Shown one piece after another: positions 1 through 64,000 of a stretch of 64,000 nt of DNA (position 1 is its first letter; every line of letters starts with the position of its first letter). A model generated the notes under the pieces. It did not search any database. It was not told where the DNA came from and saw only the letters and a program-made list of their open reading frames with translations. The position numbers were made by a program, and so were the translations under genes. The stretch is from positions 1 through 64,000 of the forward strand of contig JAAZCE010000047.1 in the NCBI GenBank assembly GCA_012513435.1, written 5' to 3'. Source of the DNA: Clostridiales bacterium (GTDB lineage Bacteria > Bacillota > Clostridia > Peptostreptococcales > Anaerovoracaceae).

Positions 1-948
1 AAATTAGGATATCCTGAAGATTTAGTTCAGGGATTGGATCCTGAATGGGTTAAGTTAGAAACTTCACAGCAGTTAATGAAGCAGTGTGATATTATACTGG
101 CAACAGGCGGCGAAGCTCTCGTAGAAACTGCTTATTCCTCCGGTACTCCGGCTCTCGGCGTTGGTGTTGGTAACTGCATTTCCATCGTAACAGGCAAGAC
201 TCCTATGGCTGAGGTTGCGGAGATGATCGTTAAGTCAAAGAAATTTGATAACGCTACTTCATGCTCAACAGAAAACAATATCGTAGTATTTGAAGACTGC
301 TATGATGAGTTCGTTAAGGAAATGGAAGCTCACGGTGCTGTTCTCTTCAAGGAAGGTTCAGAAGAAAAAGCTAAGCTTCAGAAGGCTATGTGGCCTGAAA
401 CTCCTAATGACCACATTCTCAACAGAGCTATCGTTGCTCAGAATGCTGAAACTATTGCTGACATCGCTGACATCAAGGTTCCTGCAGGCACTAAGGTTCT
501 CATGGCTGAAGAGTTTGGCGGATTCGGAACAGAGCATCCGTTCACAGGCGAAAAATTATCACCTGTATCTGGCATCATGAAAGCTAAAGACCTTGACGAA
601 GCTATCGAAAAGGTTATGGGTTGCTTACACTACATGGGCAACGGTCACAGCTGCGGTATCCATACTAATGATAAGGCAGACGTTGACAAGCTTGCAGCAG
701 TAGTTACAGTTACTAAGCTGGTTGTAAATCAGCCACAGTGCCTGACTAACTCCGGTGGCTGGGACTGCGGATATCCTGTATCCATGACTCTCGGTTGCGC
801 AACTTGGGGCGGCAACAGCGTATCTCACAACGTAACGTTTAAGGATCTCATGAACTTCACATACGTTTCAAGACAGATTCCTAACTGGCACCCTGGAAAG
901 GCAGAAAACTTTATCGATACATCAGTAATCGCTAAGGTTGATGCTTAA
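1..948 (+). CDS. CoA-acylating aldehyde dehydrogenase, SauS-like, 5'-truncated by window edge
   Basis: The reading frame is open from base 1, so the gene starts outside the window and about 315 C-terminal residues are visible. It belongs to the acylating aldehyde dehydrogenases, which oxidise an aldehyde to an acyl-CoA with NAD(P). The catalytic cysteine is seen in NATSCSTENNIVV, and an ATGG nucleotide-binding stretch lies upstream of it. The sequence resembles sulfoacetaldehyde dehydrogenase (SauS) more than EutE or AdhE. The next gene, 42 bases on, is a class III aminotransferase, so the pair could turn an omega-amino acid such as taurine or beta-alanine into a semialdehyde and then a CoA thioester. 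The substrate is inferred, not shown. Codon use favours gct, ctc, aag and ttc and looks like a highly expressed gene. Confidence 0.8.
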   Translation, partial: KLGYPEDLVQGLDPEWVKLETSQQLMKQCDIILATGGEALVETAYSSGTPALGVGVGNCISIVTGKTPMAEVAEMIVKSKKFDNATSCSTENNIVVFEDCYDEFVKEMEAHGAVLFKEGSEEKAKLQKAMWPETPNDHILNRAIVAQNAETIADIADIKVPAGTKVLMAEEFGGFGTEHPFTGEKLSPVSGIMKAKDLDEAIEKVMGCLHYMGNGHSCGIHTNDKADVDKLAAVVTVTKLVVNQPQCLTNSGGWDCGYPVSMTLGCATWGGNSVSHNVTFKDLMNFTYVSRQIPNWHPGKAENFIDTSVIAKVDA

Positions 949-990
949 TCAAGTTAACTCACCGATTATTTAGATAATAAGGAGAATAAA

Positions 991-2316
991 ATGTCAGCAA
1001 TAAAAGATAAAGATTTAAAATACAATCTGCATTCATGGTCAGCTCAAGGCAAGTTGAACCCTATCGTTGTTACTAAGGCTGAAGGAATATACTTCTGGGA
1101 CGAAAACGGCAAAAAGTATGCCGACATGTCTTCACAGCTGGTAAACTCCAACTTAGGTCACGGCAACAAAGCTATCGTTGATGCTATCATTGAACAGGCT
1201 CAGAAGATTCCATTCATGGGACCGGCTTTCGCTATGGACTGCAGGGCAGAGGCTGCTGAAGCAGTTGTAAAAGCTACAGGCTTCGCTGATGGCGCAAAGG
1301 TATTCTTCACTAATGCAGGTGCAGAAGCTAACGAAAACGCTATCAAAATCGCAAGACAGTACACTGGCAAGCAGAAAATCTTTTCACAGTACAGATGTTA
1401 TCACGGTTCATCTGCAGGCGCAGGTATGTTAACAGGTGAACCTAGACACTTCTTCAACGAGCCAGGCGGCCCTGGATATGTTAAGTACGATGGACCTTAT
1501 GAGTACAGAGCACCTAAGGCTTGCAAATTCGCTAACGAGGACGAAGTTGCAGATTTCTACCTCGAATTACTGGAAAACCAGATTCTCTATGAGGGACCTG
1601 AGCAGATTGCTGCAATCTGGTTGGAATCAGTAGTAGGTTCAAACGGCGTTCTTATCGCTCCTGTTAAATGGTATCAGGGCGTTAGAGCTCTCTGCGACAA
1701 GTATGACATCTTGATGGTAGCTGATGAAGTTATGGCAGGATGGTACAGAACTGGTAAATGCTTCGCATTCATGAACTTCGGTTATGAGCCTGACATGATT
1801 ACATTTGCTAAGGGCTGCACTTGTGGATATATTCCTCTAGGCGGCGCTGTAGTACAGCCTAAGATTGCTAAGTTCTTTAACGAAACTTCAATGGGTTGCG
1901 GACTCACTTACTCTGCTCATCCTATGGGATGTGCTACAACAGTAGCTACTATTGCAGAATATAAGGATAGGAACGTTGAAGGCAACGTAGCTAAGGTCGG
2001 CAAAGTATTGGCAGACATCTTAGACGGTTATGTTGACAAGCACCCTTGCGTTGGACAGGTTAGACACATCGGTCTGTTCTCCGCTATCGAATTAGTTAAA
2101 GATAAGACTACTAGAGAACCATTAGTACCGTTTGGCAAGGACCCTGAAGGCGTTATGAAGAAAATCATCGGAATGTTAGCACAGGAAGGTTTCTGGACAT
2201 ATTCACATGAAAATATGTTCGTTGTAACTCCTCCTCTCATCATCACTGAAGATGAACTGAAGGAAGAGATGAAGAAGGTTGACAAGGTATTAGATTCCGT
2301 TGATAAGATGATTTAG
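991..2316 (+). CDS. class III PLP aminotransferase (taurine/beta-alanine/4-aminobutyrate type)
   Basis: A 441-residue fold-type I aminotransferase with the usual class III features: the glycine/asparagine motif TNAGAEANENAIK (about 107-119), the cofactor aspartate in LMVADEVMAGW (D245) and the Schiff-base lysine in TFAKGCTCGY (K274). An AAGGAG site lies 6 bases before the ATG. It follows an acylating aldehyde dehydrogenase with a 42-base gap, so the two are probably one operon: transamination of an omega-amino compound followed by oxidation to a CoA ester. Family members act on taurine, beta-alanine, 4-aminobutyrate or ornithine; the sequence alone does not separate them. Taurine is favoured only because the dehydrogenase is SauS-like and a sulfonate-type ABC importer lies 5 kb away. 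A hairpin terminator follows the stop codon. Confidence 0.85.
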   Translation: MSAIKDKDLKYNLHSWSAQGKLNPIVVTKAEGIYFWDENGKKYADMSSQLVNSNLGHGNKAIVDAIIEQAQKIPFMGPAFAMDCRAEAAEAVVKATGFADGAKVFFTNAGAEANENAIKIARQYTGKQKIFSQYRCYHGSSAGAGMLTGEPRHFFNEPGGPGYVKYDGPYEYRAPKACKFANEDEVADFYLELLENQILYEGPEQIAAIWLESVVGSNGVLIAPVKWYQGVRALCDKYDILMVADEVMAGWYRTGKCFAFMNFGYEPDMITFAKGCTCGYIPLGGAVVQPKIAKFFNETSMGCGLTYSAHPMGCATTVATIAEYKDRNVEGNVAKVGKVLADILDGYVDKHPCVGQVRHIGLFSAIELVKDKTTREPLVPFGKDPEGVMKKIIGMLAQEGFWTYSHENMFVVTPPLIITEDELKEEMKKVDKVLDSVDKMI

Positions 2317-2337
2317 TTCTTTAATAAAGTTTTTTAA

Positions 2338-2375
2338 AAGAGAGAGCGGCATATTGTTGCTCTCTCTTAATTTAT
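2338..2375 (+). terminator. terminator after the aminotransferase
   Basis: A 10-base perfect stem (AAGAGAGAGC, 2338-2347, with GCTCTCTCTT, 2359-2368) encloses an 11-base loop and is followed by an A/T-rich tail. It closes the dehydrogenase-aminotransferase unit before the lexA promoter. Confidence 0.7.
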
Positions 2376-2394
2376 TCCGATTTAAAGAAACCCC

Positions 2395-2432
2395 AAACGC
2401 GTGTTTACTTTTTGTTCTTTTCATGCTATCAT
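2395..2432 (+). promoter_or_regulatory. lexA promoter with candidate SOS box
   Basis: The inverted repeat AAAC-N4-GTTT (2395-2406) resembles the Gram-positive LexA box GAAC-N4-GTTC. It overlaps a -35 element TTTACT (2404-2409), which is 17 bases from a -10 element TATCAT (2427-2432). This placement fits LexA repressing its own gene. Both outer bases of the box differ from the Bacillus consensus, so the operator is a candidate only. Confidence 0.5.
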
Positions 2433-2472
2433 GTTCGTATGACAGATATAATACCCAGCAAGGAGGATGCTC

Positions 2473-3123
2473 ATGCTAAAGGACAGAGAACAAAAAATAT
2501 TAAACTTCATGAAGGAAGAAATAAAGAAAAAAGGCTATCCGCCTACAGTCAGAGAGATTTGTTCCGCCCTTAATATTAAATCCACATCCACAGCACACAA
2601 GGATATAGACAGCCTTGAGAAGCAGGGCTATATTAAGAAGGATCCATCTAAACCAAGGGCATTGATGATAGTCGACCCTGCAAGCGAGATGTCCGATGCC
2701 TCATCTGATAAGTCTTCCGTTGACTACGGCATGACTCACGATATTGTGGAGGTCCCTCTGGTAGGAAGAATTGCAGCAGGCACCCCTATACTTGCAGAGC
2801 AGAACGTAGAAGATACCTTCCCCGTTCCTTCAAGATTCGTTGGGAACGGAACGAACTTCATGCTTACAGTGAAGGGTGAAAGTATGATTGAAGCCGGTAT
2901 CATGGACGGAGACTATATTCTCGTAGAGAAACAGAACTCTGTAAGGAACGGCGATATGGTGGTGGCAATGGTAGACGGTTTTGAGAGCGAAGCTACTGTC
3001 AAGACCTTTTATAAGGAAGATGATCACATAAGGCTACAGCCCGAAAATTCATCTATGAGCCCTATCATAGTCAAGGACGTGAAGATACTTGGTAAGGTAA
3101 AAGGCGTATTCCGTTATTTCTAA
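2473..3123 (+). CDS. lexA: LexA, SOS-response repressor
   Basis: LexA represses DNA-damage genes and cuts itself when RecA filaments form. The 216-residue protein has an N-terminal winged helix (about 1-65, with REICSALNIKSTSTAHK as recognition region) and an S24 peptidase domain. The cleavage site is A102-G103 (GRIAAGTP), the nucleophile S137 (VKGESMIEAG) and the general base K177 (EATVKTFY). The ATG at 2473 is chosen over the one at 2467 because AAGGAGG at 2460-2466 leaves 6 bases before 2473 but none before 2467. The gene stands alone, with terminators on both sides and a candidate self-operator upstream. Confidence 0.95.
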   Translation: MLKDREQKILNFMKEEIKKKGYPPTVREICSALNIKSTSTAHKDIDSLEKQGYIKKDPSKPRALMIVDPASEMSDASSDKSSVDYGMTHDIVEVPLVGRIAAGTPILAEQNVEDTFPVPSRFVGNGTNFMLTVKGESMIEAGIMDGDYILVEKQNSVRNGDMVVAMVDGFESEATVKTFYKEDDHIRLQPENSSMSPIIVKDVKILGKVKGVFRYF

Positions 3124-3160
3124 ACTGCCTGCCATTTCCGGCAACGTTATCACCAACCAC

Positions 3161-3195
3161 AAGGCCCGCCCCAAAAATGAGGACGGGCCTTTATA
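3161..3195 (+). terminator. terminator after lexA
   Basis: The stem AAGGCCCG (3161-3168) pairs with CGGGCCTT (3184-3191), extended by one mismatch and further pairs, and is followed by a T-rich run. It separates lexA from the convergent VWA gene that ends at 3225 on the other strand. Confidence 0.8.
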
Positions 3196-3224
3196 ATCTT
3201 CATATTCTATTACGCAACACCCTA

Positions 3225-4418
3225 CTATTTTACCAACAGCTTCTTGATTGCCGCCTCAAGGCCGTCAAGGGTAAGCTCAAACATGGGAAACACCTCCCCT
3301 ATATCGTGAATTGTCCTGGAACCGTAGGTCCATTCCCAGGCCTCCTTTTCTATAGGGTTGAGCCATATCTGTTTCTTGTATCTCTTCTGGAATTTTCGGA
3401 ACCATTCTATTCCCAGCTCCTTGTTAAACAGTCCGATAATAGCATTGCCTCCCTGCCTATAAAGCTCTGAAGGTGCCATTGCAGCATCACCTACGAATAT
3501 GACCTTGTATTCGCTGTCTAGGTTTCCCAGAACCCAGTTAGTCTCCACCCATTCTCCCCTCTTGCAGTAAGGGTTAGTATAGAGATGGTCGTAAATACAG
3601 TTGTGAAAATAGTAAACCTTCAAGTCCTTGAAGTGACTTGATTTGCTCACAGCCTGAAACAAGCGGTTGCAGAGCCTGCTGTAAGGCAGCATTGAACCAT
3701 CGGAATCTATAAGCAGCAGCAGCTTCACAGTATTTTTACGGGGCTTATCGTAACAGATTTTTAGCACTCCTGCATTGTCACAGGTCTCATCTATGGTTTT
3801 CTCTATGTCCAGCTCCGTCTCTGGCCCATCTACACGTGAGGAATACTGCCTGAGCTTACGAAACGCCATCTGGAACTGTCTGATGTCCAAAATGGTGTCC
3901 TCTCTAAAGTCCTTGAATTTACGCTCACCAGCAATCTGCACAGCGGATTTGTGACGACCTTCGCCGCCAACTCTAATGCCCTGCTTGTGGTATCCGCCTC
4001 GGCCCATGACCGACGTGCCTCCCGTGCCTATCCAGTAGCTGCCTCCGTCATGCCTTTCCTTCTGTTCCTCTATACGCTCGCGAAACATCTTCATAAGTTC
4101 TTCAAGCTCACGATAAAACATGCCCGTATCATCCTTATCGTCAATATCCCGCACTCTGTCTTCTTCACTGAGCCATTTCCAAAATTCCTCAGGCAGATCC
4201 TCAGGGGTCACTATACCACAAAAATACTCGGCAAATACAGCGTCAAATTTATCGTATTCCGATTCGGTTTTTATGAGAATACTTCTGCAAAGGTGGTAAA
4301 ATCCGGTAAGGGACGCTCCCGCAAGCCCCTTGTCCAATGCCTCCACCAAGGTCATCCACTCGTTTATAGAAACCTCAAGACCCTTCGCCCGGAGCAGATA
4401 AAAAAATTCTAAAAACAT
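3225..4418 (-). CDS. VWA domain protein, CoxE-like
   Basis: A 397-residue protein of the CoxE-like von Willebrand A family, which works with MoxR AAA+ ATPases in maturing or remodelling protein complexes. The N-terminal half is helical and charged; the VWA domain starts near residue 230. The metal-binding motif reads DSDGS (D238-S242), so the second conserved position of DxSxS is Asp rather than Ser. It starts one base after the stop of the MoxR gene, so the two are translated together. The client complex cannot be deduced from the neighbours (LysO exporter, FMN-binding protein). ATG at 4418. Confidence 0.85.
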   Translation of the reverse strand: MFLEFFYLLRAKGLEVSINEWMTLVEALDKGLAGASLTGFYHLCRSILIKTESEYDKFDAVFAEYFCGIVTPEDLPEEFWKWLSEEDRVRDIDDKDDTGMFYRELEELMKMFRERIEEQKERHDGGSYWIGTGGTSVMGRGGYHKQGIRVGGEGRHKSAVQIAGERKFKDFREDTILDIRQFQMAFRKLRQYSSRVDGPETELDIEKTIDETCDNAGVLKICYDKPRKNTVKLLLLIDSDGSMLPYSRLCNRLFQAVSKSSHFKDLKVYYFHNCIYDHLYTNPYCKRGEWVETNWVLGNLDSEYKVIFVGDAAMAPSELYRQGGNAIIGLFNKELGIEWFRKFQKRYKKQIWLNPIEKEAWEWTYGSRTIHDIGEVFPMFELTLDGLEAAIKKLLVK

Positions 4419-4419
4419 G

Positions 4420-5259
4420 CTACCATCTCCTCAAGGAATAGCCCTTTTCCTTGATTTCCTGCATAATCTCAACGTCCTGATTTTTCTTGAGAAGTACGCC
4501 CACAAAAGGCATTTCCTTGCTCAAGTTTTCAATATTGACTCCGCTTATCATGAGAGCCTGTATCCAGTCTAGAAGCTCGGAGGTGCTAGGCTTCTTCTGG
4601 AGTCCTTCCATCTTCCTTATTTCATAAAAAGCATCTAGGGCGTTCTGCGAAAGCTTCTCATTGATATTTCCGTAATGAACGCTTATTATCTCTTCCATTT
4701 TTTCTCTCGTAGGGAACTCGATATAGTGGAATATACAGCGTCTAAGGAAAGCATCCGGAAGCTCCTTCTCCGCATTCGATGTTATTATAACGATAGGTCT
4801 ATGTTTCGTTGCTACAATCTCCTTGGTTTCGTGAATGTAAAACTCCATTTTATCAAGCTCCCACAAAAGATCATTCGGGAACTCAAGGTCAGCCTTATCT
4901 ATCTCATCAATAAGAAGAACCACCTGTTTATCCGAAGTAAATGCCTCACCCAGCTTACCCAGCTTAATATACTGCTTGATGTCAGATACGTCTCCTTCGC
5001 CGAACTGGCTGTCATAAAGTCTCTGTACAGTGTCGTACATATAAAGGCCTTCCTGTGCCTTTGTCGTGGATTTTATTCCCCAGATGATGAGGTCCATGTC
5101 AAGAGACTGAGCAATAGCTTCAGCCAACATGGTTTTACCCGTTCCGGGTTCTCCTTTAATCAGAAGAGGCTTCTCAAGTGCAATGGCAACATTTACCGAA
5201 TTCATCAGTTCCTTAGTTACTACATAATCATCGCTGCCCTTAAATACATTCATGTTCAT
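4420..5259 (-). CDS. MoxR-family AAA+ ATPase
   Basis: A 279-residue ATPase with Walker A GEPGTGKT (about 36-43), Walker B LLIDEID and a sensor/arginine-finger region LPDAFLRRC. MoxR proteins act as chaperones together with VWA proteins, and this one is followed directly by a CoxE-like VWA gene. An AAGGAG site lies 12 bases before the first ATG; a second ATG two codons later is an alternative start. It follows lysO by 26 bases on the same strand, so it is probably in the same transcript. Confidence 0.9.
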   Translation of the reverse strand: MNMNVFKGSDDYVVTKELMNSVNVAIALEKPLLIKGEPGTGKTMLAEAIAQSLDMDLIIWGIKSTTKAQEGLYMYDTVQRLYDSQFGEGDVSDIKQYIKLGKLGEAFTSDKQVVLLIDEIDKADLEFPNDLLWELDKMEFYIHETKEIVATKHRPIVIITSNAEKELPDAFLRRCIFHYIEFPTREKMEEIISVHYGNINEKLSQNALDAFYEIRKMEGLQKKPSTSELLDWIQALMISGVNIENLSKEMPFVGVLLKKNQDVEIMQEIKEKGYSLRRW

Positions 5260-5285
5260 TTTATCAATTCCACTCCTTATATAAT

Positions 5286-6317
5286 CTATATACCCATCAT
5301 AAAGCTTACCATAATAGGTGCCGCAATTGAAAGGGTTACTCCCGAAGCAAACGAATAAACTGCAATATCCGCCTTAGTGGCTCTTTCCACAATAGGCAGG
5401 CACACATCCATTGCTGCCGCTCCTGGAAGTGATGGCGCCTCTATATATCCTATCTTGTTGGCAACCACCGGAATAGCCAGTATGCCCAAAAGCTCCCTCA
5501 TTACGTTGTGCATGAAGGAAATAGCGCTGACCTTTACTGAATAATCCGCCAGCATGGCCGGTGCTAAAGTGTACCAGCTGAATCCCGAACCCACACAAAA
5601 GGCATCCTGAACACTTATATTCAAAAACAGGCATGCCACCAAAGCTCCTCCATATGTTCCTATCATGTTTGCAAAGGGAAAGACAAATATTCTCCAGCCG
5701 GCTTCCTTGAAGTTATCGACTATAGTGCCCTCCGTGCCTATGTCTATTCCTACAAATAGAAGGAGTATGGAGAGACCTACGGTTATCATGGTGCCTGAAA
5801 TATCAATGAACCAATCAGGCATGAGAAAATATCCTGCAACTATTCCTGCGGCAACGAAAACTACTATACAGATGGTCATGGTATGGTCTACCCTAACCTT
5901 TTCCTGCGAAACATCCTCTTTATTAGAATCCCCCTCTTTATCGGAAGCAACCTCAGATACTATATTTCCTGCCTGTCCTGATGCCTCTTTTGACGCTTCC
6001 TCCACTTTCATTTCTTTAGCCTTTTTCAGATTGCCATATTTGTCAAATCCCAGCAGTTTTCTCACAACAAAAACCGCAGCCAGACTTCCTGCCAGAATGA
6101 ACAATGTCAAAATGAAGGCTGTGAAGCCTATGGTGTCCAGCGAGCTTACGATTTCTCTGTCAGCTCCGATCTTGCTCCCCATGACGAACACCAGCAGTGA
6201 GATGGCAACGATTTGAATTTTTCCAATTTGCTTTACTCTTACTCCGTTTTTTCTCAGTTTAGCACCCAGAGAATATCCGATAAAGGTTACTCCCAGGTAC
6301 AGCACAAGTAGGCTCAT
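5286..6317 (-). CDS. LysO-family lysine exporter (DUF340)
   Basis: A 343-residue membrane protein that matches the LysO/YbjE family, inner-membrane exporters of L-lysine. The family hallmark MGSKIGADREIVSSL is visible near residue 46-60. The protein has two hydrophobic halves joined by a charged linker of about 45 residues (roughly 105-145) that is rich in Glu, Lys and Ser. Only three bases separate it from the upstream FMN-binding protein gene. It may protect the cell from lysine or lysine-containing peptides. The substrate is assumed from the family. Confidence 0.85.
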   Translation of the reverse strand: MSLLVLYLGVTFIGYSLGAKLRKNGVRVKQIGKIQIVAISLLVFVMGSKIGADREIVSSLDTIGFTAFILTLFILAGSLAAVFVVRKLLGFDKYGNLKKAKEMKVEEASKEASGQAGNIVSEVASDKEGDSNKEDVSQEKVRVDHTMTICIVVFVAAGIVAGYFLMPDWFIDISGTMITVGLSILLLFVGIDIGTEGTIVDNFKEAGWRIFVFPFANMIGTYGGALVACLFLNISVQDAFCVGSGFSWYTLAPAMLADYSVKVSAISFMHNVMRELLGILAIPVVANKIGYIEAPSLPGAAAMDVCLPIVERATKADIAVYSFASGVTLSIAAPIMVSFMMGI

Positions 6318-6320
6318 TTT

Positions 6321-6791
6321 TCACCTTGCAAGTCCTTTCCCGGTCATGTGCTCGATGTCAACAGCAATCACATGACAATCGCTCCAGGCATTCTTAATAT
6401 ATTTCAGTCCGCCCTCTCTATACTCATTATGATACTTTTTCACCATATACTCAAGGGCTTTTTGCTTTTCTTCGCTTTTTTCTACAATTCTGGCCTTCCC
6501 GAAGCATATCACGCTCTTATAATTTGTGGTAAAATGCTCAGGGTCAATATCATCAGCTCCTACTGCACAGAAGGAAACCTTAGGATTCTTCTCTATTGCC
6601 TCCAGCTTATGACCTACTGTGGCGCAGTGAAAGTAAACAGTACTGTCGCTGTAAATATAGCTTACAGGCACTCCGTAAGGATAGCCATCATCTCCGTTTA
6701 CCGACAATATGCCGTTAGTACATTCTTCCAATACCTTAACAGCCTCATCTTCTGTCTTAGCTTTGTCCGTTCTTCTCATTTCTCTAAACAT
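6321..6791 (-). CDS. pyridoxamine-phosphate-oxidase-like FMN-binding protein (NimA-like)
   Basis: A 156-residue split-barrel flavin-binding protein. The motifs NGILSVNGDDGYPYGVPVSY and VYFHCATVGHKLEAI are typical of the NimA-like branch, which includes nitroimidazole reductases and many proteins of unknown function. It lies between the SGNH gene (8-base gap) and lysO (3-base gap) on the same strand. Its role in that operon is unknown. Confidence 0.8.
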   Translation of the reverse strand: MFREMRRTDKAKTEDEAVKVLEECTNGILSVNGDDGYPYGVPVSYIYSDSTVYFHCATVGHKLEAIEKNPKVSFCAVGADDIDPEHFTTNYKSVICFGKARIVEKSEEKQKALEYMVKKYHNEYREGGLKYIKNAWSDCHVIAVDIEHMTGKGLAR

Positions 6792-6799
6792 AGCTTTGC

Positions 6800-7861
6800 C
6801 TACTTTCTGTATTGTATTCCATCTTTTACGTAATCCTTGTAATAATCATATGCTTCCCCCCAGCTCTCGTAACCGGCTTCATCTTTATGGTTCGGCAGGC
6901 TGTAATTGATATCTATATATTTAGTCAGATAATCCGTGTACTTTTCGGCACCCAGATAATTGACGTGCTTACTGTTGTAAAAATCCGTCTCATAGACAAG
7001 TCCTAATGTCTTAAACATTTGGTAATTGTTAAAGTTTATTACATTATAACCTCTTTCTTCCACCATATCAACGGCTGTATTGAACTTGCCCATCTGCCCC
7101 TCCTTTACGGAATAAGGCGCGATGACGAATATAATATCCTGATCCAAACCGTCACAGTAGTCGAGAAGCTCTGTCAGGGCCTGGTCTGCTTCAGGGGAAA
7201 GAGCAGTCCTCTCGTCAGAATATATTGCCGGCTTTTGAACTACCTGCGTTACGGTGTTCTTGGTAGTCACATAACCTTTAACCTGGTTCTCCGTTCCAGC
7301 CAATAAAATATCATTCATGGTCAAATCGCCGGTTTCAAGCCTGCTGTGATATTTTATCAGAGATATATAGTAATCCAGCTTGCTATCGATATTGCTAAAT
7401 TCACCTTCTGCCCCTTCCGTAAACTTCAGGGAATTTTCAATGGCTTCGGCTCTATTTGGCGATATTTTCATACTGTCCGTAACTCTTCTTATGTGAGCAT
7501 CTGTAATAAGATCTTTGTCCTTCAAGGCCCACCTAAGCTCTATGATATAGAGCTTAGGGTCCTGAGTTTTTTCCACCTCATCCATCAATGTGGGGATAAG
7601 GAACATGGGCATCCCCATAGTTGCCAGAGTAAAAACCGTCATACCGGTTTCTTCATAGGCTATAGGAGGTATGAAATACCTGTTTGAAGCGCTGGTGCCG
7701 AAATAAACGGCATCGATAGTGTTTTCTTCCTCCGAATAAAAGGCATTGAATATCTGCTTGTTGGAGTCTGAATCGGCTATGGTGAACACCTGGTTCAGAT
7801 ATACAAGCAAAAGCGCGACTATTAATATGAATACTGCTGCTCGTAAAACCTTTTTTCTCAT
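6800..7861 (-). CDS. membrane-anchored SGNH/DltD-like protein
   Basis: A 353-residue protein with one N-terminal membrane segment (about 5-25) and an extracellular SGNH-hydrolase-like domain of the DltD/AlgX type. Block I appears as YFGTSASNRYF, with the serine after GT. The C-terminal block reads FYNSKHVNYLG, where most relatives have DxxH, so the catalytic aspartate seems to be Asn. Such proteins usually hand acyl groups from an MBOAT partner to an envelope polymer; an MBOAT, carrier protein and ligase lie 5 kb away at 11.5-14.8 kb. The ATG at 7861 overlaps the stop of the ABC ATPase gene (ATGA), which shows translational coupling. An upstream in-frame ATG at 7885 is less likely. Confidence 0.75.
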   Translation of the reverse strand: MRKKVLRAAVFILIVALLLVYLNQVFTIADSDSNKQIFNAFYSEEENTIDAVYFGTSASNRYFIPPIAYEETGMTVFTLATMGMPMFLIPTLMDEVEKTQDPKLYIIELRWALKDKDLITDAHIRRVTDSMKISPNRAEAIENSLKFTEGAEGEFSNIDSKLDYYISLIKYHSRLETGDLTMNDILLAGTENQVKGYVTTKNTVTQVVQKPAIYSDERTALSPEADQALTELLDYCDGLDQDIIFVIAPYSVKEGQMGKFNTAVDMVEERGYNVINFNNYQMFKTLGLVYETDFYNSKHVNYLGAEKYTDYLTKYIDINYSLPNHKDEAGYESWGEAYDYYKDYVKDGIQYRK

Positions 7862-8622
7862 TGAGTCTCTTCGCTCTCCTCCCAAAGTGCATCATTGAAT
7901 ATCTTCCACATCTGCCCATATCCTTCCGAAGCAGGCGTGACAGGCTTGGGAATATTATTCTCAATATCTATCTTTATCTCCCCTCGTTTGGACATAAGCA
8001 ATATGCGATTGCCCAATACAAGAGCCTCTTGAATATTATGAGTAATAAATATTATGGTAGCATTTTCTCGCTCCTTGATCCTGAGAAGCTCTCCCTGTAG
8101 CTTATTTCTCGTCATAGCATCCAGGCTTGCGAAGGGTTCATCCATAAGAATTATCTTAGGATTTAAAGCAAGACCCCTTGCTATGGCTACCCGCTGTTTC
8201 ATGCCACCTGAAAGCTGATGGGGATAGAGCTCTCCCTTATCTCCCAGGCCTACAAGATCCAGATGCTCCTGAGCAATCCGCTCAAGCTTTTCCTTGTCCT
8301 TTATGCCGTTTACCTTTAATGGATATTGGATGTTTTTGCTTACCGTTTTCCAGGCAAAAAGCTGATTGAAGTCCTGAAACACCATCATTCTGTCTATTCC
8401 CGGTTTATCAACCTGCTCTCCTCCTACCTCTATCTTTCCTTCGCAGCCTTCAAATCCGGCAATGCAACGGATAAGAGTGGTCTTACCACATCCCGAAGGG
8501 CCTAGTATACAGAGAAAATCTCCCTTGTTCACTGTCAGATTCAAGTCTTTGATAATATCTCTTGAATTGGAAGAATCATGATAATTCTTGGTCAGATTTT
8601 TTATTTCCAACAGCTTGTTCAT
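7858..8622 (-). CDS. ABC transporter ATP-binding protein, SsuB/TauB-like
   Basis: A 254-residue ATPase of the nitrate/sulfonate/taurine importer class. Walker A is GPSGCGKT, the signature is LSGGMKQRVA and Walker B is IILMDEPFAS. The ATG at 8622 overlaps the permease stop (ATGA), with a GGGGGA site 7 bases upstream; an in-frame ATG at 8637 is an alternative. It energises uptake through the permease at 8619-9389 with the lipoprotein encoded at 9394. The last two bases of its coding region overlap the SGNH gene. Confidence 0.9.
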   Translation of the reverse strand: MNKLLEIKNLTKNYHDSSNSRDIIKDLNLTVNKGDFLCILGPSGCGKTTLIRCIAGFEGCEGKIEVGGEQVDKPGIDRMMVFQDFNQLFAWKTVSKNIQYPLKVNGIKDKEKLERIAQEHLDLVGLGDKGELYPHQLSGGMKQRVAIARGLALNPKIILMDEPFASLDAMTRNKLQGELLRIKERENATIIFITHNIQEALVLGNRILLMSKRGEIKIDIENNIPKPVTPASEGYGQMWKIFNDALWEESEETQ

Positions 8623-9389
8623 CTTATCATCCCCCATTTCTTAACTGTATTCTTCTCTACAGTTCTGAATACGCCGTACTCTATAATAATGCCAATAATG
8701 ATTATTACTATGAGAGATGCGAACACTCCAGCAATATCGAAGTTGGTTCTTCTCATGAATATATACCAGCCTATACCTGCGCCTGAACCCGTAGTTCCGA
8801 AAATCATTTCCACGCTAATAAGACCTCTCCATGCTCTAGCCCAGCCTACACGCATACCCGAAAGCACACTTGTAAACGCCGCAGGCAGATAAACACCTGT
8901 TACAAGAGCAAGGCCCTTAAGCCCTATATTCTTTCCGCTTTCAATGTAAATATTGGAAACAGATTTGAACCCATCCATAATACTTCTGGACATAGGCCAG
9001 ATTATGGAGTGAACCACTATGAATATAATAGTAGCTTCTCCAATACCAAACCACAGGATTGCCAGCGGCAGAAGTGCTACTCCCGGCAAAAGGTCGCATA
9101 TTGATACTATGAGGTTGTATATAGCAAAGAAAATCTTGCTTACAATAGCCAAACTGGAGAAAATAAACGCCAGTATGATCCCTATGACAAGACCTTTCGC
9201 TATCAGCGACATCGAATACAATGTATATGTCATAAGACCGCCATCGGTAAATCCTTTGACAAAGCTCTCTCCTATCTCCTTAGGTGAGGGAAACATCAGG
9301 GTCGGAAACACCTGCATAGAATAAACCACCTGCCACGCCATTAAAAAGCACACGAGAAATATGACTTGTGTTCTGACTTCTTCTTTCAT
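8619..9389 (-). CDS. ABC transporter permease, SsuC/TauC-like
   Basis: A 256-residue permease with about six membrane segments and the BPD-type EAA loop (SGMRVGWARAWRGLISVEM) that contacts the ATPase. It belongs to the family that imports nitrate, sulfonates, taurine or thiamine precursors. It starts 4 bases after the binding-protein stop and overlaps the ATPase start. The first gene of this operon seems to be the LysR regulator. Confidence 0.9.
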   Translation of the reverse strand: MKEEVRTQVIFLVCFLMAWQVVYSMQVFPTLMFPSPKEIGESFVKGFTDGGLMTYTLYSMSLIAKGLVIGIILAFIFSSLAIVSKIFFAIYNLIVSICDLLPGVALLPLAILWFGIGEATIIFIVVHSIIWPMSRSIMDGFKSVSNIYIESGKNIGLKGLALVTGVYLPAAFTSVLSGMRVGWARAWRGLISVEMIFGTTGSGAGIGWYIFMRRTNFDIAGVFASLIVIIIIGIIIEYGVFRTVEKNTVKKWGMIR

Positions 9390-9393
9390 TTTA

Positions 9394-10365
9394 TTATTTA
9401 CCTTTCACATTGTCAAAGACTAAATCTTTAATGCTCTTAGGCCCATCATGTTCAAGGAAACCTTCTTTGTCCATAAATTGGGCCATGTCCATTACACCCT
9501 TAAGTTTGGTTGAATAAACGCATCCAGGGTCGTTAAGCCATTCGAGCATTGTAGCCGCATCAACATCTTCAGCTTCCCAGAGCATATCCGCTGCACCTTC
9601 CTTATCCTCGTTTATATAGTCGATAGCATCAGAAAGTGCGTTTGTAACTGCTTCATAGAGTCCCGGATTGCTTTCATATAAATCTGTGGATGCAACAGCT
9701 ACGATGAAGGAGTTGCCGCTTGGCCATACTGACTCCAGGGCTTCAACCTCGGACATTCCCTGGTCTGCTTCCTTAAATACGTAAGGCGACGTGGTCAACT
9801 GGCATTCAACGCTTCCCGAAACCAGGGCGGACATACCGTCAGGATGTGACATTGCAACGATGTTGTTGTCAAGAGCATGAGCATCCCCAAGCTGTTCCTT
9901 TGCTGCCATAGCCAACATAACATGCTGTATACTTCCTATGTTTACAAGAGCTATCTTCTTATTTCCCACATCGCTAAGAGATTTGATGCTTGAATCGTTG
10001 GTCATAATCCTATGAGGCTGAGCTGACATATTGGAACAAATCTTGTACGGTACTCCGCTTGTCACTCCTGTAATGGCAGGACCTACTCCCATTGCGCCGA
10101 TGTCTATGTCCCCAGAGGCAAAGCCTTCATTGATAGCCGCTCCTGAGTTAAGCGTTACCCATTCAACTTCAACGTTGCTGTAATACTTCTCAATCAGCTT
10201 CTGTTCTTTCATTACCTGAAGAGGTGCATATGCCATGCCATACTGATAGGCAATGGTCAAGGTTGCTGCTTCATCTTCTGATTTTTCTTCACCGCAGGCT
10301 GCCAATGAAAAAGTCATCATAGACAGAATTAATAAAAGTGCCGTCAGTTTAGTTGCTTTTTTCAT
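9394..10365 (-). CDS. ABC transporter substrate-binding lipoprotein, SsuA/TauA-like
   Basis: A 323-residue extracytoplasmic binding protein. The signal peptide ends in a lipobox SLAAC, so it is lipid-anchored outside the membrane. The mature part starts with TLTIAYQYGMAYAPLQVM and continues with a GAAINEGFASGDIDIGAMG stretch, typical of the SsuA/THI5-like clan that binds sulfonates, taurine, nitrate or pyrimidines. A good AAGGAG lies 9 bases before the ATG. The ligand is unknown. Taurine or another sulfonate is a plausible guess because of the SauS-like gene at the window start. Confidence 0.88.
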   Translation of the reverse strand: MKKATKLTALLLILSMMTFSLAACGEEKSEDEAATLTIAYQYGMAYAPLQVMKEQKLIEKYYSNVEVEWVTLNSGAAINEGFASGDIDIGAMGVGPAITGVTSGVPYKICSNMSAQPHRIMTNDSSIKSLSDVGNKKIALVNIGSIQHVMLAMAAKEQLGDAHALDNNIVAMSHPDGMSALVSGSVECQLTTSPYVFKEADQGMSEVEALESVWPSGNSFIVAVASTDLYESNPGLYEAVTNALSDAIDYINEDKEGAADMLWEAEDVDAATMLEWLNDPGCVYSTKLKGVMDMAQFMDKEGFLEHDGPKSIKDLVFDNVKGK

Positions 10366-10399
10366 TCTCTTTCTCCTTTTCTTTCTTATTGTAATTATA

Positions 10400-11284
10400 C
10401 TAAATGTTTTCCTTTAAAACATTTATAAACTCCTTTGCCGCCACAGAAAGATACTTGCTTCTGGGGTATGCCACATAAATCTCCCTTGCACAGATTTCCG
10501 GGTCAACGTTATAAAGGCTATAGGCTCCTTTATTGAAATGCTCGTTCTTGATGCAGCTTTCCGTTATAAGTGATATGCCTACTCCTGCCAGTGTAAGGGC
10601 ATAGCTTGTCATGGTCTGCTCCACCACTACGTATCTCTTAGGTCTAAAACCATGCTTCTTGAAAAGCTTTTCCATTATTTGACCTATGTGCTGGTCCTTC
10701 TTCAATATAACAAATGGCTGATCCTTAAAGGTGCTGAAATCCTTGGTGTCACCTTCTATTTTCCAGTCCGCCGGTACGCACACAAATATCTTTTCCTCCA
10801 GGAGCCTCTCGTAATGAAAACTATCGTCATCGCTGCTTATAGGGGTAATAAAAAGGTCCAGCTGTCCGTTCAGGGCCATAGTAGTTATCTCCGGTATTTT
10901 GCCATCAATGATTCCCATGCTTATCCCCGGATATTTCTTGTTAAACTGCGCTACAGCTCTTGGCAAATAAGTCACATTAAAAAAGCTGGCTCCTCCAATA
11001 AGCAGCTCTCCTCTTTTCATGCTTTCCAAATCGTTTATGTGTTGCTTAAACTCCTTGTTAAGGGCTTTGAATTTATCTGCATATTCCAGATATATCCTAC
11101 CCTCCTCTGTAAGCTCCAGCGGCTGCTTGGAACGGTCAAATAAAACAACGCCGAGCTGCTCCTCCTGTTTCTTAAGGTACGAGCTCAGCGCAGGCTGTGA
11201 TATCCCAATTTTTTCTGCGGCAGCAGATATGCTGCTCAGTCGGGCGATAGTATGTATGTAGTTGGAAGACGTGAATGTATCCAT
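10400..11284 (-). CDS. LysR-type transcriptional regulator
   Basis: A 294-residue LysR regulator with an N-terminal winged helix (about 1-60; the helix-turn-helix includes SISAAAEKIGISQPALSSYL) and a C-terminal effector-binding domain. It is encoded 34 bases upstream of the ABC transporter genes on the same strand, so it probably controls the transporter and may be co-transcribed with it. Its promoter at 11346-11374 is filled with GGTTAT/ATAACC half-sites, which suggests direct autoregulation. AAGGAG lies 9 bases before the ATG. Confidence 0.9.
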   Translation of the reverse strand: MDTFTSSNYIHTIARLSSISAAAEKIGISQPALSSYLKKQEEQLGVVLFDRSKQPLELTEEGRIYLEYADKFKALNKEFKQHINDLESMKRGELLIGGASFFNVTYLPRAVAQFNKKYPGISMGIIDGKIPEITTMALNGQLDLFITPISSDDDSFHYERLLEEKIFVCVPADWKIEGDTKDFSTFKDQPFVILKKDQHIGQIMEKLFKKHGFRPKRYVVVEQTMTSYALTLAGVGISLITESCIKNEHFNKGAYSLYNVDPEICAREIYVAYPRSKYLSVAAKEFINVLKENI

Positions 11285-11310
11285 CAGTCCTGCTCCTTGT
11301 TATAAAAAGG

Positions 11311-11369
11311 GGTTATGCCTTCAATTCTTTCATAACCTACGCCATATAATAGCATAACCTATTGGTTAT
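11311..11369 (-). promoter_or_regulatory. LysR-gene promoter with four GGTTAT/ATAACC half-sites
   Basis: On the minus strand a -35 element TTGATA (11374-11369) and a -10 element TATTAT (11351-11346) are 17 bases apart. The spacer contains the inverted repeat ATAACC-TATT-GGTTAT (11354-11369). Two more half-sites, GGTTATG (11311-11317) and CATAACC (11331-11337), face each other downstream in the leader. A regulator bound here would block RNA polymerase. Confidence 0.6.
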
Positions 11370-11460
11370 ATCAATATTTTTCACATTATTTTTATAATTT
11401 TCACAGCCCTGTACACCACTGGCTCCAGCAATAAAGGCCTTTTTTATCGCCCTACTATAA

Positions 11461-11489
11461 TTTACAAACCTCCTATTATCATGTATAAT
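11461..11489 (+). promoter_or_regulatory. promoter of the acyl ligase gene
   Basis: A -35 TTTACA (11461-11466) and a perfect -10 TATAAT (11484-11489) are 17 bases apart, 28 bases before the ATG of the ligase gene. An AAGGAGG site lies in between. Confidence 0.6.
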
Positions 11490-11517
11490 AAGCGTTGGAA
11501 TTCCAAGGAGGATAAAA

Positions 11518-12990
11518 ATGAAATTTCACCCATCCATTATTGAAAACATCGCCGAGCACGCTGCCAAAACACCGGATAAGCTAGCTCTGGCAGACAGCAA
11601 AATCGCTTTGACCTACGGGCAACTGTGGTCTAGGATACAGGGCCTTGCAAGGAAACTGAATCTTCAAGGTGTCGGCAAAGGTGACTGCGTGGTAGTAGAG
11701 TGCGATCAGAGCGTCGGCTATATTGTCTGCGAATTCGCCATTCAGCTTCTGGGCGGTATATTCGTTCCTCTTGAAAAAAACTCAGCCCAAAGCCGCATAG
11801 ATGAAATTACCGCAGATACGGAAGCCGTACTCCATATAGGCAAAACAGGATTCCCTATAAATAGCGCCTTGGCTTCTCCTATCCATACGGATACAACGTC
11901 AAAGGATAATGCTGCCATATGGCAGTTCCCTAATGCAGAAGATGTTTCCGAAATACTCTTTTCCACGGGAACCACAGGAAAGTCCAAGGGCATCGTTCTT
12001 ACCCACGGTAATAACATGGCTCTAGCAGAAAACGTTATGTACGGCGTTAAGATGAAGCCTGACAATGTGGAGCTCATTCCAATGCCACTAAGCCACTCTC
12101 ACGGACTGAGAAGAACCTATGCTAACTTGGTCAACGGCAGCTCCGTAGTATTCTCCGACGGAGTTACCCTGCTAAAAAAAGTCTTCAGCCTCATGGTGCA
12201 GTACAAGGTTACGGCAATAGACTTATCTCCCAGTATGCTTTCCATAATATTTAAACTGTCCAAGGACAGGCTGGCAGATTACGCTGATATAATAGATTAC
12301 ATTCAACTGGGCTCGGCTCCCCTGGCAGAGGAGGATAAAATACATCTCAGCAGAATACTACCAAAGACAAGGCTTTATAACTTCTACGGAAGCACGGAGG
12401 CAGGCTGCTCCTGTCTGCTAGACTTCAACTCTATGTCCGGCAAGCCGGGATGTATAGGCAGGCCTGCAACTAACGCTCATTTCATAGTTGTAGACGAAAA
12501 CCGCAATGAAATTCAGTCGTCGAGAGAAAATCCCGGATTCCTTGCAAGCTCCGGCTCTATCAACATGAAGTGTTACTTCAAAGCTCCCCGGCTGACGGCG
12601 GAAACCACCTCAGACGGCTATATCTACACAAAGGATTTGGGCTTCATAGACGAAGACGGCTTCATATATATGCTGGGGCGCAAGGACGATGTCATCAATT
12701 ACGGCGGAATTAAAATCTCGCCAGAAGAAATTGAAAGCATCGTAGTCAAGCACCCTAACGTGACAGACTGTGCATGTGTACCGGTTCATGACCCTCTGAC
12801 AGGGCAGGCCCCTAAACTTTTCCTAGCATGGGAAGGCAGCGAGGAATACGACCGAAAAAAATTCAAGACCTACCTGACGGAAAGTCTTGATGCCAATAAA
12901 CAGCCAAAATATATTGAACTTATAGACAAGATACCTCGCACCTTCAACGGGAAAATCAAGAGGGCGCAGCTGATTGAGCAAACCTCCTGA
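11518..12990 (+). CDS. adenylate-forming acyl ligase (DltA-like or acyl-ACP synthetase)
   Basis: A 490-residue member of the ANL superfamily, which activates a carboxylic acid as acyl-AMP and passes it to a thiol. The P-loop STGTTGKSKG is at 149-158, the A5-type motif NFYGSTEAG, the hinge motif GRKDDVINYGG and the C-terminal catalytic lysine in NGKIKR (K479). The gene is convergent with an MBOAT gene that is followed upstream by an acyl carrier protein gene. This makes it likely that the ligase loads that carrier protein, as DltA loads DltC. The acyl group cannot be read from the sequence. Its stop codon directly abuts the MBOAT stop codon, without a spacer base. Confidence 0.8.
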   Translation: MKFHPSIIENIAEHAAKTPDKLALADSKIALTYGQLWSRIQGLARKLNLQGVGKGDCVVVECDQSVGYIVCEFAIQLLGGIFVPLEKNSAQSRIDEITADTEAVLHIGKTGFPINSALASPIHTDTTSKDNAAIWQFPNAEDVSEILFSTGTTGKSKGIVLTHGNNMALAENVMYGVKMKPDNVELIPMPLSHSHGLRRTYANLVNGSSVVFSDGVTLLKKVFSLMVQYKVTAIDLSPSMLSIIFKLSKDRLADYADIIDYIQLGSAPLAEEDKIHLSRILPKTRLYNFYGSTEAGCSCLLDFNSMSGKPGCIGRPATNAHFIVVDENRNEIQSSRENPGFLASSGSINMKCYFKAPRLTAETTSDGYIYTKDLGFIDEDGFIYMLGRKDDVINYGGIKISPEEIESIVVKHPNVTDCACVPVHDPLTGQAPKLFLAWEGSEEYDRKKFKTYLTESLDANKQPKYIELIDKIPRTFNGKIKRAQLIEQTS

Positions 12991-14571
12991 CTAGAATCCC
13001 CTGTATATGAAGGCGGCGGCATCGTATCCTGGTCCGTATATCCCAAATATAAGAACGATAACAAGTCCTGCAAAAAGAATCCCCCATCTATAAAGGAGGG
13101 GCTTTTCTTCCAGGGCTTTTCTGATTTTCACTCCCTTTTCCTGTTTGTAACTAATTGTGAACCATATAATGCAGCATCCGAAAATAATAAAAAAATCACA
13201 CCAGCCAAGGCCCAGCTCAAAAAACACATCTCCAAAAGCCCTTCCTCCGTTGCCCTTGAATATTGATAGGAACATTGTAATAGCCGCCGAAAAAGAAGCG
13301 GCTTTTGGGAATACCCGGCCGATAACGATAAGTAAAAATGTCCTTAAGATTTGAAAAAGCTTCCAGCCCTTGCTTTCCACATTGATGTGAAGCTTATTTA
13401 CAGTAGCCTTTAGCTGAGGCTCTAGCAAAAGCCCCAAAATAATAATCCCACCGTTATATAGTCCATAGGCAATGTATTTCAACTCGGCACCATGCCAAAG
13501 GCCGATAGTTATAAACGTTGCCATCTGTGCCACTAGAACAGGGAACAGCTTTCCTATGCGATTACCCAGGACCTTCCTCAGGCTCTTTCCCACCTTTCCG
13601 AAGGTTTTACTCAGCGAAATCGGGAAGAAAATGTAGTCCCGGCACCAGAAGCTAAGGGACATATGCCACCTGCGCCAAAACTCGGAAATGCTGTCACTGA
13701 AATACGGGCGCATGAAGTTGTGGGTCATATCTATACCCATCATCTGCGCCACGCCTCTGGCAATGTCAATGCCGCCGGAAAAATCGGCATATATCTGTAT
13801 ACTGTAAAACAACAATGTTACAAAAATGATGCTACCGGAATAATCCGTATAATTGTCAAAAACCTCAGTGACTAAAATGGCGACTCTGTCCGCTATAACC
13901 AACTTCTTGAAAAAGCCCCACAGTATAAGCTGCATACCGTAGGTGAAATTGGTGTAGGAAAATCGGTGGCCCTCATATAGCTGATTGGCCAGCTGGTCAT
14001 ACCTGCTTATAGGCCCCTGAATTATCTGAGGGAAAAAGGACACGAAAAGAGCGAACTTGAGAATATTCCCGTCCGCTTCTATCTTACCTCTGTAAAGGTC
14101 TATTATATATGCAGCAGTCTGGAAGGTATAAAAGGAAATACCCAGAGGAATTAGTATGCCAAGCTCCAGCTGTATACCGCTTACGATGCCTACCAGCAGC
14201 TCGATATAGTATCTGAAGTATTTTACGAATGCAAGGACTCCGAAATTGGTAGCAAGGGTAATGAAAACAGCTACGCGTTTCTTCTTTTGCACCAATACCT
14301 TGACGGTCTTTTTCTCTTCCTTTGAAAGGTTTTCCTTGTGTTCTGCAAGATAGGCCTTATGCTCAGTATTCTTTTGGCCTATGTACCTTCCTCCGAAGAA
14401 GGTCACCACTGTAGTCAGCAGTACGAATACAAAGGTGCTTGGGCTGGATATCAAATAAAAGGCATAACTGGCTGCCAAAAGCACAATCCATCTGCCTTTT
14501 AAGGGTACTATAAAATATGTGCATACTACGGCTGCAACAAAAATTAAAAAAAAGAAGGAAGTAAATACCAT
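12991..14571 (-). CDS. MBOAT-family O-acyltransferase (AlgI/DltB-like)
   Basis: A 526-residue polytopic membrane protein of the membrane-bound O-acyltransferase family. The family motif FWRRWHMSLSFWCRDYIFFP is present around residue 310, and the catalytic histidine lies in IGLWHGAELKY. Such proteins move an acyl group from a carrier protein across the membrane to a cell-envelope acceptor. The carrier protein gene is 16 bases upstream on the same strand; the ligase gene is convergent. The SGNH/DltD-like protein at 6.8-7.9 kb may be the outer-face partner. The acceptor (teichoic acid, polysaccharide or peptidoglycan) is unknown. Confidence 0.88.
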   Translation of the reverse strand: MVFTSFFFLIFVAAVVCTYFIVPLKGRWIVLLAASYAFYLISSPSTFVFVLLTTVVTFFGGRYIGQKNTEHKAYLAEHKENLSKEEKKTVKVLVQKKKRVAVFITLATNFGVLAFVKYFRYYIELLVGIVSGIQLELGILIPLGISFYTFQTAAYIIDLYRGKIEADGNILKFALFVSFFPQIIQGPISRYDQLANQLYEGHRFSYTNFTYGMQLILWGFFKKLVIADRVAILVTEVFDNYTDYSGSIIFVTLLFYSIQIYADFSGGIDIARGVAQMMGIDMTHNFMRPYFSDSISEFWRRWHMSLSFWCRDYIFFPISLSKTFGKVGKSLRKVLGNRIGKLFPVLVAQMATFITIGLWHGAELKYIAYGLYNGGIIILGLLLEPQLKATVNKLHINVESKGWKLFQILRTFLLIVIGRVFPKAASFSAAITMFLSIFKGNGGRAFGDVFFELGLGWCDFFIIFGCCIIWFTISYKQEKGVKIRKALEEKPLLYRWGILFAGLVIVLIFGIYGPGYDAAAFIYRGF

Positions 14572-14587
14572 TTATTAACTCGCTTTT

Positions 14588-14815
14588 CTATTCTTGTGCT
14601 CTTGTGATTAATTTAACCATTGCATCAACTGAATTGAAGTTTTCGGGAACCAAATCTTCAACTGAAATCTCAACATCAAAGCCCTCGTTGAACTCTCCCA
14701 CAATAGCTACGATATCAAGTGATTCAAGCATTCCATCATCTATTAAAGCGGTTTCCTTTTCAAATTCGATATCTTCTCTAATGCCTCTTAAAATTTCTAA
14801 AACTTGCTCTTTCAT
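14588..14815 (-). CDS. acyl carrier protein, DltC-like
   Basis: A 75-residue acidic four-helix carrier protein. The phosphopantetheine serine is S32 in DDGMLESLDIVAIV. The ATG at 14815 is preferred over a GTG at 14818 because AAAGGAAG lies 6-7 bases upstream of it. It is followed after 16 bases by the MBOAT gene, so it very likely supplies the acyl group for that enzyme. Confidence 0.85.
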   Translation of the reverse strand: MKEQVLEILRGIREDIEFEKETALIDDGMLESLDIVAIVGEFNEGFDVEISVEDLVPENFNSVDAMVKLITRAQE

Positions 14816-14851
14816 CACAGCTTCCTTTCGACTTGATTTTAATTACACACA

Positions 14852-14880
14852 ATTTTAGCATTTATTGTAACAAGAATCAA
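14852..14880 (-). promoter_or_regulatory. promoter of the carrier protein/MBOAT operon
   Basis: On the minus strand -35 TTGATT (14880-14875) and -10 TAAAAT (14857-14852) are separated by 17 bases. The shared operator-like sequence at 14904-14925 lies just upstream. Confidence 0.5.
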
Positions 14881-14903
14881 GTGCTGATGATAAAGGTACG
14901 GCT

Positions 14904-14925
14904 TACCACGATAATGGTATTTATC
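14904..14925. promoter_or_regulatory. operator-like element, copy 1
   Basis: The stretch TTACCACGATAATGGTATTT followed by ATC matches two copies found 1 kb away (15930-15949 and 15952-15971) with few mismatches. It contains the nested inverted repeats TACC-N8-GGTA and GATAA-N6-TTATC. It lies between the carrier-protein promoter and the Spo0A-domain gene, so it may control either or both. Confidence 0.5.
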
Positions 14926-15032
14926 ACCCCTCCCAAGAGGATTATTATATATCTTGGTTTCACTATTCACACTATTCACATTTTAATATTTGTAATCGAT
15001 TGCAACTAATAGTTTTACCAGGGGGGTATATT

Positions 15033-15398
15033 ATGATTAGGATTTATTCTTTGTTGCACAGTCTGGGCATTACTGCCAATTACGCCGGATTTTTCTACAC
15101 TTCAAAGGCTGTCTCGCTGGCTATGGAAGATATGGAATATCTTTTACTTGTCACTAAACGGCTATATCCCGATATGGCTGCACATTTCTGCACTACGGCA
15201 AACAGCATTGAGCGAGGCATACGAACCGTAATTGATGTGGCCTGGAAAAACAGCTCTCCTCTCTTATGCCAAATGGCACGAAAACCACTTTACAAAAAAC
15301 CGTCAGCTTCGGAGTTTATTGCCGTCCTGACTCTTTCAATGCTCTATATGGAGCATGAAACGGTTGAAAATTTGGAGGAAACCCTCCAGCAGAACTGA
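15033..15398 (+). CDS. stand-alone Spo0A C-terminal DNA-binding domain protein
   Basis: A 121-residue protein that covers only the DNA-binding output domain of Spo0A, the master regulator of sporulation; no receiver domain is present. The start MIRIYSLLHSLGITANYAGF and the stretch AMEDMEYLLLVTKRLYPDMA match the Spo0A C domain, and TTANSIERGIRTVIDVAW (54-71) matches its recognition helix, which in Spo0A reads close to TTASRVERAIRHAIEVAW. KKPSASEFIAVL corresponds to the conserved PTNSEFIA region. The ATG at 15033 is chosen over a TTG at 15000 because GGGGGG lies about 6 bases upstream. Without a receiver it cannot be switched on by phosphorylation; it may compete at or share 0A boxes. True Spo0A is not in the window. 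Confidence 0.8.
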   Translation: MIRIYSLLHSLGITANYAGFFYTSKAVSLAMEDMEYLLLVTKRLYPDMAAHFCTTANSIERGIRTVIDVAWKNSSPLLCQMARKPLYKKPSASEFIAVLTLSMLYMEHETVENLEETLQQN

Positions 15399-15418
15399 GA
15401 CTCTTTGCATTTCTACCC

Positions 15419-15447
15419 TTGTTTCTTTTTGATAAATCCGATATAAT
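15419..15447 (+). promoter_or_regulatory. promoter of tRNA-Arg
   Basis: TTGTTT (15419-15424) and TATAAT (15442-15447) are 17 bases apart and end 19 bases before the tRNA 5' end. Confidence 0.6.
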
Positions 15448-15466
15448 GATTATTGTTGTTAAATAA

Positions 15467-15542
15467 GGGGCACTAGCTCAATGGATAGAGTCGCAGACTT
15501 CGAATCTGTCGGTTGGGGGTTCGAGTCCCTCGTGCCTCGCCA
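15467..15542 (+). tRNA. tRNA-Arg (anticodon UCG)
   Basis: A 76-base tRNA with an encoded CCA end. The acceptor stem GGGGCAC pairs with GTGCCTC, the anticodon stem GCAGA with TCTGT, the loop reads CTTCGAA with anticodon TCG at 15500-15502, and the T loop is TTCGAGT. UCG decodes CGA and related arginine codons. It is a single tRNA with its own promoter and terminator. Confidence 0.95.
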
Positions 15543-15551
15543 AATAAAGAG

Positions 15552-15584
15552 CCATCCACGCGTCTAACACGTGGATGGTTTTTT
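15552..15584 (+). terminator. terminator after tRNA-Arg
   Basis: CCATCCACG (15552-15560) pairs with CGTGGATGG (15570-15578) around a 9-base loop and is followed by six T residues. Its end overlaps the stop of the convergent small membrane protein gene. Confidence 0.85.
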
Positions 15585-15825
15585 AGCTTTTATATCCTCT
15601 GTCTGCCCTTCCGCTCCAAAAGGCGTATATTGCAAAATACAAAACTATTCCAGCAATAATAGCCAATGTGGCGTTTAACCCACCGTGCCAGTGAGGCCAT
15701 ATCATTGGCCATCCAAACCAGCCAATGCCGCTTCCAGCATAGAGGCCCAGGATTAAAAACAGAATATGCAATACGACTATAGTAATAATAGTTTTCACGA
15801 ACGCATTCATCCAACGGTTTTCCAT
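15583..15825 (-). CDS. small two-span membrane protein
   Basis: An 80-residue protein with two hydrophobic segments (about 8-30 and 48-68) joined by a Trp/His/Pro-rich loop (GWFGWPMIWPHWHGG). The ATG at 15825 has GGAGAG 7 bases upstream; longer versions upstream lack a ribosome site. No family is recognised. It is encoded opposite to and next to tRNA-Arg and the XRE regulator. Confidence 0.6.
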   Translation of the reverse strand: MENRWMNAFVKTIITIVVLHILFLILGLYAGSGIGWFGWPMIWPHWHGGLNATLAIIAGIVLYFAIYAFWSGRADRGYKS

Positions 15826-15925
15826 AATAACACTCTCCAGTTCTTTTATTCTTATTATTAGAAAAAACACACATATTATACACCCATCTTTCATCTATTG
15901 CTTCTATGATCTCTTATCCCGCCAT

Positions 15926-15949
15926 ATCATACCTCAATAACGGTATGAT
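15926..15949. promoter_or_regulatory. operator-like element, copy 2
   Basis: A perfect inverted repeat ATCATACC-N8-GGTATGAT. Its core aligns with copies 1 and 3 (consensus TWCC-WCRATAAY-GGYAT). It lies in the leader of the XRE regulator gene. Confidence 0.55.
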
Positions 15950-15951
15950 TT

Positions 15952-15977
15952 TCCACGATAACGGCATTTATCGTGGA
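15952..15977. promoter_or_regulatory. operator-like element, copy 3
   Basis: A perfect inverted repeat TCCACGATAA-CGGCAT-TTATCGTGGA, with a core nearly identical to copy 1. It lies 40 bases before the XRE start codon and is well placed for repression by the XRE protein itself. Confidence 0.55.
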
Positions 15978-16016
15978 ATCCTTAAAACCTATGATGACAT
16001 AAAGGAGGGTAACATC

Positions 16017-16367
16017 ATGACTCTACATAACAATCTCAGTGCTTCACTGAATAGCTTTCGTGAAATGCGTGAACTATCCATCAATGAATTTTCTCAGGAG
16101 ATAGGCATGTCCAAATCAGAAACTCAAAAACTGTTGAAAGCCACCGGCAATCCACGTCTTGACACTGTTGAACATATAGCGGAAAACCTTGAGGTGAATT
16201 CCGAAATACTTATATCCCCTACTTACTCCGCCTCTGACTTCAACTCATCCTTACTTTTATTAAAAACAGTTGACTGCATCACCAATCTCTCGAAGGAAGA
16301 CCAGGAGAGGGCAGCATATCTGTTCCATGAATTAATTAGCTTGTTTTCAAAGGCTAAGGAAGACTAA
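16017..16367 (+). CDS. XRE-family helix-turn-helix regulator
   Basis: A 116-residue regulator with an N-terminal Cro/C1-type helix-turn-helix (about 10-62, with LSINEFSQEIGMSKSETQKLL) and a helical C-terminal part (about 72-112) that may make dimers. AAAGGAGG at 16001-16008 lies 8 bases before the ATG. A longer reading frame upstream runs through the two inverted repeats and is not taken as coding. The operator copies directly upstream suggest autoregulation, and copy 1 would extend its control to the Spo0A-domain gene and the carrier-protein operon. Confidence 0.8.
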   Translation: MTLHNNLSASLNSFREMRELSINEFSQEIGMSKSETQKLLKATGNPRLDTVEHIAENLEVNSEILISPTYSASDFNSSLLLLKTVDCITNLSKEDQERAAYLFHELISLFSKAKED

Positions 16368-16394
16368 ACAAGATCATAATCAAACAAAGATTAC

Positions 16395-16431
16395 AACAGA
16401 GCCCTAAGCTTTTCGCAAGGGGTTCTGTTTT
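16395..16431 (+). terminator. terminator after the XRE gene
   Basis: ACAGAGCCC (16396-16404) pairs with GGGTTCTGT (16420-16428) with one G-T pair and is followed by a T-rich run. Confidence 0.6.
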
Positions 16432-16501
16432 GTGTTCTCTTCTATCCCGCGGCTGCTATGTCCATGTATCTGTCCAAAAACTATATGAAGATGACATGAA
16501 A

Positions 16502-16572
16502 AGTCGAAACTTGTCGAAGAAAAACAATAGAAATTACGGACCATTAGTATAAAATAAAGATATAATTCGACA
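16502..16572. promoter_or_regulatory. cluster of Spo0A boxes before the kinase gene
   Basis: AGTCGAA (16502-16508) and TGTCGAA (16512-16518) lie in tandem 10 bases apart, and an inverted copy TTCGACA lies at 16566-16572, 15 bases before the kinase ATG. The Spo0A box consensus is TGTCGAA. Two exact matches and one 6/7 match in 71 bases suggest control of the kinase gene by Spo0A or the Spo0A-domain protein. Confidence 0.55.
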
Positions 16573-16586
16573 AAAAGAGGAAAAGC

Positions 16587-17342
16587 ATGAATAGTGAAAT
16601 AATCTCTGCTAAAAATTATATATCCACTATGTCCCATGAGCTGAGGGCTCCCATAAACGTAATTGCCTCAAGCTGCCAGGTAGCCAGCATGTACATAGAC
16701 GACAAGGTCAAAATCGAAAAATGCCTAGACAGAATCAATGTGGCAAGCCAGCACCTTACAGCTCTCGTAGACAATATCCTAAGTATGGCCGAAATCAGTC
16801 ATGAAAAACTCAAACCAAGGGCCGGATCTTTTAGCCTTGAATCTCTGATAAGCCATCTGTTTGCAATGGCTGAGCCCCTAGCTGAGGAGCGTAGCATAGA
16901 CTTCTCTACCAATGCCGTGAATATTATGCATGGGGAAATCATCGGTGATTACCGCGGCATAATGCAGATTTTGATAAACCTTGTGAGCAATGCCATAAAG
17001 TACACCGCCCCCGGCGGCTGGGTACGACTTGAAATTACAGAAATAGAACCTCAAACAAAAACAAAGGCAGAAAACAGCGAAAGGTCCTCAATCACTGCCT
17101 ATAAATTCATATGCAGTGACAACGGAATAGGAATGAGCAAAGAATTCCTCGATAAAATATTCGAGCCCTTCGTCAGAGCCGACAACGTAATGACCGGAGA
17201 CGTGAAAGGCACAGGCCTTGGAATGTCCATCGTAAAAAATCTGGTGGACATGATGGGCGGCAAAATAAAAATCAACAGCCGTGAAGATGTAGGAACCACC
17301 GTAACTGTTGACCTTGAAATGGTTGTTAAAAGCACTCCATAA
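16587..17342 (+). CDS. sensorless orphan histidine kinase
   Basis: A 251-residue histidine kinase with only the transmitter core: HisKA with the phospho-acceptor H17 in YISTMSHELRAPIN, and HATPase with N box (NLVSNAIKY), G1 box (DNGIGMS) and G2 box (GTGLGMSIVKNL). It has no membrane segment, PAS or receiver domain and no response-regulator gene beside it. An AGAGG site lies about 7 bases before the ATG. In clostridia such orphan kinases often feed Spo0A; the Spo0A boxes in its leader fit that idea. It needs a partner protein for sensing. Confidence 0.88.
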   Translation: MNSEIISAKNYISTMSHELRAPINVIASSCQVASMYIDDKVKIEKCLDRINVASQHLTALVDNILSMAEISHEKLKPRAGSFSLESLISHLFAMAEPLAEERSIDFSTNAVNIMHGEIIGDYRGIMQILINLVSNAIKYTAPGGWVRLEITEIEPQTKTKAENSERSSITAYKFICSDNGIGMSKEFLDKIFEPFVRADNVMTGDVKGTGLGMSIVKNLVDMMGGKIKINSREDVGTTVTVDLEMVVKSTP

Positions 17343-17358
17343 AATGCAGCTTCAATAG

Positions 17359-18354
17359 CTATACTACCTTGTATATTTCATCTGCTCCCGGCGGCTGGAT
17401 TTCACAATTTTCTCCGCTGCAACTAAGAAGCTTTACTCCGTATTCTTCCTCCTCCACCCTTCCGATAATACTTAGCCTGACACCTGCATAAGCCATAGCT
17501 CTTTCCATAGCTTCCTTCATATCTGGGGGAACTATTATAACCATAGAGCCGCTGGAAATCAGCCTCAAAGCATCAATGTCAAAGGTCTTGCAGATTTTCT
17601 CTGTTTCCGGCTCAATAGGAATCGTTTCCTCCCAAAGCTGGGCACCCTTGCGTGATATCTGGCACATCTCCCAAACAGCCCCTAATATACCACCCTCCGT
17701 AATATCGTGCATTCCGTGAGTACCTACCTTTCCGGCAGCTACTCCTTCCTTGACCACACTTACAAGATCCAAAAAAGTCTTGGCTCTTGTGATTTCCTCG
17801 TCTGTCAACAAGTCTGCAAGACGCTTCTCATGGTCACAGGCAATTATTCCCGTTCCTTCAAGCCCCACCGCCTTTGTCATCATAATATAATCTCCCGCCT
17901 CCATATCGTTGCCATTCTGAGAAGTGTCGGCCAGTGCCTTACCTATAGCTGTAGATACAATAACAGGCTGCTTCACAGCCGGTGTTATTTCCGTGTGCCC
18001 TCCCACTATCTCTACCTGAATCTCCGCAGCAGTTTTTGCCGCCTGCCCCATGATATGCTCCACGTCGTCCTCCGTAGTGCCCTCCGGCAGCATGACAGCC
18101 AGCATGATTCCCAGCGGTTCAACCCCGTTGGACGCTATATCATTGCATGTTATATGAATAGCCAGTCTGCCTATGTCGTTTACGGCAGCTGTTATAGGGT
18201 CGGTGGACATTACACATTCATATTGGCCAAAGTCCACCACAGCGCAGTCTTCGCCGATTCCCGGTCTTACCTTAACATCGTCATTTCTGTATGTGATTTT
18301 ATCAAATACGATTTCCTTCAGTAAATCGCTGTCAAGTTTACCTGCCTTTAGCAT
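17359..18354 (-). CDS. AIR synthase-related (PurM/HypE-like) protein
   Basis: A 331-residue ATP-binding protein of the PurM/HypE/ThiL/SelD fold. GIGEDCAVVDFG near the N terminus, the STDPIT motif, NDIASNGVEPLG and the AGDYIMMTKAVGLEGT stretch are typical of the AIRS-related proteins that lie outside known pathways. No hydrogenase-maturation genes are nearby, so HypE function is unlikely. It is the last gene of a leftward unit after ligA (15-base gap). It ends 16 bases from the kinase gene that reads toward it. Confidence 0.8.
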   Translation of the reverse strand: MLKAGKLDSDLLKEIVFDKITYRNDDVKVRPGIGEDCAVVDFGQYECVMSTDPITAAVNDIGRLAIHITCNDIASNGVEPLGIMLAVMLPEGTTEDDVEHIMGQAAKTAAEIQVEIVGGHTEITPAVKQPVIVSTAIGKALADTSQNGNDMEAGDYIMMTKAVGLEGTGIIACDHEKRLADLLTDEEITRAKTFLDLVSVVKEGVAAGKVGTHGMHDITEGGILGAVWEMCQISRKGAQLWEETIPIEPETEKICKTFDIDALRLISSGSMVIIVPPDMKEAMERAMAYAGVRLSIIGRVEEEEYGVKLLSCSGENCEIQPPGADEIYKVV

Positions 18355-18369
18355 TGTTCTTTCTCCTGT

Positions 18370-20325
18370 CTATGGTTTTGGTAGCATTCTCAAAAGCTCT
18401 TCCTCTGTAATAATTGGTATCTCAAGCTCCTTGGCCTTCTTGTTTTTCGACGAGCCGGAATTGATGTGGTTGTTGACAAGGTAATGGGTTTTGCTGCTTA
18501 CGGCAGAAGCCGTCTTACCACCCGCCGCCTCTATGGCTTCCTTGGCTTCATCTCTGTTTTCAAAGTGATAAAGTGAGCCGGTAATAACGAAGGTCTTTCC
18601 CAAAAGTTGTCCGGCTGCCGGAGCTGCAAAGGATTCATCAAGGGTCAACACCTGAAGGAGGCTTTCCACGATTTGGGCGTTTTCTCCCTTACGGAAGAAC
18701 CCCACATATGCTTTAGCCATAATGCTGCCCACCCCGTCAATGGCCGCCAGCTCCTCCTCTGTAATGCTCTCTATCCTGCTCCACTTGTTTTCGCAGGCCT
18801 TAGCTATCATCTTGGCATTGGCAGAGCCTATGTTAGGTATGCCCAATCCATATAGAAGTCTTGCAGGCGTAGTATGGGCAGCCTTTTTAGCGGCTGCTGT
18901 AAGATTGTCAAAGGACTTCTCACCGAAGCCTTCCATGACCACTATCTTATCCTTCCACGCCTCCAGCTTAAATATATCTGCCGGTTCTCTTATCATGGCC
19001 TCGTCTATGAACTTTTCAAGGGTGGCCTCCGACAATCCTTCGATATTGAGGGCATTCCTGCTTACAAAATGGGTAAATGCCTTTATCCTCTTAGCCGGAC
19101 ACTGAGGATTAGGGCAGTGCAAGGTTTCCACACCCTTCTCGTCCTCAATTACAGTATGGCTCCCACACACGGGACATTTATCAGGAGGCTTGGCGCTGCC
19201 GCTTCTCGTAATGTTCTCCGCTATCTGCGGTATTATCATGTTGGCCTTGTAAACGCTTATCTCATCTCCCAGTCCGAGAGCCAGCTCTCTAACAATGCTT
19301 AGATTGTGTACCGAAGCTCTGCTCACCGTGGTTCCCTCAAGCTCCACAGGCTCAAAAATAGCTATTGGATTTATAAGGCCTGTTCTGGAAACGTTCCACA
19401 GTATTTCAACAAGACGAGTGTTTTTCACCTCATCCTTCCATTTAAAGGCTATGGAATCCCTTGGAAACTTAGCCGTAGCCCCCAGTGACTTCCCGTATTC
19501 TATATCATCGAATATAAGCACCAGCCCATCAGAGGGCAGGGAAAAATCTATGATTTTTTTTTCAAAATCCTTTACGGTCGCTTCTATATTGTCTTTATTT
19601 ACGGCAACATATTCCACCGTCTCGAATCCCTGACCTGACAGCCACTCCATCTCCTGATGCCGGTACTGAAAGTTCACAGCAGTGTTTGCCAGAGAAAATG
19701 CAAAGAACTTTACATGACGGTCTGCAGTGATTTCGTTGTTTAACTGTCTTACTGTTCCGCTGCAAAGGTTCCTTGGATTCTTGTACTTGGCGTCTACATC
19801 TCCTATGGTTCTATTTATCTTTTCAAATTCTTCATAGCTTATAACAGCTTCCCCTCGTAGGACGGTAGTGTCCTTGCAGGGAATCGTAAATGGTATGTTG
19901 TCAAACACCTTAGCATTGTTGGTGATAACCTCTCCCGTAGTCCCATCGCCTCTTGTAACAGCCTTTTTTAAATGCCCGCCTTCATAAGTGAGAACTATGG
20001 TCAGTCCGTCTAGCTTCCATGATAAAAGCCCTTCCTTTTCTCTCAACCAGTTCCATAGGGCCCCAACTTCTTTTGTTTTATCCAGAGAAAGCATGGGCGA
20101 CGGATGGCGTTCCTTTTGCAGATTGCTTACAACTTCATACCCTACCTTTGCCGTAGGGCTTCCCGCCAGCACTATACCAAGCTCTTCTTCCAGAAACAAA
20201 AGCTCATCGTAAAGAGCATCGTACTCCTTGTTTGACATGATTTCACTGCTGCCCTGATAATAGACCTTGGCAGCCTGTCCCAAGCGTTCAGTCAGTTCCT
20301 CCATGCGCTTTCTTTTCTCATTCAC
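18370..20325 (-). CDS. ligA: NAD-dependent DNA ligase LigA
   Basis: The 651-residue ligase seals nicks in replication and repair, using NAD. It shows the adenylation lysine K104 (LSWKLDGLTIV), OB-fold, the four-cysteine zinc site (CPVC and CPNPQC), helix-hairpin-helix repeats and a C-terminal BRCT domain (about 575-651). The start is a GTG with GGAGG 8 bases upstream; an ATG seven codons later is possible. It lies 23 bases after pcrA, the usual pairing in Firmicutes. Confidence 0.95.
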   Translation of the reverse strand: MNEKRKRMEELTERLGQAAKVYYQGSSEIMSNKEYDALYDELLFLEEELGIVLAGSPTAKVGYEVVSNLQKERHPSPMLSLDKTKEVGALWNWLREKEGLLSWKLDGLTIVLTYEGGHLKKAVTRGDGTTGEVITNNAKVFDNIPFTIPCKDTTVLRGEAVISYEEFEKINRTIGDVDAKYKNPRNLCSGTVRQLNNEITADRHVKFFAFSLANTAVNFQYRHQEMEWLSGQGFETVEYVAVNKDNIEATVKDFEKKIIDFSLPSDGLVLIFDDIEYGKSLGATAKFPRDSIAFKWKDEVKNTRLVEILWNVSRTGLINPIAIFEPVELEGTTVSRASVHNLSIVRELALGLGDEISVYKANMIIPQIAENITRSGSAKPPDKCPVCGSHTVIEDEKGVETLHCPNPQCPAKRIKAFTHFVSRNALNIEGLSEATLEKFIDEAMIREPADIFKLEAWKDKIVVMEGFGEKSFDNLTAAAKKAAHTTPARLLYGLGIPNIGSANAKMIAKACENKWSRIESITEEELAAIDGVGSIMAKAYVGFFRKGENAQIVESLLQVLTLDESFAAPAAGQLLGKTFVITGSLYHFENRDEAKEAIEAAGGKTASAVSSKTHYLVNNHINSGSSKNKKAKELEIPIITEEELLRMLPKP

Positions 20326-20348
20326 AGGTCTTCCTCCGTTGGCAATTA

Positions 20349-22556
20349 CTAAACTTTTTTTAGAGGTGCAATTCCAAGAGCCAGCTTCTTCTCACCTTCA
20401 TCAAAGGATACGGTTATGGTCTTGCCCGTCATCTCCGTCACCTTACCTGCTCCAAACTTAGGATGAGATACGGCCTCTCCCAAGGCAAAATCCGTTCCAT
20501 AGCTTTGAACCTTCTTCTTTGTCTCCATTCTGGCGTACTTTAGCTGGTCAAAAGGCTTGTAGGCTGTCTTCTCAATCATGCCGTCTAGGAAGCTGCCTTC
20601 AGCTAATCTGTCTGCTTTGCTTTTTTTCTCGTAGATACCATCTCCCTCTATGAGCCTTTTATCAAGCTCATGAAGGAACTGAGATTCTCTGGTATAATCG
20701 GTTTTTCCGTACATGGTGCGAACCTCGGCGCCTGTAAGCCAAAGCCTTTCCTTTGCTCTCGTGATGCCTACATAGCACAGCCTTCGTTCTTCCTCCAGAC
20801 CATCTTCTCTGTCAAAGGCCCTCCACCCCGGAAAGAGTCCATCCTCCATGCCAGGAATAAAGACGAAGGGGAATTCTAGCCCCTTGGCACTATGTAAAGT
20901 CATAAGCACGACAGCGTTTTCATCAGCATCGTGGTTGTCTATATCAGCCATGAGAGCTATTCTTTCCATGAACTCTCCTAGGGATATGTTGCTGTCTTCC
21001 TTCTCGTAATCATATATTACAGATTTGAACTCCATCAGGTTCTCTATACGACTTTCAGCTTCAAGGGCGTTCTGGTCCTCAAGAGCCTTGAGATATCCGG
21101 ATTTTACAAGAAGTCCGTCATATATGTCGGATACCTTCAGATTCTCCTTTTCGTTGCTGTAGGATGTGATCACCTCGGTGAATTCCTTAATATTGCTGCA
21201 AGCCTTGACAGACAATGAATCTACCACTTCCCTGTCCATCAGTGTGTCAAAGAGATTCTCACCTCTTACGTTCGCAAGGGCCTGAAGCTTTTCTACAGTT
21301 TTGCCTCCTATACCTCGCTTAGGCTCGTTTATTACTCTAATCAGTGCCAGATCGTCGGCCTTGTTCTGGACAAGGCGCATATAACACATTATATCCTTTA
21401 TTTCTTTCCTGTCGTAGTATCTGAGACCTCCCAGCACTCTGTAGGGAATGCCTCTCCTGGAGAGGGCCTCCTCAAAGTTTCTTGACTGGGAATTCATTCT
21501 GTAAAGTACGGCAAAATCGCTATACTGCCTGTCTGAGGATCTCATCCTGTTTATTTCTCCCGCAATAAAGTAGGCTTCCTCTTTCTCGTCATCTGCTCTA
21601 TTGTAGATAATTTTTTTGCCTTCTTCAGCCTCAGTCCAAAGCTTTTTTTCTTTTCTACCTCTGTTATGACATATTACGGAGTGAGCAGCATCCAAAATAG
21701 TGGAAGTGGACCTATAATTCTGCTCCAGTTTGACTACCATAGTATCCTTAAAGTCCCTCTCAAACTCCAGTATGTTTCTTATGTCTGCACCTCTCCATTG
21801 ATATATGCACTGGTCATCGTCACCCACTACACATATGTTATTATGCTCTTGAGCCAGCATTTTTACAAACTGATACTGAAGCTGGTTTGTATCCTGATAT
21901 TCGTCTACCATTATGTATCTGAATCTGTTCTGATATTTTAGTAAAACCGCTTCGTCTCTTTCAAAGAGGCGCACTGCATTGAGAAGCAAATCGTCAAAAT
22001 CCATGGCGTTGTTGCTCTTTAACTTTTTCTCGTAGAGCTCATAGACCTGCTGTATTACCTTTTCCTTTATATCGTCGCCAAATATTTTTGCATAGTCATT
22101 AGGCGATATTTTCTTTTCCTTGCATTTGCTTATGTTTCCCAAAAAATATGCAGGCGTGTATCGCTTACCGTCGATATTCAATTCCCTGATTATGTTCTTA
22201 ATGAGAGTCTTTTGATCCGTAGGATCGTATACAGCAAAATCTCTCCCATAGCCCAAAATTTCTCCATGACTTCTGAGTATCCTAAGACATGCGGAATGGA
22301 ATGTCAGTATCCACATATTCATCCCCTGACCTACGAGAGCTTCCACCCTGTCCCTCATTTCCTTGGCTGCTTTGTTTGTAAAGGTGACCGCCAGTATGTT
22401 ATAGGGACTTATGCCTTTTTCGTCTATCATATAGGCCATTCTGTGAGTCATGGTGCTTGTCTTCCCGCTTCCGGCCCCAGCTAAAATAAGGAGCGGCCCT
22501 TCTGTATGCATAGCCGCTTCCCTCTGTTTATTGTTCAGTTTCTCCAAATAATCCAT
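20349..22556 (-). CDS. pcrA: ATP-dependent DNA helicase PcrA/UvrD
   Basis: A 735-residue superfamily 1A helicase used in repair and plasmid replication. Motif I is AGAGSGKTSTM, motif II is VDEYQDTN, motif III GDDDQCIYQWRGA, and motif VI VGITRAKERLWLTG. The C-terminal tail contains the RNA-polymerase-interacting, Tudor-like stretch (SHPKFGAGKVTEM). It is encoded between a site-2 protease gene (19-base gap) and ligA. Confidence 0.95.
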   Translation of the reverse strand: MDYLEKLNNKQREAAMHTEGPLLILAGAGSGKTSTMTHRMAYMIDEKGISPYNILAVTFTNKAAKEMRDRVEALVGQGMNMWILTFHSACLRILRSHGEILGYGRDFAVYDPTDQKTLIKNIIRELNIDGKRYTPAYFLGNISKCKEKKISPNDYAKIFGDDIKEKVIQQVYELYEKKLKSNNAMDFDDLLLNAVRLFERDEAVLLKYQNRFRYIMVDEYQDTNQLQYQFVKMLAQEHNNICVVGDDDQCIYQWRGADIRNILEFERDFKDTMVVKLEQNYRSTSTILDAAHSVICHNRGRKEKKLWTEAEEGKKIIYNRADDEKEEAYFIAGEINRMRSSDRQYSDFAVLYRMNSQSRNFEEALSRRGIPYRVLGGLRYYDRKEIKDIMCYMRLVQNKADDLALIRVINEPKRGIGGKTVEKLQALANVRGENLFDTLMDREVVDSLSVKACSNIKEFTEVITSYSNEKENLKVSDIYDGLLVKSGYLKALEDQNALEAESRIENLMEFKSVIYDYEKEDSNISLGEFMERIALMADIDNHDADENAVVLMTLHSAKGLEFPFVFIPGMEDGLFPGWRAFDREDGLEEERRLCYVGITRAKERLWLTGAEVRTMYGKTDYTRESQFLHELDKRLIEGDGIYEKKSKADRLAEGSFLDGMIEKTAYKPFDQLKYARMETKKKVQSYGTDFALGEAVSHPKFGAGKVTEMTGKTITVSFDEGEKKLALGIAPLKKV

Positions 22557-22575
22557 AATTCCTGTTTCTTCCCCA

Positions 22576-23298
22576 TTAAAATATTATATACGTCCAAAGC
22601 AAATTAAACATGAAGTTGACACACGGTGTCAGTATCATGCCTGTTATTCCGAATATTATCAATGCTATGAGTATCCAGTTGCCGTACCTGTAAACAGTCC
22701 AGTAGAACTCGGTGTGCTTGATGTTGAATATTTCCGATATTACGGAAAATCCGTCAAGAGGCGGACACGGTATGAGATTGAACACCATGAGTACCAGATT
22801 TATCTGAACTATATACAATATCATAGTCCATAAGGTAGTTCCCAAGGCATCCACCGTCAGGAATTCATATCCCAGCGTCATAATCATTACCTTTGCCACC
22901 AAAACGAATACTATGGCAATAATAAGGTTCATGACAACTCCCGCAAGGGATACCAAAAGCTCATCGCGTCTTCTCTTCCTGAAGTTCGCCGGATTAATCT
23001 GGACAGGCACACCCCATCCGAAACCAGCTAAAAGCAACGCCACCATTCCTACTGGGTCTATATGGGCGAGAGGGTTTATGGTTACCCTACCCTGCAGCTT
23101 AGGAGTGTTGTCTCCCAGTTTATATGCCACAAAGGCATGGGCGAATTCATGGAAGCTCAAGCCTATGACAATGGCCGGAAGCAGCATAAGTGTGTTCATG
23201 AGCCAGCTCATTGGGTCTAAAAATTCCCCTCGCCTAAAGGAATTATAAATCAGTATCACGACCACTATCAAAAATGTCATATCAAAGTTTCGTCTCAA
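22576..23298 (-). CDS. site-2 protease family membrane protein (M50)
   Basis: A 240-residue membrane metalloprotease-like protein with zinc motif HEFAH (H50-H54) in the first conserved segment and NLIPCPPLDGF as the third zinc-ligand region. It belongs to the short M50B type (YwhC-like) without a PDZ domain. The TTG start has AGGAGG 7 bases upstream. Substrates are unknown. It is probably first in the pcrA-ligA unit. Confidence 0.88.
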   Translation of the reverse strand: MRRNFDMTFLIVVVILIYNSFRRGEFLDPMSWLMNTLMLLPAIVIGLSFHEFAHAFVAYKLGDNTPKLQGRVTINPLAHIDPVGMVALLLAGFGWGVPVQINPANFRKRRRDELLVSLAGVVMNLIIAIVFVLVAKVMIMTLGYEFLTVDALGTTLWTMILYIVQINLVLMVFNLIPCPPLDGFSVISEIFNIKHTEFYWTVYRYGNWILIALIIFGITGMILTPCVNFMFNLLWTYIIF

Positions 23299-23342
23299 AT
23301 TCTTACCTCCTGCTAATATCCTCTTATGTTGTAGTATAACAC

Positions 23343-24116
23343 TTACAGCAACATCCTGTCATTGTCTATTTCAAATTTTTCAACCAGCTTTTCGACAGTC
23401 ATATTTTCACGTTCCGCACCCCTTATATCCATAACCGTTTTGCCCTCCTTCATAAGTATTGTTCTTGTACCGTGTTCCAGTGCATTTTTCATGTTATGGG
23501 TTATCATCATGGTGACCATCCGCTCATCCTCTGCGAAGAAGTCAGTCATTTCCAGCACTTTTTTGGCTGCCGCTGGGTCCAGGGCTGCTGTATGCTCATC
23601 GAGAAGCAACAGAACAGGCTTTGCAATGACCGCCATAAAAAGAGTCAGGGCCTGCCTTTGCCCTCCGGAAAGGAGCTTGACCTTTTCCTTCATCCTGTCT
23701 TCAAGTCCCATGCTCAGCATACTGACCTTGTCCTTAAACAAGGCTCTGTCCGCCTTGCTTATTCCGGCCTGAAAGCCTCGGCTCCTGGTTTTGTTGTATG
23801 CTATGGACAAATTCTCTTCTATGGTCATATCAAAGGCCGTTCCCTTGAGGGGGTCCTGAAAAACCCTTCCGATATTTCTTGCTCTCCTATGCTCCGGCAT
23901 TCTTGAAATTTCTGTTCCATCCAGGGTTATTTTCCCTCCGTCTATGGCATAAACTCCGGCAATGGAATTCATCAGTGTGGATTTGCCAGCTCCGTTGCTT
24001 CCTATTATAGTTATGAATTCTCCGGGAGCGGCATGAAGATTTATTCCGTCTATTGCCGTAAATTCATTAACAGTTCCTTTGTAAAATTTTTTCGTAAGAT
24101 TCTCTATGTTAAGCAT
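23343..24116 (-). CDS. ABC transporter ATP-binding protein, TrpZ-like
   Basis: A 257-residue ATPase with Walker A GSNGAGKST, signature LSGGQRQALT and Walker B LLLLDEHTAALDP. It belongs to the group that serves COG2984-type binding proteins and their permeases. It overlaps the permease gene by 8 bases. The T-box leader upstream of the operon points to amino-acid uptake, tryptophan being the best guess. Confidence 0.85.
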   Translation of the reverse strand: MLNIENLTKKFYKGTVNEFTAIDGINLHAAPGEFITIIGSNGAGKSTLMNSIAGVYAIDGGKITLDGTEISRMPEHRRARNIGRVFQDPLKGTAFDMTIEENLSIAYNKTRSRGFQAGISKADRALFKDKVSMLSMGLEDRMKEKVKLLSGGQRQALTLFMAVIAKPVLLLLDEHTAALDPAAAKKVLEMTDFFAEDERMVTMMITHNMKNALEHGTRTILMKEGKTVMDIRGAERENMTVEKLVEKFEIDNDRMLL

Positions 24117-25041
24117 TGCTTCTACCTCCCTTATCTCTTCCTTTTATGAGGGAAAACTTTTCTCCCAGCAACCCCATGGAAAGAGCTATGGTAACGATTA
24201 CGGCCGAAACAAGCTTCAGGTCAGTCGGCGGCATGCCTATGTAAAGGGCTACGCCTATTACCATCCTGTAAACTACCGCTCCCATGGCAACGGCTACAAG
24301 CCTTCTCAGCAGGCTCTTTGAACCGAAGATTACCTCGCCTATTATGACAGATGCCAGCCCTATGACCACCATTCCAACGCCCATACCTACGTCTGAATAT
24401 CCCTGATATTGGGCGAGCAAGCCTCCAGCAAGACTTACAAGGCCGTTAGATACGGAAAGGCCCAGAAGCTTCATGTTGCCGCTGCTTATCCCTGATGCCC
24501 GCACCATATCCTCGTTATCACCTGTAGCCCTCAGAGCAAATCCCAGCCTCGTCTTGAGAAATGTAAATAGTGCTGTGACAGCCACTGCAACCAACAGAAT
24601 CCCAAGAAGAATAGCACTCCACTTGAAGCCGGGCATGCCGCTTTCCACTATATCGTAGAGATTAGGCACGCTATTAAGGTTTACATTTGCTTTACCCTGT
24701 ATCCTCAGATTTATTGAGTATATCCCCAGCATTACCAGTATCCCTGCAAGGAGAGGCTGTATTTTTAACTTTGTATTGAGAAGTGCCGTTATGGCTCCTG
24801 CTCCCATGCCAAATACGAATGCCAGAACCAATCCGGCTATGCACATTATGATCTGCATGGCGGGCTGCATATTCGCTGCCGCCGTACACACAACAGCGGA
24901 AATCGCCGCGCCTGTAACTATGCTTCCGTCAACGGTCAAATCAGGTGTGTTCAAAGTCCGGAATGACAGAAACACCCCTAGGGCTAATATAGAATATATT
25001 AGTCCTAGTTCCAATGCTTGTAATAAAATAACTATTAACAT
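24109..25041 (-). CDS. ABC transporter permease, TrpY-like
   Basis: A 310-residue permease of the branched-chain amino-acid/ribose type (LivH-like) with eight or more membrane segments, including RTLNTPDLTVDGSIVTGAAI near residue 30-50, a hallmark of the TrpXYZ-type group. It is encoded between the binding protein (87-base gap with a repeat) and the ATPase. Confidence 0.85.
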   Translation of the reverse strand: MLIVILLQALELGLIYSILALGVFLSFRTLNTPDLTVDGSIVTGAAISAVVCTAAANMQPAMQIIMCIAGLVLAFVFGMGAGAITALLNTKLKIQPLLAGILVMLGIYSINLRIQGKANVNLNSVPNLYDIVESGMPGFKWSAILLGILLVAVAVTALFTFLKTRLGFALRATGDNEDMVRASGISSGNMKLLGLSVSNGLVSLAGGLLAQYQGYSDVGMGVGMVVIGLASVIIGEVIFGSKSLLRRLVAVAMGAVVYRMVIGVALYIGMPPTDLKLVSAVIVTIALSMGLLGEKFSLIKGRDKGGRSNA

Positions 25042-25045
25042 TTTA

Positions 25046-25128
25046 TTTTCCTCTTAGCCTTGTTTATCAAGTTTTGCCTTGTTTTTTCTTCTCTCTTTGT
25101 CTTGTTGTCTTGTCTTGTCATCTTAGCC
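25046..25128 (-). repeat. low-complexity ACAAG-rich spacer
   Basis: Between the binding-protein and permease genes the minus strand reads as repeated ACAAG/ACAA units, with the 7-mer GGCTAAG near both ends. It contains no hairpin that would stop transcription. It looks like slippage-prone sequence. Confidence 0.5.
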
Positions 25129-26118
25129 TTACAGTTCTTCCTTGGCCATGTCTTTAGCTTTTTCCATAACTGATTTCGGAATTGTAATTCCCATATCACT
25201 GGCTGTCTGGCTGTTAACATATATGCCGGTTTCCTTCATTGTTCTTACAGCCATTTTCCCCGGCTCCTCGCCATTGATTACCTCTATCATCATCTTTGCC
25301 GTTTCCTGGCCGAGGTATTCATAATTCACTCCTAAGGTTGCCAATGCTCCGTCCTTTACCATGGAGTCAGCTCCAACATAAAAAGGTATTTTCGCGTCGA
25401 TAAACACTTCATTTGCGCTGGATATAGCAGATGCAACGGTATTGTCCGTAGGGGAGAATACTATGTCACATTTTTTTGACAGATTCTGCGCTGCCTGCTG
25501 TATCTCGTTAGTGCTGGTTATAGCTGCTTCTTCAACCTGAAAGCCTTTTCCTGCTGCATAGACCTTAAGGGCATCTACTGTTACTGCAGAATTTGTTTCA
25601 CTTGAATTGTAAAGGGCTCCAACTGTCTTGAATCCCGGTGTGATTTCCTGGGCCAGCTCCATTATCTGTTCTATTGAAATAGCATCCGATGTTCCTGTAA
25701 TATTGCCTCCGGGGTTATCTAAACCTTCAACAATGCCTGCTGCTACAGGGTCCGTTACTCCCGCAAACACGATTGGAATGTCAGTCGTCTCACCCATAGC
25801 AACCTGTGCTGCTGGTGTTGTAATGGCTGCTATCATATCCACATCATCCGCTACAAACCCCTGGCATATTGTCTTAAGATTTGACTGCTCGTTCTGAGCG
25901 TTTTGATAATCGATAACTATGTTCTCTCCATCAACATAGCCTTCTTCTTCAAGCTCTGCTATGATAGACTCCCTTATCTGGTCAAGAGAAGGGTGCTCTA
26001 CCAGCTGTACGAGCCCGATTTTGACTGCATCGCTGTCTACACTTTTGGAGCCGCATCCTGCGAATATTCCTGTTACCATCAATACCAATGTCAGTAAAAT
26101 AGCTAATTTCTTTTTCAT
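25129..26118 (-). CDS. ABC transporter substrate-binding lipoprotein, TrpX-like
   Basis: A 329-residue lipoprotein (lipobox FAGC) of the COG2984 family, with KIGLVQLVEHPSLDQIRESI at the start of the mature part. Family members with T-box leaders in Firmicutes are called TrpX and are predicted to bind tryptophan or precursors. The ATG at 26118 begins a clean signal peptide; a longer frame to 26223 lacks one. A T-box leader lies upstream, so the operon should be induced when the matching uncharged tRNA builds up. Confidence 0.85.
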   Translation of the reverse strand: MKKKLAILLTLVLMVTGIFAGCGSKSVDSDAVKIGLVQLVEHPSLDQIRESIIAELEEEGYVDGENIVIDYQNAQNEQSNLKTICQGFVADDVDMIAAITTPAAQVAMGETTDIPIVFAGVTDPVAAGIVEGLDNPGGNITGTSDAISIEQIMELAQEITPGFKTVGALYNSSETNSAVTVDALKVYAAGKGFQVEEAAITSTNEIQQAAQNLSKKCDIVFSPTDNTVASAISSANEVFIDAKIPFYVGADSMVKDGALATLGVNYEYLGQETAKMMIEVINGEEPGKMAVRTMKETGIYVNSQTASDMGITIPKSVMEKAKDMAKEEL

Positions 26119-26271
26119 TTCCTTTTCTTTACGCAGGTTCTTTGCCCCTGCGCTCTCCTTTCTACACATAAACTGTTTCAACTTTTGAGCTTTTAAGCTC
26201 AATTTTTCGGTTCTCTGCAGCAAAGGGTTTATTTCGTCCTGTGTGCCAAATCAGAAATTTGAGCAGGACAT

Positions 26272-26570
26272 AAAAAACGCCTATCCTCATTCAAGGACAA
26301 GCGTTAACCTGCGGTACCACCTTGTTTAATGCAAATAAAAATGCATTCTCTCTGCAGAGTGCCATCACACTCCTCGCCCATAACGTCGGCGTCACGTCTC
26401 AGCTACTCGGTCGCCTTGTCTTTAGCCGCATCTGTACGACTCTTTTGACTTCTCGCCTTTCACTTTGCCCTCCGAGGCCCATTTACTGAAACTGCGTCTA
26501 TCCGGATTCCACCGTCCCGAACTCTCTTAGAAACCGTCCCTCAGTTTTACTTCCCCGTCTTCGGTTTAGT
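26272..26570 (-). promoter_or_regulatory. T-box riboswitch, probable tRNA-Trp specifier
   Basis: The minus strand holds the T-box core AAGGTGGTACCGCAGG (26324-26309), followed by a terminator hairpin (26305-26277) and a T run (26277-26272). Upstream is Stem I with AAACTG pairing to CAGTTT, and a candidate specifier TGG at 26481-26479 in the internal loop, which would match tRNA-Trp. A predicted Trp importer lies downstream. The codon assignment is read by eye and less sure than the T-box itself. Confidence 0.85.
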
Positions 26571-26584
26571 ATTAACTTGATATT

Positions 26585-26613
26585 AATATACTATTCGTTT
26601 TGTGGTTTGTCAA
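26585..26613 (-). promoter_or_regulatory. promoter of the T-box operon
   Basis: On the minus strand a perfect -35 TTGACA (26613-26608) and -10 TATATT (26590-26585) are 17 bases apart, just before the T-box leader. Confidence 0.75.
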
Positions 26614-26634
26614 CATGTTTATAACATTTTTTTG

Positions 26635-27378
26635 TCAGATTAACATAAATTCTATAATTTGCTTTAACAGTACTATGTCCACACCATCCTCCCCATTGCT
26701 GTATGTTGCAATAAAATTATCATATGGCCTATATCCGCATTCCTCATATAGAAAGGCTTTTTGTCTGTTGGAAATTCGATATTCCTCCACATCCATCATA
26801 CCGTAATGCTCCCAAATAACAATCTTGCCATCGCGCTTCCTCTTGATAGTAAAATCGGGATACACCTCATTTCCGTCCAACATAAGCCCTTCCTCATATT
26901 TATACACAATTCCCGCATTTTCCAGCAATATTGCAATTATTAATTCCTCCTTTGACCTTACCCTCTCACCGGCCGGAGTAACATGTATTCGATTGTGTTC
27001 TTTGTACCGGTTTTTATTTCGAGGCATATTCAGCCACCTTTTAATCACATCGGTCTGGGCACCGGTCTTCTGAAAAATCTTAATATCCCCGTATTCAGTA
27101 TATCCTGCTTCCATTTCCTCAAGCAATTTTAAATTCTTTTTAATTTGAATTATACTCTCCGAAACCTTCTTTTTCTCCACAAGCTCGTCTATTAACGATT
27201 GCTTCTTCTTTGGCAAATAAATTTCCTTCCCGTTAATGTAAACGTAGGGCCTAGGTTGACGATGCTCTGACTTAAAAAATATATTGCCTTCTGAAAATGC
27301 ATCCAGTTTTTTCACATATTCTCTATGTTCATTGAGATAATAGTCATACTCCGCCTTAATTGCCTTTTTTGTAATCAT
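26635..27378 (-). CDS. PD-(D/E)XK nuclease-like protein
   Basis: A 247-residue protein. The C-terminal half resembles small restriction-endonuclease-like domains: RSKEELIIAILLENAGIVYKYE, then the acidic strand EVYPDFTIKRK and IVIWEHYGMMD. In the last motif the usual E-x-K reads E-H-Y, so the catalytic lysine may be shifted or lost. The N-terminal half is basic and partly coiled-coil. The ATG at 27378 has AAAGGAAAGG upstream; the longer frame to 27642 crosses repeats and is not used. No methylase or defence partner is beside it. Confidence 0.6.
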   Translation of the reverse strand: MITKKAIKAEYDYYLNEHREYVKKLDAFSEGNIFFKSEHRQPRPYVYINGKEIYLPKKKQSLIDELVEKKKVSESIIQIKKNLKLLEEMEAGYTEYGDIKIFQKTGAQTDVIKRWLNMPRNKNRYKEHNRIHVTPAGERVRSKEELIIAILLENAGIVYKYEEGLMLDGNEVYPDFTIKRKRDGKIVIWEHYGMMDVEEYRISNRQKAFLYEECGYRPYDNFIATYSNGEDGVDIVLLKQIIEFMLI

Positions 27379-27487
27379 GATTTTCCTTTCCTTTGGTCTA
27401 AGGTGCCTGCTTACATTTTTTACATTATTTACCATTATATTACAGCATATGTGATGAGATCGCAAGGGATTTTTGATTAGTGGTTCG

Positions 27488-27622
27488 AGTTTCAGCGATG
27501 AGCTGTTCATATCAGCCTCCGCCGCTGAAACTTGGCAATAAGTTTCTGCCGGCGAAGCTATTTGTAGTTGGTTTTCGGCGGTGAGATGTTCATATTGGCC
27601 TTCGCCACTGAAATGGCAAGCA
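27488..27622. repeat. imperfect direct repeats that form hairpins
   Basis: Two related units of about 48 bases lie at 27490-27538 and 27574-27620. Both share GAGNTGTTCATAT, a CGCC/CGCT core and CTGAAA followed by TGGCAA. Unit 1 is flanked by TTCAGCG and CGCTGAA, so it can fold back. A third fragment (TTTCTGCCGGCGAAG) lies between them. They look like a dispersed intergenic repeat. Confidence 0.5.
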
Positions 27623-27640
27623 AGCATGTGTGACAAAAAC

Positions 27641-27667
27641 AATGCAGCCGTGAATTACGGCTGCATT
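27641..27667 (-). terminator. terminator of the surface protein gene
   Basis: AATGCAGCCGT (27641-27651) pairs perfectly with ACGGCTGCATT (27657-27667). On the minus strand the stem is followed by a T-rich run, so it ends transcripts of the surface protein gene at 27753-28811. Confidence 0.85.
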
Positions 27668-27752
27668 GTTTATATGCATTATTTGTTCATATGTACTGTT
27701 TGTTTATATCTTATCCCTTTTATCATTTTTGAATTGCTTAGCAATTCTCAAA

Positions 27753-28811
27753 CTATTTGCTTTGTCTTCTGCTTGCAACAGTCAATCCACCGGCTGCCAT
27801 AAGTGACATGATTACCAATGCTACTACGAGAGCAACATTGCTGTCGTCTCCTGTATTAGGTGAACCTGTACCCTCTGTAACCTTCTTCCATGCTGCGTAA
27901 TAGTCAATATAATCTTCGTCTCCCGATACTACAGTAGCATTGTCTACCTTGGTGTTGCTGAATTTAGCATCTTTTGACAACTGAGCATCTCCAGTCACAT
28001 CACTCCATTCCAATTGACCGGCAACCAATGGATACCAGCCGACGAACTCGTACCCCTTAATAGCCTTAGGTGCAGGCGGAACCCCAGTAACTTTTGTATT
28101 TTCATCTAACCAGAATTCACCCATACCTATACTATTTTCTTTTTTCATAAGTCCGTTCCACCATTCACCAGATGATGGAAAAAAGCCTGTTGGATTGGTG
28201 ACCATGAAGTTCACACCATATGCAAGTTTTGTTACATTAGTAAGCTCGCCTACTTTTGGGTCTTCATTCATACTTCCGCTATCCCAATAATATGCAGTAT
28301 GTCCATCTCTTGTAGCCTTATACATTGCTCCCATATCAATGGCTTCATCATCGGTAAGTTCAGGATAGATAACATATGGGTATGAAGGTTCTTCAATACT
28401 AGGTTCAAAGAACATCACACTGTCTGTAGCCATGTATGCTCCCACATCTGATTTAAAGGAGCCGCTGTCTATTTCAAGGCTGCCATCGCCGGTAACACTA
28501 ATGTCTCCCTCAAATTGACCATATCCGATAATCTTAACTGCACCACTGGTTACACTCAGTGCTGAACTCAGGTCACAATTATTCCCACCAAGGTCTAAGG
28601 TCAGGTTCTTAGCAAGTGTAGCTCCCGCACCACTATATTCTCCTACTAATTCAATAGTAGCATCAGCCCCGGCACCTGCTACAGCATCAGCTAATGTGCC
28701 ATACTTTGTTTCACCAATCTGCCATGGTTCTCCCTCTGCAAAGGCAAGAGCCGGTATCATAGTCACCAGCATAGCTGCAGTTGCAATAATTGCTAATAGT
28801 TTTTTCCGCAT
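27753..28811 (-). CDS. sortase-anchored surface protein with SPNTG signal
   Basis: A 352-residue secreted protein. The signal peptide ends near LAFAEG. The N-terminal part of the mature protein (about 35-110) is Gly/Ala/Leu-rich and beta-helix-like; the rest includes one Listeria-Bacteroides-type repeat (KGYEFVGWYPL). The C terminus has SPNTG, a hydrophobic stretch and a basic tail (ASRRQSK), the arrangement of a sortase signal of the (S/P)PxTG type known from Clostridioides difficile sortase B. No sortase is in the window. The ATG at 28811 has AAGGAG 8 bases upstream. A divergent XRE gene may control it. Confidence 0.8.
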   Translation of the reverse strand: MRKKLLAIIATAAMLVTMIPALAFAEGEPWQIGETKYGTLADAVAGAGADATIELVGEYSGAGATLAKNLTLDLGGNNCDLSSALSVTSGAVKIIGYGQFEGDISVTGDGSLEIDSGSFKSDVGAYMATDSVMFFEPSIEEPSYPYVIYPELTDDEAIDMGAMYKATRDGHTAYYWDSGSMNEDPKVGELTNVTKLAYGVNFMVTNPTGFFPSSGEWWNGLMKKENSIGMGEFWLDENTKVTGVPPAPKAIKGYEFVGWYPLVAGQLEWSDVTGDAQLSKDAKFSNTKVDNATVVSGDEDYIDYYAAWKKVTEGTGSPNTGDDSNVALVVALVIMSLMAAGGLTVASRRQSK

Positions 28812-28963
28812 CACTTTTCTCCTTTTTCTTCGTAATAAACATAATTGCATTCACACCTTTAGTGCGGACACTACCCATGTCCCATCAAGTGCATCAACTA
28901 AAATACGGGGCCTCATCTAGTTTTCTCAATCCATGTACGCTATACGCCCGCCCAATAAACACA

Positions 28964-28986
28964 TTTTAGCGGATTTTCCGCTAAAA
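28964..28986. promoter_or_regulatory. inverted repeat between surface protein and XRE gene
   Basis: TTTTAGCGGA-TTT-TCCGCTAAAA is a perfect 10-base inverted repeat in the divergent intergenic region. Such sites are typical for small XRE regulators, one of which starts 117 bases away. Confidence 0.55.
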
Positions 28987-29102
28987 GTCAATAGTGCATT
29001 TCCCTTCATGGTAGCTTTATTATGTTTTCCTCTTTCACATATCGCACGTATTGATGACACTTCTATGGTTAATAATAAATGGTAATAAGGAGAATGCACA
29101 AA

Positions 29103-29303
29103 ATGTACCCGAGAATTAGAAATTTGAGGGAGGATAGAGATTTAACACAAAGGGAGATGGGTGTTGTTTTATCTTGCTCGCAACGCGTATACAGCAATTA
29201 TGAACGAGGCGATTTGGACATACCCACAGACATATTGATTAAGCTGGCAAAATTTCATAATACCACCACCGATTACATCCTTGGGCTTACCAACAAGAAA
29301 TAA
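29103..29303 (+). CDS. small XRE-family regulator
   Basis: A 66-residue protein that is little more than a Cro/C1 helix-turn-helix: IRNLREDRDLTQREMGVVLS followed by SQRVYSNYERGDLDIP and LIKLAKFHNTTTDYILGL. The ATG at 29103 is chosen because AAGGAG at 29087-29092 is too close to the ATG at 29094. It faces away from the surface protein gene, with a perfect inverted repeat between them. Confidence 0.85.
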   Translation: MYPRIRNLREDRDLTQREMGVVLSCSQRVYSNYERGDLDIPTDILIKLAKFHNTTTDYILGLTNKK

Positions 29304-29340
29304 ACTTCGCAGAATTGTTTTGTATAATGTAGCATCAAAA

Positions 29341-29385
29341 AAATCCTACTGTGGTTGTTTTTATTTTACCACGGTAGGATTTTTT
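29341..29385. terminator. bidirectional terminator
   Basis: AAATCCTACTGTGGT (29341-29355) pairs with ACCACGGTAGGATTT (29368-29382), with A and T runs on either side. It serves both the XRE gene and the convergent cyclophilin gene. Confidence 0.85.
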
Positions 29386-29435
29386 AGTTTCTTGAAGATT
29401 TTTTACAGTTTCGTTTGTACTAAAACATTCTCAGT

Positions 29436-29918
29436 CTATTTCTCTTCTATAGTTACCATCTTCATCTTCTGCGGTTTCTTAGGCTTATCCATCATGTTTC
29501 TCGGCTGGTTGACGATAGCATCTGCCGCTTCCATGCCCTCTGTGATTTTGCCGAAGGCTGCATATTGTCCGTCGAGGTGGGGTGCGTCGTGCACCATGAT
29601 GAAAAACTGAGAGCCGGCTGAATTAGGATCCATTGCCCTTGCCATAGAAAGAACCCCTCTATCGTGTCTCAGCTCGTTTTTAAATCCATTCATATTGAAT
29701 TCGCCTTCGATGCTGTATCCTGGTCCCCCTGTTCCCGTTCCTTCCGGGCATCCGCCCTGAATCATGAACCCCGGAATCACTCTATGGAATATGAGGCCGT
29801 CATAAAAACCCTCCTCTACCAGCTTGATAAAGTTTTCTACAGTCTTTGGTGCGTTTTCAGGATAAAGCTCACCTCTCATCACATCGCCGTTTTCCATTTC
29901 GATTCTTACATACTTCAT
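29436..29918 (-). CDS. cyclophilin-type peptidyl-prolyl isomerase
   Basis: A 160-residue cytoplasmic cyclophilin that speeds up proline isomerisation in folding proteins. FHRVIPGFMIQGGCPEGTGTGG holds the catalytic arginine, and QFFIMVHDAPHLDGQYAAFG is the conserved core. It has no signal peptide. It is the last gene of a seven-gene leftward operon that begins with the YacL-like gene. Confidence 0.93.
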   Translation of the reverse strand: MKYVRIEMENGDVMRGELYPENAPKTVENFIKLVEEGFYDGLIFHRVIPGFMIQGGCPEGTGTGGPGYSIEGEFNMNGFKNELRHDRGVLSMARAMDPNSAGSQFFIMVHDAPHLDGQYAAFGKITEGMEAADAIVNQPRNMMDKPKKPQKMKMVTIEEK

Positions 29919-29935
29919 ATTGTTAGTCTCCTCCT

Positions 29936-30394
29936 TTATTTACCTTCTCGCCTCTTAAAAGCGTTATATCCCATATAGTCCTCGTTCATGAATCTCCAGA
30001 ATTCGTCCTTCAAATACTCAGGATACAAAACCTTAATCTTCTGAACCTCTTCACGGGTCATGAACTTCACCTCGCGAAGCACCTGATGGTTTTCATCGTG
30101 TTCTGGGTCTGAGCCCAGAGCAAGGTCTCCGCCGTTTACATTGGCCATGAAGAAGTTCACGAAGCGCTGGCCCCGCTGGGATACCTCTTCAACATGCCAT
30201 ATGAGTTTGCCAATCTCAACTTCAAGGCCTGTTTCCTCTGCAACTTCCCGTTCTGCCGCTTCCTCGGCATTCTCGCCTTCTTCTATCCTTCCTCCCGGCA
30301 CCATCCAAATATCCTTATCCTCGTGGCGCTGTCTCACCATGAGCATTCTGTTTTCTTCATCTAATATTATTACCCTTACTCCACCTATCCACAT
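29936..30394 (-). CDS. Nudix hydrolase
   Basis: A 152-residue hydrolase of nucleoside-diphosphate-linked compounds. The Nudix box GGRIEEGENAEEAAEREVAE continues with ETGLEVE and fits GX5EX7REUXEEXGU. The ATG at 30394 is chosen because AGGAG lies 8 bases upstream; an earlier ATG at 30445 lies well inside chrA. The substrate is not known. It overlaps the end of the second chrA gene by a few bases. Confidence 0.88.
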   Translation of the reverse strand: MWIGGVRVIILDEENRMLMVRQRHEDKDIWMVPGGRIEEGENAEEAAEREVAEETGLEVEIGKLIWHVEEVSQRGQRFVNFFMANVNGGDLALGSDPEHDENHQVLREVKFMTREEVQKIKVLYPEYLKDEFWRFMNEDYMGYNAFKRREGK

Positions 30395-30954
30395 AATACC
30401 GCTCCTGCAACTCCCATCACTATCATAACGACTATAGGTCTCCATTTTAACATGCCTACCAGCACTACTGTTACCCCGAATATAATGATTGGCATAAAAT
30501 TAAAATAATCCAATCCGACCGTAAATAATTCCTTTGAAATTAACGTGCCATTTATCAAAACGGTTTCGCTGACAAATATCACTGCCGATCCTATCAGCCC
30601 AACAGTGACAGGTCTTATACCAAAAAATGCTCCCTGAAGAGCCCTGTTATCCTTAAACCTGTCCATCAATCTGCAAACTATGAGCATGATGGCGAAGGAT
30701 GGCAAACAAACCCCCATGGTAGATACCAAAGCTCCCGGAATACCCGCTGCCATAAGACCTACATAGGTGGCCGCATTTACAGCTATAGGTCCCGGCGTAA
30801 CCTGAGATATGGCTACAAGATCGGAAAATTCATTAGAAGTCATTATCCCAAAATCCTGTACACTCTGAAAAATCAGAGGCAGCATAGCCATTCCCCCGCC
30901 AAAGCTAAAGGCTCCGACTCTGAAAAACATTGTGAATAGATGGAGATATATCAT
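30385..30954 (-). CDS. chromate transporter family protein, half 2
   Basis: A 189-residue membrane protein of the short CHR family. FRVGAFSFGGGMAMLPLI and SQVTPGPIAVNAATYVG are the family motifs. It is the second of an overlapping pair (ATGA overlap with the first), and the two probably form an antiparallel heterodimer. CHR proteins export chromate or related anions; chromate itself may not be the natural substrate. Confidence 0.88.
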   Translation of the reverse strand: MIYLHLFTMFFRVGAFSFGGGMAMLPLIFQSVQDFGIMTSNEFSDLVAISQVTPGPIAVNAATYVGLMAAGIPGALVSTMGVCLPSFAIMLIVCRLMDRFKDNRALQGAFFGIRPVTVGLIGSAVIFVSETVLINGTLISKELFTVGLDYFNFMPIIIFGVTVVLVGMLKWRPIVVMIVMGVAGAVLCG

Positions 30955-31529
30955 TTATCTATCTCCTTCCCACTGGTCTTCCTGTCAACTACAGCCTTGT
31001 ATACTATGCCAAGCAGGGCTCCTGCAATTATGGCCCATACAGCTGTGATGCCAAAAACTCCTATTGCAACCAGAGACGAGACTGCCAATATCCACTGAAA
31101 GACATTTCTTAAAATCTGCTTTCCAAGCCTTACTGCAGTTACCAATATAAGCCCACAGACCGCCGCCTTGATTCCTGTAAATACACCCTGCAAATATCTA
31201 TTGTCCCCGACAAAGCCGAGAAGCAGCACTACTAAGACTATTATGACAAAGGAAGGAATAACTACCCCCAGAGTTGCACTCAGTGCGCCTCCAACACCTT
31301 TGACCTTTCGCCCTATGAACGTTGCGCTGTTTATGGCAATAACTCCAGGCAAGGTCTGACTCACCGCAATACAATCTATCATCTCATCTGCAGTAAGCCA
31401 GCCCTTGTCCTTGACAACAACCTGCTGAATCTGAGGTATCATAGCCATGCCCCCGCCAATTGTGAAGAGACCTATTTTGAAAAACTCCCAAAAAAGGCTC
31501 AAATATTGCTTTGCACTATCTTTCTTCAT
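30951..31529 (-). CDS. chromate transporter family protein, half 1
   Basis: A 192-residue partner of the preceding protein, with FKIGLFTIGGGMAMIPQI and SQTLPGVIAINSATFIG. Its ATG lies within the last codons of proS, so translation is coupled to proS. Paired short CHR genes are usual in Firmicutes. Confidence 0.88.
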   Translation of the reverse strand: MKKDSAKQYLSLFWEFFKIGLFTIGGGMAMIPQIQQVVVKDKGWLTADEMIDCIAVSQTLPGVIAINSATFIGRKVKGVGGALSATLGVVIPSFVIIVLVVLLLGFVGDNRYLQGVFTGIKAAVCGLILVTAVRLGKQILRNVFQWILAVSSLVAIGVFGITAVWAIIAGALLGIVYKAVVDRKTSGKEIDK

Positions 31530-33246
31530 TAATGGTCTTTATCGCCCTCGCAATGCCGTCCTCTACGGAAACCTCTTCCTTATCAGCATCGCGTCTCATC
31601 TTATATTCTAACAGTCCGTCTGCAGCTCCTCTGCCCACCGTAATCCTGATTGGAATTCCAAGAAGGTCTGCATCCTTGAATTTAACTCCGGGGCGCTCCT
31701 TTCTGTCATCCAGCATGACCTCTGCTCCTGCAGCTATCAGCTGATTGTAAATGCTGTCGGCAACTTCTGACTGTACCTGGTCGTCCGGCTTCATTACCGT
31801 AATAATTACGTGATAAGGAGCAATTGCCATAGGCCAGATAATGCCGTTTTCATCGTGATGCTGCTCAACTACCGCCGCCAAAGTTCTGGTAACTCCTATT
31901 CCGTAGCAGCCCATTACTATAGGCTTGTCCTGCATATTTTCGTCCTTGTAAAGGGCACCCATGGATTCGCTGTACTTTGTACCCAGCTTAAACACTTGGC
32001 CGACCTCGATACCTCTGTTATGCTTGACAGGTGCTCCGCATACAGGGCAGGCATCTCCCTCTGCCAGTATCTTGATGTCAGTAACTATATCTCCCTTATA
32101 GTCTCTTCCGTAGTTGACATTCTTTATATGATAATCTTCCTTACAGGCTCCGGCACACATATTCTTAAGTCCCAGAAGCTCGCTGTCCACAACTATTGTG
32201 CAGTCATGGAGCCTCGTCGGACCTGTGAATCCTCCTACGCAGCCTGTCGCTGCACTCATCTTATCTTCATCTGCAAATTCGATGGCATGCTCAGGAATAT
32301 TCAGAGCGTTCACAAGCTTAGTCATGTTTAGCTCCCTGTCCCCTCTTACGAAGGCAGCAACATATCCGTTTTCCTCGCCGTTGTTATCGTAGGTAACGAA
32401 AAGCAGGGCCTTTATAGTCTGAGTCTTATCAACACCCAAAAACGCCGCAACATCTTCAATGGTCTTTGTTCCCGGTGTATTGACCTCTTCCATCGGGAGC
32501 TGTGAAACCTCCCCCTGAGGCTGTGCGTCTACACATCCAGCTCTCTCCACCGTTGCAGCCATATGGCATTTTTCACAGTAGGCTATTTCGCTTTCTCCCA
32601 CATCAGAAATGGCTGTGAACTCGTGAGAATTACTTCCTCCGATTGCCCCTGTATCTGCCTCCACAGGTCTGAATTCAAGACCGCATCTTGTAAATATCTT
32701 TTCGTAGGCCTCATACATTTCATCATAGCTCCTATCCAGTCCATCCATATCCTTGTCAAAGGAATAGGCATCCTTCATGATGAATTCTCTGCTTCTCATA
32801 AGTCCGAATCTAGGTCTTGCTTCATCTCTGTATTTGGTCTGTATCTGATACAGGTTCAGCGGCAGCTGCCTGTATGATGAAACATCGCTTCTTACAATGT
32901 CCGTAAATATTTCTTCGTGAGTAGGCCCCAGACAGAACTCTCTTCCGTTTCTGTCCTTAAGCCTCCAAAGCTCAGGACCGTAAGCAAACCATCTGCCTGA
33001 TTCCTCCCATAATTCGGAGGGCTGTATGGCCGACATATGAATCTCCTGCCCGCCTGCCTGGTCCATTTCCTGCCTTATTATATCCTCGATTTTTCTTACC
33101 GATCGCCAGCCTAAAGGCATGAATCCATAAACCCCCGATACCAGCTTTCTAATCATTCCTGACCTGAGAAGCAGGATGTGACTAGGTATTTCCGCTTCGT
33201 TAGGAACCTCTCTAAGTGTTTTTAAATGCATCCTTGATAATTTCAT
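31516..33246 (-). CDS. proS: prolyl-tRNA synthetase
   Basis: The 576-residue class II synthetase charges tRNA-Pro. The start RMHLKTLREVPNEAEIPSH, GVYGFMPLGWRSVRKIEDII (motif 1), YRDEARPRFGLMRSREFIMK (motif 2) and GCYGIGVTRTLAAVVEQHHD (motif 3) are all visible, as is the editing (INS) domain between motifs 2 and 3. The ATG at 33246 has GAGGAG 7 bases upstream; the one at 33252 is too close. It follows ispDF by 12 bases. Confidence 0.95.
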   Translation of the reverse strand: MKLSRMHLKTLREVPNEAEIPSHILLLRSGMIRKLVSGVYGFMPLGWRSVRKIEDIIRQEMDQAGGQEIHMSAIQPSELWEESGRWFAYGPELWRLKDRNGREFCLGPTHEEIFTDIVRSDVSSYRQLPLNLYQIQTKYRDEARPRFGLMRSREFIMKDAYSFDKDMDGLDRSYDEMYEAYEKIFTRCGLEFRPVEADTGAIGGSNSHEFTAISDVGESEIAYCEKCHMAATVERAGCVDAQPQGEVSQLPMEEVNTPGTKTIEDVAAFLGVDKTQTIKALLFVTYDNNGEENGYVAAFVRGDRELNMTKLVNALNIPEHAIEFADEDKMSAATGCVGGFTGPTRLHDCTIVVDSELLGLKNMCAGACKEDYHIKNVNYGRDYKGDIVTDIKILAEGDACPVCGAPVKHNRGIEVGQVFKLGTKYSESMGALYKDENMQDKPIVMGCYGIGVTRTLAAVVEQHHDENGIIWPMAIAPYHVIITVMKPDDQVQSEVADSIYNQLIAAGAEVMLDDRKERPGVKFKDADLLGIPIRITVGRGAADGLLEYKMRRDADKEEVSVEDGIARAIKTINEER

Positions 33247-33258
33247 CGTCATTCTCCT

Positions 33259-34404
33259 CTATCGGTATATAGAGCACACAGCCTCTGCCGCAATGCCTTC
33301 CTCTCTTCCCGTAAACCCCAGTTTTTCCGTCGTTGTTCCTTTAATATTGATGCGGCTTTTTTCAAGACCCAAAGCCTGAGATATGTTTTCTCTCATACCG
33401 TCGATATAAGGGCTTATCTTAGGTCTCTGAGCAATCACCGTTACATCCACATTCCCTATGGAAAAAAAATTCTCCGAAAGCAATTCACCAACTCTTTCTA
33501 GAAGAACCATGCTTGAAATTCCCTTATAGGCATGATTACTATCCGGAAAATGCCTCCCTATATCTCCTAGGGCCGCTGCACCTAAGAGAGCATCCATAAG
33601 AGCATGAACCAGCACATCCGCATCGGAATGTCCCTCAAGTCCTTTTTCAAAGAATATTTCCACGCCGCCTAAAACCAGCTTTCTTTCACTGACCAGGCGG
33701 TGAACGTCAAACCCTGTTCCCACTCTGTTTTCCATGGGCAAGTCCTCTTTCGTAGTTATCTTTATGTTCTGATAATCACCGCTTACCATTTTCACACGGT
33801 AGCCCACACGCTCCACAAGCCCTGCGTCGTCAGTACCATAATACCCGTCCTGCAAAGCCTTATCGTAAGCCTCTATGAGAATAGCCTTCTTAAATCCCTG
33901 AGGAGTCTGCACAGAAAAGTAGTCCCTCCGGTCAACGCTTTGACTTACGCCGTCCTGTGCCTTTCTTACGCTGTTCTTCATGGCGACGCACGCTACGGCA
34001 GCCCCTTCCTCTGCGGTGGCCTTTATTACATTGAGGATTATCTCCTCGCTTACAAAAGGCCTTGCTCCGTCATGTATGAGAACATGGGCAACTCCCGGCC
34101 GTTTTCTGTTAACCTCCTGAAGAGCATTGTAAACAGAATCCTGTCTATGCCCTCCGCCCTTTACGACACCTTCTACCTTACCTATGCCGTTCTCGGCTAC
34201 CAAGGCTTGACAATAATCCACATACTCTTCATTTGCCACGATGAATATGTAGTCAACCTCATCTAAAGACGAAAACGCCTTTAAGGTTTTTAACAGCACC
34301 GGCTCACCGCCGATTTTTAAAAACTGTTTGGGAATGGGACCGCCTATGCGCGTCCCCTTCCCCGCTGCCGCTATAATAACGGCGACTTTTTTATTCTGAT
34401 ACAT
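33259..34404 (-). CDS. ispDF: bifunctional IspDF (MEP isoprenoid pathway)
   Basis: A 381-residue fusion. Residues 1-225 are IspD, which makes CDP-methylerythritol ([33 protein letters not shown]). Residues 226-381 are IspF, which makes the cyclodiphosphate ([10 protein letters not shown] with metal ligands, [35 protein letters not shown]). Fusion of the two is known in several bacteria. It lies between the YacL-like gene and proS with short gaps. Confidence 0.95.
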
Positions 34405-34412
34405 GACCGCAC

Positions 34413-35534
34413 CTATCTATTACCTTTACCGCCCACAGGCTTGGCAAAAATCATCCTGCCTGCCGAGGTCTGAAGCACGCTTGTAACCAAAACCTTGATA
34501 GTATTGCCTATAAATTTCTTTCCTTCCTCAACGACTATCATTGTCCCATCATCAAGGTATGCAACAGCCTGGTTGTTTTCCTTGCCCTCCTTTACGAGAG
34601 AAAGTACCATTTCTTCTCCCGGCAGAACCACCGGCTTCAAGGTGTTGGCCAGTTCGTTGATATTAAGTACATCTACTCCCTTTATGGCCGCAACCTTGTT
34701 AAGGTTAAAATCGTTTGTAACAACCTTCCCATTCATTATCTGCGCCAGCTTCAAGAGCTTCACATCTACTTCGGGGATCTCATCCAGAGCTTTTTCCGCA
34801 ACGGTATTGTATATCTCTATACCATAATCGCTTTGAATCTTATTAAGGATATCCAATCCTCTTCTGCCTCTGTTTCTCTTAAGCGCATCGGAGGAATCAG
34901 CTATGTGTCTAAGCTCCACCAGCACGAATTCAGGTATAACTATAGGGCCCTCGATAAATCCGGTTCTCATAATATCCGAAATTCTTCCGTCTATTATTAC
35001 GCTGGTATCAAAAATTTTCGGAGAAGCATCAGCCTTCTGTTTGTTCTTCCCGCCACCTACCGATGTTATCTTTTTGGAATTGGACAACACAGTACGAATA
35101 TCTTGGCCTTTTCTCGTTGCTATCACTATTCCCAAATAGCCCAGTATTATGTATGTGATAATATTTAGAATCACATCTAGGTACGGAATCTTAATACCTA
35201 CATATATCTGACTTATCAAAAACGCGATAATAAGCCCAGCGATAAGCCCGACAGTCCCCAAAATAATTTCGTTGATTGACATCTTCTGTAGGTCTGATTC
35301 TATATTGTTGGCCATCTTGCTGCCTTGCTTTTTGAAGGTAGGCGTCAATCTGAAGAAGATTAATCCAAATATAATTGCAAATAAAATGGAAACACACGCT
35401 TCCTGCGCTCCCGAAAAGTCGACCCATTCCTCATGGTCTGCAAGGGTTATCAAGTATTTCGTCAACAAAAACGCACCATATCCTAATATGGCTCCGGCAA
35501 CAGTGAAAACAGCTCTAAGTAGTTTTTTTAGCAT
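34413..35534 (-). CDS. YacL-like PIN/TRAM-domain membrane protein
   Basis: A 373-residue protein with four N-terminal membrane segments, a PIN nuclease domain (starting near [19 protein letters not shown], with [12 protein letters not shown]) and a C-terminal TRAM domain that may bind RNA. It matches Bacillus YacL, whose gene also lies next to ispD. The ATG at 35534 is chosen because AAGGAGG overlaps the alternative GTG at 35543. It is the first gene of the ispDF-proS operon. Confidence 0.88.
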
Positions 35535-35687
35535 ATTTTTCACCTCCTTCCTCGTTTAAATACACATGCTATTAATTATATCACAACTTCTGTACCCCGC
35601 CAACAAATTATGGTACAATATTCACATACATATTACACAGTCAACACTTTGTGAATTTATTCTTACAATATAGAGAGGAGGTTTGTT

Positions 35688-36359
35688 ATGGCAAAGATAC
35701 TTGTTGCTGACGACGAACAGAAAATAAGAGAGGTAATCCGAGAGTATTCGGAATTTAATGGACATGAAATAACGGAGGCGGCCGACGGCATGACAGCTGT
35801 AGGCCTTTGTAAGCTGAACGACTATGACCTTATTGTCATGGATATTATGATGCCTAAGCTAGACGGTTTTTCCGCTTGTAAGGAAATAAGAAAAATTAAA
35901 AATATACCTATAATTATGCTGTCTGCCAGAAGTGAAGAATACGACAAGCTCTTCGGATTCGAGCTGGGAATCGATGATTACGTGGTGAAGCCTTTCAGCC
36001 CTAAGGAGCTGATGGCAAGAGTGAATGCAGTCCTGTCAAGAAACAGCGTAAGCGAAAAGCCTACAGAAAGGGTTATGACCTTTGACGGCCTTGAAATCAA
36101 TATTCCGGCAAGAACCGTATCCGTAGACGGAGAAAAGGTAGACCTGACTCCGAAGGAATACGACTTGCTCTTCTATTTGGTGGAGAACAAGAACATCGCC
36201 CTTTCCAGGGACAAACTATTGTCAGATATTTGGGGCTATGACTTCTTCGGCGATGATAGAACCATAGATACCCACATCAAGAACCTGAGAAACAACTTAG
36301 GTGCATACAGAGATTTTATAGTTACATTAAGAGGAGTTGGATACAAATTTGAAGCTTAA
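35688..36359 (+). CDS. OmpR-family response regulator
   Basis: A 223-residue regulator with a receiver (phospho-acceptor D52 in LIVMDIMMPKLDG, lysine in DDYVVKPFSP) and a winged-helix output domain (about 130-223, DDRTIDTHIKNLRNNLG). GAGAGGAGG precedes the ATG. It is coupled to the kinase gene downstream and has its genes divergent from the YacL operon. Confidence 0.93.
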   Translation: MAKILVADDEQKIREVIREYSEFNGHEITEAADGMTAVGLCKLNDYDLIVMDIMMPKLDGFSACKEIRKIKNIPIIMLSARSEEYDKLFGFELGIDDYVVKPFSPKELMARVNAVLSRNSVSEKPTERVMTFDGLEINIPARTVSVDGEKVDLTPKEYDLLFYLVENKNIALSRDKLLSDIWGYDFFGDDRTIDTHIKNLRNNLGAYRDFIVTLRGVGYKFEA

Positions 36360-37794
36360 ACTTGACTACAAGAGCATTAAATTCAAAACATGGCTGTACT
36401 TTATTCTGTTCACCGCATTTCTCATGGTCATACTTTGGTTCCTTCAGGTTTTATTTCTCAACAACTTCTACGAGGTCATGAAGGTAGACCAGACGGATAA
36501 GGTTGTAAAGGACATAAAGTCCTATTACAAGTCAAACAGCAATACGAAATTTCTCAAAAAGGTGGAGAAGGTTTCGGATACTAACGATATGTATATTTAT
36601 ATCGCTTCTTTTGATGGCAAAACCACATACTTTAAGCCGTCGGGAGATACGACCAGCTCCAGATACTATTCGGAACAGATTGAAACAGTTAACAAGTATA
36701 TGTTCAGCGATAACAAAACATCTATTTCTCTGAGGATAAAAGGCTTCGACAATTCCAAGGAGGTTCTTGCCTACGGCGCACTCCTTGAATCAGAGGATAA
36801 AACGCCTCTCATAGTCTACGTGTTTTCACCGCTATGGCCGGTTTCCTCTACCATACAGATACTTACCAACCAGCTGGTGTATGTAACCTTCATATCACTG
36901 ATACTGGCCTGCCTGATTTCCTTCTATCTTTCGGTAAGGATAACCCGTCCTATCAGGAAGATAGCCAACTCTGCCGAACGTCTGGCAGACGGTGAATACG
37001 GAGTTGTATTCAAGGGAGGTCACTACACAGAAATAAACAATCTGGCGGACACCCTAACACGAGCTTCAATAGAGCTGGAAAAATCCGATATGCTCCAAAA
37101 AGACCTTATCGCCAACGTGTCTCACGATTTAAGGACGCCTCTGACCATGATAAAATCCTACGCTGAAATGATAAAGGATATTTCGGGCAACAACCCTAAG
37201 AAAAGAGATGAGCATCTTCAGGTCATCATAGATGAAACTGACAGACTTAATTCTCTAGTAGGCGACCTTCTTACCATATCCAGGATGCAGTCAGGAAGAA
37301 TGGTTCTGGAGAAAAAAGACTTTAATATCACTGCGGCCGCCAAGACCATCCTGCACACCTATATGATAATGGAGGAGGCTGAGGGCTACACCTTCAAGCT
37401 AAACTCACCGTCCAACTATATCGTCAACGGCGATGAAGACAAGATAAAGCAGGTAATTTCAAATCTGGTGACCAACGCCATTAAGTTCTGCGGCGAAGAT
37501 AAAACCATAATTCTTTCTTTGAAACGTCGAGGTAAGAATGTGATCTGCAAGGTGGAAGACCACGGCGTAGGTATAGCTCCCGAAGAATTGGCTCACGTAT
37601 GGGAGCGCTACTACAGAGCAAGCTCCAATATGGTCAGATCCGCTGAAGGTTCAGGCCTTGGGCTTTCCATTGTAAAAGAAATACTCACCCTTCATAAGGT
37701 GGATTTCGGTGTTGACAGTACTGTGGGAAAGGGCACTACCTTCTGGTTTGAATTGGGCTTTATCAAAACGGTGAAAGGCGAAAGGAAGAGCTAA
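36349..37794 (+). CDS. sensor histidine kinase
   Basis: A 481-residue membrane kinase with two membrane segments (about 13-35 and 180-200 in this numbering) around an extracellular sensor region, a HAMP domain (VRITRPIRKIANSAERLADG), HisKA (LIANVSHDLRTPLTMIKSYAE) and HATPase (DHGVGIAPEEL, GSGLGLSIVKEIL). No ATG fits. A TTG at 36349, 12 bases after GAGGAG, is preferred to a TTG at 36337, which touches that site. The gene overlaps the response-regulator gene. The stimulus is unknown. Confidence 0.9.
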   Translation: MKLKLDYKSIKFKTWLYFILFTAFLMVILWFLQVLFLNNFYEVMKVDQTDKVVKDIKSYYKSNSNTKFLKKVEKVSDTNDMYIYIASFDGKTTYFKPSGDTTSSRYYSEQIETVNKYMFSDNKTSISLRIKGFDNSKEVLAYGALLESEDKTPLIVYVFSPLWPVSSTIQILTNQLVYVTFISLILACLISFYLSVRITRPIRKIANSAERLADGEYGVVFKGGHYTEINNLADTLTRASIELEKSDMLQKDLIANVSHDLRTPLTMIKSYAEMIKDISGNNPKKRDEHLQVIIDETDRLNSLVGDLLTISRMQSGRMVLEKKDFNITAAAKTILHTYMIMEEAEGYTFKLNSPSNYIVNGDEDKIKQVISNLVTNAIKFCGEDKTIILSLKRRGKNVICKVEDHGVGIAPEELAHVWERYYRASSNMVRSAEGSGLGLSIVKEILTLHKVDFGVDSTVGKGTTFWFELGFIKTVKGERKS

Positions 37795-37798
37795 GACC

Positions 37799-38587
37799 AT
37801 GAATTGTGATTTTCATACACATACAGGTTTTTCAGACGACTGCAATATCCCCATGGATATCATGATAGAGGGAGCAATTAAAAAAGGGCTTAAAACCCTG
37901 GCTATAACCGACCATGTAGACCCTGGGTTTCCCGACCCCAACATTCCCTTCACTCTTGATTTTTACAACTATCACAAGTGCCTTCTTCAGGCTCAGTCTC
38001 ACTACGGTCATCAACTTGAAATTCTAGCCGGTCTTGAGCTTGGGATAATGGAAGGGCAGTTTCCCGTATCAAAGAAGATTGTAAACTCCTTTCCCTATGA
38101 CATAGTCATCGGTTCTTTTCACTGCTTAGGAAAGAATGACTTGTATTCCTATGATTTCAGCGATGTTGACGGTCCTGCAATGGTAGAGGATTTTTACTCC
38201 TATATGTACCGATGCCTAAAATCCTTCCAGGACTACGATATTCTGGGCCATTTTAGCATTCTTGACAGATATATAGGCACCCTATATGATTATGGTCCCT
38301 GCGAAGAAATCATCGATGAAATACTCAGGCTAATGGTAGTCGGCGGCAAGGGCTTAGAAATAAACACATCAAACTTCAGGTACCATACCGGTACCTGGCT
38401 TCCAAGAGGATCCATATTAAAAAGATATAGGGAGCTAGGCGGCGAAATCCTTACCATAGGCTCTGACGCACACTCTCCCGACTACTTCCAGTTTCACTTC
38501 GAGGATGCCATACCTTTTGCTAAATCTTTGGGATTTAGGTATTACTGTGAATTTCGCAGCAGAAAGCCTGAATTTTTCACTCTATAG
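37799..38587 (+). CDS. PHP-domain phosphatase, HisK/HisJ-like
   Basis: A 262-residue metal-dependent phosphoesterase of the PHP family. MNCDFHTHTGFSDDC and LAITDHVD carry metal ligands, followed by VIGSFHCLG and IGSDAHSP. Many relatives are histidinol phosphatases, but no other his gene is near. It starts 4 bases after the kinase gene. Its stop and that of the convergent MBL gene share the six bases CTATAG. Confidence 0.85.
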   Translation: MNCDFHTHTGFSDDCNIPMDIMIEGAIKKGLKTLAITDHVDPGFPDPNIPFTLDFYNYHKCLLQAQSHYGHQLEILAGLELGIMEGQFPVSKKIVNSFPYDIVIGSFHCLGKNDLYSYDFSDVDGPAMVEDFYSYMYRCLKSFQDYDILGHFSILDRYIGTLYDYGPCEEIIDEILRLMVVGGKGLEINTSNFRYHTGTWLPRGSILKRYRELGGEILTIGSDAHSPDYFQFHFEDAIPFAKSLGFRYYCEFRSRKPEFFTL

Positions 38588-39568
38588 CTCTTTTCTCCTA
38601 TAGTAGTAAACTCCATCCCTTTCTTCCCGAAGCACATCGCCCCTGCTGTGCATGAACTGCAAGTGGGCTACGGCCTCGCCGGCTGCAAACCATTTTTGAG
38701 GTGCTGGAAAGTCGCTCCAGTTTTTGCACCTTATTCTCCAGGTCATATCCCTAGCAACCTCATATCCTGTCTTCCACTGATCCTCAAGTATCTTCCAAAC
38801 CTCAGCTATTCTTCTCTCGTGATGGTCGTAAAGCTCTCTTATACGCTCATACATGTCGGGAACAGGCTTCCTATGGGCTGTAAGAATGGTGTTGACCTGA
38901 AGGCCTTCAACCTTTGCTAGGCTGTCGAAATAATATTTCAAAGGATTTTCACAGGACAGCTCTATACATATGTTAGGCGTTATATCTCCTAAAATATGAT
39001 CTCCGGAAAACAAGACCTTCTTTCCTCTGTCGTAAAGGCACATGTGCCCCGGCGTGTGTCCCGGTGTAAAGACCAGCTCAAGCTTATAGTCCCCCACCTC
39101 CAGCACATCGCCTTCCTCCAGGTATATAAAGTCTACTCTTTTTTCATTGCAGAACTTTCTTCCCGGATGAATGTCCGTATTCCTCCCAAATTCCGCGCGA
39201 GGAAATCCGTATTTGATAAACAGTTCGTCAAGCATTGCCCAGTAAAGATTGCCTGTTTCAAAGTTTATCAGCTCACCGTCTATCTCTCCGCTGTACAGTT
39301 TAGTATCCTCATGGGGAAGAACAGCTATCAGTCCGCAGTGGTCGGAATGAAGATGAGTTATGAACATATCGGTCATGCTCATATCTATTTCCAACTCAGC
39401 TAAGGCGCCCTGTATTGTTTGCTCACATTCAATTCGGTTAAATCCTGTATCTATGAGCAGATTTCTGCCCTTAGTACTTTTAATGATATAGGAATTCAAA
39501 ACCTTCAAAGGATTATCCGGTAAAGGCACTTCGATTCTGTAAACATTATCTAATACTTGCTCTATCAA
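38582..39568 (-). CDS. MBL-fold metallohydrolase
   Basis: A 328-residue metallo-beta-lactamase-fold enzyme with the metal motif THLHSDHCGL, FTPGHTPGHMC and FSGDHILGDITP, plus a C-terminal helical part of about 100 residues. The TTG start has GGAGGG 5 bases upstream. It resembles glyoxalase-II-like hydrolases with an added winged-helix-like C domain. The substrate is unknown. It is convergent with the PHP gene. Confidence 0.85.
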   Translation of the reverse strand: MIEQVLDNVYRIEVPLPDNPLKVLNSYIIKSTKGRNLLIDTGFNRIECEQTIQGALAELEIDMSMTDMFITHLHSDHCGLIAVLPHEDTKLYSGEIDGELINFETGNLYWAMLDELFIKYGFPRAEFGRNTDIHPGRKFCNEKRVDFIYLEEGDVLEVGDYKLELVFTPGHTPGHMCLYDRGKKVLFSGDHILGDITPNICIELSCENPLKYYFDSLAKVEGLQVNTILTAHRKPVPDMYERIRELYDHHERRIAEVWKILEDQWKTGYEVARDMTWRIRCKNWSDFPAPQKWFAAGEAVAHLQFMHSRGDVLREERDGVYYYRRKEL

Positions 39569-39712
39569 TATATCCCTCCTCTCTTATGGTGTTCCTCATA
39601 TTATGGCATCTATCCACACTAAAACACAAGTGCTAACTTGAAAAAAAACACATAATATTATAAACTTGTTTTATCAGCTATATGACAATAGTTTTAAATG
39701 AGGAGATACGCC

Positions 39713-40240
39713 ATGAGAACTTTCGAAACAAAAGACCTTATCATAAGGCCGTCCCAGTGGTCTGACCTTGACTGTTTTTATACCTGGGAGCGTGATGAAA
39801 AGGTAACAGAATTCTTCAGCATAAACGATGACCAGTCATGGGAAACTCTTGCCCGTGAATACATTCACCATGACGAATCGCCGTCACAGATGCAGTTTAC
39901 CATCCTCATGAAGGAAACTAATGCTCCTGTTGGCAGAATAATCCTCGGTGACATAGAAGAAAAATGGAAGCTGGAAATCTGGAGGATATACATTGCCAAT
40001 ACCGAACTTCGCGGAAAGGGCTATGGCAGGCAAGCCATGACAGCTATTATGCATTTCTGTTTTGAGGAACTTGAAATGAAAAGAGTCTATCTTGACCATT
40101 ACACAGACAATCCGGCAAGCTTTCTCTATCAGTCTCTGGGCTTTAAGTACGAAGGGATCCTTAGGGATAACTGCAGAAAGAACGGCATCCTGCGTGATGT
40201 TCATCTGATGGCCATGCTCAAGAATGAATATTTTGCGTAA
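39713..40240 (+). CDS. GNAT-family N-acetyltransferase
   Basis: A 175-residue acetyltransferase of the RimJ/RimL type. The acetyl-CoA site ELRGKGYGRQAM and the C-terminal FLYQSLGFKYEGILRDNCRK are typical. The ATG at 39713 has AGGAG 7 bases upstream; an earlier ATG overlaps that site. It is a single gene with a strong terminator. The acceptor is unknown. Confidence 0.9.
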   Translation: MRTFETKDLIIRPSQWSDLDCFYTWERDEKVTEFFSINDDQSWETLAREYIHHDESPSQMQFTILMKETNAPVGRIILGDIEEKWKLEIWRIYIANTELRGKGYGRQAMTAIMHFCFEELEMKRVYLDHYTDNPASFLYQSLGFKYEGILRDNCRKNGILRDVHLMAMLKNEYFA

Positions 40241-40267
40241 GGGGAGAGGTAACATAACAAAACACAT

Positions 40268-40319
40268 ACTAACGAAAGAAACCCGCAGGGCAAACGCTCC
40301 GCGGGTTTCTTTCGTTAGT
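40268..40319. terminator. long bidirectional terminator
   Basis: A perfect 19-base stem (40268-40286 with 40301-40319) encloses a 14-base loop. It separates the GNAT gene from the convergent aminotransferase gene. Confidence 0.9.
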
Positions 40320-40323
40320 TTAT

Positions 40324-41415
40324 CTATTTTAATATGTTTTTTAGGACATTTAAAAATTCTTCACAGTCTTCAGGGTATATCTCGCCCATGTTCGCCACCT
40401 GGAACATGCCCATTTCTTCATATTTCCCCTTACCGCTGTAAACAACGTAACCTGCTACTTCCATATCCTTCAGGAACTTTTTCAAATCCTTTCCTTCAGG
40501 TAGGAATACGGAGGTAACCGTACTCGACATTCTGCTTTCATCGTCTAATAACAATTTAAGCCCCATATCCTTCATGCCTTGCCTGAGGATACCTGCACAT
40601 TTTCTGTATCTTGCCACTCTCGCTTCAATCCCGCCGTCTGCCAGAGCGTTATCAAGAGCCACATCAAGAGCCCAGAAAAGATTCACATTAGGGGTATTAG
40701 GGGTCTGATTCTTCTGTTCTGCATACGCATAATGCTTGGCGAGATTAAGGTAAACATTCCTTCCCATTTCAGGAGTAAGAGTTGCAAGCGCTTCCTTCTT
40801 ACCGCACACATATGCAGAGCCAGGATACGCTCCCAGGCACTTTCCGCCAACAGAAGTAGCAAAGGTGATGTTAAAATCAACCACATCAATAAGCTCGCCG
40901 GCCGCTGCAGAAACAGAGTCTACGAAGAACCACTTCCCGTACTTTTTACAAATCTGCCCTACTTCCTTTACAGGATTCAGCATGCCTGTAGAGGTTTCGT
41001 GACATACCATAGCTACCACCTTAATGTCCTTATGGGCTGCCATTGCCTTATCTATTATCTCAACATCAGGGTATTCTCCCCACTGGAATTCACAGTCAAC
41101 GAGAGGAATCTCATACTTTTGAATTATCTCAAGCAATCTTTCCCCAAAAACACCGTTTCTAATCAACATTACCTTCTCGCCCTTATTAAAAACAGAGGAC
41201 AAAACGGTTTCGTTTGATGATGTTCCGGAGCCTGAAATAATCATTGAACTGTATGAATCGTCAGCCTTGAACAGCTTATTTATCTTAGCTGTTGCTCTCG
41301 CAAACAAGTCCTCAAACTCCGCTCCTCTGTGACAGATATCGTAATGTGTCAAAGCCTGTCTGACATTTTCCTTTACCATAATAGGTCCCGGACTAAATAA
41401 TTTTGGTGCGCTCAT
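40324..41415 (-). CDS. class V PLP aminotransferase (alanine-glyoxylate/AEP transaminase-like)
   Basis: A 363-residue class V aminotransferase. LFSPGPIMV and HYDICHRGAEF near the N terminus are typical of the serine-glyoxylate, alanine-glyoxylate and 2-aminoethylphosphonate group. The cofactor lysine is in ATSVGGKCLGAYPG (about K192) and the aspartate in WFFVDSVSAAAGE. The ATG at 41415 has AAAGGA 8 bases upstream; a TTG at 41433 is less likely. It is the last gene of a unit with an FGGY kinase and an AraC regulator, probably a catabolic route for an unknown amino-alcohol or sugar derivative. Confidence 0.82.
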   Translation of the reverse strand: MSAPKLFSPGPIMVKENVRQALTHYDICHRGAEFEDLFARATAKINKLFKADDSYSSMIISGSGTSSNETVLSSVFNKGEKVMLIRNGVFGERLLEIIQKYEIPLVDCEFQWGEYPDVEIIDKAMAAHKDIKVVAMVCHETSTGMLNPVKEVGQICKKYGKWFFVDSVSAAAGELIDVVDFNITFATSVGGKCLGAYPGSAYVCGKKEALATLTPEMGRNVYLNLAKHYAYAEQKNQTPNTPNVNLFWALDVALDNALADGGIEARVARYRKCAGILRQGMKDMGLKLLLDDESRMSSTVTSVFLPEGKDLKKFLKDMEVAGYVVYSGKGKYEEMGMFQVANMGEIYPEDCEEFLNVLKNILK

Positions 41416-41449
41416 CTCTACACTTCCTTTCAAAACTTTTCATTCAAAT

Positions 41450-42949
41450 TTATTCTTCAGACCAATGCTTTGCGCGTTCTACCGCCCTGTGCCAATAGTA
41501 CAGCAGGGTTTCGCGCTCATCCACACTCATCTTAGGTTCGTAACGCTGTGCCAGCTTCCAGTTTCCTTCAAGCTGAGCGAAGGAATCGAATTCACCGATG
41601 CCAAAGGCGGCAATCTGTGCTGCTCCCAAGGCCGTAGTATCTCTGATTACAGGAACGTCAATAGGTATACCCAGTATATCAGCCTGGAACTGCATTAAAA
41701 ATTTATTTTCTACAGCACCACCGTCTACGCGCATTATGGTTATTGGCATACTGGCATCCATATTCATTACATCCAAATTATCCTTGACCTGATAAGCGGT
41801 GGATTCAAGAGTTGCCCTTACAATATGTTCTCTCGTAGTACCTCCTGTTATTCCTACCATAGTCCCTCTGGCATATGAATCCCAGTGAGGCGCTGCCAAT
41901 CCGGCAAAAGCCGGAACAAAGTAAACTCCTCCGTTATTCTTGGCATCCAAGGCCATCTTCTCTGTTTCTGCAGCAGTTTTGATTATCCTTATTCCGTCTC
42001 TCAGCCACTGAGTAGCCGCACCTGTTATATATATTCCGCCGTCGAGAGCAAACGAAATCTTTTTATTGATTCTCCACGCTACCGTAGTCAGGAGCCCGTT
42101 CTTGGAATATACAGCCTTGTTTCCGGTATTCATAAGCATGAAACAGCCTGTTCCATATGTGCATTTAATAGCTCCCGGTGTAAAACAAGCCTGACCGAAG
42201 AGCGCCGCCTGCTGGTCCACCACTGACCCGGAAATAGGTATTCTGGCCCCGAAAAAATCAAGAGGATCCGTATACCCGTAAACCATTGAGCTGTCACATA
42301 TCTCCGGCAGTATGGACTTGCTTATATCTAGAATATCAAGGATATCTTCATCCCATTTGCCTGTATGTATGTTGAACAGCATGGTTCTTGAAGCAGTAGA
42401 ACAGTCCGTAACGTGAACCTTGCCGTGAGTCATCTTCCAAATAAGCCATGAATCCATCGTCCCTGCAAGAACACGGCCTTCCTTTATTTTTTCCTTAACC
42501 CCGGGAACATTGTCAATTATCCACTTGATTTTGGGGCCGCTGAAATAGGAGTCAGCCATCAGTCCCGTCTTCTCTCTGATAAGCTCCCCGTATTCCTTAG
42601 TCAGTTCGTCTGCATATCTGGCCATTCTTCTGTCCTGCCACACGATGGCATTGTAAAGAGGAGCACCGGTCACCTTATCCCACAGCATGACTGTTTCGCC
42701 CTGATTGTCTAAGCCTATACACTGAACCTGGTCTGCCGTTACCCCGCCGATATCAAGGGCCATACTCATGGATTCTATGACTCTCTGCCAAATTTCCAGA
42801 GGATTATGCTCTACCCAGCCAGGCTTGGGATAATACTGCTTATGCTCCATATAGCCTCGCGCAACTATGTTCCACTCCTCATCCAGAAGTAAAGTTGTGG
42901 TCCCGGTGGTCCCCTGATCCAAACCTATGTAATACTTTTTCTTCTTCAT
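41450..42949 (-). CDS. FGGY carbohydrate kinase, glycerol-kinase-like with altered pocket
   Basis: A 499-residue kinase close to GlpK in outline: YYIGLDQGTTGTTTLLLD, AIVWQDRRMARYADEL, DSYFSGPKIKWIIDNV, SVVDQQAALFGQ and YGTGCFMLMNTG. However, the glycerol-binding motif NQRET reads NQGET here (82-86), so the arginine that holds glycerol in Escherichia coli GlpK (R83) is Gly, and YFSGTK reads YFSGPK. It probably phosphorylates a different small polyol or a derivative. It lies between an AraC regulator and a class V aminotransferase, with short gaps. Confidence 0.82.
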   Translation of the reverse strand: MKKKKYYIGLDQGTTGTTTLLLDEEWNIVARGYMEHKQYYPKPGWVEHNPLEIWQRVIESMSMALDIGGVTADQVQCIGLDNQGETVMLWDKVTGAPLYNAIVWQDRRMARYADELTKEYGELIREKTGLMADSYFSGPKIKWIIDNVPGVKEKIKEGRVLAGTMDSWLIWKMTHGKVHVTDCSTASRTMLFNIHTGKWDEDILDILDISKSILPEICDSSMVYGYTDPLDFFGARIPISGSVVDQQAALFGQACFTPGAIKCTYGTGCFMLMNTGNKAVYSKNGLLTTVAWRINKKISFALDGGIYITGAATQWLRDGIRIIKTAAETEKMALDAKNNGGVYFVPAFAGLAAPHWDSYARGTMVGITGGTTREHIVRATLESTAYQVKDNLDVMNMDASMPITIMRVDGGAVENKFLMQFQADILGIPIDVPVIRDTTALGAAQIAAFGIGEFDSFAQLEGNWKLAQRYEPKMSVDERETLLYYWHRAVERAKHWSEE

Positions 42950-42996
42950 TACGTCCTGCTTCCCTTCAGTGTTATATTAGACCTTCAGTCAAAGTG

Positions 42997-43884
42997 TTAT
43001 ATTAGCTCTTTAGGCTGAAGGTAATCATCTGTTTGAGAGTAATCCAGCCTGTCAAATGAATATTTTCTAAACTCTCCTGAGGAACAGTGTATCATTTTCT
43101 TGTATACTCTGTTCATATGTGCATGGTCAAAAAAACCGCTGTCTACTGCAATATCAAGCAACAAATCTTCTCTGTCTGTGGCTATCTTTCCCATTGACAT
43201 CTGCAGCCTGACTATCTGCGAATATAGTTTAGGAGATATACCTACACACCGTTCAAACATCTTACCAATGTGCCTTGACGTGAACCCGGTCTCCTCGGCC
43301 AGAGCTTCAATCCTTATATTCCCCTGTGTGCTAAAAATCTTCTCAGTACAGTATTTTATTAAATATTTATCTTCCTCACCCTGCAGATATACCCTTATAA
43401 CCTTGGAAATAAGTCTCACCCGCTCAATGAGAGGAGTATCCCTTACGAGAATAGACATTATTTGGTCTCCACCCGCCATATTTCTCCTTATTCCAAGGGT
43501 TTTATTGGTGTACTGATTAGCATTGTCCTTCATGAGAGAATAACCCACGCCGGGAACAAATCTCATGAAAACATAGTATTCGTCAGGCTCTATTTCAACC
43601 TTCTTGATTTCATCAATAACCCCACACACATAGGCCTGGGCATCCTCTCCTTTAACTCGACACACTAAGGTCATGCATCCGTCAGGAGCTACAGGAAAAT
43701 AACGTTTCTCGGCAGATATGGATTTTACAAAACAAACATCTGCGAGAGCCGTATAAAGGGGATGTCCAAAGTTAACATCCATTTTTTCAATTCCCAAGCC
43801 CTCTATATCAAAGAGCAAGGGCTCATATTTGGCACGGACTTCCGTAGGGGCCAAATACTGTTTATTGCTTATGATGTACGACAT
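42997..43884 (-). CDS. AraC-family transcriptional regulator
   Basis: A 295-residue regulator. The C-terminal third has the double helix-turn-helix (IRIEALAEETGFTSRHIGKM, then LLDIAVDSGFFDHAHMNRVYKK). The N-terminal part (about 1-170) is an effector domain of the type found with DUF6597-like regulators. It is first in the unit with the kinase and aminotransferase and probably controls them in response to their substrate. Confidence 0.88.
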   Translation of the reverse strand: MSYIISNKQYLAPTEVRAKYEPLLFDIEGLGIEKMDVNFGHPLYTALADVCFVKSISAEKRYFPVAPDGCMTLVCRVKGEDAQAYVCGVIDEIKKVEIEPDEYYVFMRFVPGVGYSLMKDNANQYTNKTLGIRRNMAGGDQIMSILVRDTPLIERVRLISKVIRVYLQGEEDKYLIKYCTEKIFSTQGNIRIEALAEETGFTSRHIGKMFERCVGISPKLYSQIVRLQMSMGKIATDREDLLLDIAVDSGFFDHAHMNRVYKKMIHCSSGEFRKYSFDRLDYSQTDDYLQPKELI

Positions 43885-43965
43885 GTTTTACCCGCTTCTT
43901 AAAGTGCGAAAATAGGGATTTCTGCGACAAATAGTACAAATCGGAACATGTTCTATTTCACTTTT

Positions 43966-43994
43966 ATAATAGCACCTGATATTTCCCTCGTCAA
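43966..43994 (-). promoter_or_regulatory. promoter of the AraC-kinase-aminotransferase unit
   Basis: On the minus strand -35 TTGACG (43994-43989) and -10 TATTAT (43971-43966) are 17 bases apart. A palindrome GAACATGTTC (43944-43953) follows in the leader and may be a regulator site. Confidence 0.65.
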
Positions 43995-44090
43995 CTTCCG
44001 TTTTTTCCTATCTAATATTGTGCTAAATACTATACAATATCCACGTGGAGGTATACTAATTAGTCTAAAAATATAGGAGGGTCTTTTGCT

Positions 44091-44477
44091 ATGCAGGTAT
44101 TACAAAATATGGATCCCGACAAAATGATAATAATATTCCCGACAGCACTCATCGCTATGTATTTGATAATCAAAGTACAGAAGTTTTTGTGTGAACGTCC
44201 TAACCCCTATGCGGGTTTGGCGTTGCCGGCAATTTGCTTTGTCGTGTCAACCATACTGGCAGTCAGGCCTTTGTTCATAGCAGATGCAGGAGAATTTGAC
44301 GGACTTGTCACCTTCTGCCTCAGAATGTGGCTTACATTCAACATCTCAACACTTGTATTCCTGTTTCCATACTACAGGCATCGAAGATATATGCGCGCTG
44401 TTGCAAAAGCTCAATTACAGGAGCCGTCGCAGGAAGAGTCGCAGGAAGAGCCGCAGAATGACCTCAAACCAGAATAG
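44091..44477 (+). CDS. small membrane protein with acidic tail
   Basis: A 128-residue protein with three hydrophobic segments (about 12-28, 40-62, 74-94) and a polar C-terminal tail of Glu, Gln and Ser repeats (EPSQEESQEEPQ). No family is recognised. AGGAGGG lies upstream of the ATG. It is 100 bases upstream of the amino-acid permease gene, on the same strand. Confidence 0.7.
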   Translation: MQVLQNMDPDKMIIIFPTALIAMYLIIKVQKFLCERPNPYAGLALPAICFVVSTILAVRPLFIADAGEFDGLVTFCLRMWLTFNISTLVFLFPYYRHRRYMRAVAKAQLQEPSQEESQEEPQNDLKPE

Positions 44478-44526
44478 GCAGCACTTTTTACACCTACGTT
44501 TTTAACACTGATTAATGTAAATCAAG

Positions 44527-44554
44527 TTTACTTTTATCCCATAGTTATTATAAT
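44527..44554 (+). promoter_or_regulatory. promoter of the permease gene
   Basis: TTTACT (44527-44532) and a perfect TATAAT (44549-44554) are 16 bases apart. A short inverted repeat GTAAA-TCAAG-TTTAC (44517-44531) overlaps the -35 element and could be an operator. Confidence 0.55.
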
Positions 44555-44577
44555 TTATTTTTTCAAGGAGGTTCTTT

Positions 44578-46134
44578 ATGGACAACAATTCTAAACCCCA
44601 AACTCTAAACAGAACTTTGGGGCTGGCAGAATGTATCACCCTTACAGCGGGAGCTGTAATAGGAGTAGGGCTGTTCACCGTTGGTTCGCAAATTGTCGGA
44701 CTTATGGGCGGCACCGTAATCCTTGCCTCGGTGATTTCATTCCTTCTCATACTCTTCCCATGCGCAATGTATGGTGAATTAGGTGCTGCACTGCCGTTAG
44801 CAGGTGGTACATACTCATTTGCAAAGAGAAGCATCAACTACCCTGTCGCTGTCTTTGAAAGCTGGAACTACACTCTAGCTCAGATAGGTATCGGCGCTTC
44901 CGAGGCAATGGCATTCTCCAACTATTTCGTTAGACTGCTGAATGCTCTCGGACTCAATGTTCCTGTTGACGACAACAATTATTCGTTGATCGATTTCTTC
45001 TCAGGTCATGTTGACGCTTCCTTATTCCTGTGGAAAGCGATCCCGGCAATCGTCCTGTTCGTTATCTTCACAGCCATCTCCTACAGAGGCATTGAGATGA
45101 ACGGCAAGACTCAGAACTTCTTTATGTTCTTCTTCTGGGCATGTTCACTGGTATGGTTTGCAACAGTAATCGCAAAAGCCGATTTCTCAGGCATTACCGA
45201 AATGGTTGCAGGCGTAGGAATCCCTGCTGGCGTAAATGCATTCGCACAGGCTGTACTGCTCGTACTCTGGTGCTTCTTCGGATTTGAAACCATCGTAGGT
45301 ATGGGTTCCGAGGTTAAGTTCCCACAGATTACTATTCCTAGAGCTCTGCTGATTTCACCTTTCTGCGTACTGGCAGTTAACCTCTTATTCCAGTGGTTCT
45401 TGTGCGCATTGACACCTGCAGAACACGTTCCTGATTTGTTCACAGCAGCGGCTCCTTACGCATCGGCTATGCAATATGCTGGTATCGTGGGACTGCCTCT
45501 AGTAATCCTATGTCTGGGTATTACATTAGGCGGAGACTTCTCTACAATGAATCCTTGTATTGCCGGGCCTGCGCGCTACATATACATCATGTCACAGGAT
45601 GGAAACTTCCCTAAATACTTTGGAGGCGTACACTCTAAATTTAACAGTCCTCACCGTGCAGTAATGCTCTGTGGTGTTCTGGGTGTATTCTTTATTCTAT
45701 CCGGTTCAATCAAAATCGTAGCTATGATGTGTGCTTACAGTCAGATTCAGTGCTATATAATAGGGTTCTGGTCATTCTTGGCACTGCGTAAAAAGGAACC
45801 TAACCTTGCCAGACCGTGGAAATGTCCTGCCGGCACATTCGGTGCATGGTTCAGCATTGTATGCTTCGCCATACTGCTGATTCTAGCCTACGATCCTGTT
45901 GCTGTTTGGTACAACGTTGCATGGGATTTGCTCGCTATAATTTACTATGTAATCTTTGTCCGCAAGAGACCTATTCCTCAGCTTGCTATCGATATCGAAG
46001 AACTTGCTTTAGCTACTCAGGATCCTACCGCTGAGGAAAAGACAGTTCTTGACAAACAGTATAAGCGTTGGAGAATAGGCGCCTACTGCTTCGCAGCAGT
46101 TGCAATATTACTGTTCGTAATATCTTGGTTATAA
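44578..46134 (+). CDS. APC-superfamily amino-acid/amine permease
   Basis: A 518-residue transporter with about 12-14 membrane segments. The APC-type substrate motif is seen in TAGAVIGVGLFTVGSQIVGL at the first segment, and FGFETIVGMGSEVKFPQITIPRAL in the middle. AAGGAGG precedes the ATG. Its codon use (gct, ttc, gga, ctg) resembles that of the two genes at the window start and suggests high expression. The substrate is unknown; the closest types move amino acids or polyamines. A 46-residue membrane protein gene follows. Confidence 0.88.
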   Translation: MDNNSKPQTLNRTLGLAECITLTAGAVIGVGLFTVGSQIVGLMGGTVILASVISFLLILFPCAMYGELGAALPLAGGTYSFAKRSINYPVAVFESWNYTLAQIGIGASEAMAFSNYFVRLLNALGLNVPVDDNNYSLIDFFSGHVDASLFLWKAIPAIVLFVIFTAISYRGIEMNGKTQNFFMFFFWACSLVWFATVIAKADFSGITEMVAGVGIPAGVNAFAQAVLLVLWCFFGFETIVGMGSEVKFPQITIPRALLISPFCVLAVNLLFQWFLCALTPAEHVPDLFTAAAPYASAMQYAGIVGLPLVILCLGITLGGDFSTMNPCIAGPARYIYIMSQDGNFPKYFGGVHSKFNSPHRAVMLCGVLGVFFILSGSIKIVAMMCAYSQIQCYIIGFWSFLALRKKEPNLARPWKCPAGTFGAWFSIVCFAILLILAYDPVAVWYNVAWDLLAIIYYVIFVRKRPIPQLAIDIEELALATQDPTAEEKTVLDKQYKRWRIGAYCFAAVAILLFVISWL

Positions 46135-46163
46135 TAAGCAGCTTCATAAATGGAGATTATTAA

Positions 46164-46304
46164 ATGAGAAAATTTCTTGGAACTGTAGTATTCATATTTC
46201 TGATTATACTGGCTACGGCTGGACTTGCGGCTTTTGTTATGCAGAATGCCTTTCAGGAGCCAATAACCTTCAAAGAGTTCTTTGAAATGATTTCAAACGG
46301 CTGA
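46164..46304 (+). CDS. 46-residue single-span membrane protein
   Basis: A short frame, MRKFLGTVVFIFLIILATAG onwards, with one membrane segment (about 5-26) and a polar C-terminal end containing QEPITFKEFFEMISNG. A GGAG site lies 10 bases before the ATG. It begins 30 bases after the permease stop and ends before the shared terminator, so it is in the permease transcript. It may assist the permease, as small membrane proteins sometimes do. Function unknown. Confidence 0.55.
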   Translation: MRKFLGTVVFIFLIILATAGLAAFVMQNAFQEPITFKEFFEMISNG

Positions 46305-46338
46305 AGGTCATAGCCTGTTTTCGGAGCATAACCAGATG

Positions 46339-46370
46339 AAAAGCCCGACGATTGCAATCGTCGGGCTTTT
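46339..46370. terminator. bidirectional terminator
   Basis: AAAAGCCCGACGATT (46339-46353) pairs perfectly with AATCGTCGGGCTTTT (46356-46370) around a 2-base loop. It lies between the permease unit and the convergent radA gene. Confidence 0.9.
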
Positions 46371-46405
46371 TAATACCTATATCACATAATAACTGACAGA
46401 TAAAA

Positions 46406-47839
46406 TCAAGGGGTAAACATCCGCTGCACTTCCCTTATGTTTTTCATACCTGTCAATTCTACTCTCTTCATATTGGACTCGCCGCGTTCTTTATTTATAT
46501 CAACAAGAGGTTTTGCCAGCTTCTCTGCATTTTTTATAGGTAGTATCACCCGTTCAAACCCCAGGCGGGCAGCCTCCCTTAAAATCTTTTCTCCGTTCTG
46601 CACAGCTCTCAAATCCCCCGTGAGCCCTATTTCTCCCAAAACAAGGGTCCTGCTTCCCAAGGCTTTCCCTCTGTATGAAGAATAGACTGCCAGCGCCACA
46701 GCCAAATCAGTATAAGTACCTTCAGGCTTTATCCCTCCTACTATGTTCACATATACATCCTGATTCATAAGAGATAAACCCATCTTCTTTTCCAGCACTG
46801 CTATTATCATATTGAGACGAGAATTATCTATACCGATAGATGTCCTTCTTGCAAACCCTATATTTGTAGGGGACGTAAGTGCCTGAACCTCCAAAACCAA
46901 AGGCCTGGTGCCTTCATATACAGCCGTGGCTATGGCCCCCTCGCTGTTCTCGTCCATCTCCTCAAGGAGAGTACCGGAAAGGTTCTCGATTTCCAAAAGG
47001 CCCTCCTCGGACATCTCGAATGCCCCAATCTCACTTGTGGTTCCGAACCTGTTCTTCTGAGCTCGGAGTATTCTCATTTCATGACTTCTGTCTCCCGTAA
47101 AGCTGAGAACGCAGTCGACCATATGCTCCACTATTCTAGGTCCTGCCAAATCTCCTGTCTTAGTTACGTGAGCCACTATGAATACTGGGATATTCTTTAC
47201 CTTTCCTATTCTCATAAGCTCGTTGCCGCAGCCACGCACCTGAGACACGCTGCCCGGTGCTGAATCAAGGTCAGCGGTATACATGGTCTGAATGGAATCT
47301 ATAATGAGAAACACAGGCTTCAGCTCTTCGCATACAGCTGCTATGTTTTCCATGTTTGTCTCTGCGAGAATAAACAGGTTATCAGACAGCCCTCTGCAAA
47401 CTCTGTCTGCCCTAATCTTTATTTGATTTTCCGATTCTTCCCCTGAAACATATAATACTACACCCTCTCTGGAGGCAATATTGGCCGCAGCCTGTATGAT
47501 AATGGTAGATTTACCTATTCCCGGCTCTCCGGAAATAAGAGTCAGTGAGCCTAAAACAAGGCCCCCGCCAAGAACTCTGTTCAGCTCGCCTATACCAGTG
47601 TCCAGTCGTCCCTTTTCCCCCGAAGAAATTTCCAAAAGCTTTGACGGCTTGCCGGCCTTAACCCCGCCGGAGGGGCTTTCCTTTGCAGAAGCCCTGCGAC
47701 GCTTGTCTCCGTCCTTTACCTCTGCTATTTTTTCCTCCACCATAGTGTTCCAGGCACCGCAAATACACTGGCCCATCCATTTTGAGCTTTCATATCCACA
47801 CTCTTGACACACAAATACTGTGCTTCCTTTTTTCGCCAT
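46406..47839 (-). CDS. radA: DNA repair protein RadA
   Basis: A 477-residue RecA-like branch-migration helicase. It has the N-terminal zinc finger (CQECGYESSKWMGQC), Walker A GEPGIGKST, the RadA motif KNRFG and a C-terminal Lon-protease-like domain (IVGGIKPEGTYTDLAVALAV). AGGAG lies 5-6 bases before the ATG. It stands on its own transcript or follows the EF-G-like gene after a hairpin. Confidence 0.95.
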   Translation of the reverse strand: MAKKGSTVFVCQECGYESSKWMGQCICGAWNTMVEEKIAEVKDGDKRRRASAKESPSGGVKAGKPSKLLEISSGEKGRLDTGIGELNRVLGGGLVLGSLTLISGEPGIGKSTIIIQAAANIASREGVVLYVSGEESENQIKIRADRVCRGLSDNLFILAETNMENIAAVCEELKPVFLIIDSIQTMYTADLDSAPGSVSQVRGCGNELMRIGKVKNIPVFIVAHVTKTGDLAGPRIVEHMVDCVLSFTGDRSHEMRILRAQKNRFGTTSEIGAFEMSEEGLLEIENLSGTLLEEMDENSEGAIATAVYEGTRPLVLEVQALTSPTNIGFARRTSIGIDNSRLNMIIAVLEKKMGLSLMNQDVYVNIVGGIKPEGTYTDLAVALAVYSSYRGKALGSRTLVLGEIGLTGDLRAVQNGEKILREAARLGFERVILPIKNAEKLAKPLVDINKERGESNMKRVELTGMKNIREVQRMFTP

Positions 47840-47887
47840 GAATTCTCCTCACCCTTACGGTCAAACTATACCTTGCAATATTACACT

Positions 47888-47920
47888 AAAGCCGCGGAAA
47901 TACTTGCTTTCCACGGCTTT
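47888..47920 (-). terminator. hairpin after the EF-G-like gene
   Basis: AAAGCCGCGGAAA (47888-47900) pairs with TTTCCACGGCTTT (47908-47920) with one mismatch. It is a likely terminator for the EF-G-like gene, though the T run is short. Confidence 0.6.
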
Positions 47921-47942
47921 GTTGCTTTGATTGGCTATGGTC

Positions 47943-49886
47943 TTATCTTGCTTCCTGCTCTGCCTGATGCTCTGCTATTATTTTCTGTGCAACCTGTGCA
48001 GGAACTTCATCGTATCTTTCAAAGATCATCACGAAGCTTCCTCTTGCCTGAGTCATAGATCTGAGGATAATAGCATAGTCAAAGAGTTCAGCCTGAGGTG
48101 CTTCGGCCATAAGCTTCTGTCCGCCTCCTGCCAAAGGTTCCATACCAAGAATCTTGCCTCTTCTCTTGTTCATGTCACCCATTACATCACCCATGTATTC
48201 ATCGGGAACAACGATTTCCAGCTTCATTACCGGCTCCAGCAGACAAGGCTTAGCCTCAGCTATACCCTTCTTAAACGCCAGGGAAGCAGCAATCTTGAAG
48301 GCCATTTCATTGGAGTCTACATCGTGATAAGAACCGTCATAGAGAACGGCTTTGATGTTTACAACCTTGCAGCCTGCCAAAGGTCCTTTTTCCATGGATT
48401 CCTTCAAGCCCTTCTCGACTGCCGGAACGTAGTTCCTAGGAATAGAGCCTCCAAAGAGTTCTTCGGAAAATTCAAATTCTTCCTGTGCAGGGGAAAATCT
48501 GATATGAACATCGCCATACTGACCTGCTCCGCCGGACTGCTTCTTATGCTTGCCCTGTACGTCCGAGCTGCCTTTGATTGTTTCTCTGTATGCTATCTTC
48601 TGCGGTACTGTAATAACATCTACGCCGAACTTATCCTTCAACTTGGAGGTTATGATATTGAGCTGTATTTCGCCCTGACCTCCCAGAAGTGTCTGATGTG
48701 TTTCTATGTTTCTCTCAAGCTTGAATGACGGATCTTCTTCCATCAGCTTATTAAGACCTGTTCCCACCTTTTCATCATCGCCCTTCTTTGCAGCTTCTAC
48801 CGCCAAATAGAGGGATGGAGTAGGAAATTCTACAGGAGCAAACTTGATGATGTTTGCTTTTTCGCATAGGGTATCACCTGTCTTTGTAAACTGTAATTTA
48901 GCAATTGCTACTATATCTCCTGCTTCAACTGCAGGTGCATCCTCCTGAGTTTTACCTCTCATGAAGAACATAGCTCCCAACTTTTCTGCTTTTTCTGCTC
49001 TTGCATTGTAAATTTCCTGTCCTGCTTTAAGTGTTCCGGAAACAACCTTTGCAAGGGAAATCTTACCTAGGAATGGATCCGCTATTGTCTTGAATACGAA
49101 GGCTGCTGGCTTGCCATCCTTGTCAACCTTTACCTTGATTGCTTCGTCACTGTCGTTGGCAGCGTCATAGTCCTCCTGGTCTATTGCCTTAGGAACCAGG
49201 TCTATAAACTTTTGGAGAGCTTCCTTGATTCCTTCTCCCGTAGCTGCGGAACAAGTCATTACAGGAACTATGTCTCCTGCGCCGATTCCACGGGAAAGTC
49301 CTGCATTGAACTCAGCATCTGTAAATTCTTCGCCCGCAAAGAATTTTTCCATCAGGTCTTCGTCTGTCTCTGCAATAGCTTCCGTAAGAGCATCTTTATC
49401 TTCAAGAGTTACTACAGAAGTTCCGAACTTTTCTTTCAGTTCTTCTATTGTAGTATCTACATCTACATTTTCCTTATCTGTCTTGTTTATGAGAAAAAAC
49501 TTAGGAATACCAAACTGCTTACATGAATTCCATGCCTTCTCAGTTCCTACCTGTATACCAGATGAAGCATCTACAATGATTGCTGCCGCTTCTACTGCTC
49601 TCATTGCAGAATTAACTTCCCCTACAAAATCAAAAAAACCCGGGGTATCTACAAAGTTAATCTTCACATCCTTATACTCTACAGGTATTATTGATGTACT
49701 GATTGAATAACCCTTTTCGATTTCCATCTTATCATAATCAGAAACCGTATTTCCGTCCTCTACCTTGCCCAGTCTGCTAATAACTCCTGTTGCAAGCAGT
49801 GCCGCCTCCAGAAAAGTGGTTTTTCCGCAACCGCCATGCCCTACAAGTGCAATGTTTCTTATGTTTTCGCTCTTATAGCCCTTCAT
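47943..49886 (-). CDS. EF-G-like translational GTPase (FusA2 type)
   Basis: A 647-residue GTPase with EF-G domains but shorter than true EF-G (about 690). G1 is GHGGCGKTT, and G4 reads NKTD. The switch II motif DTPGHxDF of EF-G and EF-Tu is DTPGFFDF here, so the catalytic histidine is Phe, as in the FusA2-like group. Domain IV-V motifs (SGGAGQYGDVHIRFSPA, GSYHDVDSNEMAFKIAA) are intact. It likely binds ribosomes but hydrolyses GTP poorly or differently. GGAGG lies 9 bases upstream of the ATG. Confidence 0.88.
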   Translation of the reverse strand: MKGYKSENIRNIALVGHGGCGKTTFLEAALLATGVISRLGKVEDGNTVSDYDKMEIEKGYSISTSIIPVEYKDVKINFVDTPGFFDFVGEVNSAMRAVEAAAIIVDASSGIQVGTEKAWNSCKQFGIPKFFLINKTDKENVDVDTTIEELKEKFGTSVVTLEDKDALTEAIAETDEDLMEKFFAGEEFTDAEFNAGLSRGIGAGDIVPVMTCSAATGEGIKEALQKFIDLVPKAIDQEDYDAANDSDEAIKVKVDKDGKPAAFVFKTIADPFLGKISLAKVVSGTLKAGQEIYNARAEKAEKLGAMFFMRGKTQEDAPAVEAGDIVAIAKLQFTKTGDTLCEKANIIKFAPVEFPTPSLYLAVEAAKKGDDEKVGTGLNKLMEEDPSFKLERNIETHQTLLGGQGEIQLNIITSKLKDKFGVDVITVPQKIAYRETIKGSSDVQGKHKKQSGGAGQYGDVHIRFSPAQEEFEFSEELFGGSIPRNYVPAVEKGLKESMEKGPLAGCKVVNIKAVLYDGSYHDVDSNEMAFKIAASLAFKKGIAEAKPCLLEPVMKLEIVVPDEYMGDVMGDMNKRRGKILGMEPLAGGGQKLMAEAPQAELFDYAIILRSMTQARGSFVMIFERYDEVPAQVAQKIIAEHQAEQEAR

Positions 49887-49926
49887 CTAATGAGACCTCC
49901 CTAAATTTTTTTGTAACGATATTATT

Positions 49927-49955
49927 ATTATAACATTGTAGTTTGTGGTTAGCAA
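49927..49955 (-). promoter_or_regulatory. promoter of the EF-G-like gene
   Basis: On the minus strand -35 TTGCTA (49955-49950) and a perfect -10 TATAAT (49932-49927) are 17 bases apart. Confidence 0.65.
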
Positions 49956-50037
49956 TAAGTTTATCTGCCAGAGTCAAGGCTATTACACAGTCTCGCAATG
50001 TCTCGGGTGAAATTATGACAGCACCTCTAATTTCCTG

Positions 50038-50937
50038 CTACATGACCTCAATATGATCTATTCCCTTGGAAGACCTGCCAAACAATATTTCTGCTTTTAT
50101 CTGTAATACCAACGGCATGCAAAACAGTATACCATAAACAGCATAAAACACGTATGAAACAGGTGTGACCCTGTTCATAACAATCTGAGGGTCGTAGTAA
50201 ATATTTGTCTGGTTAAAGGCCACCGCCACGGCAATGAAAGTAAGACACAGGAATATTGCAACGACAAAGCACCTGTCCCTGTTATCAAACCTGTAAATAG
50301 AAAAAGCTGTCCTCCCCCTTAAAGAATACCCCCGGCTTTTCATAGACTGTGAGCTTTCTATAAAGCTCTCCGCCGTCCAGGTTATGAGTATGGAGAACAC
50401 GCAGACCATATTTGTAAGACGCCTTAAAATGGTCCCCTGACCGCATCCTCTTCCTATTCCTCTTCGAGACACGTTGACCCTGACTGCAGTCTGTTTTATT
50501 CTGGGAATACTACGCAGCATTATAGATAAAAACAAGGATAATTTAGGTGATACTCTGCCAAACAGATACACCACCTTATCCGATGAAAAAACAGCGAATA
50601 CACATGACATTATCATAATAACAGTAGCCGCGGTGACGCCGATTACAAGTCCGAACACAACGGCTTCCAATGTTATCTCGTTGCCAATAAAATTTTGCCT
50701 GATATAGGTACTGCCAAAATGGTTATAGTATGAATACCATGCTCCATAGGCTAAAATCAACGGTATGAGACATAGGTTAAAAACCATAGCCCTGATGCCG
50801 TTGAGCTTCACCGAATAGGCAAAGGCGGATACATATGCTATGGCTAAATAGACAGGATGGTGAAAGGAAACCGTGAAGGCGGTAACCGCTGTGAAGTATA
50901 TTAAATTGATAGCTGGATGATAGCTGTCAAATTTCAC
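50038..50937 (-). CDS. ECF transporter T component (second copy)
   Basis: A 299-residue EcfT protein with about five membrane segments and cytoplasmic coupling helices (RIKQTAVRVNVSRRGIG, SSQSMKSRGYSLRGRTAFS). It starts with GTG, with AGGAGG 6 bases upstream inside the end of the S-component gene. It is the last gene of the ECF operon, which already has an EcfT gene at its head. Two T proteins could make an asymmetric complex with the fused ATPase, or serve different S proteins. Confidence 0.85.
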   Translation of the reverse strand: MKFDSYHPAINLIYFTAVTAFTVSFHHPVYLAIAYVSAFAYSVKLNGIRAMVFNLCLIPLILAYGAWYSYYNHFGSTYIRQNFIGNEITLEAVVFGLVIGVTAATVIMIMSCVFAVFSSDKVVYLFGRVSPKLSLFLSIMLRSIPRIKQTAVRVNVSRRGIGRGCGQGTILRRLTNMVCVFSILITWTAESFIESSQSMKSRGYSLRGRTAFSIYRFDNRDRCFVVAIFLCLTFIAVAVAFNQTNIYYDPQIVMNRVTPVSYVFYAVYGILFCMPLVLQIKAEILFGRSSKGIDHIEVM

Positions 50938-50938
50938 T

Positions 50939-51652
50939 CTAATCCTCCTCCATCATTCCGTACTTAACCTTTATTCTGTTGAGTTTCTCCGTCATAGGCT
51001 TGCAAAGCAGTAACAAGGTGAGCATAGTGCACACAGCTAGTACTGTGTTGACAGGCACTCCCGCCAGATAAACAGCAGCTAAAGACACGGTATTGACCAT
51101 ACTCGCCATGGTGAATACGGTACAGGTATCCAGCAAGGGTCCGACTATGAGCATGATTATCAGTCCGCCAAAAATCGTAACAGGAATCCTCTTTTCAGGC
51201 TTTAAAACGCCTGCCTTAGTAAGTAGTCCGGCAATAAATCCCGCCAGTCCGTAAGAAAACATCTGCCACGGAGTCCAGGGTCCCTGACCAAAGATAAAAT
51301 TGCTTACAAAGGCGCTGATTGACCCTGTAAGGAATCCTGCAGCCGGTCCAAATGCCATACCCGCAATAATGATAATTCCTATGATAGGCTTGAAATGAGG
51401 CACCATAATAAAGGCTACACGCGAAGCCACGGCAATGGCACACATGACCGCAATGCACACAAGCTCTCTTGCCTGAGGCTTGCGGTTTTCAAAGCCCACG
51501 AAAAACGGCACCATGGAAAGTATAATGATTATCACTCCCGTAATATAGTACTGCCTGTCCCCCATATACCAGCCTATTAAAATAGCGGCAGGAACAAAGA
51601 TAATCACAGCGATAACGCTTATTAAGGTTCTGCTTATAGATTTTTTCTGCAT
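50939..51652 (-). CDS. ECF transporter S component (substrate-binding)
   Basis: A 237-residue membrane protein with about seven hydrophobic segments, including FIFGQGPWTPWQMFSYGLAG, a stretch common to S components that bind corrinoids or related cofactors. The S component sets the specificity. Because a cobalamin riboswitch lies upstream of the operon, cobalamin or a precursor is the likely substrate, as for CbrT of Lactobacillus. The gene overlaps the ATPase gene by 19 bases. Confidence 0.8.
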   Translation of the reverse strand: MQKKSISRTLISVIAVIIFVPAAILIGWYMGDRQYYITGVIIIILSMVPFFVGFENRKPQARELVCIAVMCAIAVASRVAFIMVPHFKPIIGIIIIAGMAFGPAAGFLTGSISAFVSNFIFGQGPWTPWQMFSYGLAGFIAGLLTKAGVLKPEKRIPVTIFGGLIIMLIVGPLLDTCTVFTMASMVNTVSLAAVYLAGVPVNTVLAVCTMLTLLLLCKPMTEKLNRIKVKYGMMEED

Positions 51653-53301
51653 AGCTCAACCACATCCTCATTGGTAATGGCATTTTCAAACACATGCCTG
51701 CTCATTCTGTTTGCCGCCGTAGTATAAAAGCTGTTCTTGGAGAAAAACTTACTTGGCGTATTGGTAGTAATAATGCTTCCGTCAAAAAACATGCTTACGC
51801 TGTCAGCGTACTTGGCGCAAAATTCGATATCGTGAGAAACCATAATGATGGTCACCTTCTGAGCCTTTAGCTTATCAAGTATTGCCGCGAACTTCAATTT
51901 AAAGAAATTATCTATCCCCTTGGTCGGCTCATCGAGAAGGAGTATCTTAGGCTTGGTAAGCAGCACCTTGGCAAGGGCCGCTCTCTGCTGTTCTCCGCCA
52001 GAAAGGTCGTAAGGATGGCTTTCCAGCAAATGGGTTATTTCACAGGTTCCAGCGATTTCCTCCATCAAGGCCTCGTTTTTTTTATCTTCACCGTAAAGCA
52101 TTTCCTTCAGATCCTCCCTGACGGTTTTCTTTACGAAAAGGCTCTGAGGGTCCTGAGGAAGCATGGCAAGGTTCCCTTTGAAAAGCTCTTGCGAGCTGTA
52201 CTTTTCTATACGCTTTCCATCTATAAGAACTTCACCCCTGTATGGCCTGCAAATATTGCATATAGCCTTGAGTGTGGTGGATTTTCCCGTTCCGTTACCG
52301 CCTACTATAGCGAAAAGCCTATCCTTAGGCACGTAAAAGGAAACGCCCTTCAGCACGTCGGGGCTTTGCTTTTCATATCTGAACCAGGCCTCCTTAACTA
52401 TAACGGCAGGCGTTCCTATATACTCTGCATCTTCTTCTCTGTCCAAAGAAATATTCTCCGGCGTCCTATCCTTGAAAAGTCTCGTCAGCCAATTTCGCCC
52501 TTCCCTTACGGTCAACGGACATTCCGACTCGTCGTTAACACCGTAGTAAATCTGCACCGGGGACGGCATTGCCGCAAACATTTCGTTATTATCCCCCTTG
52601 AGGAATGCTCCTACCTTGCGTGGGGTATCATCGGCTATTATCCTTCCGTCGTCAAGAACCACCACTCTGTCGGAGGCATGAAAAATATCTTCAAGTCTGT
52701 GTTCCGTAATTATTATAGTTGTTCCAAGCTCCAGGTTTATCTTCCTCACCGTATTGAGAAAATCAGCCGCTGCTATAGGGTCCAACTGGGACGTAGGTTC
52801 ATCAAGAATGAGAACCGTAGGCTGCATTGCCATTATGGATGCCAGGTTGAGAAGCTGCTTTTGCCCCCCTGACAGCTGGGAAACATTCTTGTGAAACCAC
52901 CCTTGAATGCCAAAATAGCTGGCCATTTCCGCTACTCTAAGTCTTATGGTCTTCTGGTCCAGGCCCAGACTTTCAAGGCCAAATGCCAGCTCATGCCATA
53001 CCTTGTCGGTCACTATCTGATTGGCGGGATTCTGCATGACATAGCCTATCTTAGAAGACTGCATTCGAAAATCGGCGTCTGCCAAAGGCTTCCCTTCAAA
53101 TATAATCTCACCCTCCAGTTTCCCGTGAGGTGCAAGAACGCTTTTGAGATGCCTCAAAAGTGTGGTTTTGCCGCTTCCGCTTTTACCGCAAACCGCTACA
53201 TATTCCCCCTGATGTATGTGCAGGTTTATGTGGTCAAGTGCAGGCTTATCCTTTTTCGTGGGATAGTAGAAGGTTAAATTCTTGATCTCAAAATGCGCCA
53301 T
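51634..53301 (-). CDS. ECF transporter ATPase, EcfA1-EcfA2 fusion
   Basis: A 555-residue protein with two ATPase domains in one chain. Domain 1 (about 1-235) has GKSGSGKTT and LSGGQKQLL; domain 2 (about 285-500) has VGGNGTGKST and LSGGEQQRAALA. In most species these are two proteins. The ATG at 53301 has GGGAGG 7 bases upstream; the longer frame to 53448 runs into the EcfT gene. It overlaps EcfT by 28 bases and the S component by 19. Confidence 0.9.
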   Translation of the reverse strand: MAHFEIKNLTFYYPTKKDKPALDHINLHIHQGEYVAVCGKSGSGKTTLLRHLKSVLAPHGKLEGEIIFEGKPLADADFRMQSSKIGYVMQNPANQIVTDKVWHELAFGLESLGLDQKTIRLRVAEMASYFGIQGWFHKNVSQLSGGQKQLLNLASIMAMQPTVLILDEPTSQLDPIAAADFLNTVRKINLELGTTIIITEHRLEDIFHASDRVVVLDDGRIIADDTPRKVGAFLKGDNNEMFAAMPSPVQIYYGVNDESECPLTVREGRNWLTRLFKDRTPENISLDREEDAEYIGTPAVIVKEAWFRYEKQSPDVLKGVSFYVPKDRLFAIVGGNGTGKSTTLKAICNICRPYRGEVLIDGKRIEKYSSQELFKGNLAMLPQDPQSLFVKKTVREDLKEMLYGEDKKNEALMEEIAGTCEITHLLESHPYDLSGGEQQRAALAKVLLTKPKILLLDEPTKGIDNFFKLKFAAILDKLKAQKVTIIMVSHDIEFCAKYADSVSMFFDGSIITTNTPSKFFSKNSFYTTAANRMSRHVFENAITNEDVVELCRKNL

Positions 53302-54170
53302 GTAATATCCTCCCTTATATTCAGTACCGTAGGTACAGCCAAAAGTATTGTATATGAAACCATTCCAAATAAAGTGATTCCGTCGCTTATACTTCTTATA
53401 TAAAGACGGGGGGTGTAGGTGGTTTCCATTCCTCCCCATGCTCCGCATGCAAAAACAACTGCTATCAAAGCCATGATCAACATGAGCAAAGCTCTGTCCC
53501 TTCCGTCGAATCTGTATACGCTGAAATTCGTGCGTCTGCCACAGCCGTATCCTCTGCTTCTCATGCTGTCGGCAATCATTATGCCCCCTTCAAAGGCCCA
53601 TGTAGTCAGAGCCGATACAGCTGTCAGAGAATTTTCCGCCTTCTCCCTTTTACACCCTGAATCTCCCGACTTGCCTATACATCTTCTGGCGGACAATATC
53701 TGCATCAGCTTCCTTTGATAGTTGGGAACAAACCTTAAGACCATAGTCAAAACCATGGAAATAGCCGGAATAAACCTGCCAAAGAGATACATGAATTTAT
53801 CACTGGTCATTACCACGTTGTAGCAGGCAAACCAGGTGATTATTGCTACGAACATTGCCGCTATGGCCATGCCGTAGTAAAGGGCTTCCATAGTATAAGG
53901 TCTGCCTCCGAAATAGGTGAATAGCACGGTGTTTCCCCGTGTATTAAACAGAGGATTCAGCGCCGAAAGTACGACAAATACCGGTATCATTCCCAGTATG
54001 AGCTTGACAGCCTTTCTCCTTTTGATTGTAGCATAATATGCGAAGGCAAAGAAACACGTACACGCCAAAAAAGCAGGATGTATAAAGAACATCCCGAAAA
54101 TCACAGCTCCCGCGAAGAACATAAAGTTTATCGCAGGGTTATAGGTCGAAAATGTGTCACTGCTCTGCAT
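53274..54170 (-). CDS. ECF transporter T component (first copy)
   Basis: A 298-residue EcfT protein with coupling motifs YQRKLMQILSARRCIG and ADSMRSRGYGCGRRTNFSVY. The ATG at 54170 begins after a GAGGG site; an upstream frame to 54266 runs through the riboswitch and is rejected. It is the first gene of the operon and is 25-30% alike by eye to the second EcfT (same SRGY and RTxFS motifs). Confidence 0.85.
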   Translation of the reverse strand: MQSSDTFSTYNPAINFMFFAGAVIFGMFFIHPAFLACTCFFAFAYYATIKRRKAVKLILGMIPVFVVLSALNPLFNTRGNTVLFTYFGGRPYTMEALYYGMAIAAMFVAIITWFACYNVVMTSDKFMYLFGRFIPAISMVLTMVLRFVPNYQRKLMQILSARRCIGKSGDSGCKREKAENSLTAVSALTTWAFEGGIMIADSMRSRGYGCGRRTNFSVYRFDGRDRALLMLIMALIAVVFACGAWGGMETTYTPRLYIRSISDGITLFGMVSYTILLAVPTVLNIREDITWRILRSRI

Positions 54171-54189
54171 GTGAGTTTCCCTCTTTTCC

Positions 54190-54370
54190 CCAAAAAATAA
54201 ACAAACACCGATATTCGGTGCCGGCTTATGAAATACCGCAACCCTTGATGCGGCTTCAAGTCTCACCGAAAATGAAAGCTCTGGCTTAATCGCTCATTGG
54301 CGATACACAGTAGCAAGGATGCTGCCGCGGACTCCCACCGCATTCCGACATAGTCGTTGGATTTATTCAT
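54190..54370 (-). promoter_or_regulatory. cobalamin riboswitch
   Basis: On the minus strand the leader contains GGTGGGAGTCC, GGCAGC, TACTGT and, later, AAGCCAGAGC, in the order and spacing of the cobalamin riboswitch with its B12 box. It ends in a hairpin CACCGA-TAT-TCGGTG (54220-54206) and a T-rich run that look like a Rho-independent terminator. It would switch the ECF operon off when cobalamin is plentiful. Confidence 0.8.
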
Positions 54371-54380
54371 TTATGTCACT

Positions 54381-54409
54381 ATTATAGCAGTTGCGCCATT
54401 ATTTATCAA
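54381..54409 (-). promoter_or_regulatory. promoter of the ECF operon
   Basis: On the minus strand -35 TTGATA (54409-54404) and a perfect -10 TATAAT (54386-54381) are 17 bases apart, just before the cobalamin riboswitch. Confidence 0.75.
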
Positions 54410-54425
54410 TTCAATAGGTGATTAA

Positions 54426-54453
54426 AAAACGAAGGCATAAAACCCTTCGTTTT
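54426..54453 (-). terminator. terminator-like hairpin
   Basis: AAAACGAAGG (54426-54435) pairs with CCTTCGTTTT (54444-54453). On the minus strand a T run follows. It isolates the ECF promoter from transcription that comes from the repeat region. Confidence 0.7.
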
Positions 54454-54469
54454 AGAATGTAGGCTAACG

Positions 54470-54650
54470 CCCCCTCCATGAGTTTTGCTTGTTTTTATTT
54501 CAAAAAAGCTCGGTTCATTTCCAATATTTCCCTGAAACCGTCCTAATTATGACCCCCTCCATGAGTTTTGTTGTGTAACTCAAAAAATAACTCTGTGTTC
54601 ACCCTATCACCCACGAAGTTTTAAACGGAACTCTTGAACAAAACTCCGTG
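54470..54650. repeat. degenerate intergenic repeat cluster
   Basis: An exact 18-base direct repeat, CCCCCTCCATGAGTTTTG, occurs at 54470-54487 and 54553-54570. A related inverted version, AACAAAACTCCGTG, lies at 54637-54650, and on the minus strand CACGGAGTTTT faces AAAACTTCGTG as a hairpin. The area from about 54455 to 54870 appears to be made of decayed repeat copies. Confidence 0.5.
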
Positions 54651-54850
54651 TTTGACTTCCAATATGTCGATAATATTTGGTTTTCTGCAAAAATCCGGTG
54701 CTTTTCAAACAAAAAATCTCTAAAACTCAGTGTCATAAAGCTCAGCGTCAAAGCAACGCTTTCAGACGATGCTAATATTGTCATCTGTGGCTGGATTAGC
54801 CGTGCTACTCTTTTGGAACCTGTCTCTATTTCTTTTTTCTTAATCTCCAC
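54599..54850 (-). other. doubtful 83-codon open frame
   Basis: A GTG-started frame without a ribosome site. It overlaps the intergenic repeats (its end encodes part of the repeat). No family is recognised. It is probably not a gene, or is a remnant of one. Confidence 0.25.
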
Positions 54851-54902
54851 AACTATTTTACACTAACAGTTATTAATTGTGGGTAAAAAAAAGAAAAAAA
54901 TA

Positions 54903-54934
54903 TGTCAGCTCCGTTTTAAAAAGCGGAGCTGACA
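54903..54934 (-). terminator. terminator of the carboxylesterase gene
   Basis: TGTCAGCTCCG (54903-54913) pairs perfectly with CGGAGCTGACA (54924-54934). On the minus strand a long T-rich run follows. Confidence 0.9.
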
Positions 54935-54955
54935 TTCTCCAGGCATTAAGCCTAT

Positions 54956-56617
54956 TTACTTAAGATAGTGCTTTGCAAATGATTGCAGTAGAGCTCTCTG
55001 ATCTCCGAGAGGGTCTTTCTCCATATTCAAGCCGTCCTTCGTTATCATCATAGTGTTCCTATCTGTAGTATCATACTTCGACCATTCCACATCACCTACG
55101 CTTGGGTTCCCTGTTTTTGCAAAGTTAACCCATGCTTCACAGATTTGATCTGCCATATCCACATCAACGGTACCGCTGAATATGGTTTCATCCTGATTAT
55201 GAAATACATATGCAACCTCTGAGGCATGACATGCACCAATGAAATCAAAATTATCCGATGAAATATCAAAATAGTACATATATGTATTTCCACCTGCATC
55301 GGCATGGCATGACGCCGTTTCTATAGCAGGAATTCTAAAGCCCGTTTCATTGCCTAACTCAGTGTTCTGCCATACCTTGGCAAGACTCTTTACCTGCTTT
55401 AGGCTGTAAAATTCATCGAGCTTTGCCTTTTCTTCTTCTGTAGCCACTTCATACGCCTCATCCTTCTTGGCCTTGGCAACATATTCCTTGTACATGGCCT
55501 TATTTTCCTTAACGCCATCTTCATCCATCTCGGACATTTCTACATCGCCCATTTCATTAATCCAATATCTCCATTCATCTGCATTGGAGCCAACCATAAG
55601 GTCAACATCCTTGCCTACGCCATCGAGAAGGGCCTGATATGGATCTTCCTCTACTACACCTTCTTGTCCTCTGAAAGGCATATTATAAAGGTCGTTTAAG
55701 GTGGAACCCTCGTCATCAATTACTTCCTCAGTATAAAGCTTAATCATCTTCTTTTCCGGAATTGCCATCAAATCATCCATGTTCTTTGCTCCGGTTAATT
55801 CCATCAGAGCTTCTGTAGTTCCCCAGTTATCAAAGTCCTCCTGATTATAGGTCAAATTCAACGAGCCACTTTCAGCAATCGCTCTCTTGAATAACCCCTG
55901 GGCATCGGAACTTGCGGTAAGCAATGATGTAAAGGCTCCGCCGGCCGAGTTACCGAATATAGTCACATTATCCGGGTCTCCGCCAAAGCTTTGGATATTT
56001 TCCTGCACCCAGGTCAGTCCCTGCATAAGATCCAGCATGCTGAGATTTTTGCTGTCAGGAAAAGCTTCTCCCCCTTCAACCTTGCTCAAATCTATTTCGC
56101 CCAGCATGCCGAGTCTGTAGTTTAAGCTTACAACGATAACATCATTATGCTCTTCTACAATTGTAGCACCGTTGTATAATGAATCTGCTGTACCTCCCCA
56201 GGCAAAGCCACCTCCATGAATCCAAACCATTACAGGTTTGTCTTTAGATTTCAAATCCTTGGTCCACACGTTCAGAGTTAAGCAGTCCTCACCAACGCCT
56301 GCCTCGTTTTCACCCGCAGGTTCGGAATGCCACGAATACTGTACTGACGTTTTACCAAATTCTTTTGCTTCAATGGTTTTGTCGCTTTCATCCGGAGCCT
56401 GTGGTGCCTTCCATCTCAAATCATCTGTCGGAGATTTGGCATAAGGAATTCCCTTAAATGCAAGCACATCGGTATCCTCATCCACCTGACCCACAAAATT
56501 ACCATTGTAACAGCCTGCCGTTCGGTCAGCTTCCGGGACTTCTTCACTTCCACAACCGCACAGAGCTAGTGTCATACAGCATATGACTGACACTGTCAAT
56601 AATAACTTCTTCTTCAT
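54956..56617 (-). CDS. type-B carboxylesterase lipoprotein
   Basis: A 553-residue alpha/beta hydrolase of the carboxylesterase/cholinesterase family, exported and lipid-anchored (lipobox ALCGC). The oxyanion motif HGGG is at 134-137, the nucleophile S224 in FGNSAGGAF, the acid E348 in GSNADEWRYW and H464 in GACHASEVAYVF. All catalytic residues are present, so it should be active outside the cell. The substrate is unknown. AAAGGAGG precedes the ATG. Downstream of the LuxR gene on the same strand. Confidence 0.88.
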   Translation of the reverse strand: MKKKLLLTVSVICCMTLALCGCGSEEVPEADRTAGCYNGNFVGQVDEDTDVLAFKGIPYAKSPTDDLRWKAPQAPDESDKTIEAKEFGKTSVQYSWHSEPAGENEAGVGEDCLTLNVWTKDLKSKDKPVMVWIHGGGFAWGGTADSLYNGATIVEEHNDVIVVSLNYRLGMLGEIDLSKVEGGEAFPDSKNLSMLDLMQGLTWVQENIQSFGGDPDNVTIFGNSAGGAFTSLLTASSDAQGLFKRAIAESGSLNLTYNQEDFDNWGTTEALMELTGAKNMDDLMAIPEKKMIKLYTEEVIDDEGSTLNDLYNMPFRGQEGVVEEDPYQALLDGVGKDVDLMVGSNADEWRYWINEMGDVEMSEMDEDGVKENKAMYKEYVAKAKKDEAYEVATEEEKAKLDEFYSLKQVKSLAKVWQNTELGNETGFRIPAIETASCHADAGGNTYMYYFDISSDNFDFIGACHASEVAYVFHNQDETIFSGTVDVDMADQICEAWVNFAKTGNPSVGDVEWSKYDTTDRNTMMITKDGLNMEKDPLGDQRALLQSFAKHYLK

Positions 56618-56714
56618 AATGACCTCCTTTGGTTTTTTGCAATTTTCTGAAATCTTATAGCAGAACTACAAAAAAAGATAGTACCCAATCGGGTACTATT
56701 TGTCCATGAATGGA

Positions 56715-57716
56715 TTATTGTCGTTTATTTCCCTGGGCATTCACAAGATGAGCCAACTCTATTCTGCTTTTCACATCCAGCTTTTCATACAGATTATGGG
56801 TATGCTTTTTAACAGTGTTAATGGAAATGTAAAGCATTGAACCTATGTCCGGATTAGTATAACCCTCATACACCAACTCCATGACCTCTCTTTCCCTGAC
56901 CGTGAGCTTGTGGTTTTCTGCAATTATGTCTAGAAGGCAAGCTATTTCTTCCTTGCCGTCACCGGCAGGTTCAGTTTCTCTCTTTGCAAAAAACAGAGGG
57001 CTGAAATCCTCCTTAAAAACAAATACGAATGTAGCCAGGCTGCACAGAAACATGATAGGACCTGTAAAGTCAGGAAACTCCAGCGCCCAGGCAGATACAC
57101 CAAACCGACCGAAGAAAAGACCAACATCTACTATACATTGAACCACAGACCACACTATAAGGAGTGCTGAGCATAATTCTATGTATTTTTTTCTCAACCT
57201 GTTGATGCTTTCCCTTACGCCATAAATAGCGTACAGAGCTATGAGGCATATGGTGGCGACATTAAACACCACCTCAGTCGCCGACCAGATAATGCAAACT
57301 CTATCATCGGCTATTTCATAGTAATCTCCCATGAAGCCCATGGCAATTACTAGTGACGCTCCAAGTCTGCATATAAACAGTATCCAGGCGAAAATAAAAA
57401 TCCCTTTGTATTTATCATCATCAAGCATCCGATAAATCAGAAGCATCCAGGCCAGGAAAAGGGTACAGCAAAGAGTGTAATCTACTATTCTGTATGGCAT
57501 AACAAGCTCAAACTCACTCTGCACAACTTCTCTGTAATAGAAGATAAAATACAAAATTCCCGTCAAGGTTATTGTCACAGCAAAATTTCTCGTAGACAAA
57601 TATAGCTTATTTCTCCTATATGTCCTGTTTACAAGAACCACAGTAATCAAAGCAATACATAAGAGAGATAAGAAAATGGCGACTATATAGAATATAAATA
57701 TAGTATCCCTATACAT
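56715..57716 (-). CDS. membrane-bound LuxR-type regulator
   Basis: A 333-residue protein with seven or eight membrane segments in the N-terminal 235 residues and a C-terminal LuxR helix-turn-helix (LTVREREVMELVYEGYTNPD, then SINTVKKHTHNLYEKLDVKS). Such regulators sense a signal in the membrane and act on nearby genes. The ATG at 57716 has GGAGG 8 bases upstream. It sits between the carboxylesterase gene and the DUF4430 surface-protein operon. Confidence 0.85.
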   Translation of the reverse strand: MYRDTIFIFYIVAIFLSLLCIALITVVLVNRTYRRNKLYLSTRNFAVTITLTGILYFIFYYREVVQSEFELVMPYRIVDYTLCCTLFLAWMLLIYRMLDDDKYKGIFIFAWILFICRLGASLVIAMGFMGDYYEIADDRVCIIWSATEVVFNVATICLIALYAIYGVRESINRLRKKYIELCSALLIVWSVVQCIVDVGLFFGRFGVSAWALEFPDFTGPIMFLCSLATFVFVFKEDFSPLFFAKRETEPAGDGKEEIACLLDIIAENHKLTVREREVMELVYEGYTNPDIGSMLYISINTVKKHTHNLYEKLDVKSRIELAHLVNAQGNKRQ

Positions 57717-57805
57717 ATTAATGCCTCCATCAGTATTATATATTCTCCGTCCGCTTATAGTCAATAAAACAACATGGTTTCAAGAGGTTTTCCACAAAAA
57801 AAGAA

Positions 57806-57853
57806 CATTTTTCCACATTATGCGATTTACTCGCAGGAGTTTGTGGAAAAATG
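57806..57853 (-). terminator. terminator of the surface-protein operon
   Basis: CATTTTTCCACA (57806-57817) pairs perfectly with TGTGGAAAAATG (57842-57853), with a smaller hairpin (TGCGA with TCGCA) inside. On the minus strand a T run follows. It ends the transcript of the large surface protein. Confidence 0.85.
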
Positions 57854-57869
57854 CTCTTTGGTTATTCTA

Positions 57870-60800
57870 TTATTTAGTGGTTTGGTCTTTCCTCTTCATT
57901 ACAACAATAATGCATATTGCTATAAGCGCTGCGGCTCCAAGAGCTATCCAGAACCAGTATGAAGTACTCTTTTCCGTTTCGCTCCCCATGGCATCCTCCC
58001 ATGTACCATTAAAACCTATAATGGCATACGGTGAGAAGCTCTGTGCGTCGAAGTCATAGCTATGGTCATTCTCAATGGCCTTAATGAATTCATACCCGCC
58101 ATCCTCGTCTATGTGGAGAACAGCTATGCTATCGTGGCCATCCTTGTCGGCAGCAGGCACCTTAACCCTAATACTTTTCTTAAGCTCTGCCTTCTTGCCT
58201 GTAAGCAAATCAATTATGTGTATATCATATCCTGAAAGAATAACGGCATCCTCACCAAAGGTCTCCTTAATCTTGCTCAACTCTTGGTCGGTGAATTCTC
58301 TTTCAGTGACTTCCACCTTTTGATACCACTTAGCATTGCTGATTGTTATTCCACTCTTCTTATCCTTATGCATTACCTGGCCGATTTCATTGAGAATCTT
58401 CTTGAAATCCTTGTAGTTGTCTACCAGCAGCCTCTCATCGTCGCTAAGGAGCTGGTACGCCTTGTAGGCTTCGATTACGCTGTTTAACTGTTCATCAGTG
58501 ATTTCTTCCATGTTATCAGGAAGCTTCTTGGATTCATCCTCAGGAGCGAGAATCTGGTCTATCTTGCTCTTGACCTCCTTGACACTGCTGCTCAAGACGG
58601 CATCCACGCTCTTGGTTATGGATTTAGTCGCTGACTTGACAGCTGTAATTTTATCCATCTGCTTAACAATCTCCCCGGATATGAGACCACCCTTTACCTT
58701 CGTTACGTCCGAACAATCGAACAGATTGGTTTTGCCGTTATAGGAACGAAGAAGTGAAACTAAAGCTCTCGCACACTGACTCTTATCAGAAGCATATCCT
58801 AAGGATAACTCTGGATTATCTATGATATAGTTAATCATAGTGTTGCCGTTCTTTACCAAGTCTTCGGAAAAAAAATCCACTCCTAAAAGGCCTATAAGCA
58901 TCTGTGCTTGGGCATCAGTCCATGCATTGGTGCTGTTAGAAATAAATGCGGACTTATAAAGTCCGTACCCATTTTGACTTCTGGACATCCACGGTATTAT
59001 CTCATCCTCAACGTACTTCTTAATCTTATATGCGTCTGCATCAGCAGCTGTTGCGGACGGATTATACATTAGGAAAATAGGCTGAGCATACATGGTTGCC
59101 ATATCATCCGCACTGTAGCTGTCTGCCTTGGAGGTTGATGTCAGGCTACTTACATAACTGGAGATAATAGATTCATAATCTCCGTATCTTCCACTATACA
59201 GGGCGTACGCCTTATAATGTACTGCAAAATATTTGCCGCTATCATCGCTCTTATTCAATTCGTCGATAAAGTTTATATTATTACAGTCAGTGGCATCATA
59301 TCCCATAGCGGTAAGTGCCAGAACAAATTTAGCAGTTTCCGTAGTCTCCGGCTCCTTATTATTTTGGGTCTGACAAGCAACGTACTCATTCCAAACGGTC
59401 ATTAATGAGGTATACATCCTTTCCTTTGATGCACCCTGTGGATAATATCCTGTTCTGGCACAGGTAAATGCAAAGAGTGGATCCTTGAATGCTTTTATTC
59501 CATCTTCCTTCACTATAGCATCAAGGATAGTTTTAATTGCCTTATCGGCTTTTTGAACCTGCGCCTGTTTTTGTATATCGGTCAAAGTATTGCTTATTGT
59601 CTTATCATCGTGGTAGGTTCCCTTGGAATCTGCAAATTCATAGGAAATTATTTTGAAATCATACTTGTCGTTGTTTTTGTACTCAAGGCTGTAATAATCC
59701 GACAGCTTTTTGCTGATGAAATCCTTGCTCACTCCATCATTGGTCGATGTGACAGCAAAATCCTTTTTCCATTTATCCTGATTCAAAGTAGCGATACATC
59801 CACAATCATTCAATATCTTGTCAAAGTTCTTATTAATATCCGGTTCACTTCCTGTATATTCCAGTTTATATGTAAGCGGAAATACACAGTCGTTTTGAGA
59901 AACAGTTCTGTCGTAAGTATAATCTCCGACCTTTGCTATGAGCTTTAATTCCACAATAGGGCTTATTTCGGTGAAATTGTATCTCAGGATTGGATTGTTC
60001 GAGCCTTCCTGAAGCTCCCATGTATTGACAAAGTCAAACCCCTTAAAGGTTTCCGCTACCTTTATTTGGTCAGAATTGCAGGCAGTCGCTCCGTCTACAG
60101 TTTTGTAACTGCTCGTGTCCGACTTCAAATACCAACAATTTGTCAAACCACCAACTGAAATAGGATATATTTTACCTTCGGTAATTGAAAGCTGCCCAGC
60201 AAAAACACAGTTCTCTATGGTTCCGCTATTTGAATTGGCAAATCCTGATACTTTAGCATTAACATCCGATTTAGTGGAATTAATTTTAACTGAAGATAAG
60301 CAATTTTTTATTGTTCCTTCATTACCAGATACATATCCGGCGTACCCAGTGGCATTGCCTGTAATAGAGCCATAAACCTGACATTTCTCTATCACTCCGC
60401 TGTTATAATAAGCTATCGCTGTGCCAGGATTAGAATTTGTTTTATTTATCCCGGACATTATAAGGCTGTTCACCGAACCTTTTTCCCCTATTGTGAGAAA
60501 CAGTGCTTCCGTATTTGTCCAGCCTGAAACGGTATGGCCTCTTCCGTTAAATGTGCCATTAAATATTTTAGCTTCGGCATCCGTCGGAACAATTCCGGCC
60601 GTTCCCACGTCATCCGTATCAGTCAATGCTATATCATTTGTCAAACAAACGGTTTTCCCTTCATATGTAACGCCGTTTCCAATAGAATCTCTGAAAATTT
60701 TAAGGTCCTTTGCCGAAGATATGAGATATGCCCCGTTGCTCTTGCTCCATAATGACTTGTACTTTTCTTCCGTTACAGTAACCTTGCATATAGGAGCTAT

Positions 60801-62663
60801 AATCGGGCAATCAACCTCAGACTCTGTCGCTGTTGACCAATCCATTACCCTGTCTTTAACGGTGCCCGATGCTGACACATAGTATGTGCCTGTTTTATCA
60901 AAGCTAAGTTCAACCTTTCCCACATCATCAGTAGTTTTCTTGTCAATAGGGGTGAATCCCTCATCACCAATTATGCCAACCTCTACTCCTGCAACTACTT
61001 TAGGCTCACCTCCAGCCATGCCTTGAAAGCCCGTCAGTGTAAGGGTAAACTTGGAATTCACTTCTACTTCCTTTTCCTGTTCGCCAAATGACGTGTACCA
61101 GTCAGCGTAATATGCATCATCCTTATTTATGGAAGCGGTTATCTTGTCTCCGTCTTTTACCTTATCTAAGGCAACACCGGCTGTTAATCCCGTACCGTTT
61201 ATAAAGAAAAGTGTATTGATGGTATCAACGTCCCAGAGCTTGCTTACCCAACCGCCTGGTGCACTATAACCACCAGGGCAATAGTCTTCATGCAGTTTTT
61301 GCATTACAGCATCTACAGTAGCCTGACCATCTGCAGTAGCAACCGTTACTGGAATGTTAATCATCTTGGTTGCCCTGTCATCCTTGCCTACCGCAATATT
61401 CCCTTTGTTTGAAACTGTCACGTATGTAGTTATTTCTTCTTTCACTGTAACCTTGCAAACAGGAGCTATAATCGGGCAATCTGCCTCTACCTTGATGCTA
61501 CCATCGTATGGCGGCTGAGACCAGTCAGCTACCATATCTTTAACAGCGCCCGATGCTGACACATAGTATGTGCCTGCCTTTTCAAAACTCAAGGTTACGA
61601 GTCCATCCGTTCCCGTTGTTTTTGTTCCAATCTGAGTAAATTCTCCACCCTCAATCGTGCCTATCTTTACTCCCTTAGCTGCTCTTGGCTCACCTCCGGC
61701 CATTCCTTGAAAGCCCGTCAGCGTAAGGGTGAACTCCTCATCTGACTTGACGGTTTTTTCAGATATATCAAATGATGTGTACCAATCGGCATAATATGAA
61801 TCGTCCTTATTTATAGATGCGGTTAATTTATCGCCATTTTTTACCTTGTCGACAGTGACTCCGGTTGACAAACCCTTACCGTTAACAAAAAACGTCACAT
61901 TCCCTGTATTGATTCCCCACAGCATATTTACCCATCCACCCGGTGCACTATATCCACCGGAGCAATACTCTACGTGGGCTTTCGCCAGTACAGCGTCAAC
62001 AGTTGCCGCACCGTCAGCATCTGCTTCCACCTCTACGGGAACATTTGACATAATCGTTTCGCCGCTTGATGCAATGACTCCTTTATTTGAAATGGTCACA
62101 TATGTGGTTATGGTGGGCTTGTTACCACTCTGCGGAGCTGCCCCCAGTAGGGGAACATCTCCATCATCACTGTCTTCTTCCGTTCCAGCGACATCCGTCT
62201 TCTCTGCTACCGTACCGCTGTACTTAACCTTGATTACGCTTCCGTTTGTAATATTACCCTTGGCAACTGAATAATCTGCAAACTGTTGGTTAATATCTGT
62301 ATCATTGACAAAACCCTTCCACAGACAGTCGGTTCCGGCTTCGCCGTTAGCGATGCCGTTTATCTCCGAAACTGTGTTAGAGCTAATATCGTTCATGGTT
62401 TTTTGGTCTGACTCCAGCGCCGCTTTTAACACGGTCAAAAACGTTGAACCCGCATCTATCTGGATTTCTTTCTCGTCTATGAGCTTCCCTGTCCAGTCAG
62501 CTCCGTCTTCCGCAGCCCAGATATCGTTTTCTACGATAACCTTTACGGTTCCCGTGTTTTCTGTTTCCCCTTCGGCAAATGCCAGCTGAGGTACCGTGCC
62601 AAAAAGCATGAAAAGTACAACGACCAATGAAAGCACCTTTCCAAATAATTTTTTCTTCTCCAC
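57870..62663 (-). CDS. very large surface protein: DUF4430, tandem repeats, toroid-like domain
   Basis: About 1,597 residues. A signal peptide ends near AFAEG. In numbering from the TTG at 62672, 38-152 is DUF4430-like (transcobalamin beta-type). Then come two near-identical repeats (186-413 and 414-637), a GLUG-type beta-helix stretch (about 640-870), an alpha/alpha region (about 1060-1340) that resembles the prenyltransferase/transcobalamin toroid (AKFVLALTAMGYDAT, YAQPIFLMYN), a stalk and a final membrane anchor with basic tail (VVMKRKDQTTK). The GTG at 62663 lies 10 bases after AGGAGG; the TTG at 62672 is too close. The fold pair matches transcobalamin and intrinsic factor, so corrinoid binding is inferred. 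No sorting motif. Confidence 0.8.
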   Translation of the reverse strand: MEKKKLFGKVLSLVVVLFMLFGTVPQLAFAEGETENTGTVKVIVENDIWAAEDGADWTGKLIDEKEIQIDAGSTFLTVLKAALESDQKTMNDISSNTVSEINGIANGEAGTDCLWKGFVNDTDINQQFADYSVAKGNITNGSVIKVKYSGTVAEKTDVAGTEEDSDDGDVPLLGAAPQSGNKPTITTYVTISNKGVIASSGETIMSNVPVEVEADADGAATVDAVLAKAHVEYCSGGYSAPGGWVNMLWGINTGNVTFFVNGKGLSTGVTVDKVKNGDKLTASINKDDSYYADWYTSFDISEKTVKSDEEFTLTLTGFQGMAGGEPRAAKGVKIGTIEGGEFTQIGTKTTGTDGLVTLSFEKAGTYYVSASGAVKDMVADWSQPPYDGSIKVEADCPIIAPVCKVTVKEEITTYVTVSNKGNIAVGKDDRATKMINIPVTVATADGQATVDAVMQKLHEDYCPGGYSAPGGWVSKLWDVDTINTLFFINGTGLTAGVALDKVKDGDKITASINKDDAYYADWYTSFGEQEKEVEVNSKFTLTLTGFQGMAGGEPKVVAGVEVGIIGDEGFTPIDKKTTDDVGKVELSFDKTGTYYVSASGTVKDRVMDWSTATESEVDCPIIAPICKVTVTEEKYKSLWSKSNGAYLISSAKDLKIFRDSIGNGVTYEGKTVCLTNDIALTDTDDVGTAGIVPTDAEAKIFNGTFNGRGHTVSGWTNTEALFLTIGEKGSVNSLIMSGINKTNSNPGTAIAYYNSGVIEKCQVYGSITGNATGYAGYVSGNEGTIKNCLSSVKINSTKSDVNAKVSGFANSNSGTIENCVFAGQLSITEGKIYPISVGGLTNCWYLKSDTSSYKTVDGATACNSDQIKVAETFKGFDFVNTWELQEGSNNPILRYNFTEISPIVELKLIAKVGDYTYDRTVSQNDCVFPLTYKLEYTGSEPDINKNFDKILNDCGCIATLNQDKWKKDFAVTSTNDGVSKDFISKKLSDYYSLEYKNNDKYDFKIISYEFADSKGTYHDDKTISNTLTDIQKQAQVQKADKAIKTILDAIVKEDGIKAFKDPLFAFTCARTGYYPQGASKERMYTSLMTVWNEYVACQTQNNKEPETTETAKFVLALTAMGYDATDCNNINFIDELNKSDDSGKYFAVHYKAYALYSGRYGDYESIISSYVSSLTSTSKADSYSADDMATMYAQPIFLMYNPSATAADADAYKIKKYVEDEIIPWMSRSQNGYGLYKSAFISNSTNAWTDAQAQMLIGLLGVDFFSEDLVKNGNTMINYIIDNPELSLGYASDKSQCARALVSLLRSYNGKTNLFDCSDVTKVKGGLISGEIVKQMDKITAVKSATKSITKSVDAVLSSSVKEVKSKIDQILAPEDESKKLPDNMEEITDEQLNSVIEAYKAYQLLSDDERLLVDNYKDFKKILNEIGQVMHKDKKSGITISNAKWYQKVEVTEREFTDQELSKIKETFGEDAVILSGYDIHIIDLLTGKKAELKKSIRVKVPAADKDGHDSIAVLHIDEDGGYEFIKAIENDHSYDFDAQSFSPYAIIGFNGTWEDAMGSETEKSTSYWFWIALGAAALIAICIIVVMKRKDQTTK
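60762..62117 (-). repeat. tandem coding repeat (two units)
   Basis: Two head-to-tail copies, 61434-62117 and 60762-61433, encode about 225 residues each. Both contain GGYSAPGGW, SINKDD, YYADWYTSF, TLTGFQGMAGGEP and ADCP or VDCP-IIAP. The high similarity suggests recent duplication or exchange between copies. Confidence 0.85.
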
Positions 62664-62687
62664 GTTTTTCAATCCTCCTATAATCTA

Positions 62688-63896
62688 TTACATTCCGCCT
62701 CCTACATCAGCCCCCAGACCGTTGCAGGTATAACACCAAACCATGGTGTCACCGTTTTTCATCTTATATGAACTGACCCCGTAATTGGGGAACCATCCGT
62801 TGACCTTGTACATCCATCCTGATTGCTCTCCACAGTCAAACTCGTAGAGATGATTCATCCCTTCTATGTAATAGCTTCCGTACATAGGTGTGTATGAATA
62901 TTCCAGCTGTATCCCTGCCGCATTGCAGGCACGTTTTAGAACATCAAAGGCAGTTTCACCATCTCTGAACTGAACTGTAGATGTGGCAAGGATTATTCCG
63001 TTGCTTGGCACATACGCCTCTTTCCCGGCTGTCAGTTTCCCCATATTGTTCAGGATTGTATCGCAGCGTATTTGGATTGTACAGGTCTTCACTCCGCCGC
63101 TTGATGCAGACCCTGAGGATTTACTGCCTTCAAGCCCTGATTCTCCTGCCGCAATTACCTCTTGTTCGTGCTTCTTCTGTTCCTTAACGGCTTTCTTTAC
63201 TTCCTTTTCTCTATCAGAAACAACTTTATCCAGCTGTTCTGCCGTGAAGCAAAGCTCTCTATTGCCACCTGCAAGCTTAGCCTGTTCGATGTTAAAATCA
63301 TTTAAAGCTTCCGCCTTTAGCTTATTTACAGCTACCTCATCTCCTGCCACCGATATGCCCTGACCTGCTTTAGCTGTTTTCTCTGTATCACCCTTAGCTA
63401 AGGCCACTTCCCCCTCATAGACATTGACTCCCATAGAGCCTGTCTGTGAGTTGACTGAGAACACTGTGCCCCTTGCAGTAAGGCTGTAGTCCCCTACGGT
63501 TATGTCCTTGAAGCTCTCTCCATCATTTATAACCACGAAGATTTCACCTTTGCTCAGGCTTATGGAATACATATCACCCTTCAGGTTCCCATGCTGGCCT
63601 TCTGTATCGCCTGCCATGATATAATCATTATCTCCCGCTTCTATTCTAGCTGTAGCATCGGATTTCGTCTCGACTATATCACTTGCCTTTAGTGCTGTCT
63701 CATCCTCCAGCCTATATGCAACGCCTTCTCTTTCAATATTGGCAATGCCCTTAACCTCGGTAGCCTGTGCATAGCTGCCAGTGCCGTCAAACCATCCTTT
63801 GATGTTTCCCACAGCCATAACACCGCAGAGCACTATGACAGCAATCAGTGCCGCCATTGCAATGTTCATTATTCTCTTCTTCTTCTGCGTTTCCAA
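62688..63896 (-). CDS. FecR-domain membrane protein with C-terminal DUF4430
   Basis: A 402-residue membrane protein with one N-terminal span (about 9-30), a FecR domain (about 40-190, with GQGISVAGDEVAVNKL), a charged coiled-coil-like stretch (about 215-250), a Ser/Gly linker and a DUF4430 domain (about 270-402). The end shows the usual GWMYKVNGWFPNYGVSSYKM and KNGDTMVWCYTCNGLG. The TTG start has AGGAGG 6 bases upstream. It lies 24 bases before the large surface-protein gene, so both are in one operon. DUF4430 shares its fold with the beta domain of transcobalamin. Confidence 0.85.
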   Translation of the reverse strand: METQKKKRIMNIAMAALIAVIVLCGVMAVGNIKGWFDGTGSYAQATEVKGIANIEREGVAYRLEDETALKASDIVETKSDATARIEAGDNDYIMAGDTEGQHGNLKGDMYSISLSKGEIFVVINDGESFKDITVGDYSLTARGTVFSVNSQTGSMGVNVYEGEVALAKGDTEKTAKAGQGISVAGDEVAVNKLKAEALNDFNIEQAKLAGGNRELCFTAEQLDKVVSDREKEVKKAVKEQKKHEQEVIAAGESGLEGSKSSGSASSGGVKTCTIQIRCDTILNNMGKLTAGKEAYVPSNGIILATSTVQFRDGETAFDVLKRACNAAGIQLEYSYTPMYGSYYIEGMNHLYEFDCGEQSGWMYKVNGWFPNYGVSSYKMKNGDTMVWCYTCNGLGADVGGGM

Positions 63897-63911
63897 ATTC
63901 GTCCTCCTTTA

Positions 63912-64000
63912 TTATTCCGGCCAATAGACACAGTAACAAGGATAGTATTCTCCCAAATATACCCATACCGTATCGCCCATATCTAATTTTTCTTTTTTAT
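63912..64000 (-). CDS. 3' end of an upstream DUF4430-like gene, cut by window edge
   Basis: The open frame on the minus strand enters the window at 64000 and ends with TAA at 63914-63912. The visible 29 codons end in LDMGDTVWVYLGEYYPCYCV-YWPE; the stretch before that resembles the K/M-x-D-GDTVVW end of DUF4430 domains. It is 15 bases upstream of the FecR-domain gene, so probably the same operon. Confidence 0.55.
   Translation of the reverse strand, partial: KKEKLDMGDTVWVYLGEYYPCYCVYWPE

Follow-up and report, generated by a model that had tools for sequence, protein, structure and literature searches.

Two gene clusters lie on the minus strand near one end of the window (the entire stretch of 64,000 nucleotides analyzed here, from a Clostridiales bacterium). 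One of these codes for an ECF-type importer with the gene order T-AA'-S-T, which is also present in two relatives (loci L063 and L064). Its first EcfT gene (53274-54266) is a weak fit to the CbiQ model (PF02361, E 3.5e-4, under the cut-off) and is homologous (E 7e-46) to the second (50038-50937), which is recognized by this homology and matches no Pfam T family, PF02361 included. As listed, the GTG start of the first EcfT overlaps the riboswitch described below; hence, the true start is probably an internal ATG at 54170. Between the two T genes are found a fused EcfA-EcfA' ATPase (51634-53448), with two ABC_tran stretches, a TIGR04520 match of 356 bits (cut-off 315) and a conserved part that begins near residue 50, and the S component (50939-51652). 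When searched alone against the PDB, the latter recovered the ECF-CbrT entry 6fnp_A as its top match (E 1.6e-7), and with a profile of 18 S sequences the same entry was the sole match at E<=0.01 (E 2.4e-24). By these sequence affinities the importer belongs to the CbrT (vitamin B12) type, and ATP-driven uptake of cobalamin is its predicted activity.

The earlier note had placed this importer behind a cobalamin riboswitch, and we indeed observed an AdoCbl-type element ahead of the operon (54226-54374, minus strand) that matches RF01482 over its full length, with a score (35.3 bits, E 0.002) under the Rfam gathering score of 50; it is missing from the Rfam scan at default settings. Just upstream of it is a promoter-like site (TTGATA-17-TATAAT, 54381-54409), which is an 11 of 12 consensus match only, and directly 3' of the aptamer is a terminator-like hairpin with a T-rich tail (54204-54222), recognized as a consensus match, whose -11.0 kcal/mol was equaled by none of 200 shuffles. 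The 3' box typical of other riboswitches is found nowhere in the window at up to two mismatches. A second cobalamin riboswitch lies just past the window end, upstream of the other cluster (contig positions 64399-64608, minus strand), with an RF00174 score of 45.7 bits that exceeds the gathering score of 31.5. It too comes with a promoter-like site (contig 64635-64606, a consensus match) and has on its 3' side an 11-pair hairpin with a T run (-19.3 kcal/mol; 2 of 200 shuffles equally good), which was found by reading the sequence and is not listed by the pattern scan.

The first open reading frame past this second riboswitch (101 residues; contig 63913-64218, minus strand, with its 3' end, 63913-64000, in the window) has no Pfam family at E<=1; a relative (G009, locus L083) encodes a homologue of it between the riboswitch and the FecR-DUF4430 gene. 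In the window, the FecR-DUF4430 gene (62688-63896, minus strand) codes for a protein of 402 residues that combines a FecR domain (PF04773, 32.4 bits, cut-off 24) with a C-terminal DUF4430 domain (PF14478, 66.1 bits), while a hydrophobic stretch near its N-terminus, judged by eye, is likely to be a membrane anchor. Fifteen bases past its stop begins the gene (57870-62672, minus strand) for a protein of 1600 residues, which displays a signal-like N-terminus and a C-terminal hydrophobic stretch (both read by eye), as well as a DUF4430 domain at residues 75-139 (PF14478, 26.1 bits, cut-off 23.8). An LPxTG motif is absent from the last 60 residues both of this protein and of the other toroid proteins checked (see below). 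When used as a query against genome contigs, the 1600-residue protein recovered no relative.

DUF4430 surface genes are thus present as the earlier note had claimed, with their number being two rather than three. Both the Pfam search and a whole-genome search rule out a third such gene within the window; the latter pointed to a single further copy on another contig (C96). What had been counted as extra DUF4430 may be two repeats in the 1600-residue protein (residues 187-302 and 413-530), which are weakly DUF4430-like (hhalign probability 35%): with a phylum-wide DUF4430 profile (A7) the first scores 13.2 bits (best shuffle 5.8) and the second 8.6 bits (best shuffle 7.7), and with two other profiles they come out near or under their shuffles. 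A candidate DUF4430 domain directly ahead of the toroid (residues 900-1066) was rejected, as its 1.3 bits are under its shuffles.

The toroid-like region that had been proposed in the largest surface protein is recovered at residues 1068-1327 (E 3e-14, where 500 shuffles gave nothing better than E 6.2) by a non-circular profile made from 43 other proteins, with the window's own type excluded. In a search of the whole genome with a profile that includes the window's row, its coding stretch (58689-59489, minus strand, E 1.2e-56) is the only match. Taken alone, this toroid has no convincing Pfam match, and it is divergent in retaining 19 of the 55 columns conserved in canonical toroids. Toroids somewhat nearer to it are found in the locus L139 (35% identical) and in Blautia wexlerae (L153, 26%); since each of these stands beside canonical toroids, the window's version may be a specialized type. 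Further, the surface operon and the ECF genes form separate units about 3.5 kb apart, with genes for an esterase and a LuxR-type regulator, neither of which has a homologue in the 32 other mapped regions, lying between them. A divergent toroid with no second copy in the genome, along with two unrelated-looking intervening genes, is what might be expected if the capture proteins were decaying or repurposed in this genome, with a toroid that no longer binds corrinoids and an importer that works alone. We consider this improbable because every gene of the locus is open, the domain of the FecR-DUF4430 protein retains the conserved core of 76 sequences, and the nearer toroids point to possible specialization.

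DUF4430 is the family of the B12-contacting beta domain of transcobalamin, and this link, which the earlier note had asserted, is visible at the sequence level. Searches of the PDB with the A7 profile recovered the beta domain of human transcobalamin-2 (5NO0, E 9e-4), full-length transcobalamin-2 (E 0.018) and transcobalamin-1 (E 0.04), although values near 0.01 from this profile should not be over-read, given that the third row is an unrelated translation factor (E 0.006), probably by chance. The best match of A7 is 3U7Z (RUMGNA_00854, E 1.9e-4), presumably from Ruminococcus gnavus to go by its name, which shares the DUF4430-profile match and differs from the window's proteins in being a stand-alone chain of 101 residues with the tentative name 'putative metal binding protein'. 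Two further DUF4430 profiles (A1 and A4) and a toroid profile (A3) recovered no transcobalamin from the PDB at the thresholds used. The toroids find squalene-hopene cyclases as their best PDB matches, and transcobalamin is absent among the 60 matches listed of the 80 obtained with the toroid profile A8. The toroid and the transcobalamin alpha domain share a superfamily. The Cobalamin_bind model for that domain (PF01122) has four matches at E<=0.1 in 41 related genomes, all below the cut-off, the best two of which (E 2.3e-5 and 0.005) fall within toroid proteins of DUF4430 clusters; the genome of the window yields no match at this threshold.

Examination of other genomes yielded a strongly positive answer as to whether DUF4430 genes keep company with B12 genes. 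Of 119 genomes sampled evenly across the phylum, 37 have DUF4430. Of 38 phylum-wide DUF4430 regions (from 36 genomes, with the window's own excluded and the second clusters of G138, G142 and G181 left out), 31 contain a B12 riboswitch and as many a toroid protein, with a CbrT-like S component encoded in 30 and EcfT in 29, mostly in the same direction; in one of these regions (L181) the DUF4430 profile missed the gene. The nucleotide profile used for the riboswitches was made without the window's importer riboswitch, has no match in reversed sequence and recovered 33 of 33 known sites, most of which were in its training set. Rfam, run on 14 of the 38 regions, reports a cobalamin riboswitch in 11, in regions identical to the matches of that profile. 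Among 32 DUF4430 loci from 23 related genomes, a cobalamin riboswitch lies no more than 10 kb away in 19, where approximately one would be expected, and all 40 matches within 20 kb agree in strand with the nearest riboswitch. These related-genome counts took all 60 DUF4430 matches, all 130 riboswitch matches and the best 21 of 29 S matches; the eight left out comprise six weak matches (E 2e-6 to 8e-4) and two additional fragments of genes that were in the count already. A search with a DUF4430 alignment confirmed at least 574 of at least 597 stretches, and in the best 80 of these, all named and, by virtue of the selection, leaning to the FecR-DUF4430 type of the window, EcfT is found in 68, the S component in 57, the riboswitch in 38 and the ATPase in 69 (possibly with other ABC ATPases among them). 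For instance, isolates such as Blautia wexlerae, Ruminococcus bromii and Eubacterium callanderi have ECF genes beside DUF4430. Both in relatives and across the phylum, DUF4430 genes also occur in one operon with CbiO/CbiQ-like genes.

The domain composition of the surface proteins raises the possibility that they belong to the B12 regulon and yet dock as adhesins or scaffolds on the wall or on B12 carriers made by the host or by microbes, leaving the S component alone to bind the vitamin. The two big proteins of relatives that were examined have Ig-like, cadherin-like, PKD or SLH domains, the FecR-DUF4430 protein has weak matches, far under the cut-offs, to the surface-adhesin models Lsa33 and Lsa19, and many of the conserved positions are missing from the toroid of the window. 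We nevertheless regard such a role as unlikely in light of the kinship of DUF4430 with the very domain of transcobalamin that contacts B12, and of the recurrence of the toroid protein across the phylum-wide regions, which amounts to the same two-domain kit as in transcobalamin.

Systems of this kind have a precedent in the work of Burroughs et al. (2007; PMC1796856), who predicted that surface proteins with transcobalamin-like and toroid domains, found with CbiO/CbiQ genes, scavenge B12 or its precursors. Theirs feature a DUF4430-type domain in secreted Gram-positive proteins, a fused toroid, often a second paralogous surface protein, and CbiO/CbiQ-like genes in the operon; the present locus shares the domain, the fused toroid and a second putative surface protein, and has its CbiO/CbiQ-like genes in a neighboring unit. 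We equate their domain with DUF4430 since both correspond to the C domain of transcobalamin. The DUF4430 proteins of the window would thereby fall in the transcobalamin-like SLBB clade, for which a beta-hairpin insert following the beta-grasp helix is a criterion. The riboswitch, FecR, CbrT and the S component are nowhere mentioned in the main text of that study. The window differs in that the surface operon and the importer are separate units, both preceded by a riboswitch, and in the fusion of one DUF4430 domain to FecR. Animal transcobalamin and intrinsic factor share with it the beta-domain family (the A7 match to 5NO0) and the toroid superfamily; however, they are described as having an N-terminal toroid and a C-terminal beta domain in one chain (PMC1796856), whereas in the window the parts are split over two proteins and DUF4430 precedes the toroid in the big one. 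In Bacteroides, where surface capture of corrinoids has been worked out (PMC6977713), BtuG is a surface beta-propeller that acts with BtuB (PMC6977713; PMC6143338). The likeness to BtuG would be one of role, i.e. catching B12 at the surface on behalf of an importer, and not of family: none of the Pfam families matched by either window surface protein is a beta-propeller.

The importer itself resembles ECF-CbrT of Lactobacillus delbrueckii (PMC5997447; PDB 6FNP) in combining a CbrT-family S component with EcfT and two EcfA domains. There, the ECF module is common to eight predicted S components and the relevant part of that account mentions no surface partner (PMC5997447), whereas the window has a T-AA'-S-T cassette behind a riboswitch along with surface proteins. 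Alternatively, what is taken up might be something else, for example a B12 precursor such as cobinamide, a different tetrapyrrole or cobalt itself, with B12 merely regulating the genes. B12 riboswitches are reported to control cobalt importers as well, e.g. cbiMNQO of C. difficile (PMC11477304), CbrT also carries cobinamide (PMC5997447), and Burroughs et al. allow for precursors (PMC1796856). Given an S component of the CbrT type, with the CbrT entry as its only PDB match at the threshold given above, we consider a different ligand very improbable; moreover, cobinamide would be a corrinoid anyway.

In the gut, corrinoids are in short supply and subject to competition. The window's genome, which is of a gut-type member of the Clostridia, uses them, as it encodes ornithine 4,5-aminomutase, the beta subunit of lysine 5,6-aminomutase, a MetH-like protein and a methylamine-type corrinoid protein, while a search of it for CbiD, from the anaerobic route to B12, had no match. 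CbiD is found in 11 of 23 DUF4430 genomes (Fisher p 0.20), and the idea of a tight tie between DUF4430 and lost B12 synthesis was accordingly dropped.

Taken together, these observations make it probable that the locus serves to acquire corrinoids (vitamin B12), with surface capture feeding an importer. What was computed are the riboswitch-like leaders, the family of the S component, the domain families and the conserved gene order. The combination of cobalamin riboswitches, distant kinship to transcobalamin and an adjoining B12-type importer suggests that the surface proteins are likely B12 catchers for that importer, a predicted role that is well supported by genomic context. Under low intracellular B12 the two cobalamin riboswitches would permit expression of the two neighboring operons. 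One would supply the membrane-held FecR-DUF4430 protein and the 1600-residue DUF4430/toroid surface protein, and the other the CbrT-type ECF importer. The DUF4430 and toroid domains would most likely hold the corrinoid outside the cell, possibly clamping a shared ligand between them as in transcobalamin, and the surface proteins would then pass it to the S component.

The core idea was already published in 2007 (PMC1796856), and the locus adds to it concrete proteins, an importer and a switch, thereby turning that prediction into one with a concrete test. We tentatively extend it in a form that goes beyond capture as such: many members of this Clostridia-type phylum might possess a split transcobalamin, wherein the DUF4430 half resides in one surface protein and the toroid half in another, and the pair encloses a corrinoid before handing it over to the CbrT-type S component. 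If this were true, the importer would be an ECF system with its own extracellular receptors, as against the known examples, where ligand binding is left to the S component alone, and divergent toroids like that of the window would set the preference for particular corrinoids. The system would also be a living relative of the kit that gave rise to animal transcobalamin and intrinsic factor. The locus bears on the proposal of Burroughs et al. that the B12 carriers of animals derive from Gram-positive bacteria (PMC1796856).

The genes of interest in the window all lie on the minus strand and form two units, for which the analysis shows domain families and gene order. The surface unit opens with a 402-aa protein (62688-63896) combining a FecR-like domain with a C-terminal DUF4430 domain (66.1 bits), followed after 15 bases by the gene for a 1600-aa protein (57870-62672) with DUF4430 at residues 75-139 (26.1 bits against a cut-off of 23.8) and two further weak DUF4430-like repeats. 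The earlier note had counted three DUF4430 genes here; the window holds two, and one further DUF4430 gene of this genome lies on another contig, C96. The latter encodes a 141-aa lipoprotein-like protein (C96 4255-4461; neighbourhood L004, 4060-4485), and its contig lacks an RF00174 match. In the 1600-aa protein, a repetitive stretch at about residues 645-890 (60000-60740) looks beta-helix or GLUG-like by eye and has no Pfam match. The second unit is an ECF importer with the gene order T, AA', S, T (50038-54266). Between the two units (54956-57764) are a carboxylesterase (54956-56617) and a LuxR-type regulator whose N-terminal part is hydrophobic and membrane-like (56715-57764); the 32 other mapped regions yielded no homologue of either.

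The importer had been described as standing behind a cobalamin riboswitch, and a full-length AdoCbl riboswitch match indeed precedes it (54226-54374, minus strand; 35.3 bits, E 0.002), scoring below the Rfam gathering score of 50 and absent from a default Rfam scan. It is flanked by a promoter-like site and a terminator-like hairpin (consensus matches, the hairpin also folded). A search of the window did not recover the 3' box common to the other riboswitches, suggesting that this one belongs to a different subtype or is a weaker example. More telling is the second switch, just outside the window (contig 64399-64608, minus strand), where RF00174 scores 45.7 bits against a gathering score of 31.5. 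Downstream of it, an 11-pair hairpin with a T run (-19.3 kcal/mol, equalled by 2 of 200 shuffles) was read from the sequence, being missing from the consensus-pattern terminator scan; a 101-aa ORF and the FecR-DUF4430 gene follow. With riboswitch-type leaders ahead of both, importer and surface operon both look B12-controlled. Comparable arrangements occur in relatives: one (G009) has a riboswitch, a homologue of the 101-aa ORF, FecR-DUF4430 and a 593-aa protein resembling the N-terminal part of the 1600-aa protein, and another (G022) has FecR-DUF4430, the large protein, one gene, a riboswitch and T-AA'-S-T. In G022 (L063, contig C4, 16408-18661), three cobalamin riboswitches stand in tandem, two each preceding a 138-aa DUF4430 ORF and the third the FecR-DUF4430 gene; the DUF4430 domains of both 138-aa ORFs are identical, and the tandem looks like a recent joint duplication of switch and gene.

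The S component points to a likely substrate for the importer. Alone, its best PDB match is 6fnp_A (E 1.6e-7), and for a profile built from 18 S components of this type it is the sole PDB match at E<=0.01 (E 2.4e-24). The 6FNP entry is described as the ECF-CbrT cobalamin transporter (PMC5997447), and its chain A (182 residues, labelled only 'Membrane protein') would, from its length, be CbrT.

Among 41 related genomes, DUF4430 is present in 23 (60 matches) and RF00174 in 37. A riboswitch lies within 3 kb of 24, 10 kb of 33 and 20 kb of 40 of the 60 matches, all 40 agreeing in strand. Counted by locus, 19/32 have a riboswitch within 10 kb, where the numbers of riboswitches and the rounded genome sizes would lead one to expect about 1.1, and 14/32 an S-component homologue within 20 kb; many of these assemblies are fragmented, so that absences are partly contig ends. 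Of 80 named loci, the best of at least 574 confirmed DUF4430 stretches, 68 have EcfT, 57 have S, 56 combine T, AA' and S, 45 have the toroid and 38 a riboswitch; 46/51 riboswitches share the strand of the gene. One or more of T, S and riboswitch occur in 75 loci, all three being missing from L135, L148, L154, L164 and L171. The named loci include Blautia wexlerae (L153), Ruminococcus bromii (L140, L146, L155), Eubacterium callanderi (L142) and Enterococcus pingfangensis (L138). The stretches of the first three yielded no riboswitch (nucleotide profile; Rfam for L140 and L153 only), so the B12 link there rests on the ECF genes. E. pingfangensis, a species outside the Clostridia, shows the complete series: riboswitch, a protein with three toroids, a DUF4430 protein, T, AA' and S, in that order (3047-13870). 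A record titled Bacteroides sp. MAG (L101) carries a FecR-type DUF4430 domain, 75% identical, with S and T genes nearby, and is probably a mislabelled bin.

The survey of other genomes that the earlier note had proposed bears out the association across the phylum: DUF4430 occurs in 37 of 119 evenly drawn genomes, and 38 regions from 36 of these 37 have a riboswitch in 31, EcfT in 29, S in 30 and the toroid in 31. For the 14 regions also scanned with Rfam, the outcome was the same every time (riboswitch present in 11, absent in 3). A frequent arrangement runs riboswitch, toroid+DUF4430 protein, DUF4430 protein, T, AA', S. Among the 30 S matches, two are isolated S-like genes: in L201 (5481-6400) and L210 (9535-10430), a short DUF4430 ORF is directly followed by a 172-177-aa S-like ORF, with neither riboswitch nor T/AA' genes in the region; perhaps these serve a shared-module importer or another vitamin.

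The toroid-like region proposed for the largest surface protein is recovered as a divergent family member. An iterated search of the fetched neighbourhoods, seeded with its residues 1036-1340, yielded 86 matching domains from 74 proteins. The window row was left out of the test profiles to keep the comparison non-circular: the window toroid matches a profile of 48 others at E 6.6e-30 (best of 500 shuffles 8.5), and one of 43, with the nearest type also removed, at E 3e-14 (best of 500 shuffles 6.2). At E<=0.1, 38/49 members match SQHop_cyclase_C and 29/49 Prenyltrans, both being families of alpha/alpha toroids. The stretch from the window itself has no match to either at that threshold, and of the 55 columns that canonical members conserve it keeps 19. 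A second, phylum-wide set behaves likewise (26/29 and 25/29), and a profile-to-profile comparison of the sets gives E 1.6e-80, with the window's toroid heading the alignment. The window's genome has no other match to the family. One ORF in a relative (L078, G040:C17, 11035-19899) has six toroid domains and one DUF4430, running off the stretch; its contig lacks a riboswitch match.

The kinship of DUF4430 with the transcobalamin beta domain, also claimed earlier, is supported by profile comparison. A DUF4430 profile built from 52 sequences, most of them phylum-wide, hits the beta domain of human transcobalamin-2 (5NO0) at E 9e-4, full transcobalamin-2 at E 0.018 and transcobalamin-1 at E 0.04, its best match being 3U7Z (E 1.9e-4); narrower DUF4430 profiles did not reach transcobalamin. 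For the toroid profiles squalene-hopene cyclases top the matches; the connection is with the superfamily and does not extend to the alpha domain of transcobalamin itself, weak PF01122 matches apart. The latter number four in the 41 genomes at E<=0.1, all below cut-off: the two best (E 2.3e-5 and 0.005, per genome) are toroid proteins in DUF4430 clusters, and the remaining two lie outside such proteins and are interrupted by stops. PF01122 also matches 1/49 and 1/29 toroids of the two sets at E 0.04-0.09.

The window's genome (completeness 100%, contamination 7.4%, 109 contigs) encodes the corrinoid-dependent ornithine 4,5-aminomutase and lysine 5,6-aminomutase beta, both above cut-offs, and, below the cut-offs of the named models, a MetH-like protein (tested as a 620-aa piece) and a methylamine/glycine-betaine-type corrinoid protein. 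It has no CbiD match. Across the 41 genomes, CbiD is absent from 12 and present in 11 with DUF4430, and absent from 5 and present in 13 without it. This opposition is not significant (p 0.20), suggesting that the system is not just for non-producers of B12.

Burroughs et al. 2007 (PMC1796856) assigned the C domain of transcobalamin and Gram-positive surface proteins to one superfamily, recorded for the latter toroid fusions, paralogous pairs and operons containing CbiO- and CbiQ-like genes, and predicted both a role in scavenging B12 and a transfer to animals; their main text mentions neither riboswitch, FecR, CbrT nor S component. A 2020 review assigns ECF and BtuFCD to Gram-positives and surface capture to Bacteroides (PMC6977713). 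Among the matches listed in the open-access literature, we found no experimental test of such DUF4430/transcobalamin-like B12 capture, no DUF4430 paper on bacterial B12 judging by title, and no earlier statement of the riboswitch and S-component evidence. Given the 2007 prediction, the window system is a well-supported member of a kind already predicted. On the best reading, low B12 would allow read-through of both leaders, yielding surface proteins and importer; DUF4430 and toroid, perhaps forming a common pocket, would retain corrinoid outside the cell and then pass it to the CbrT-type S component.
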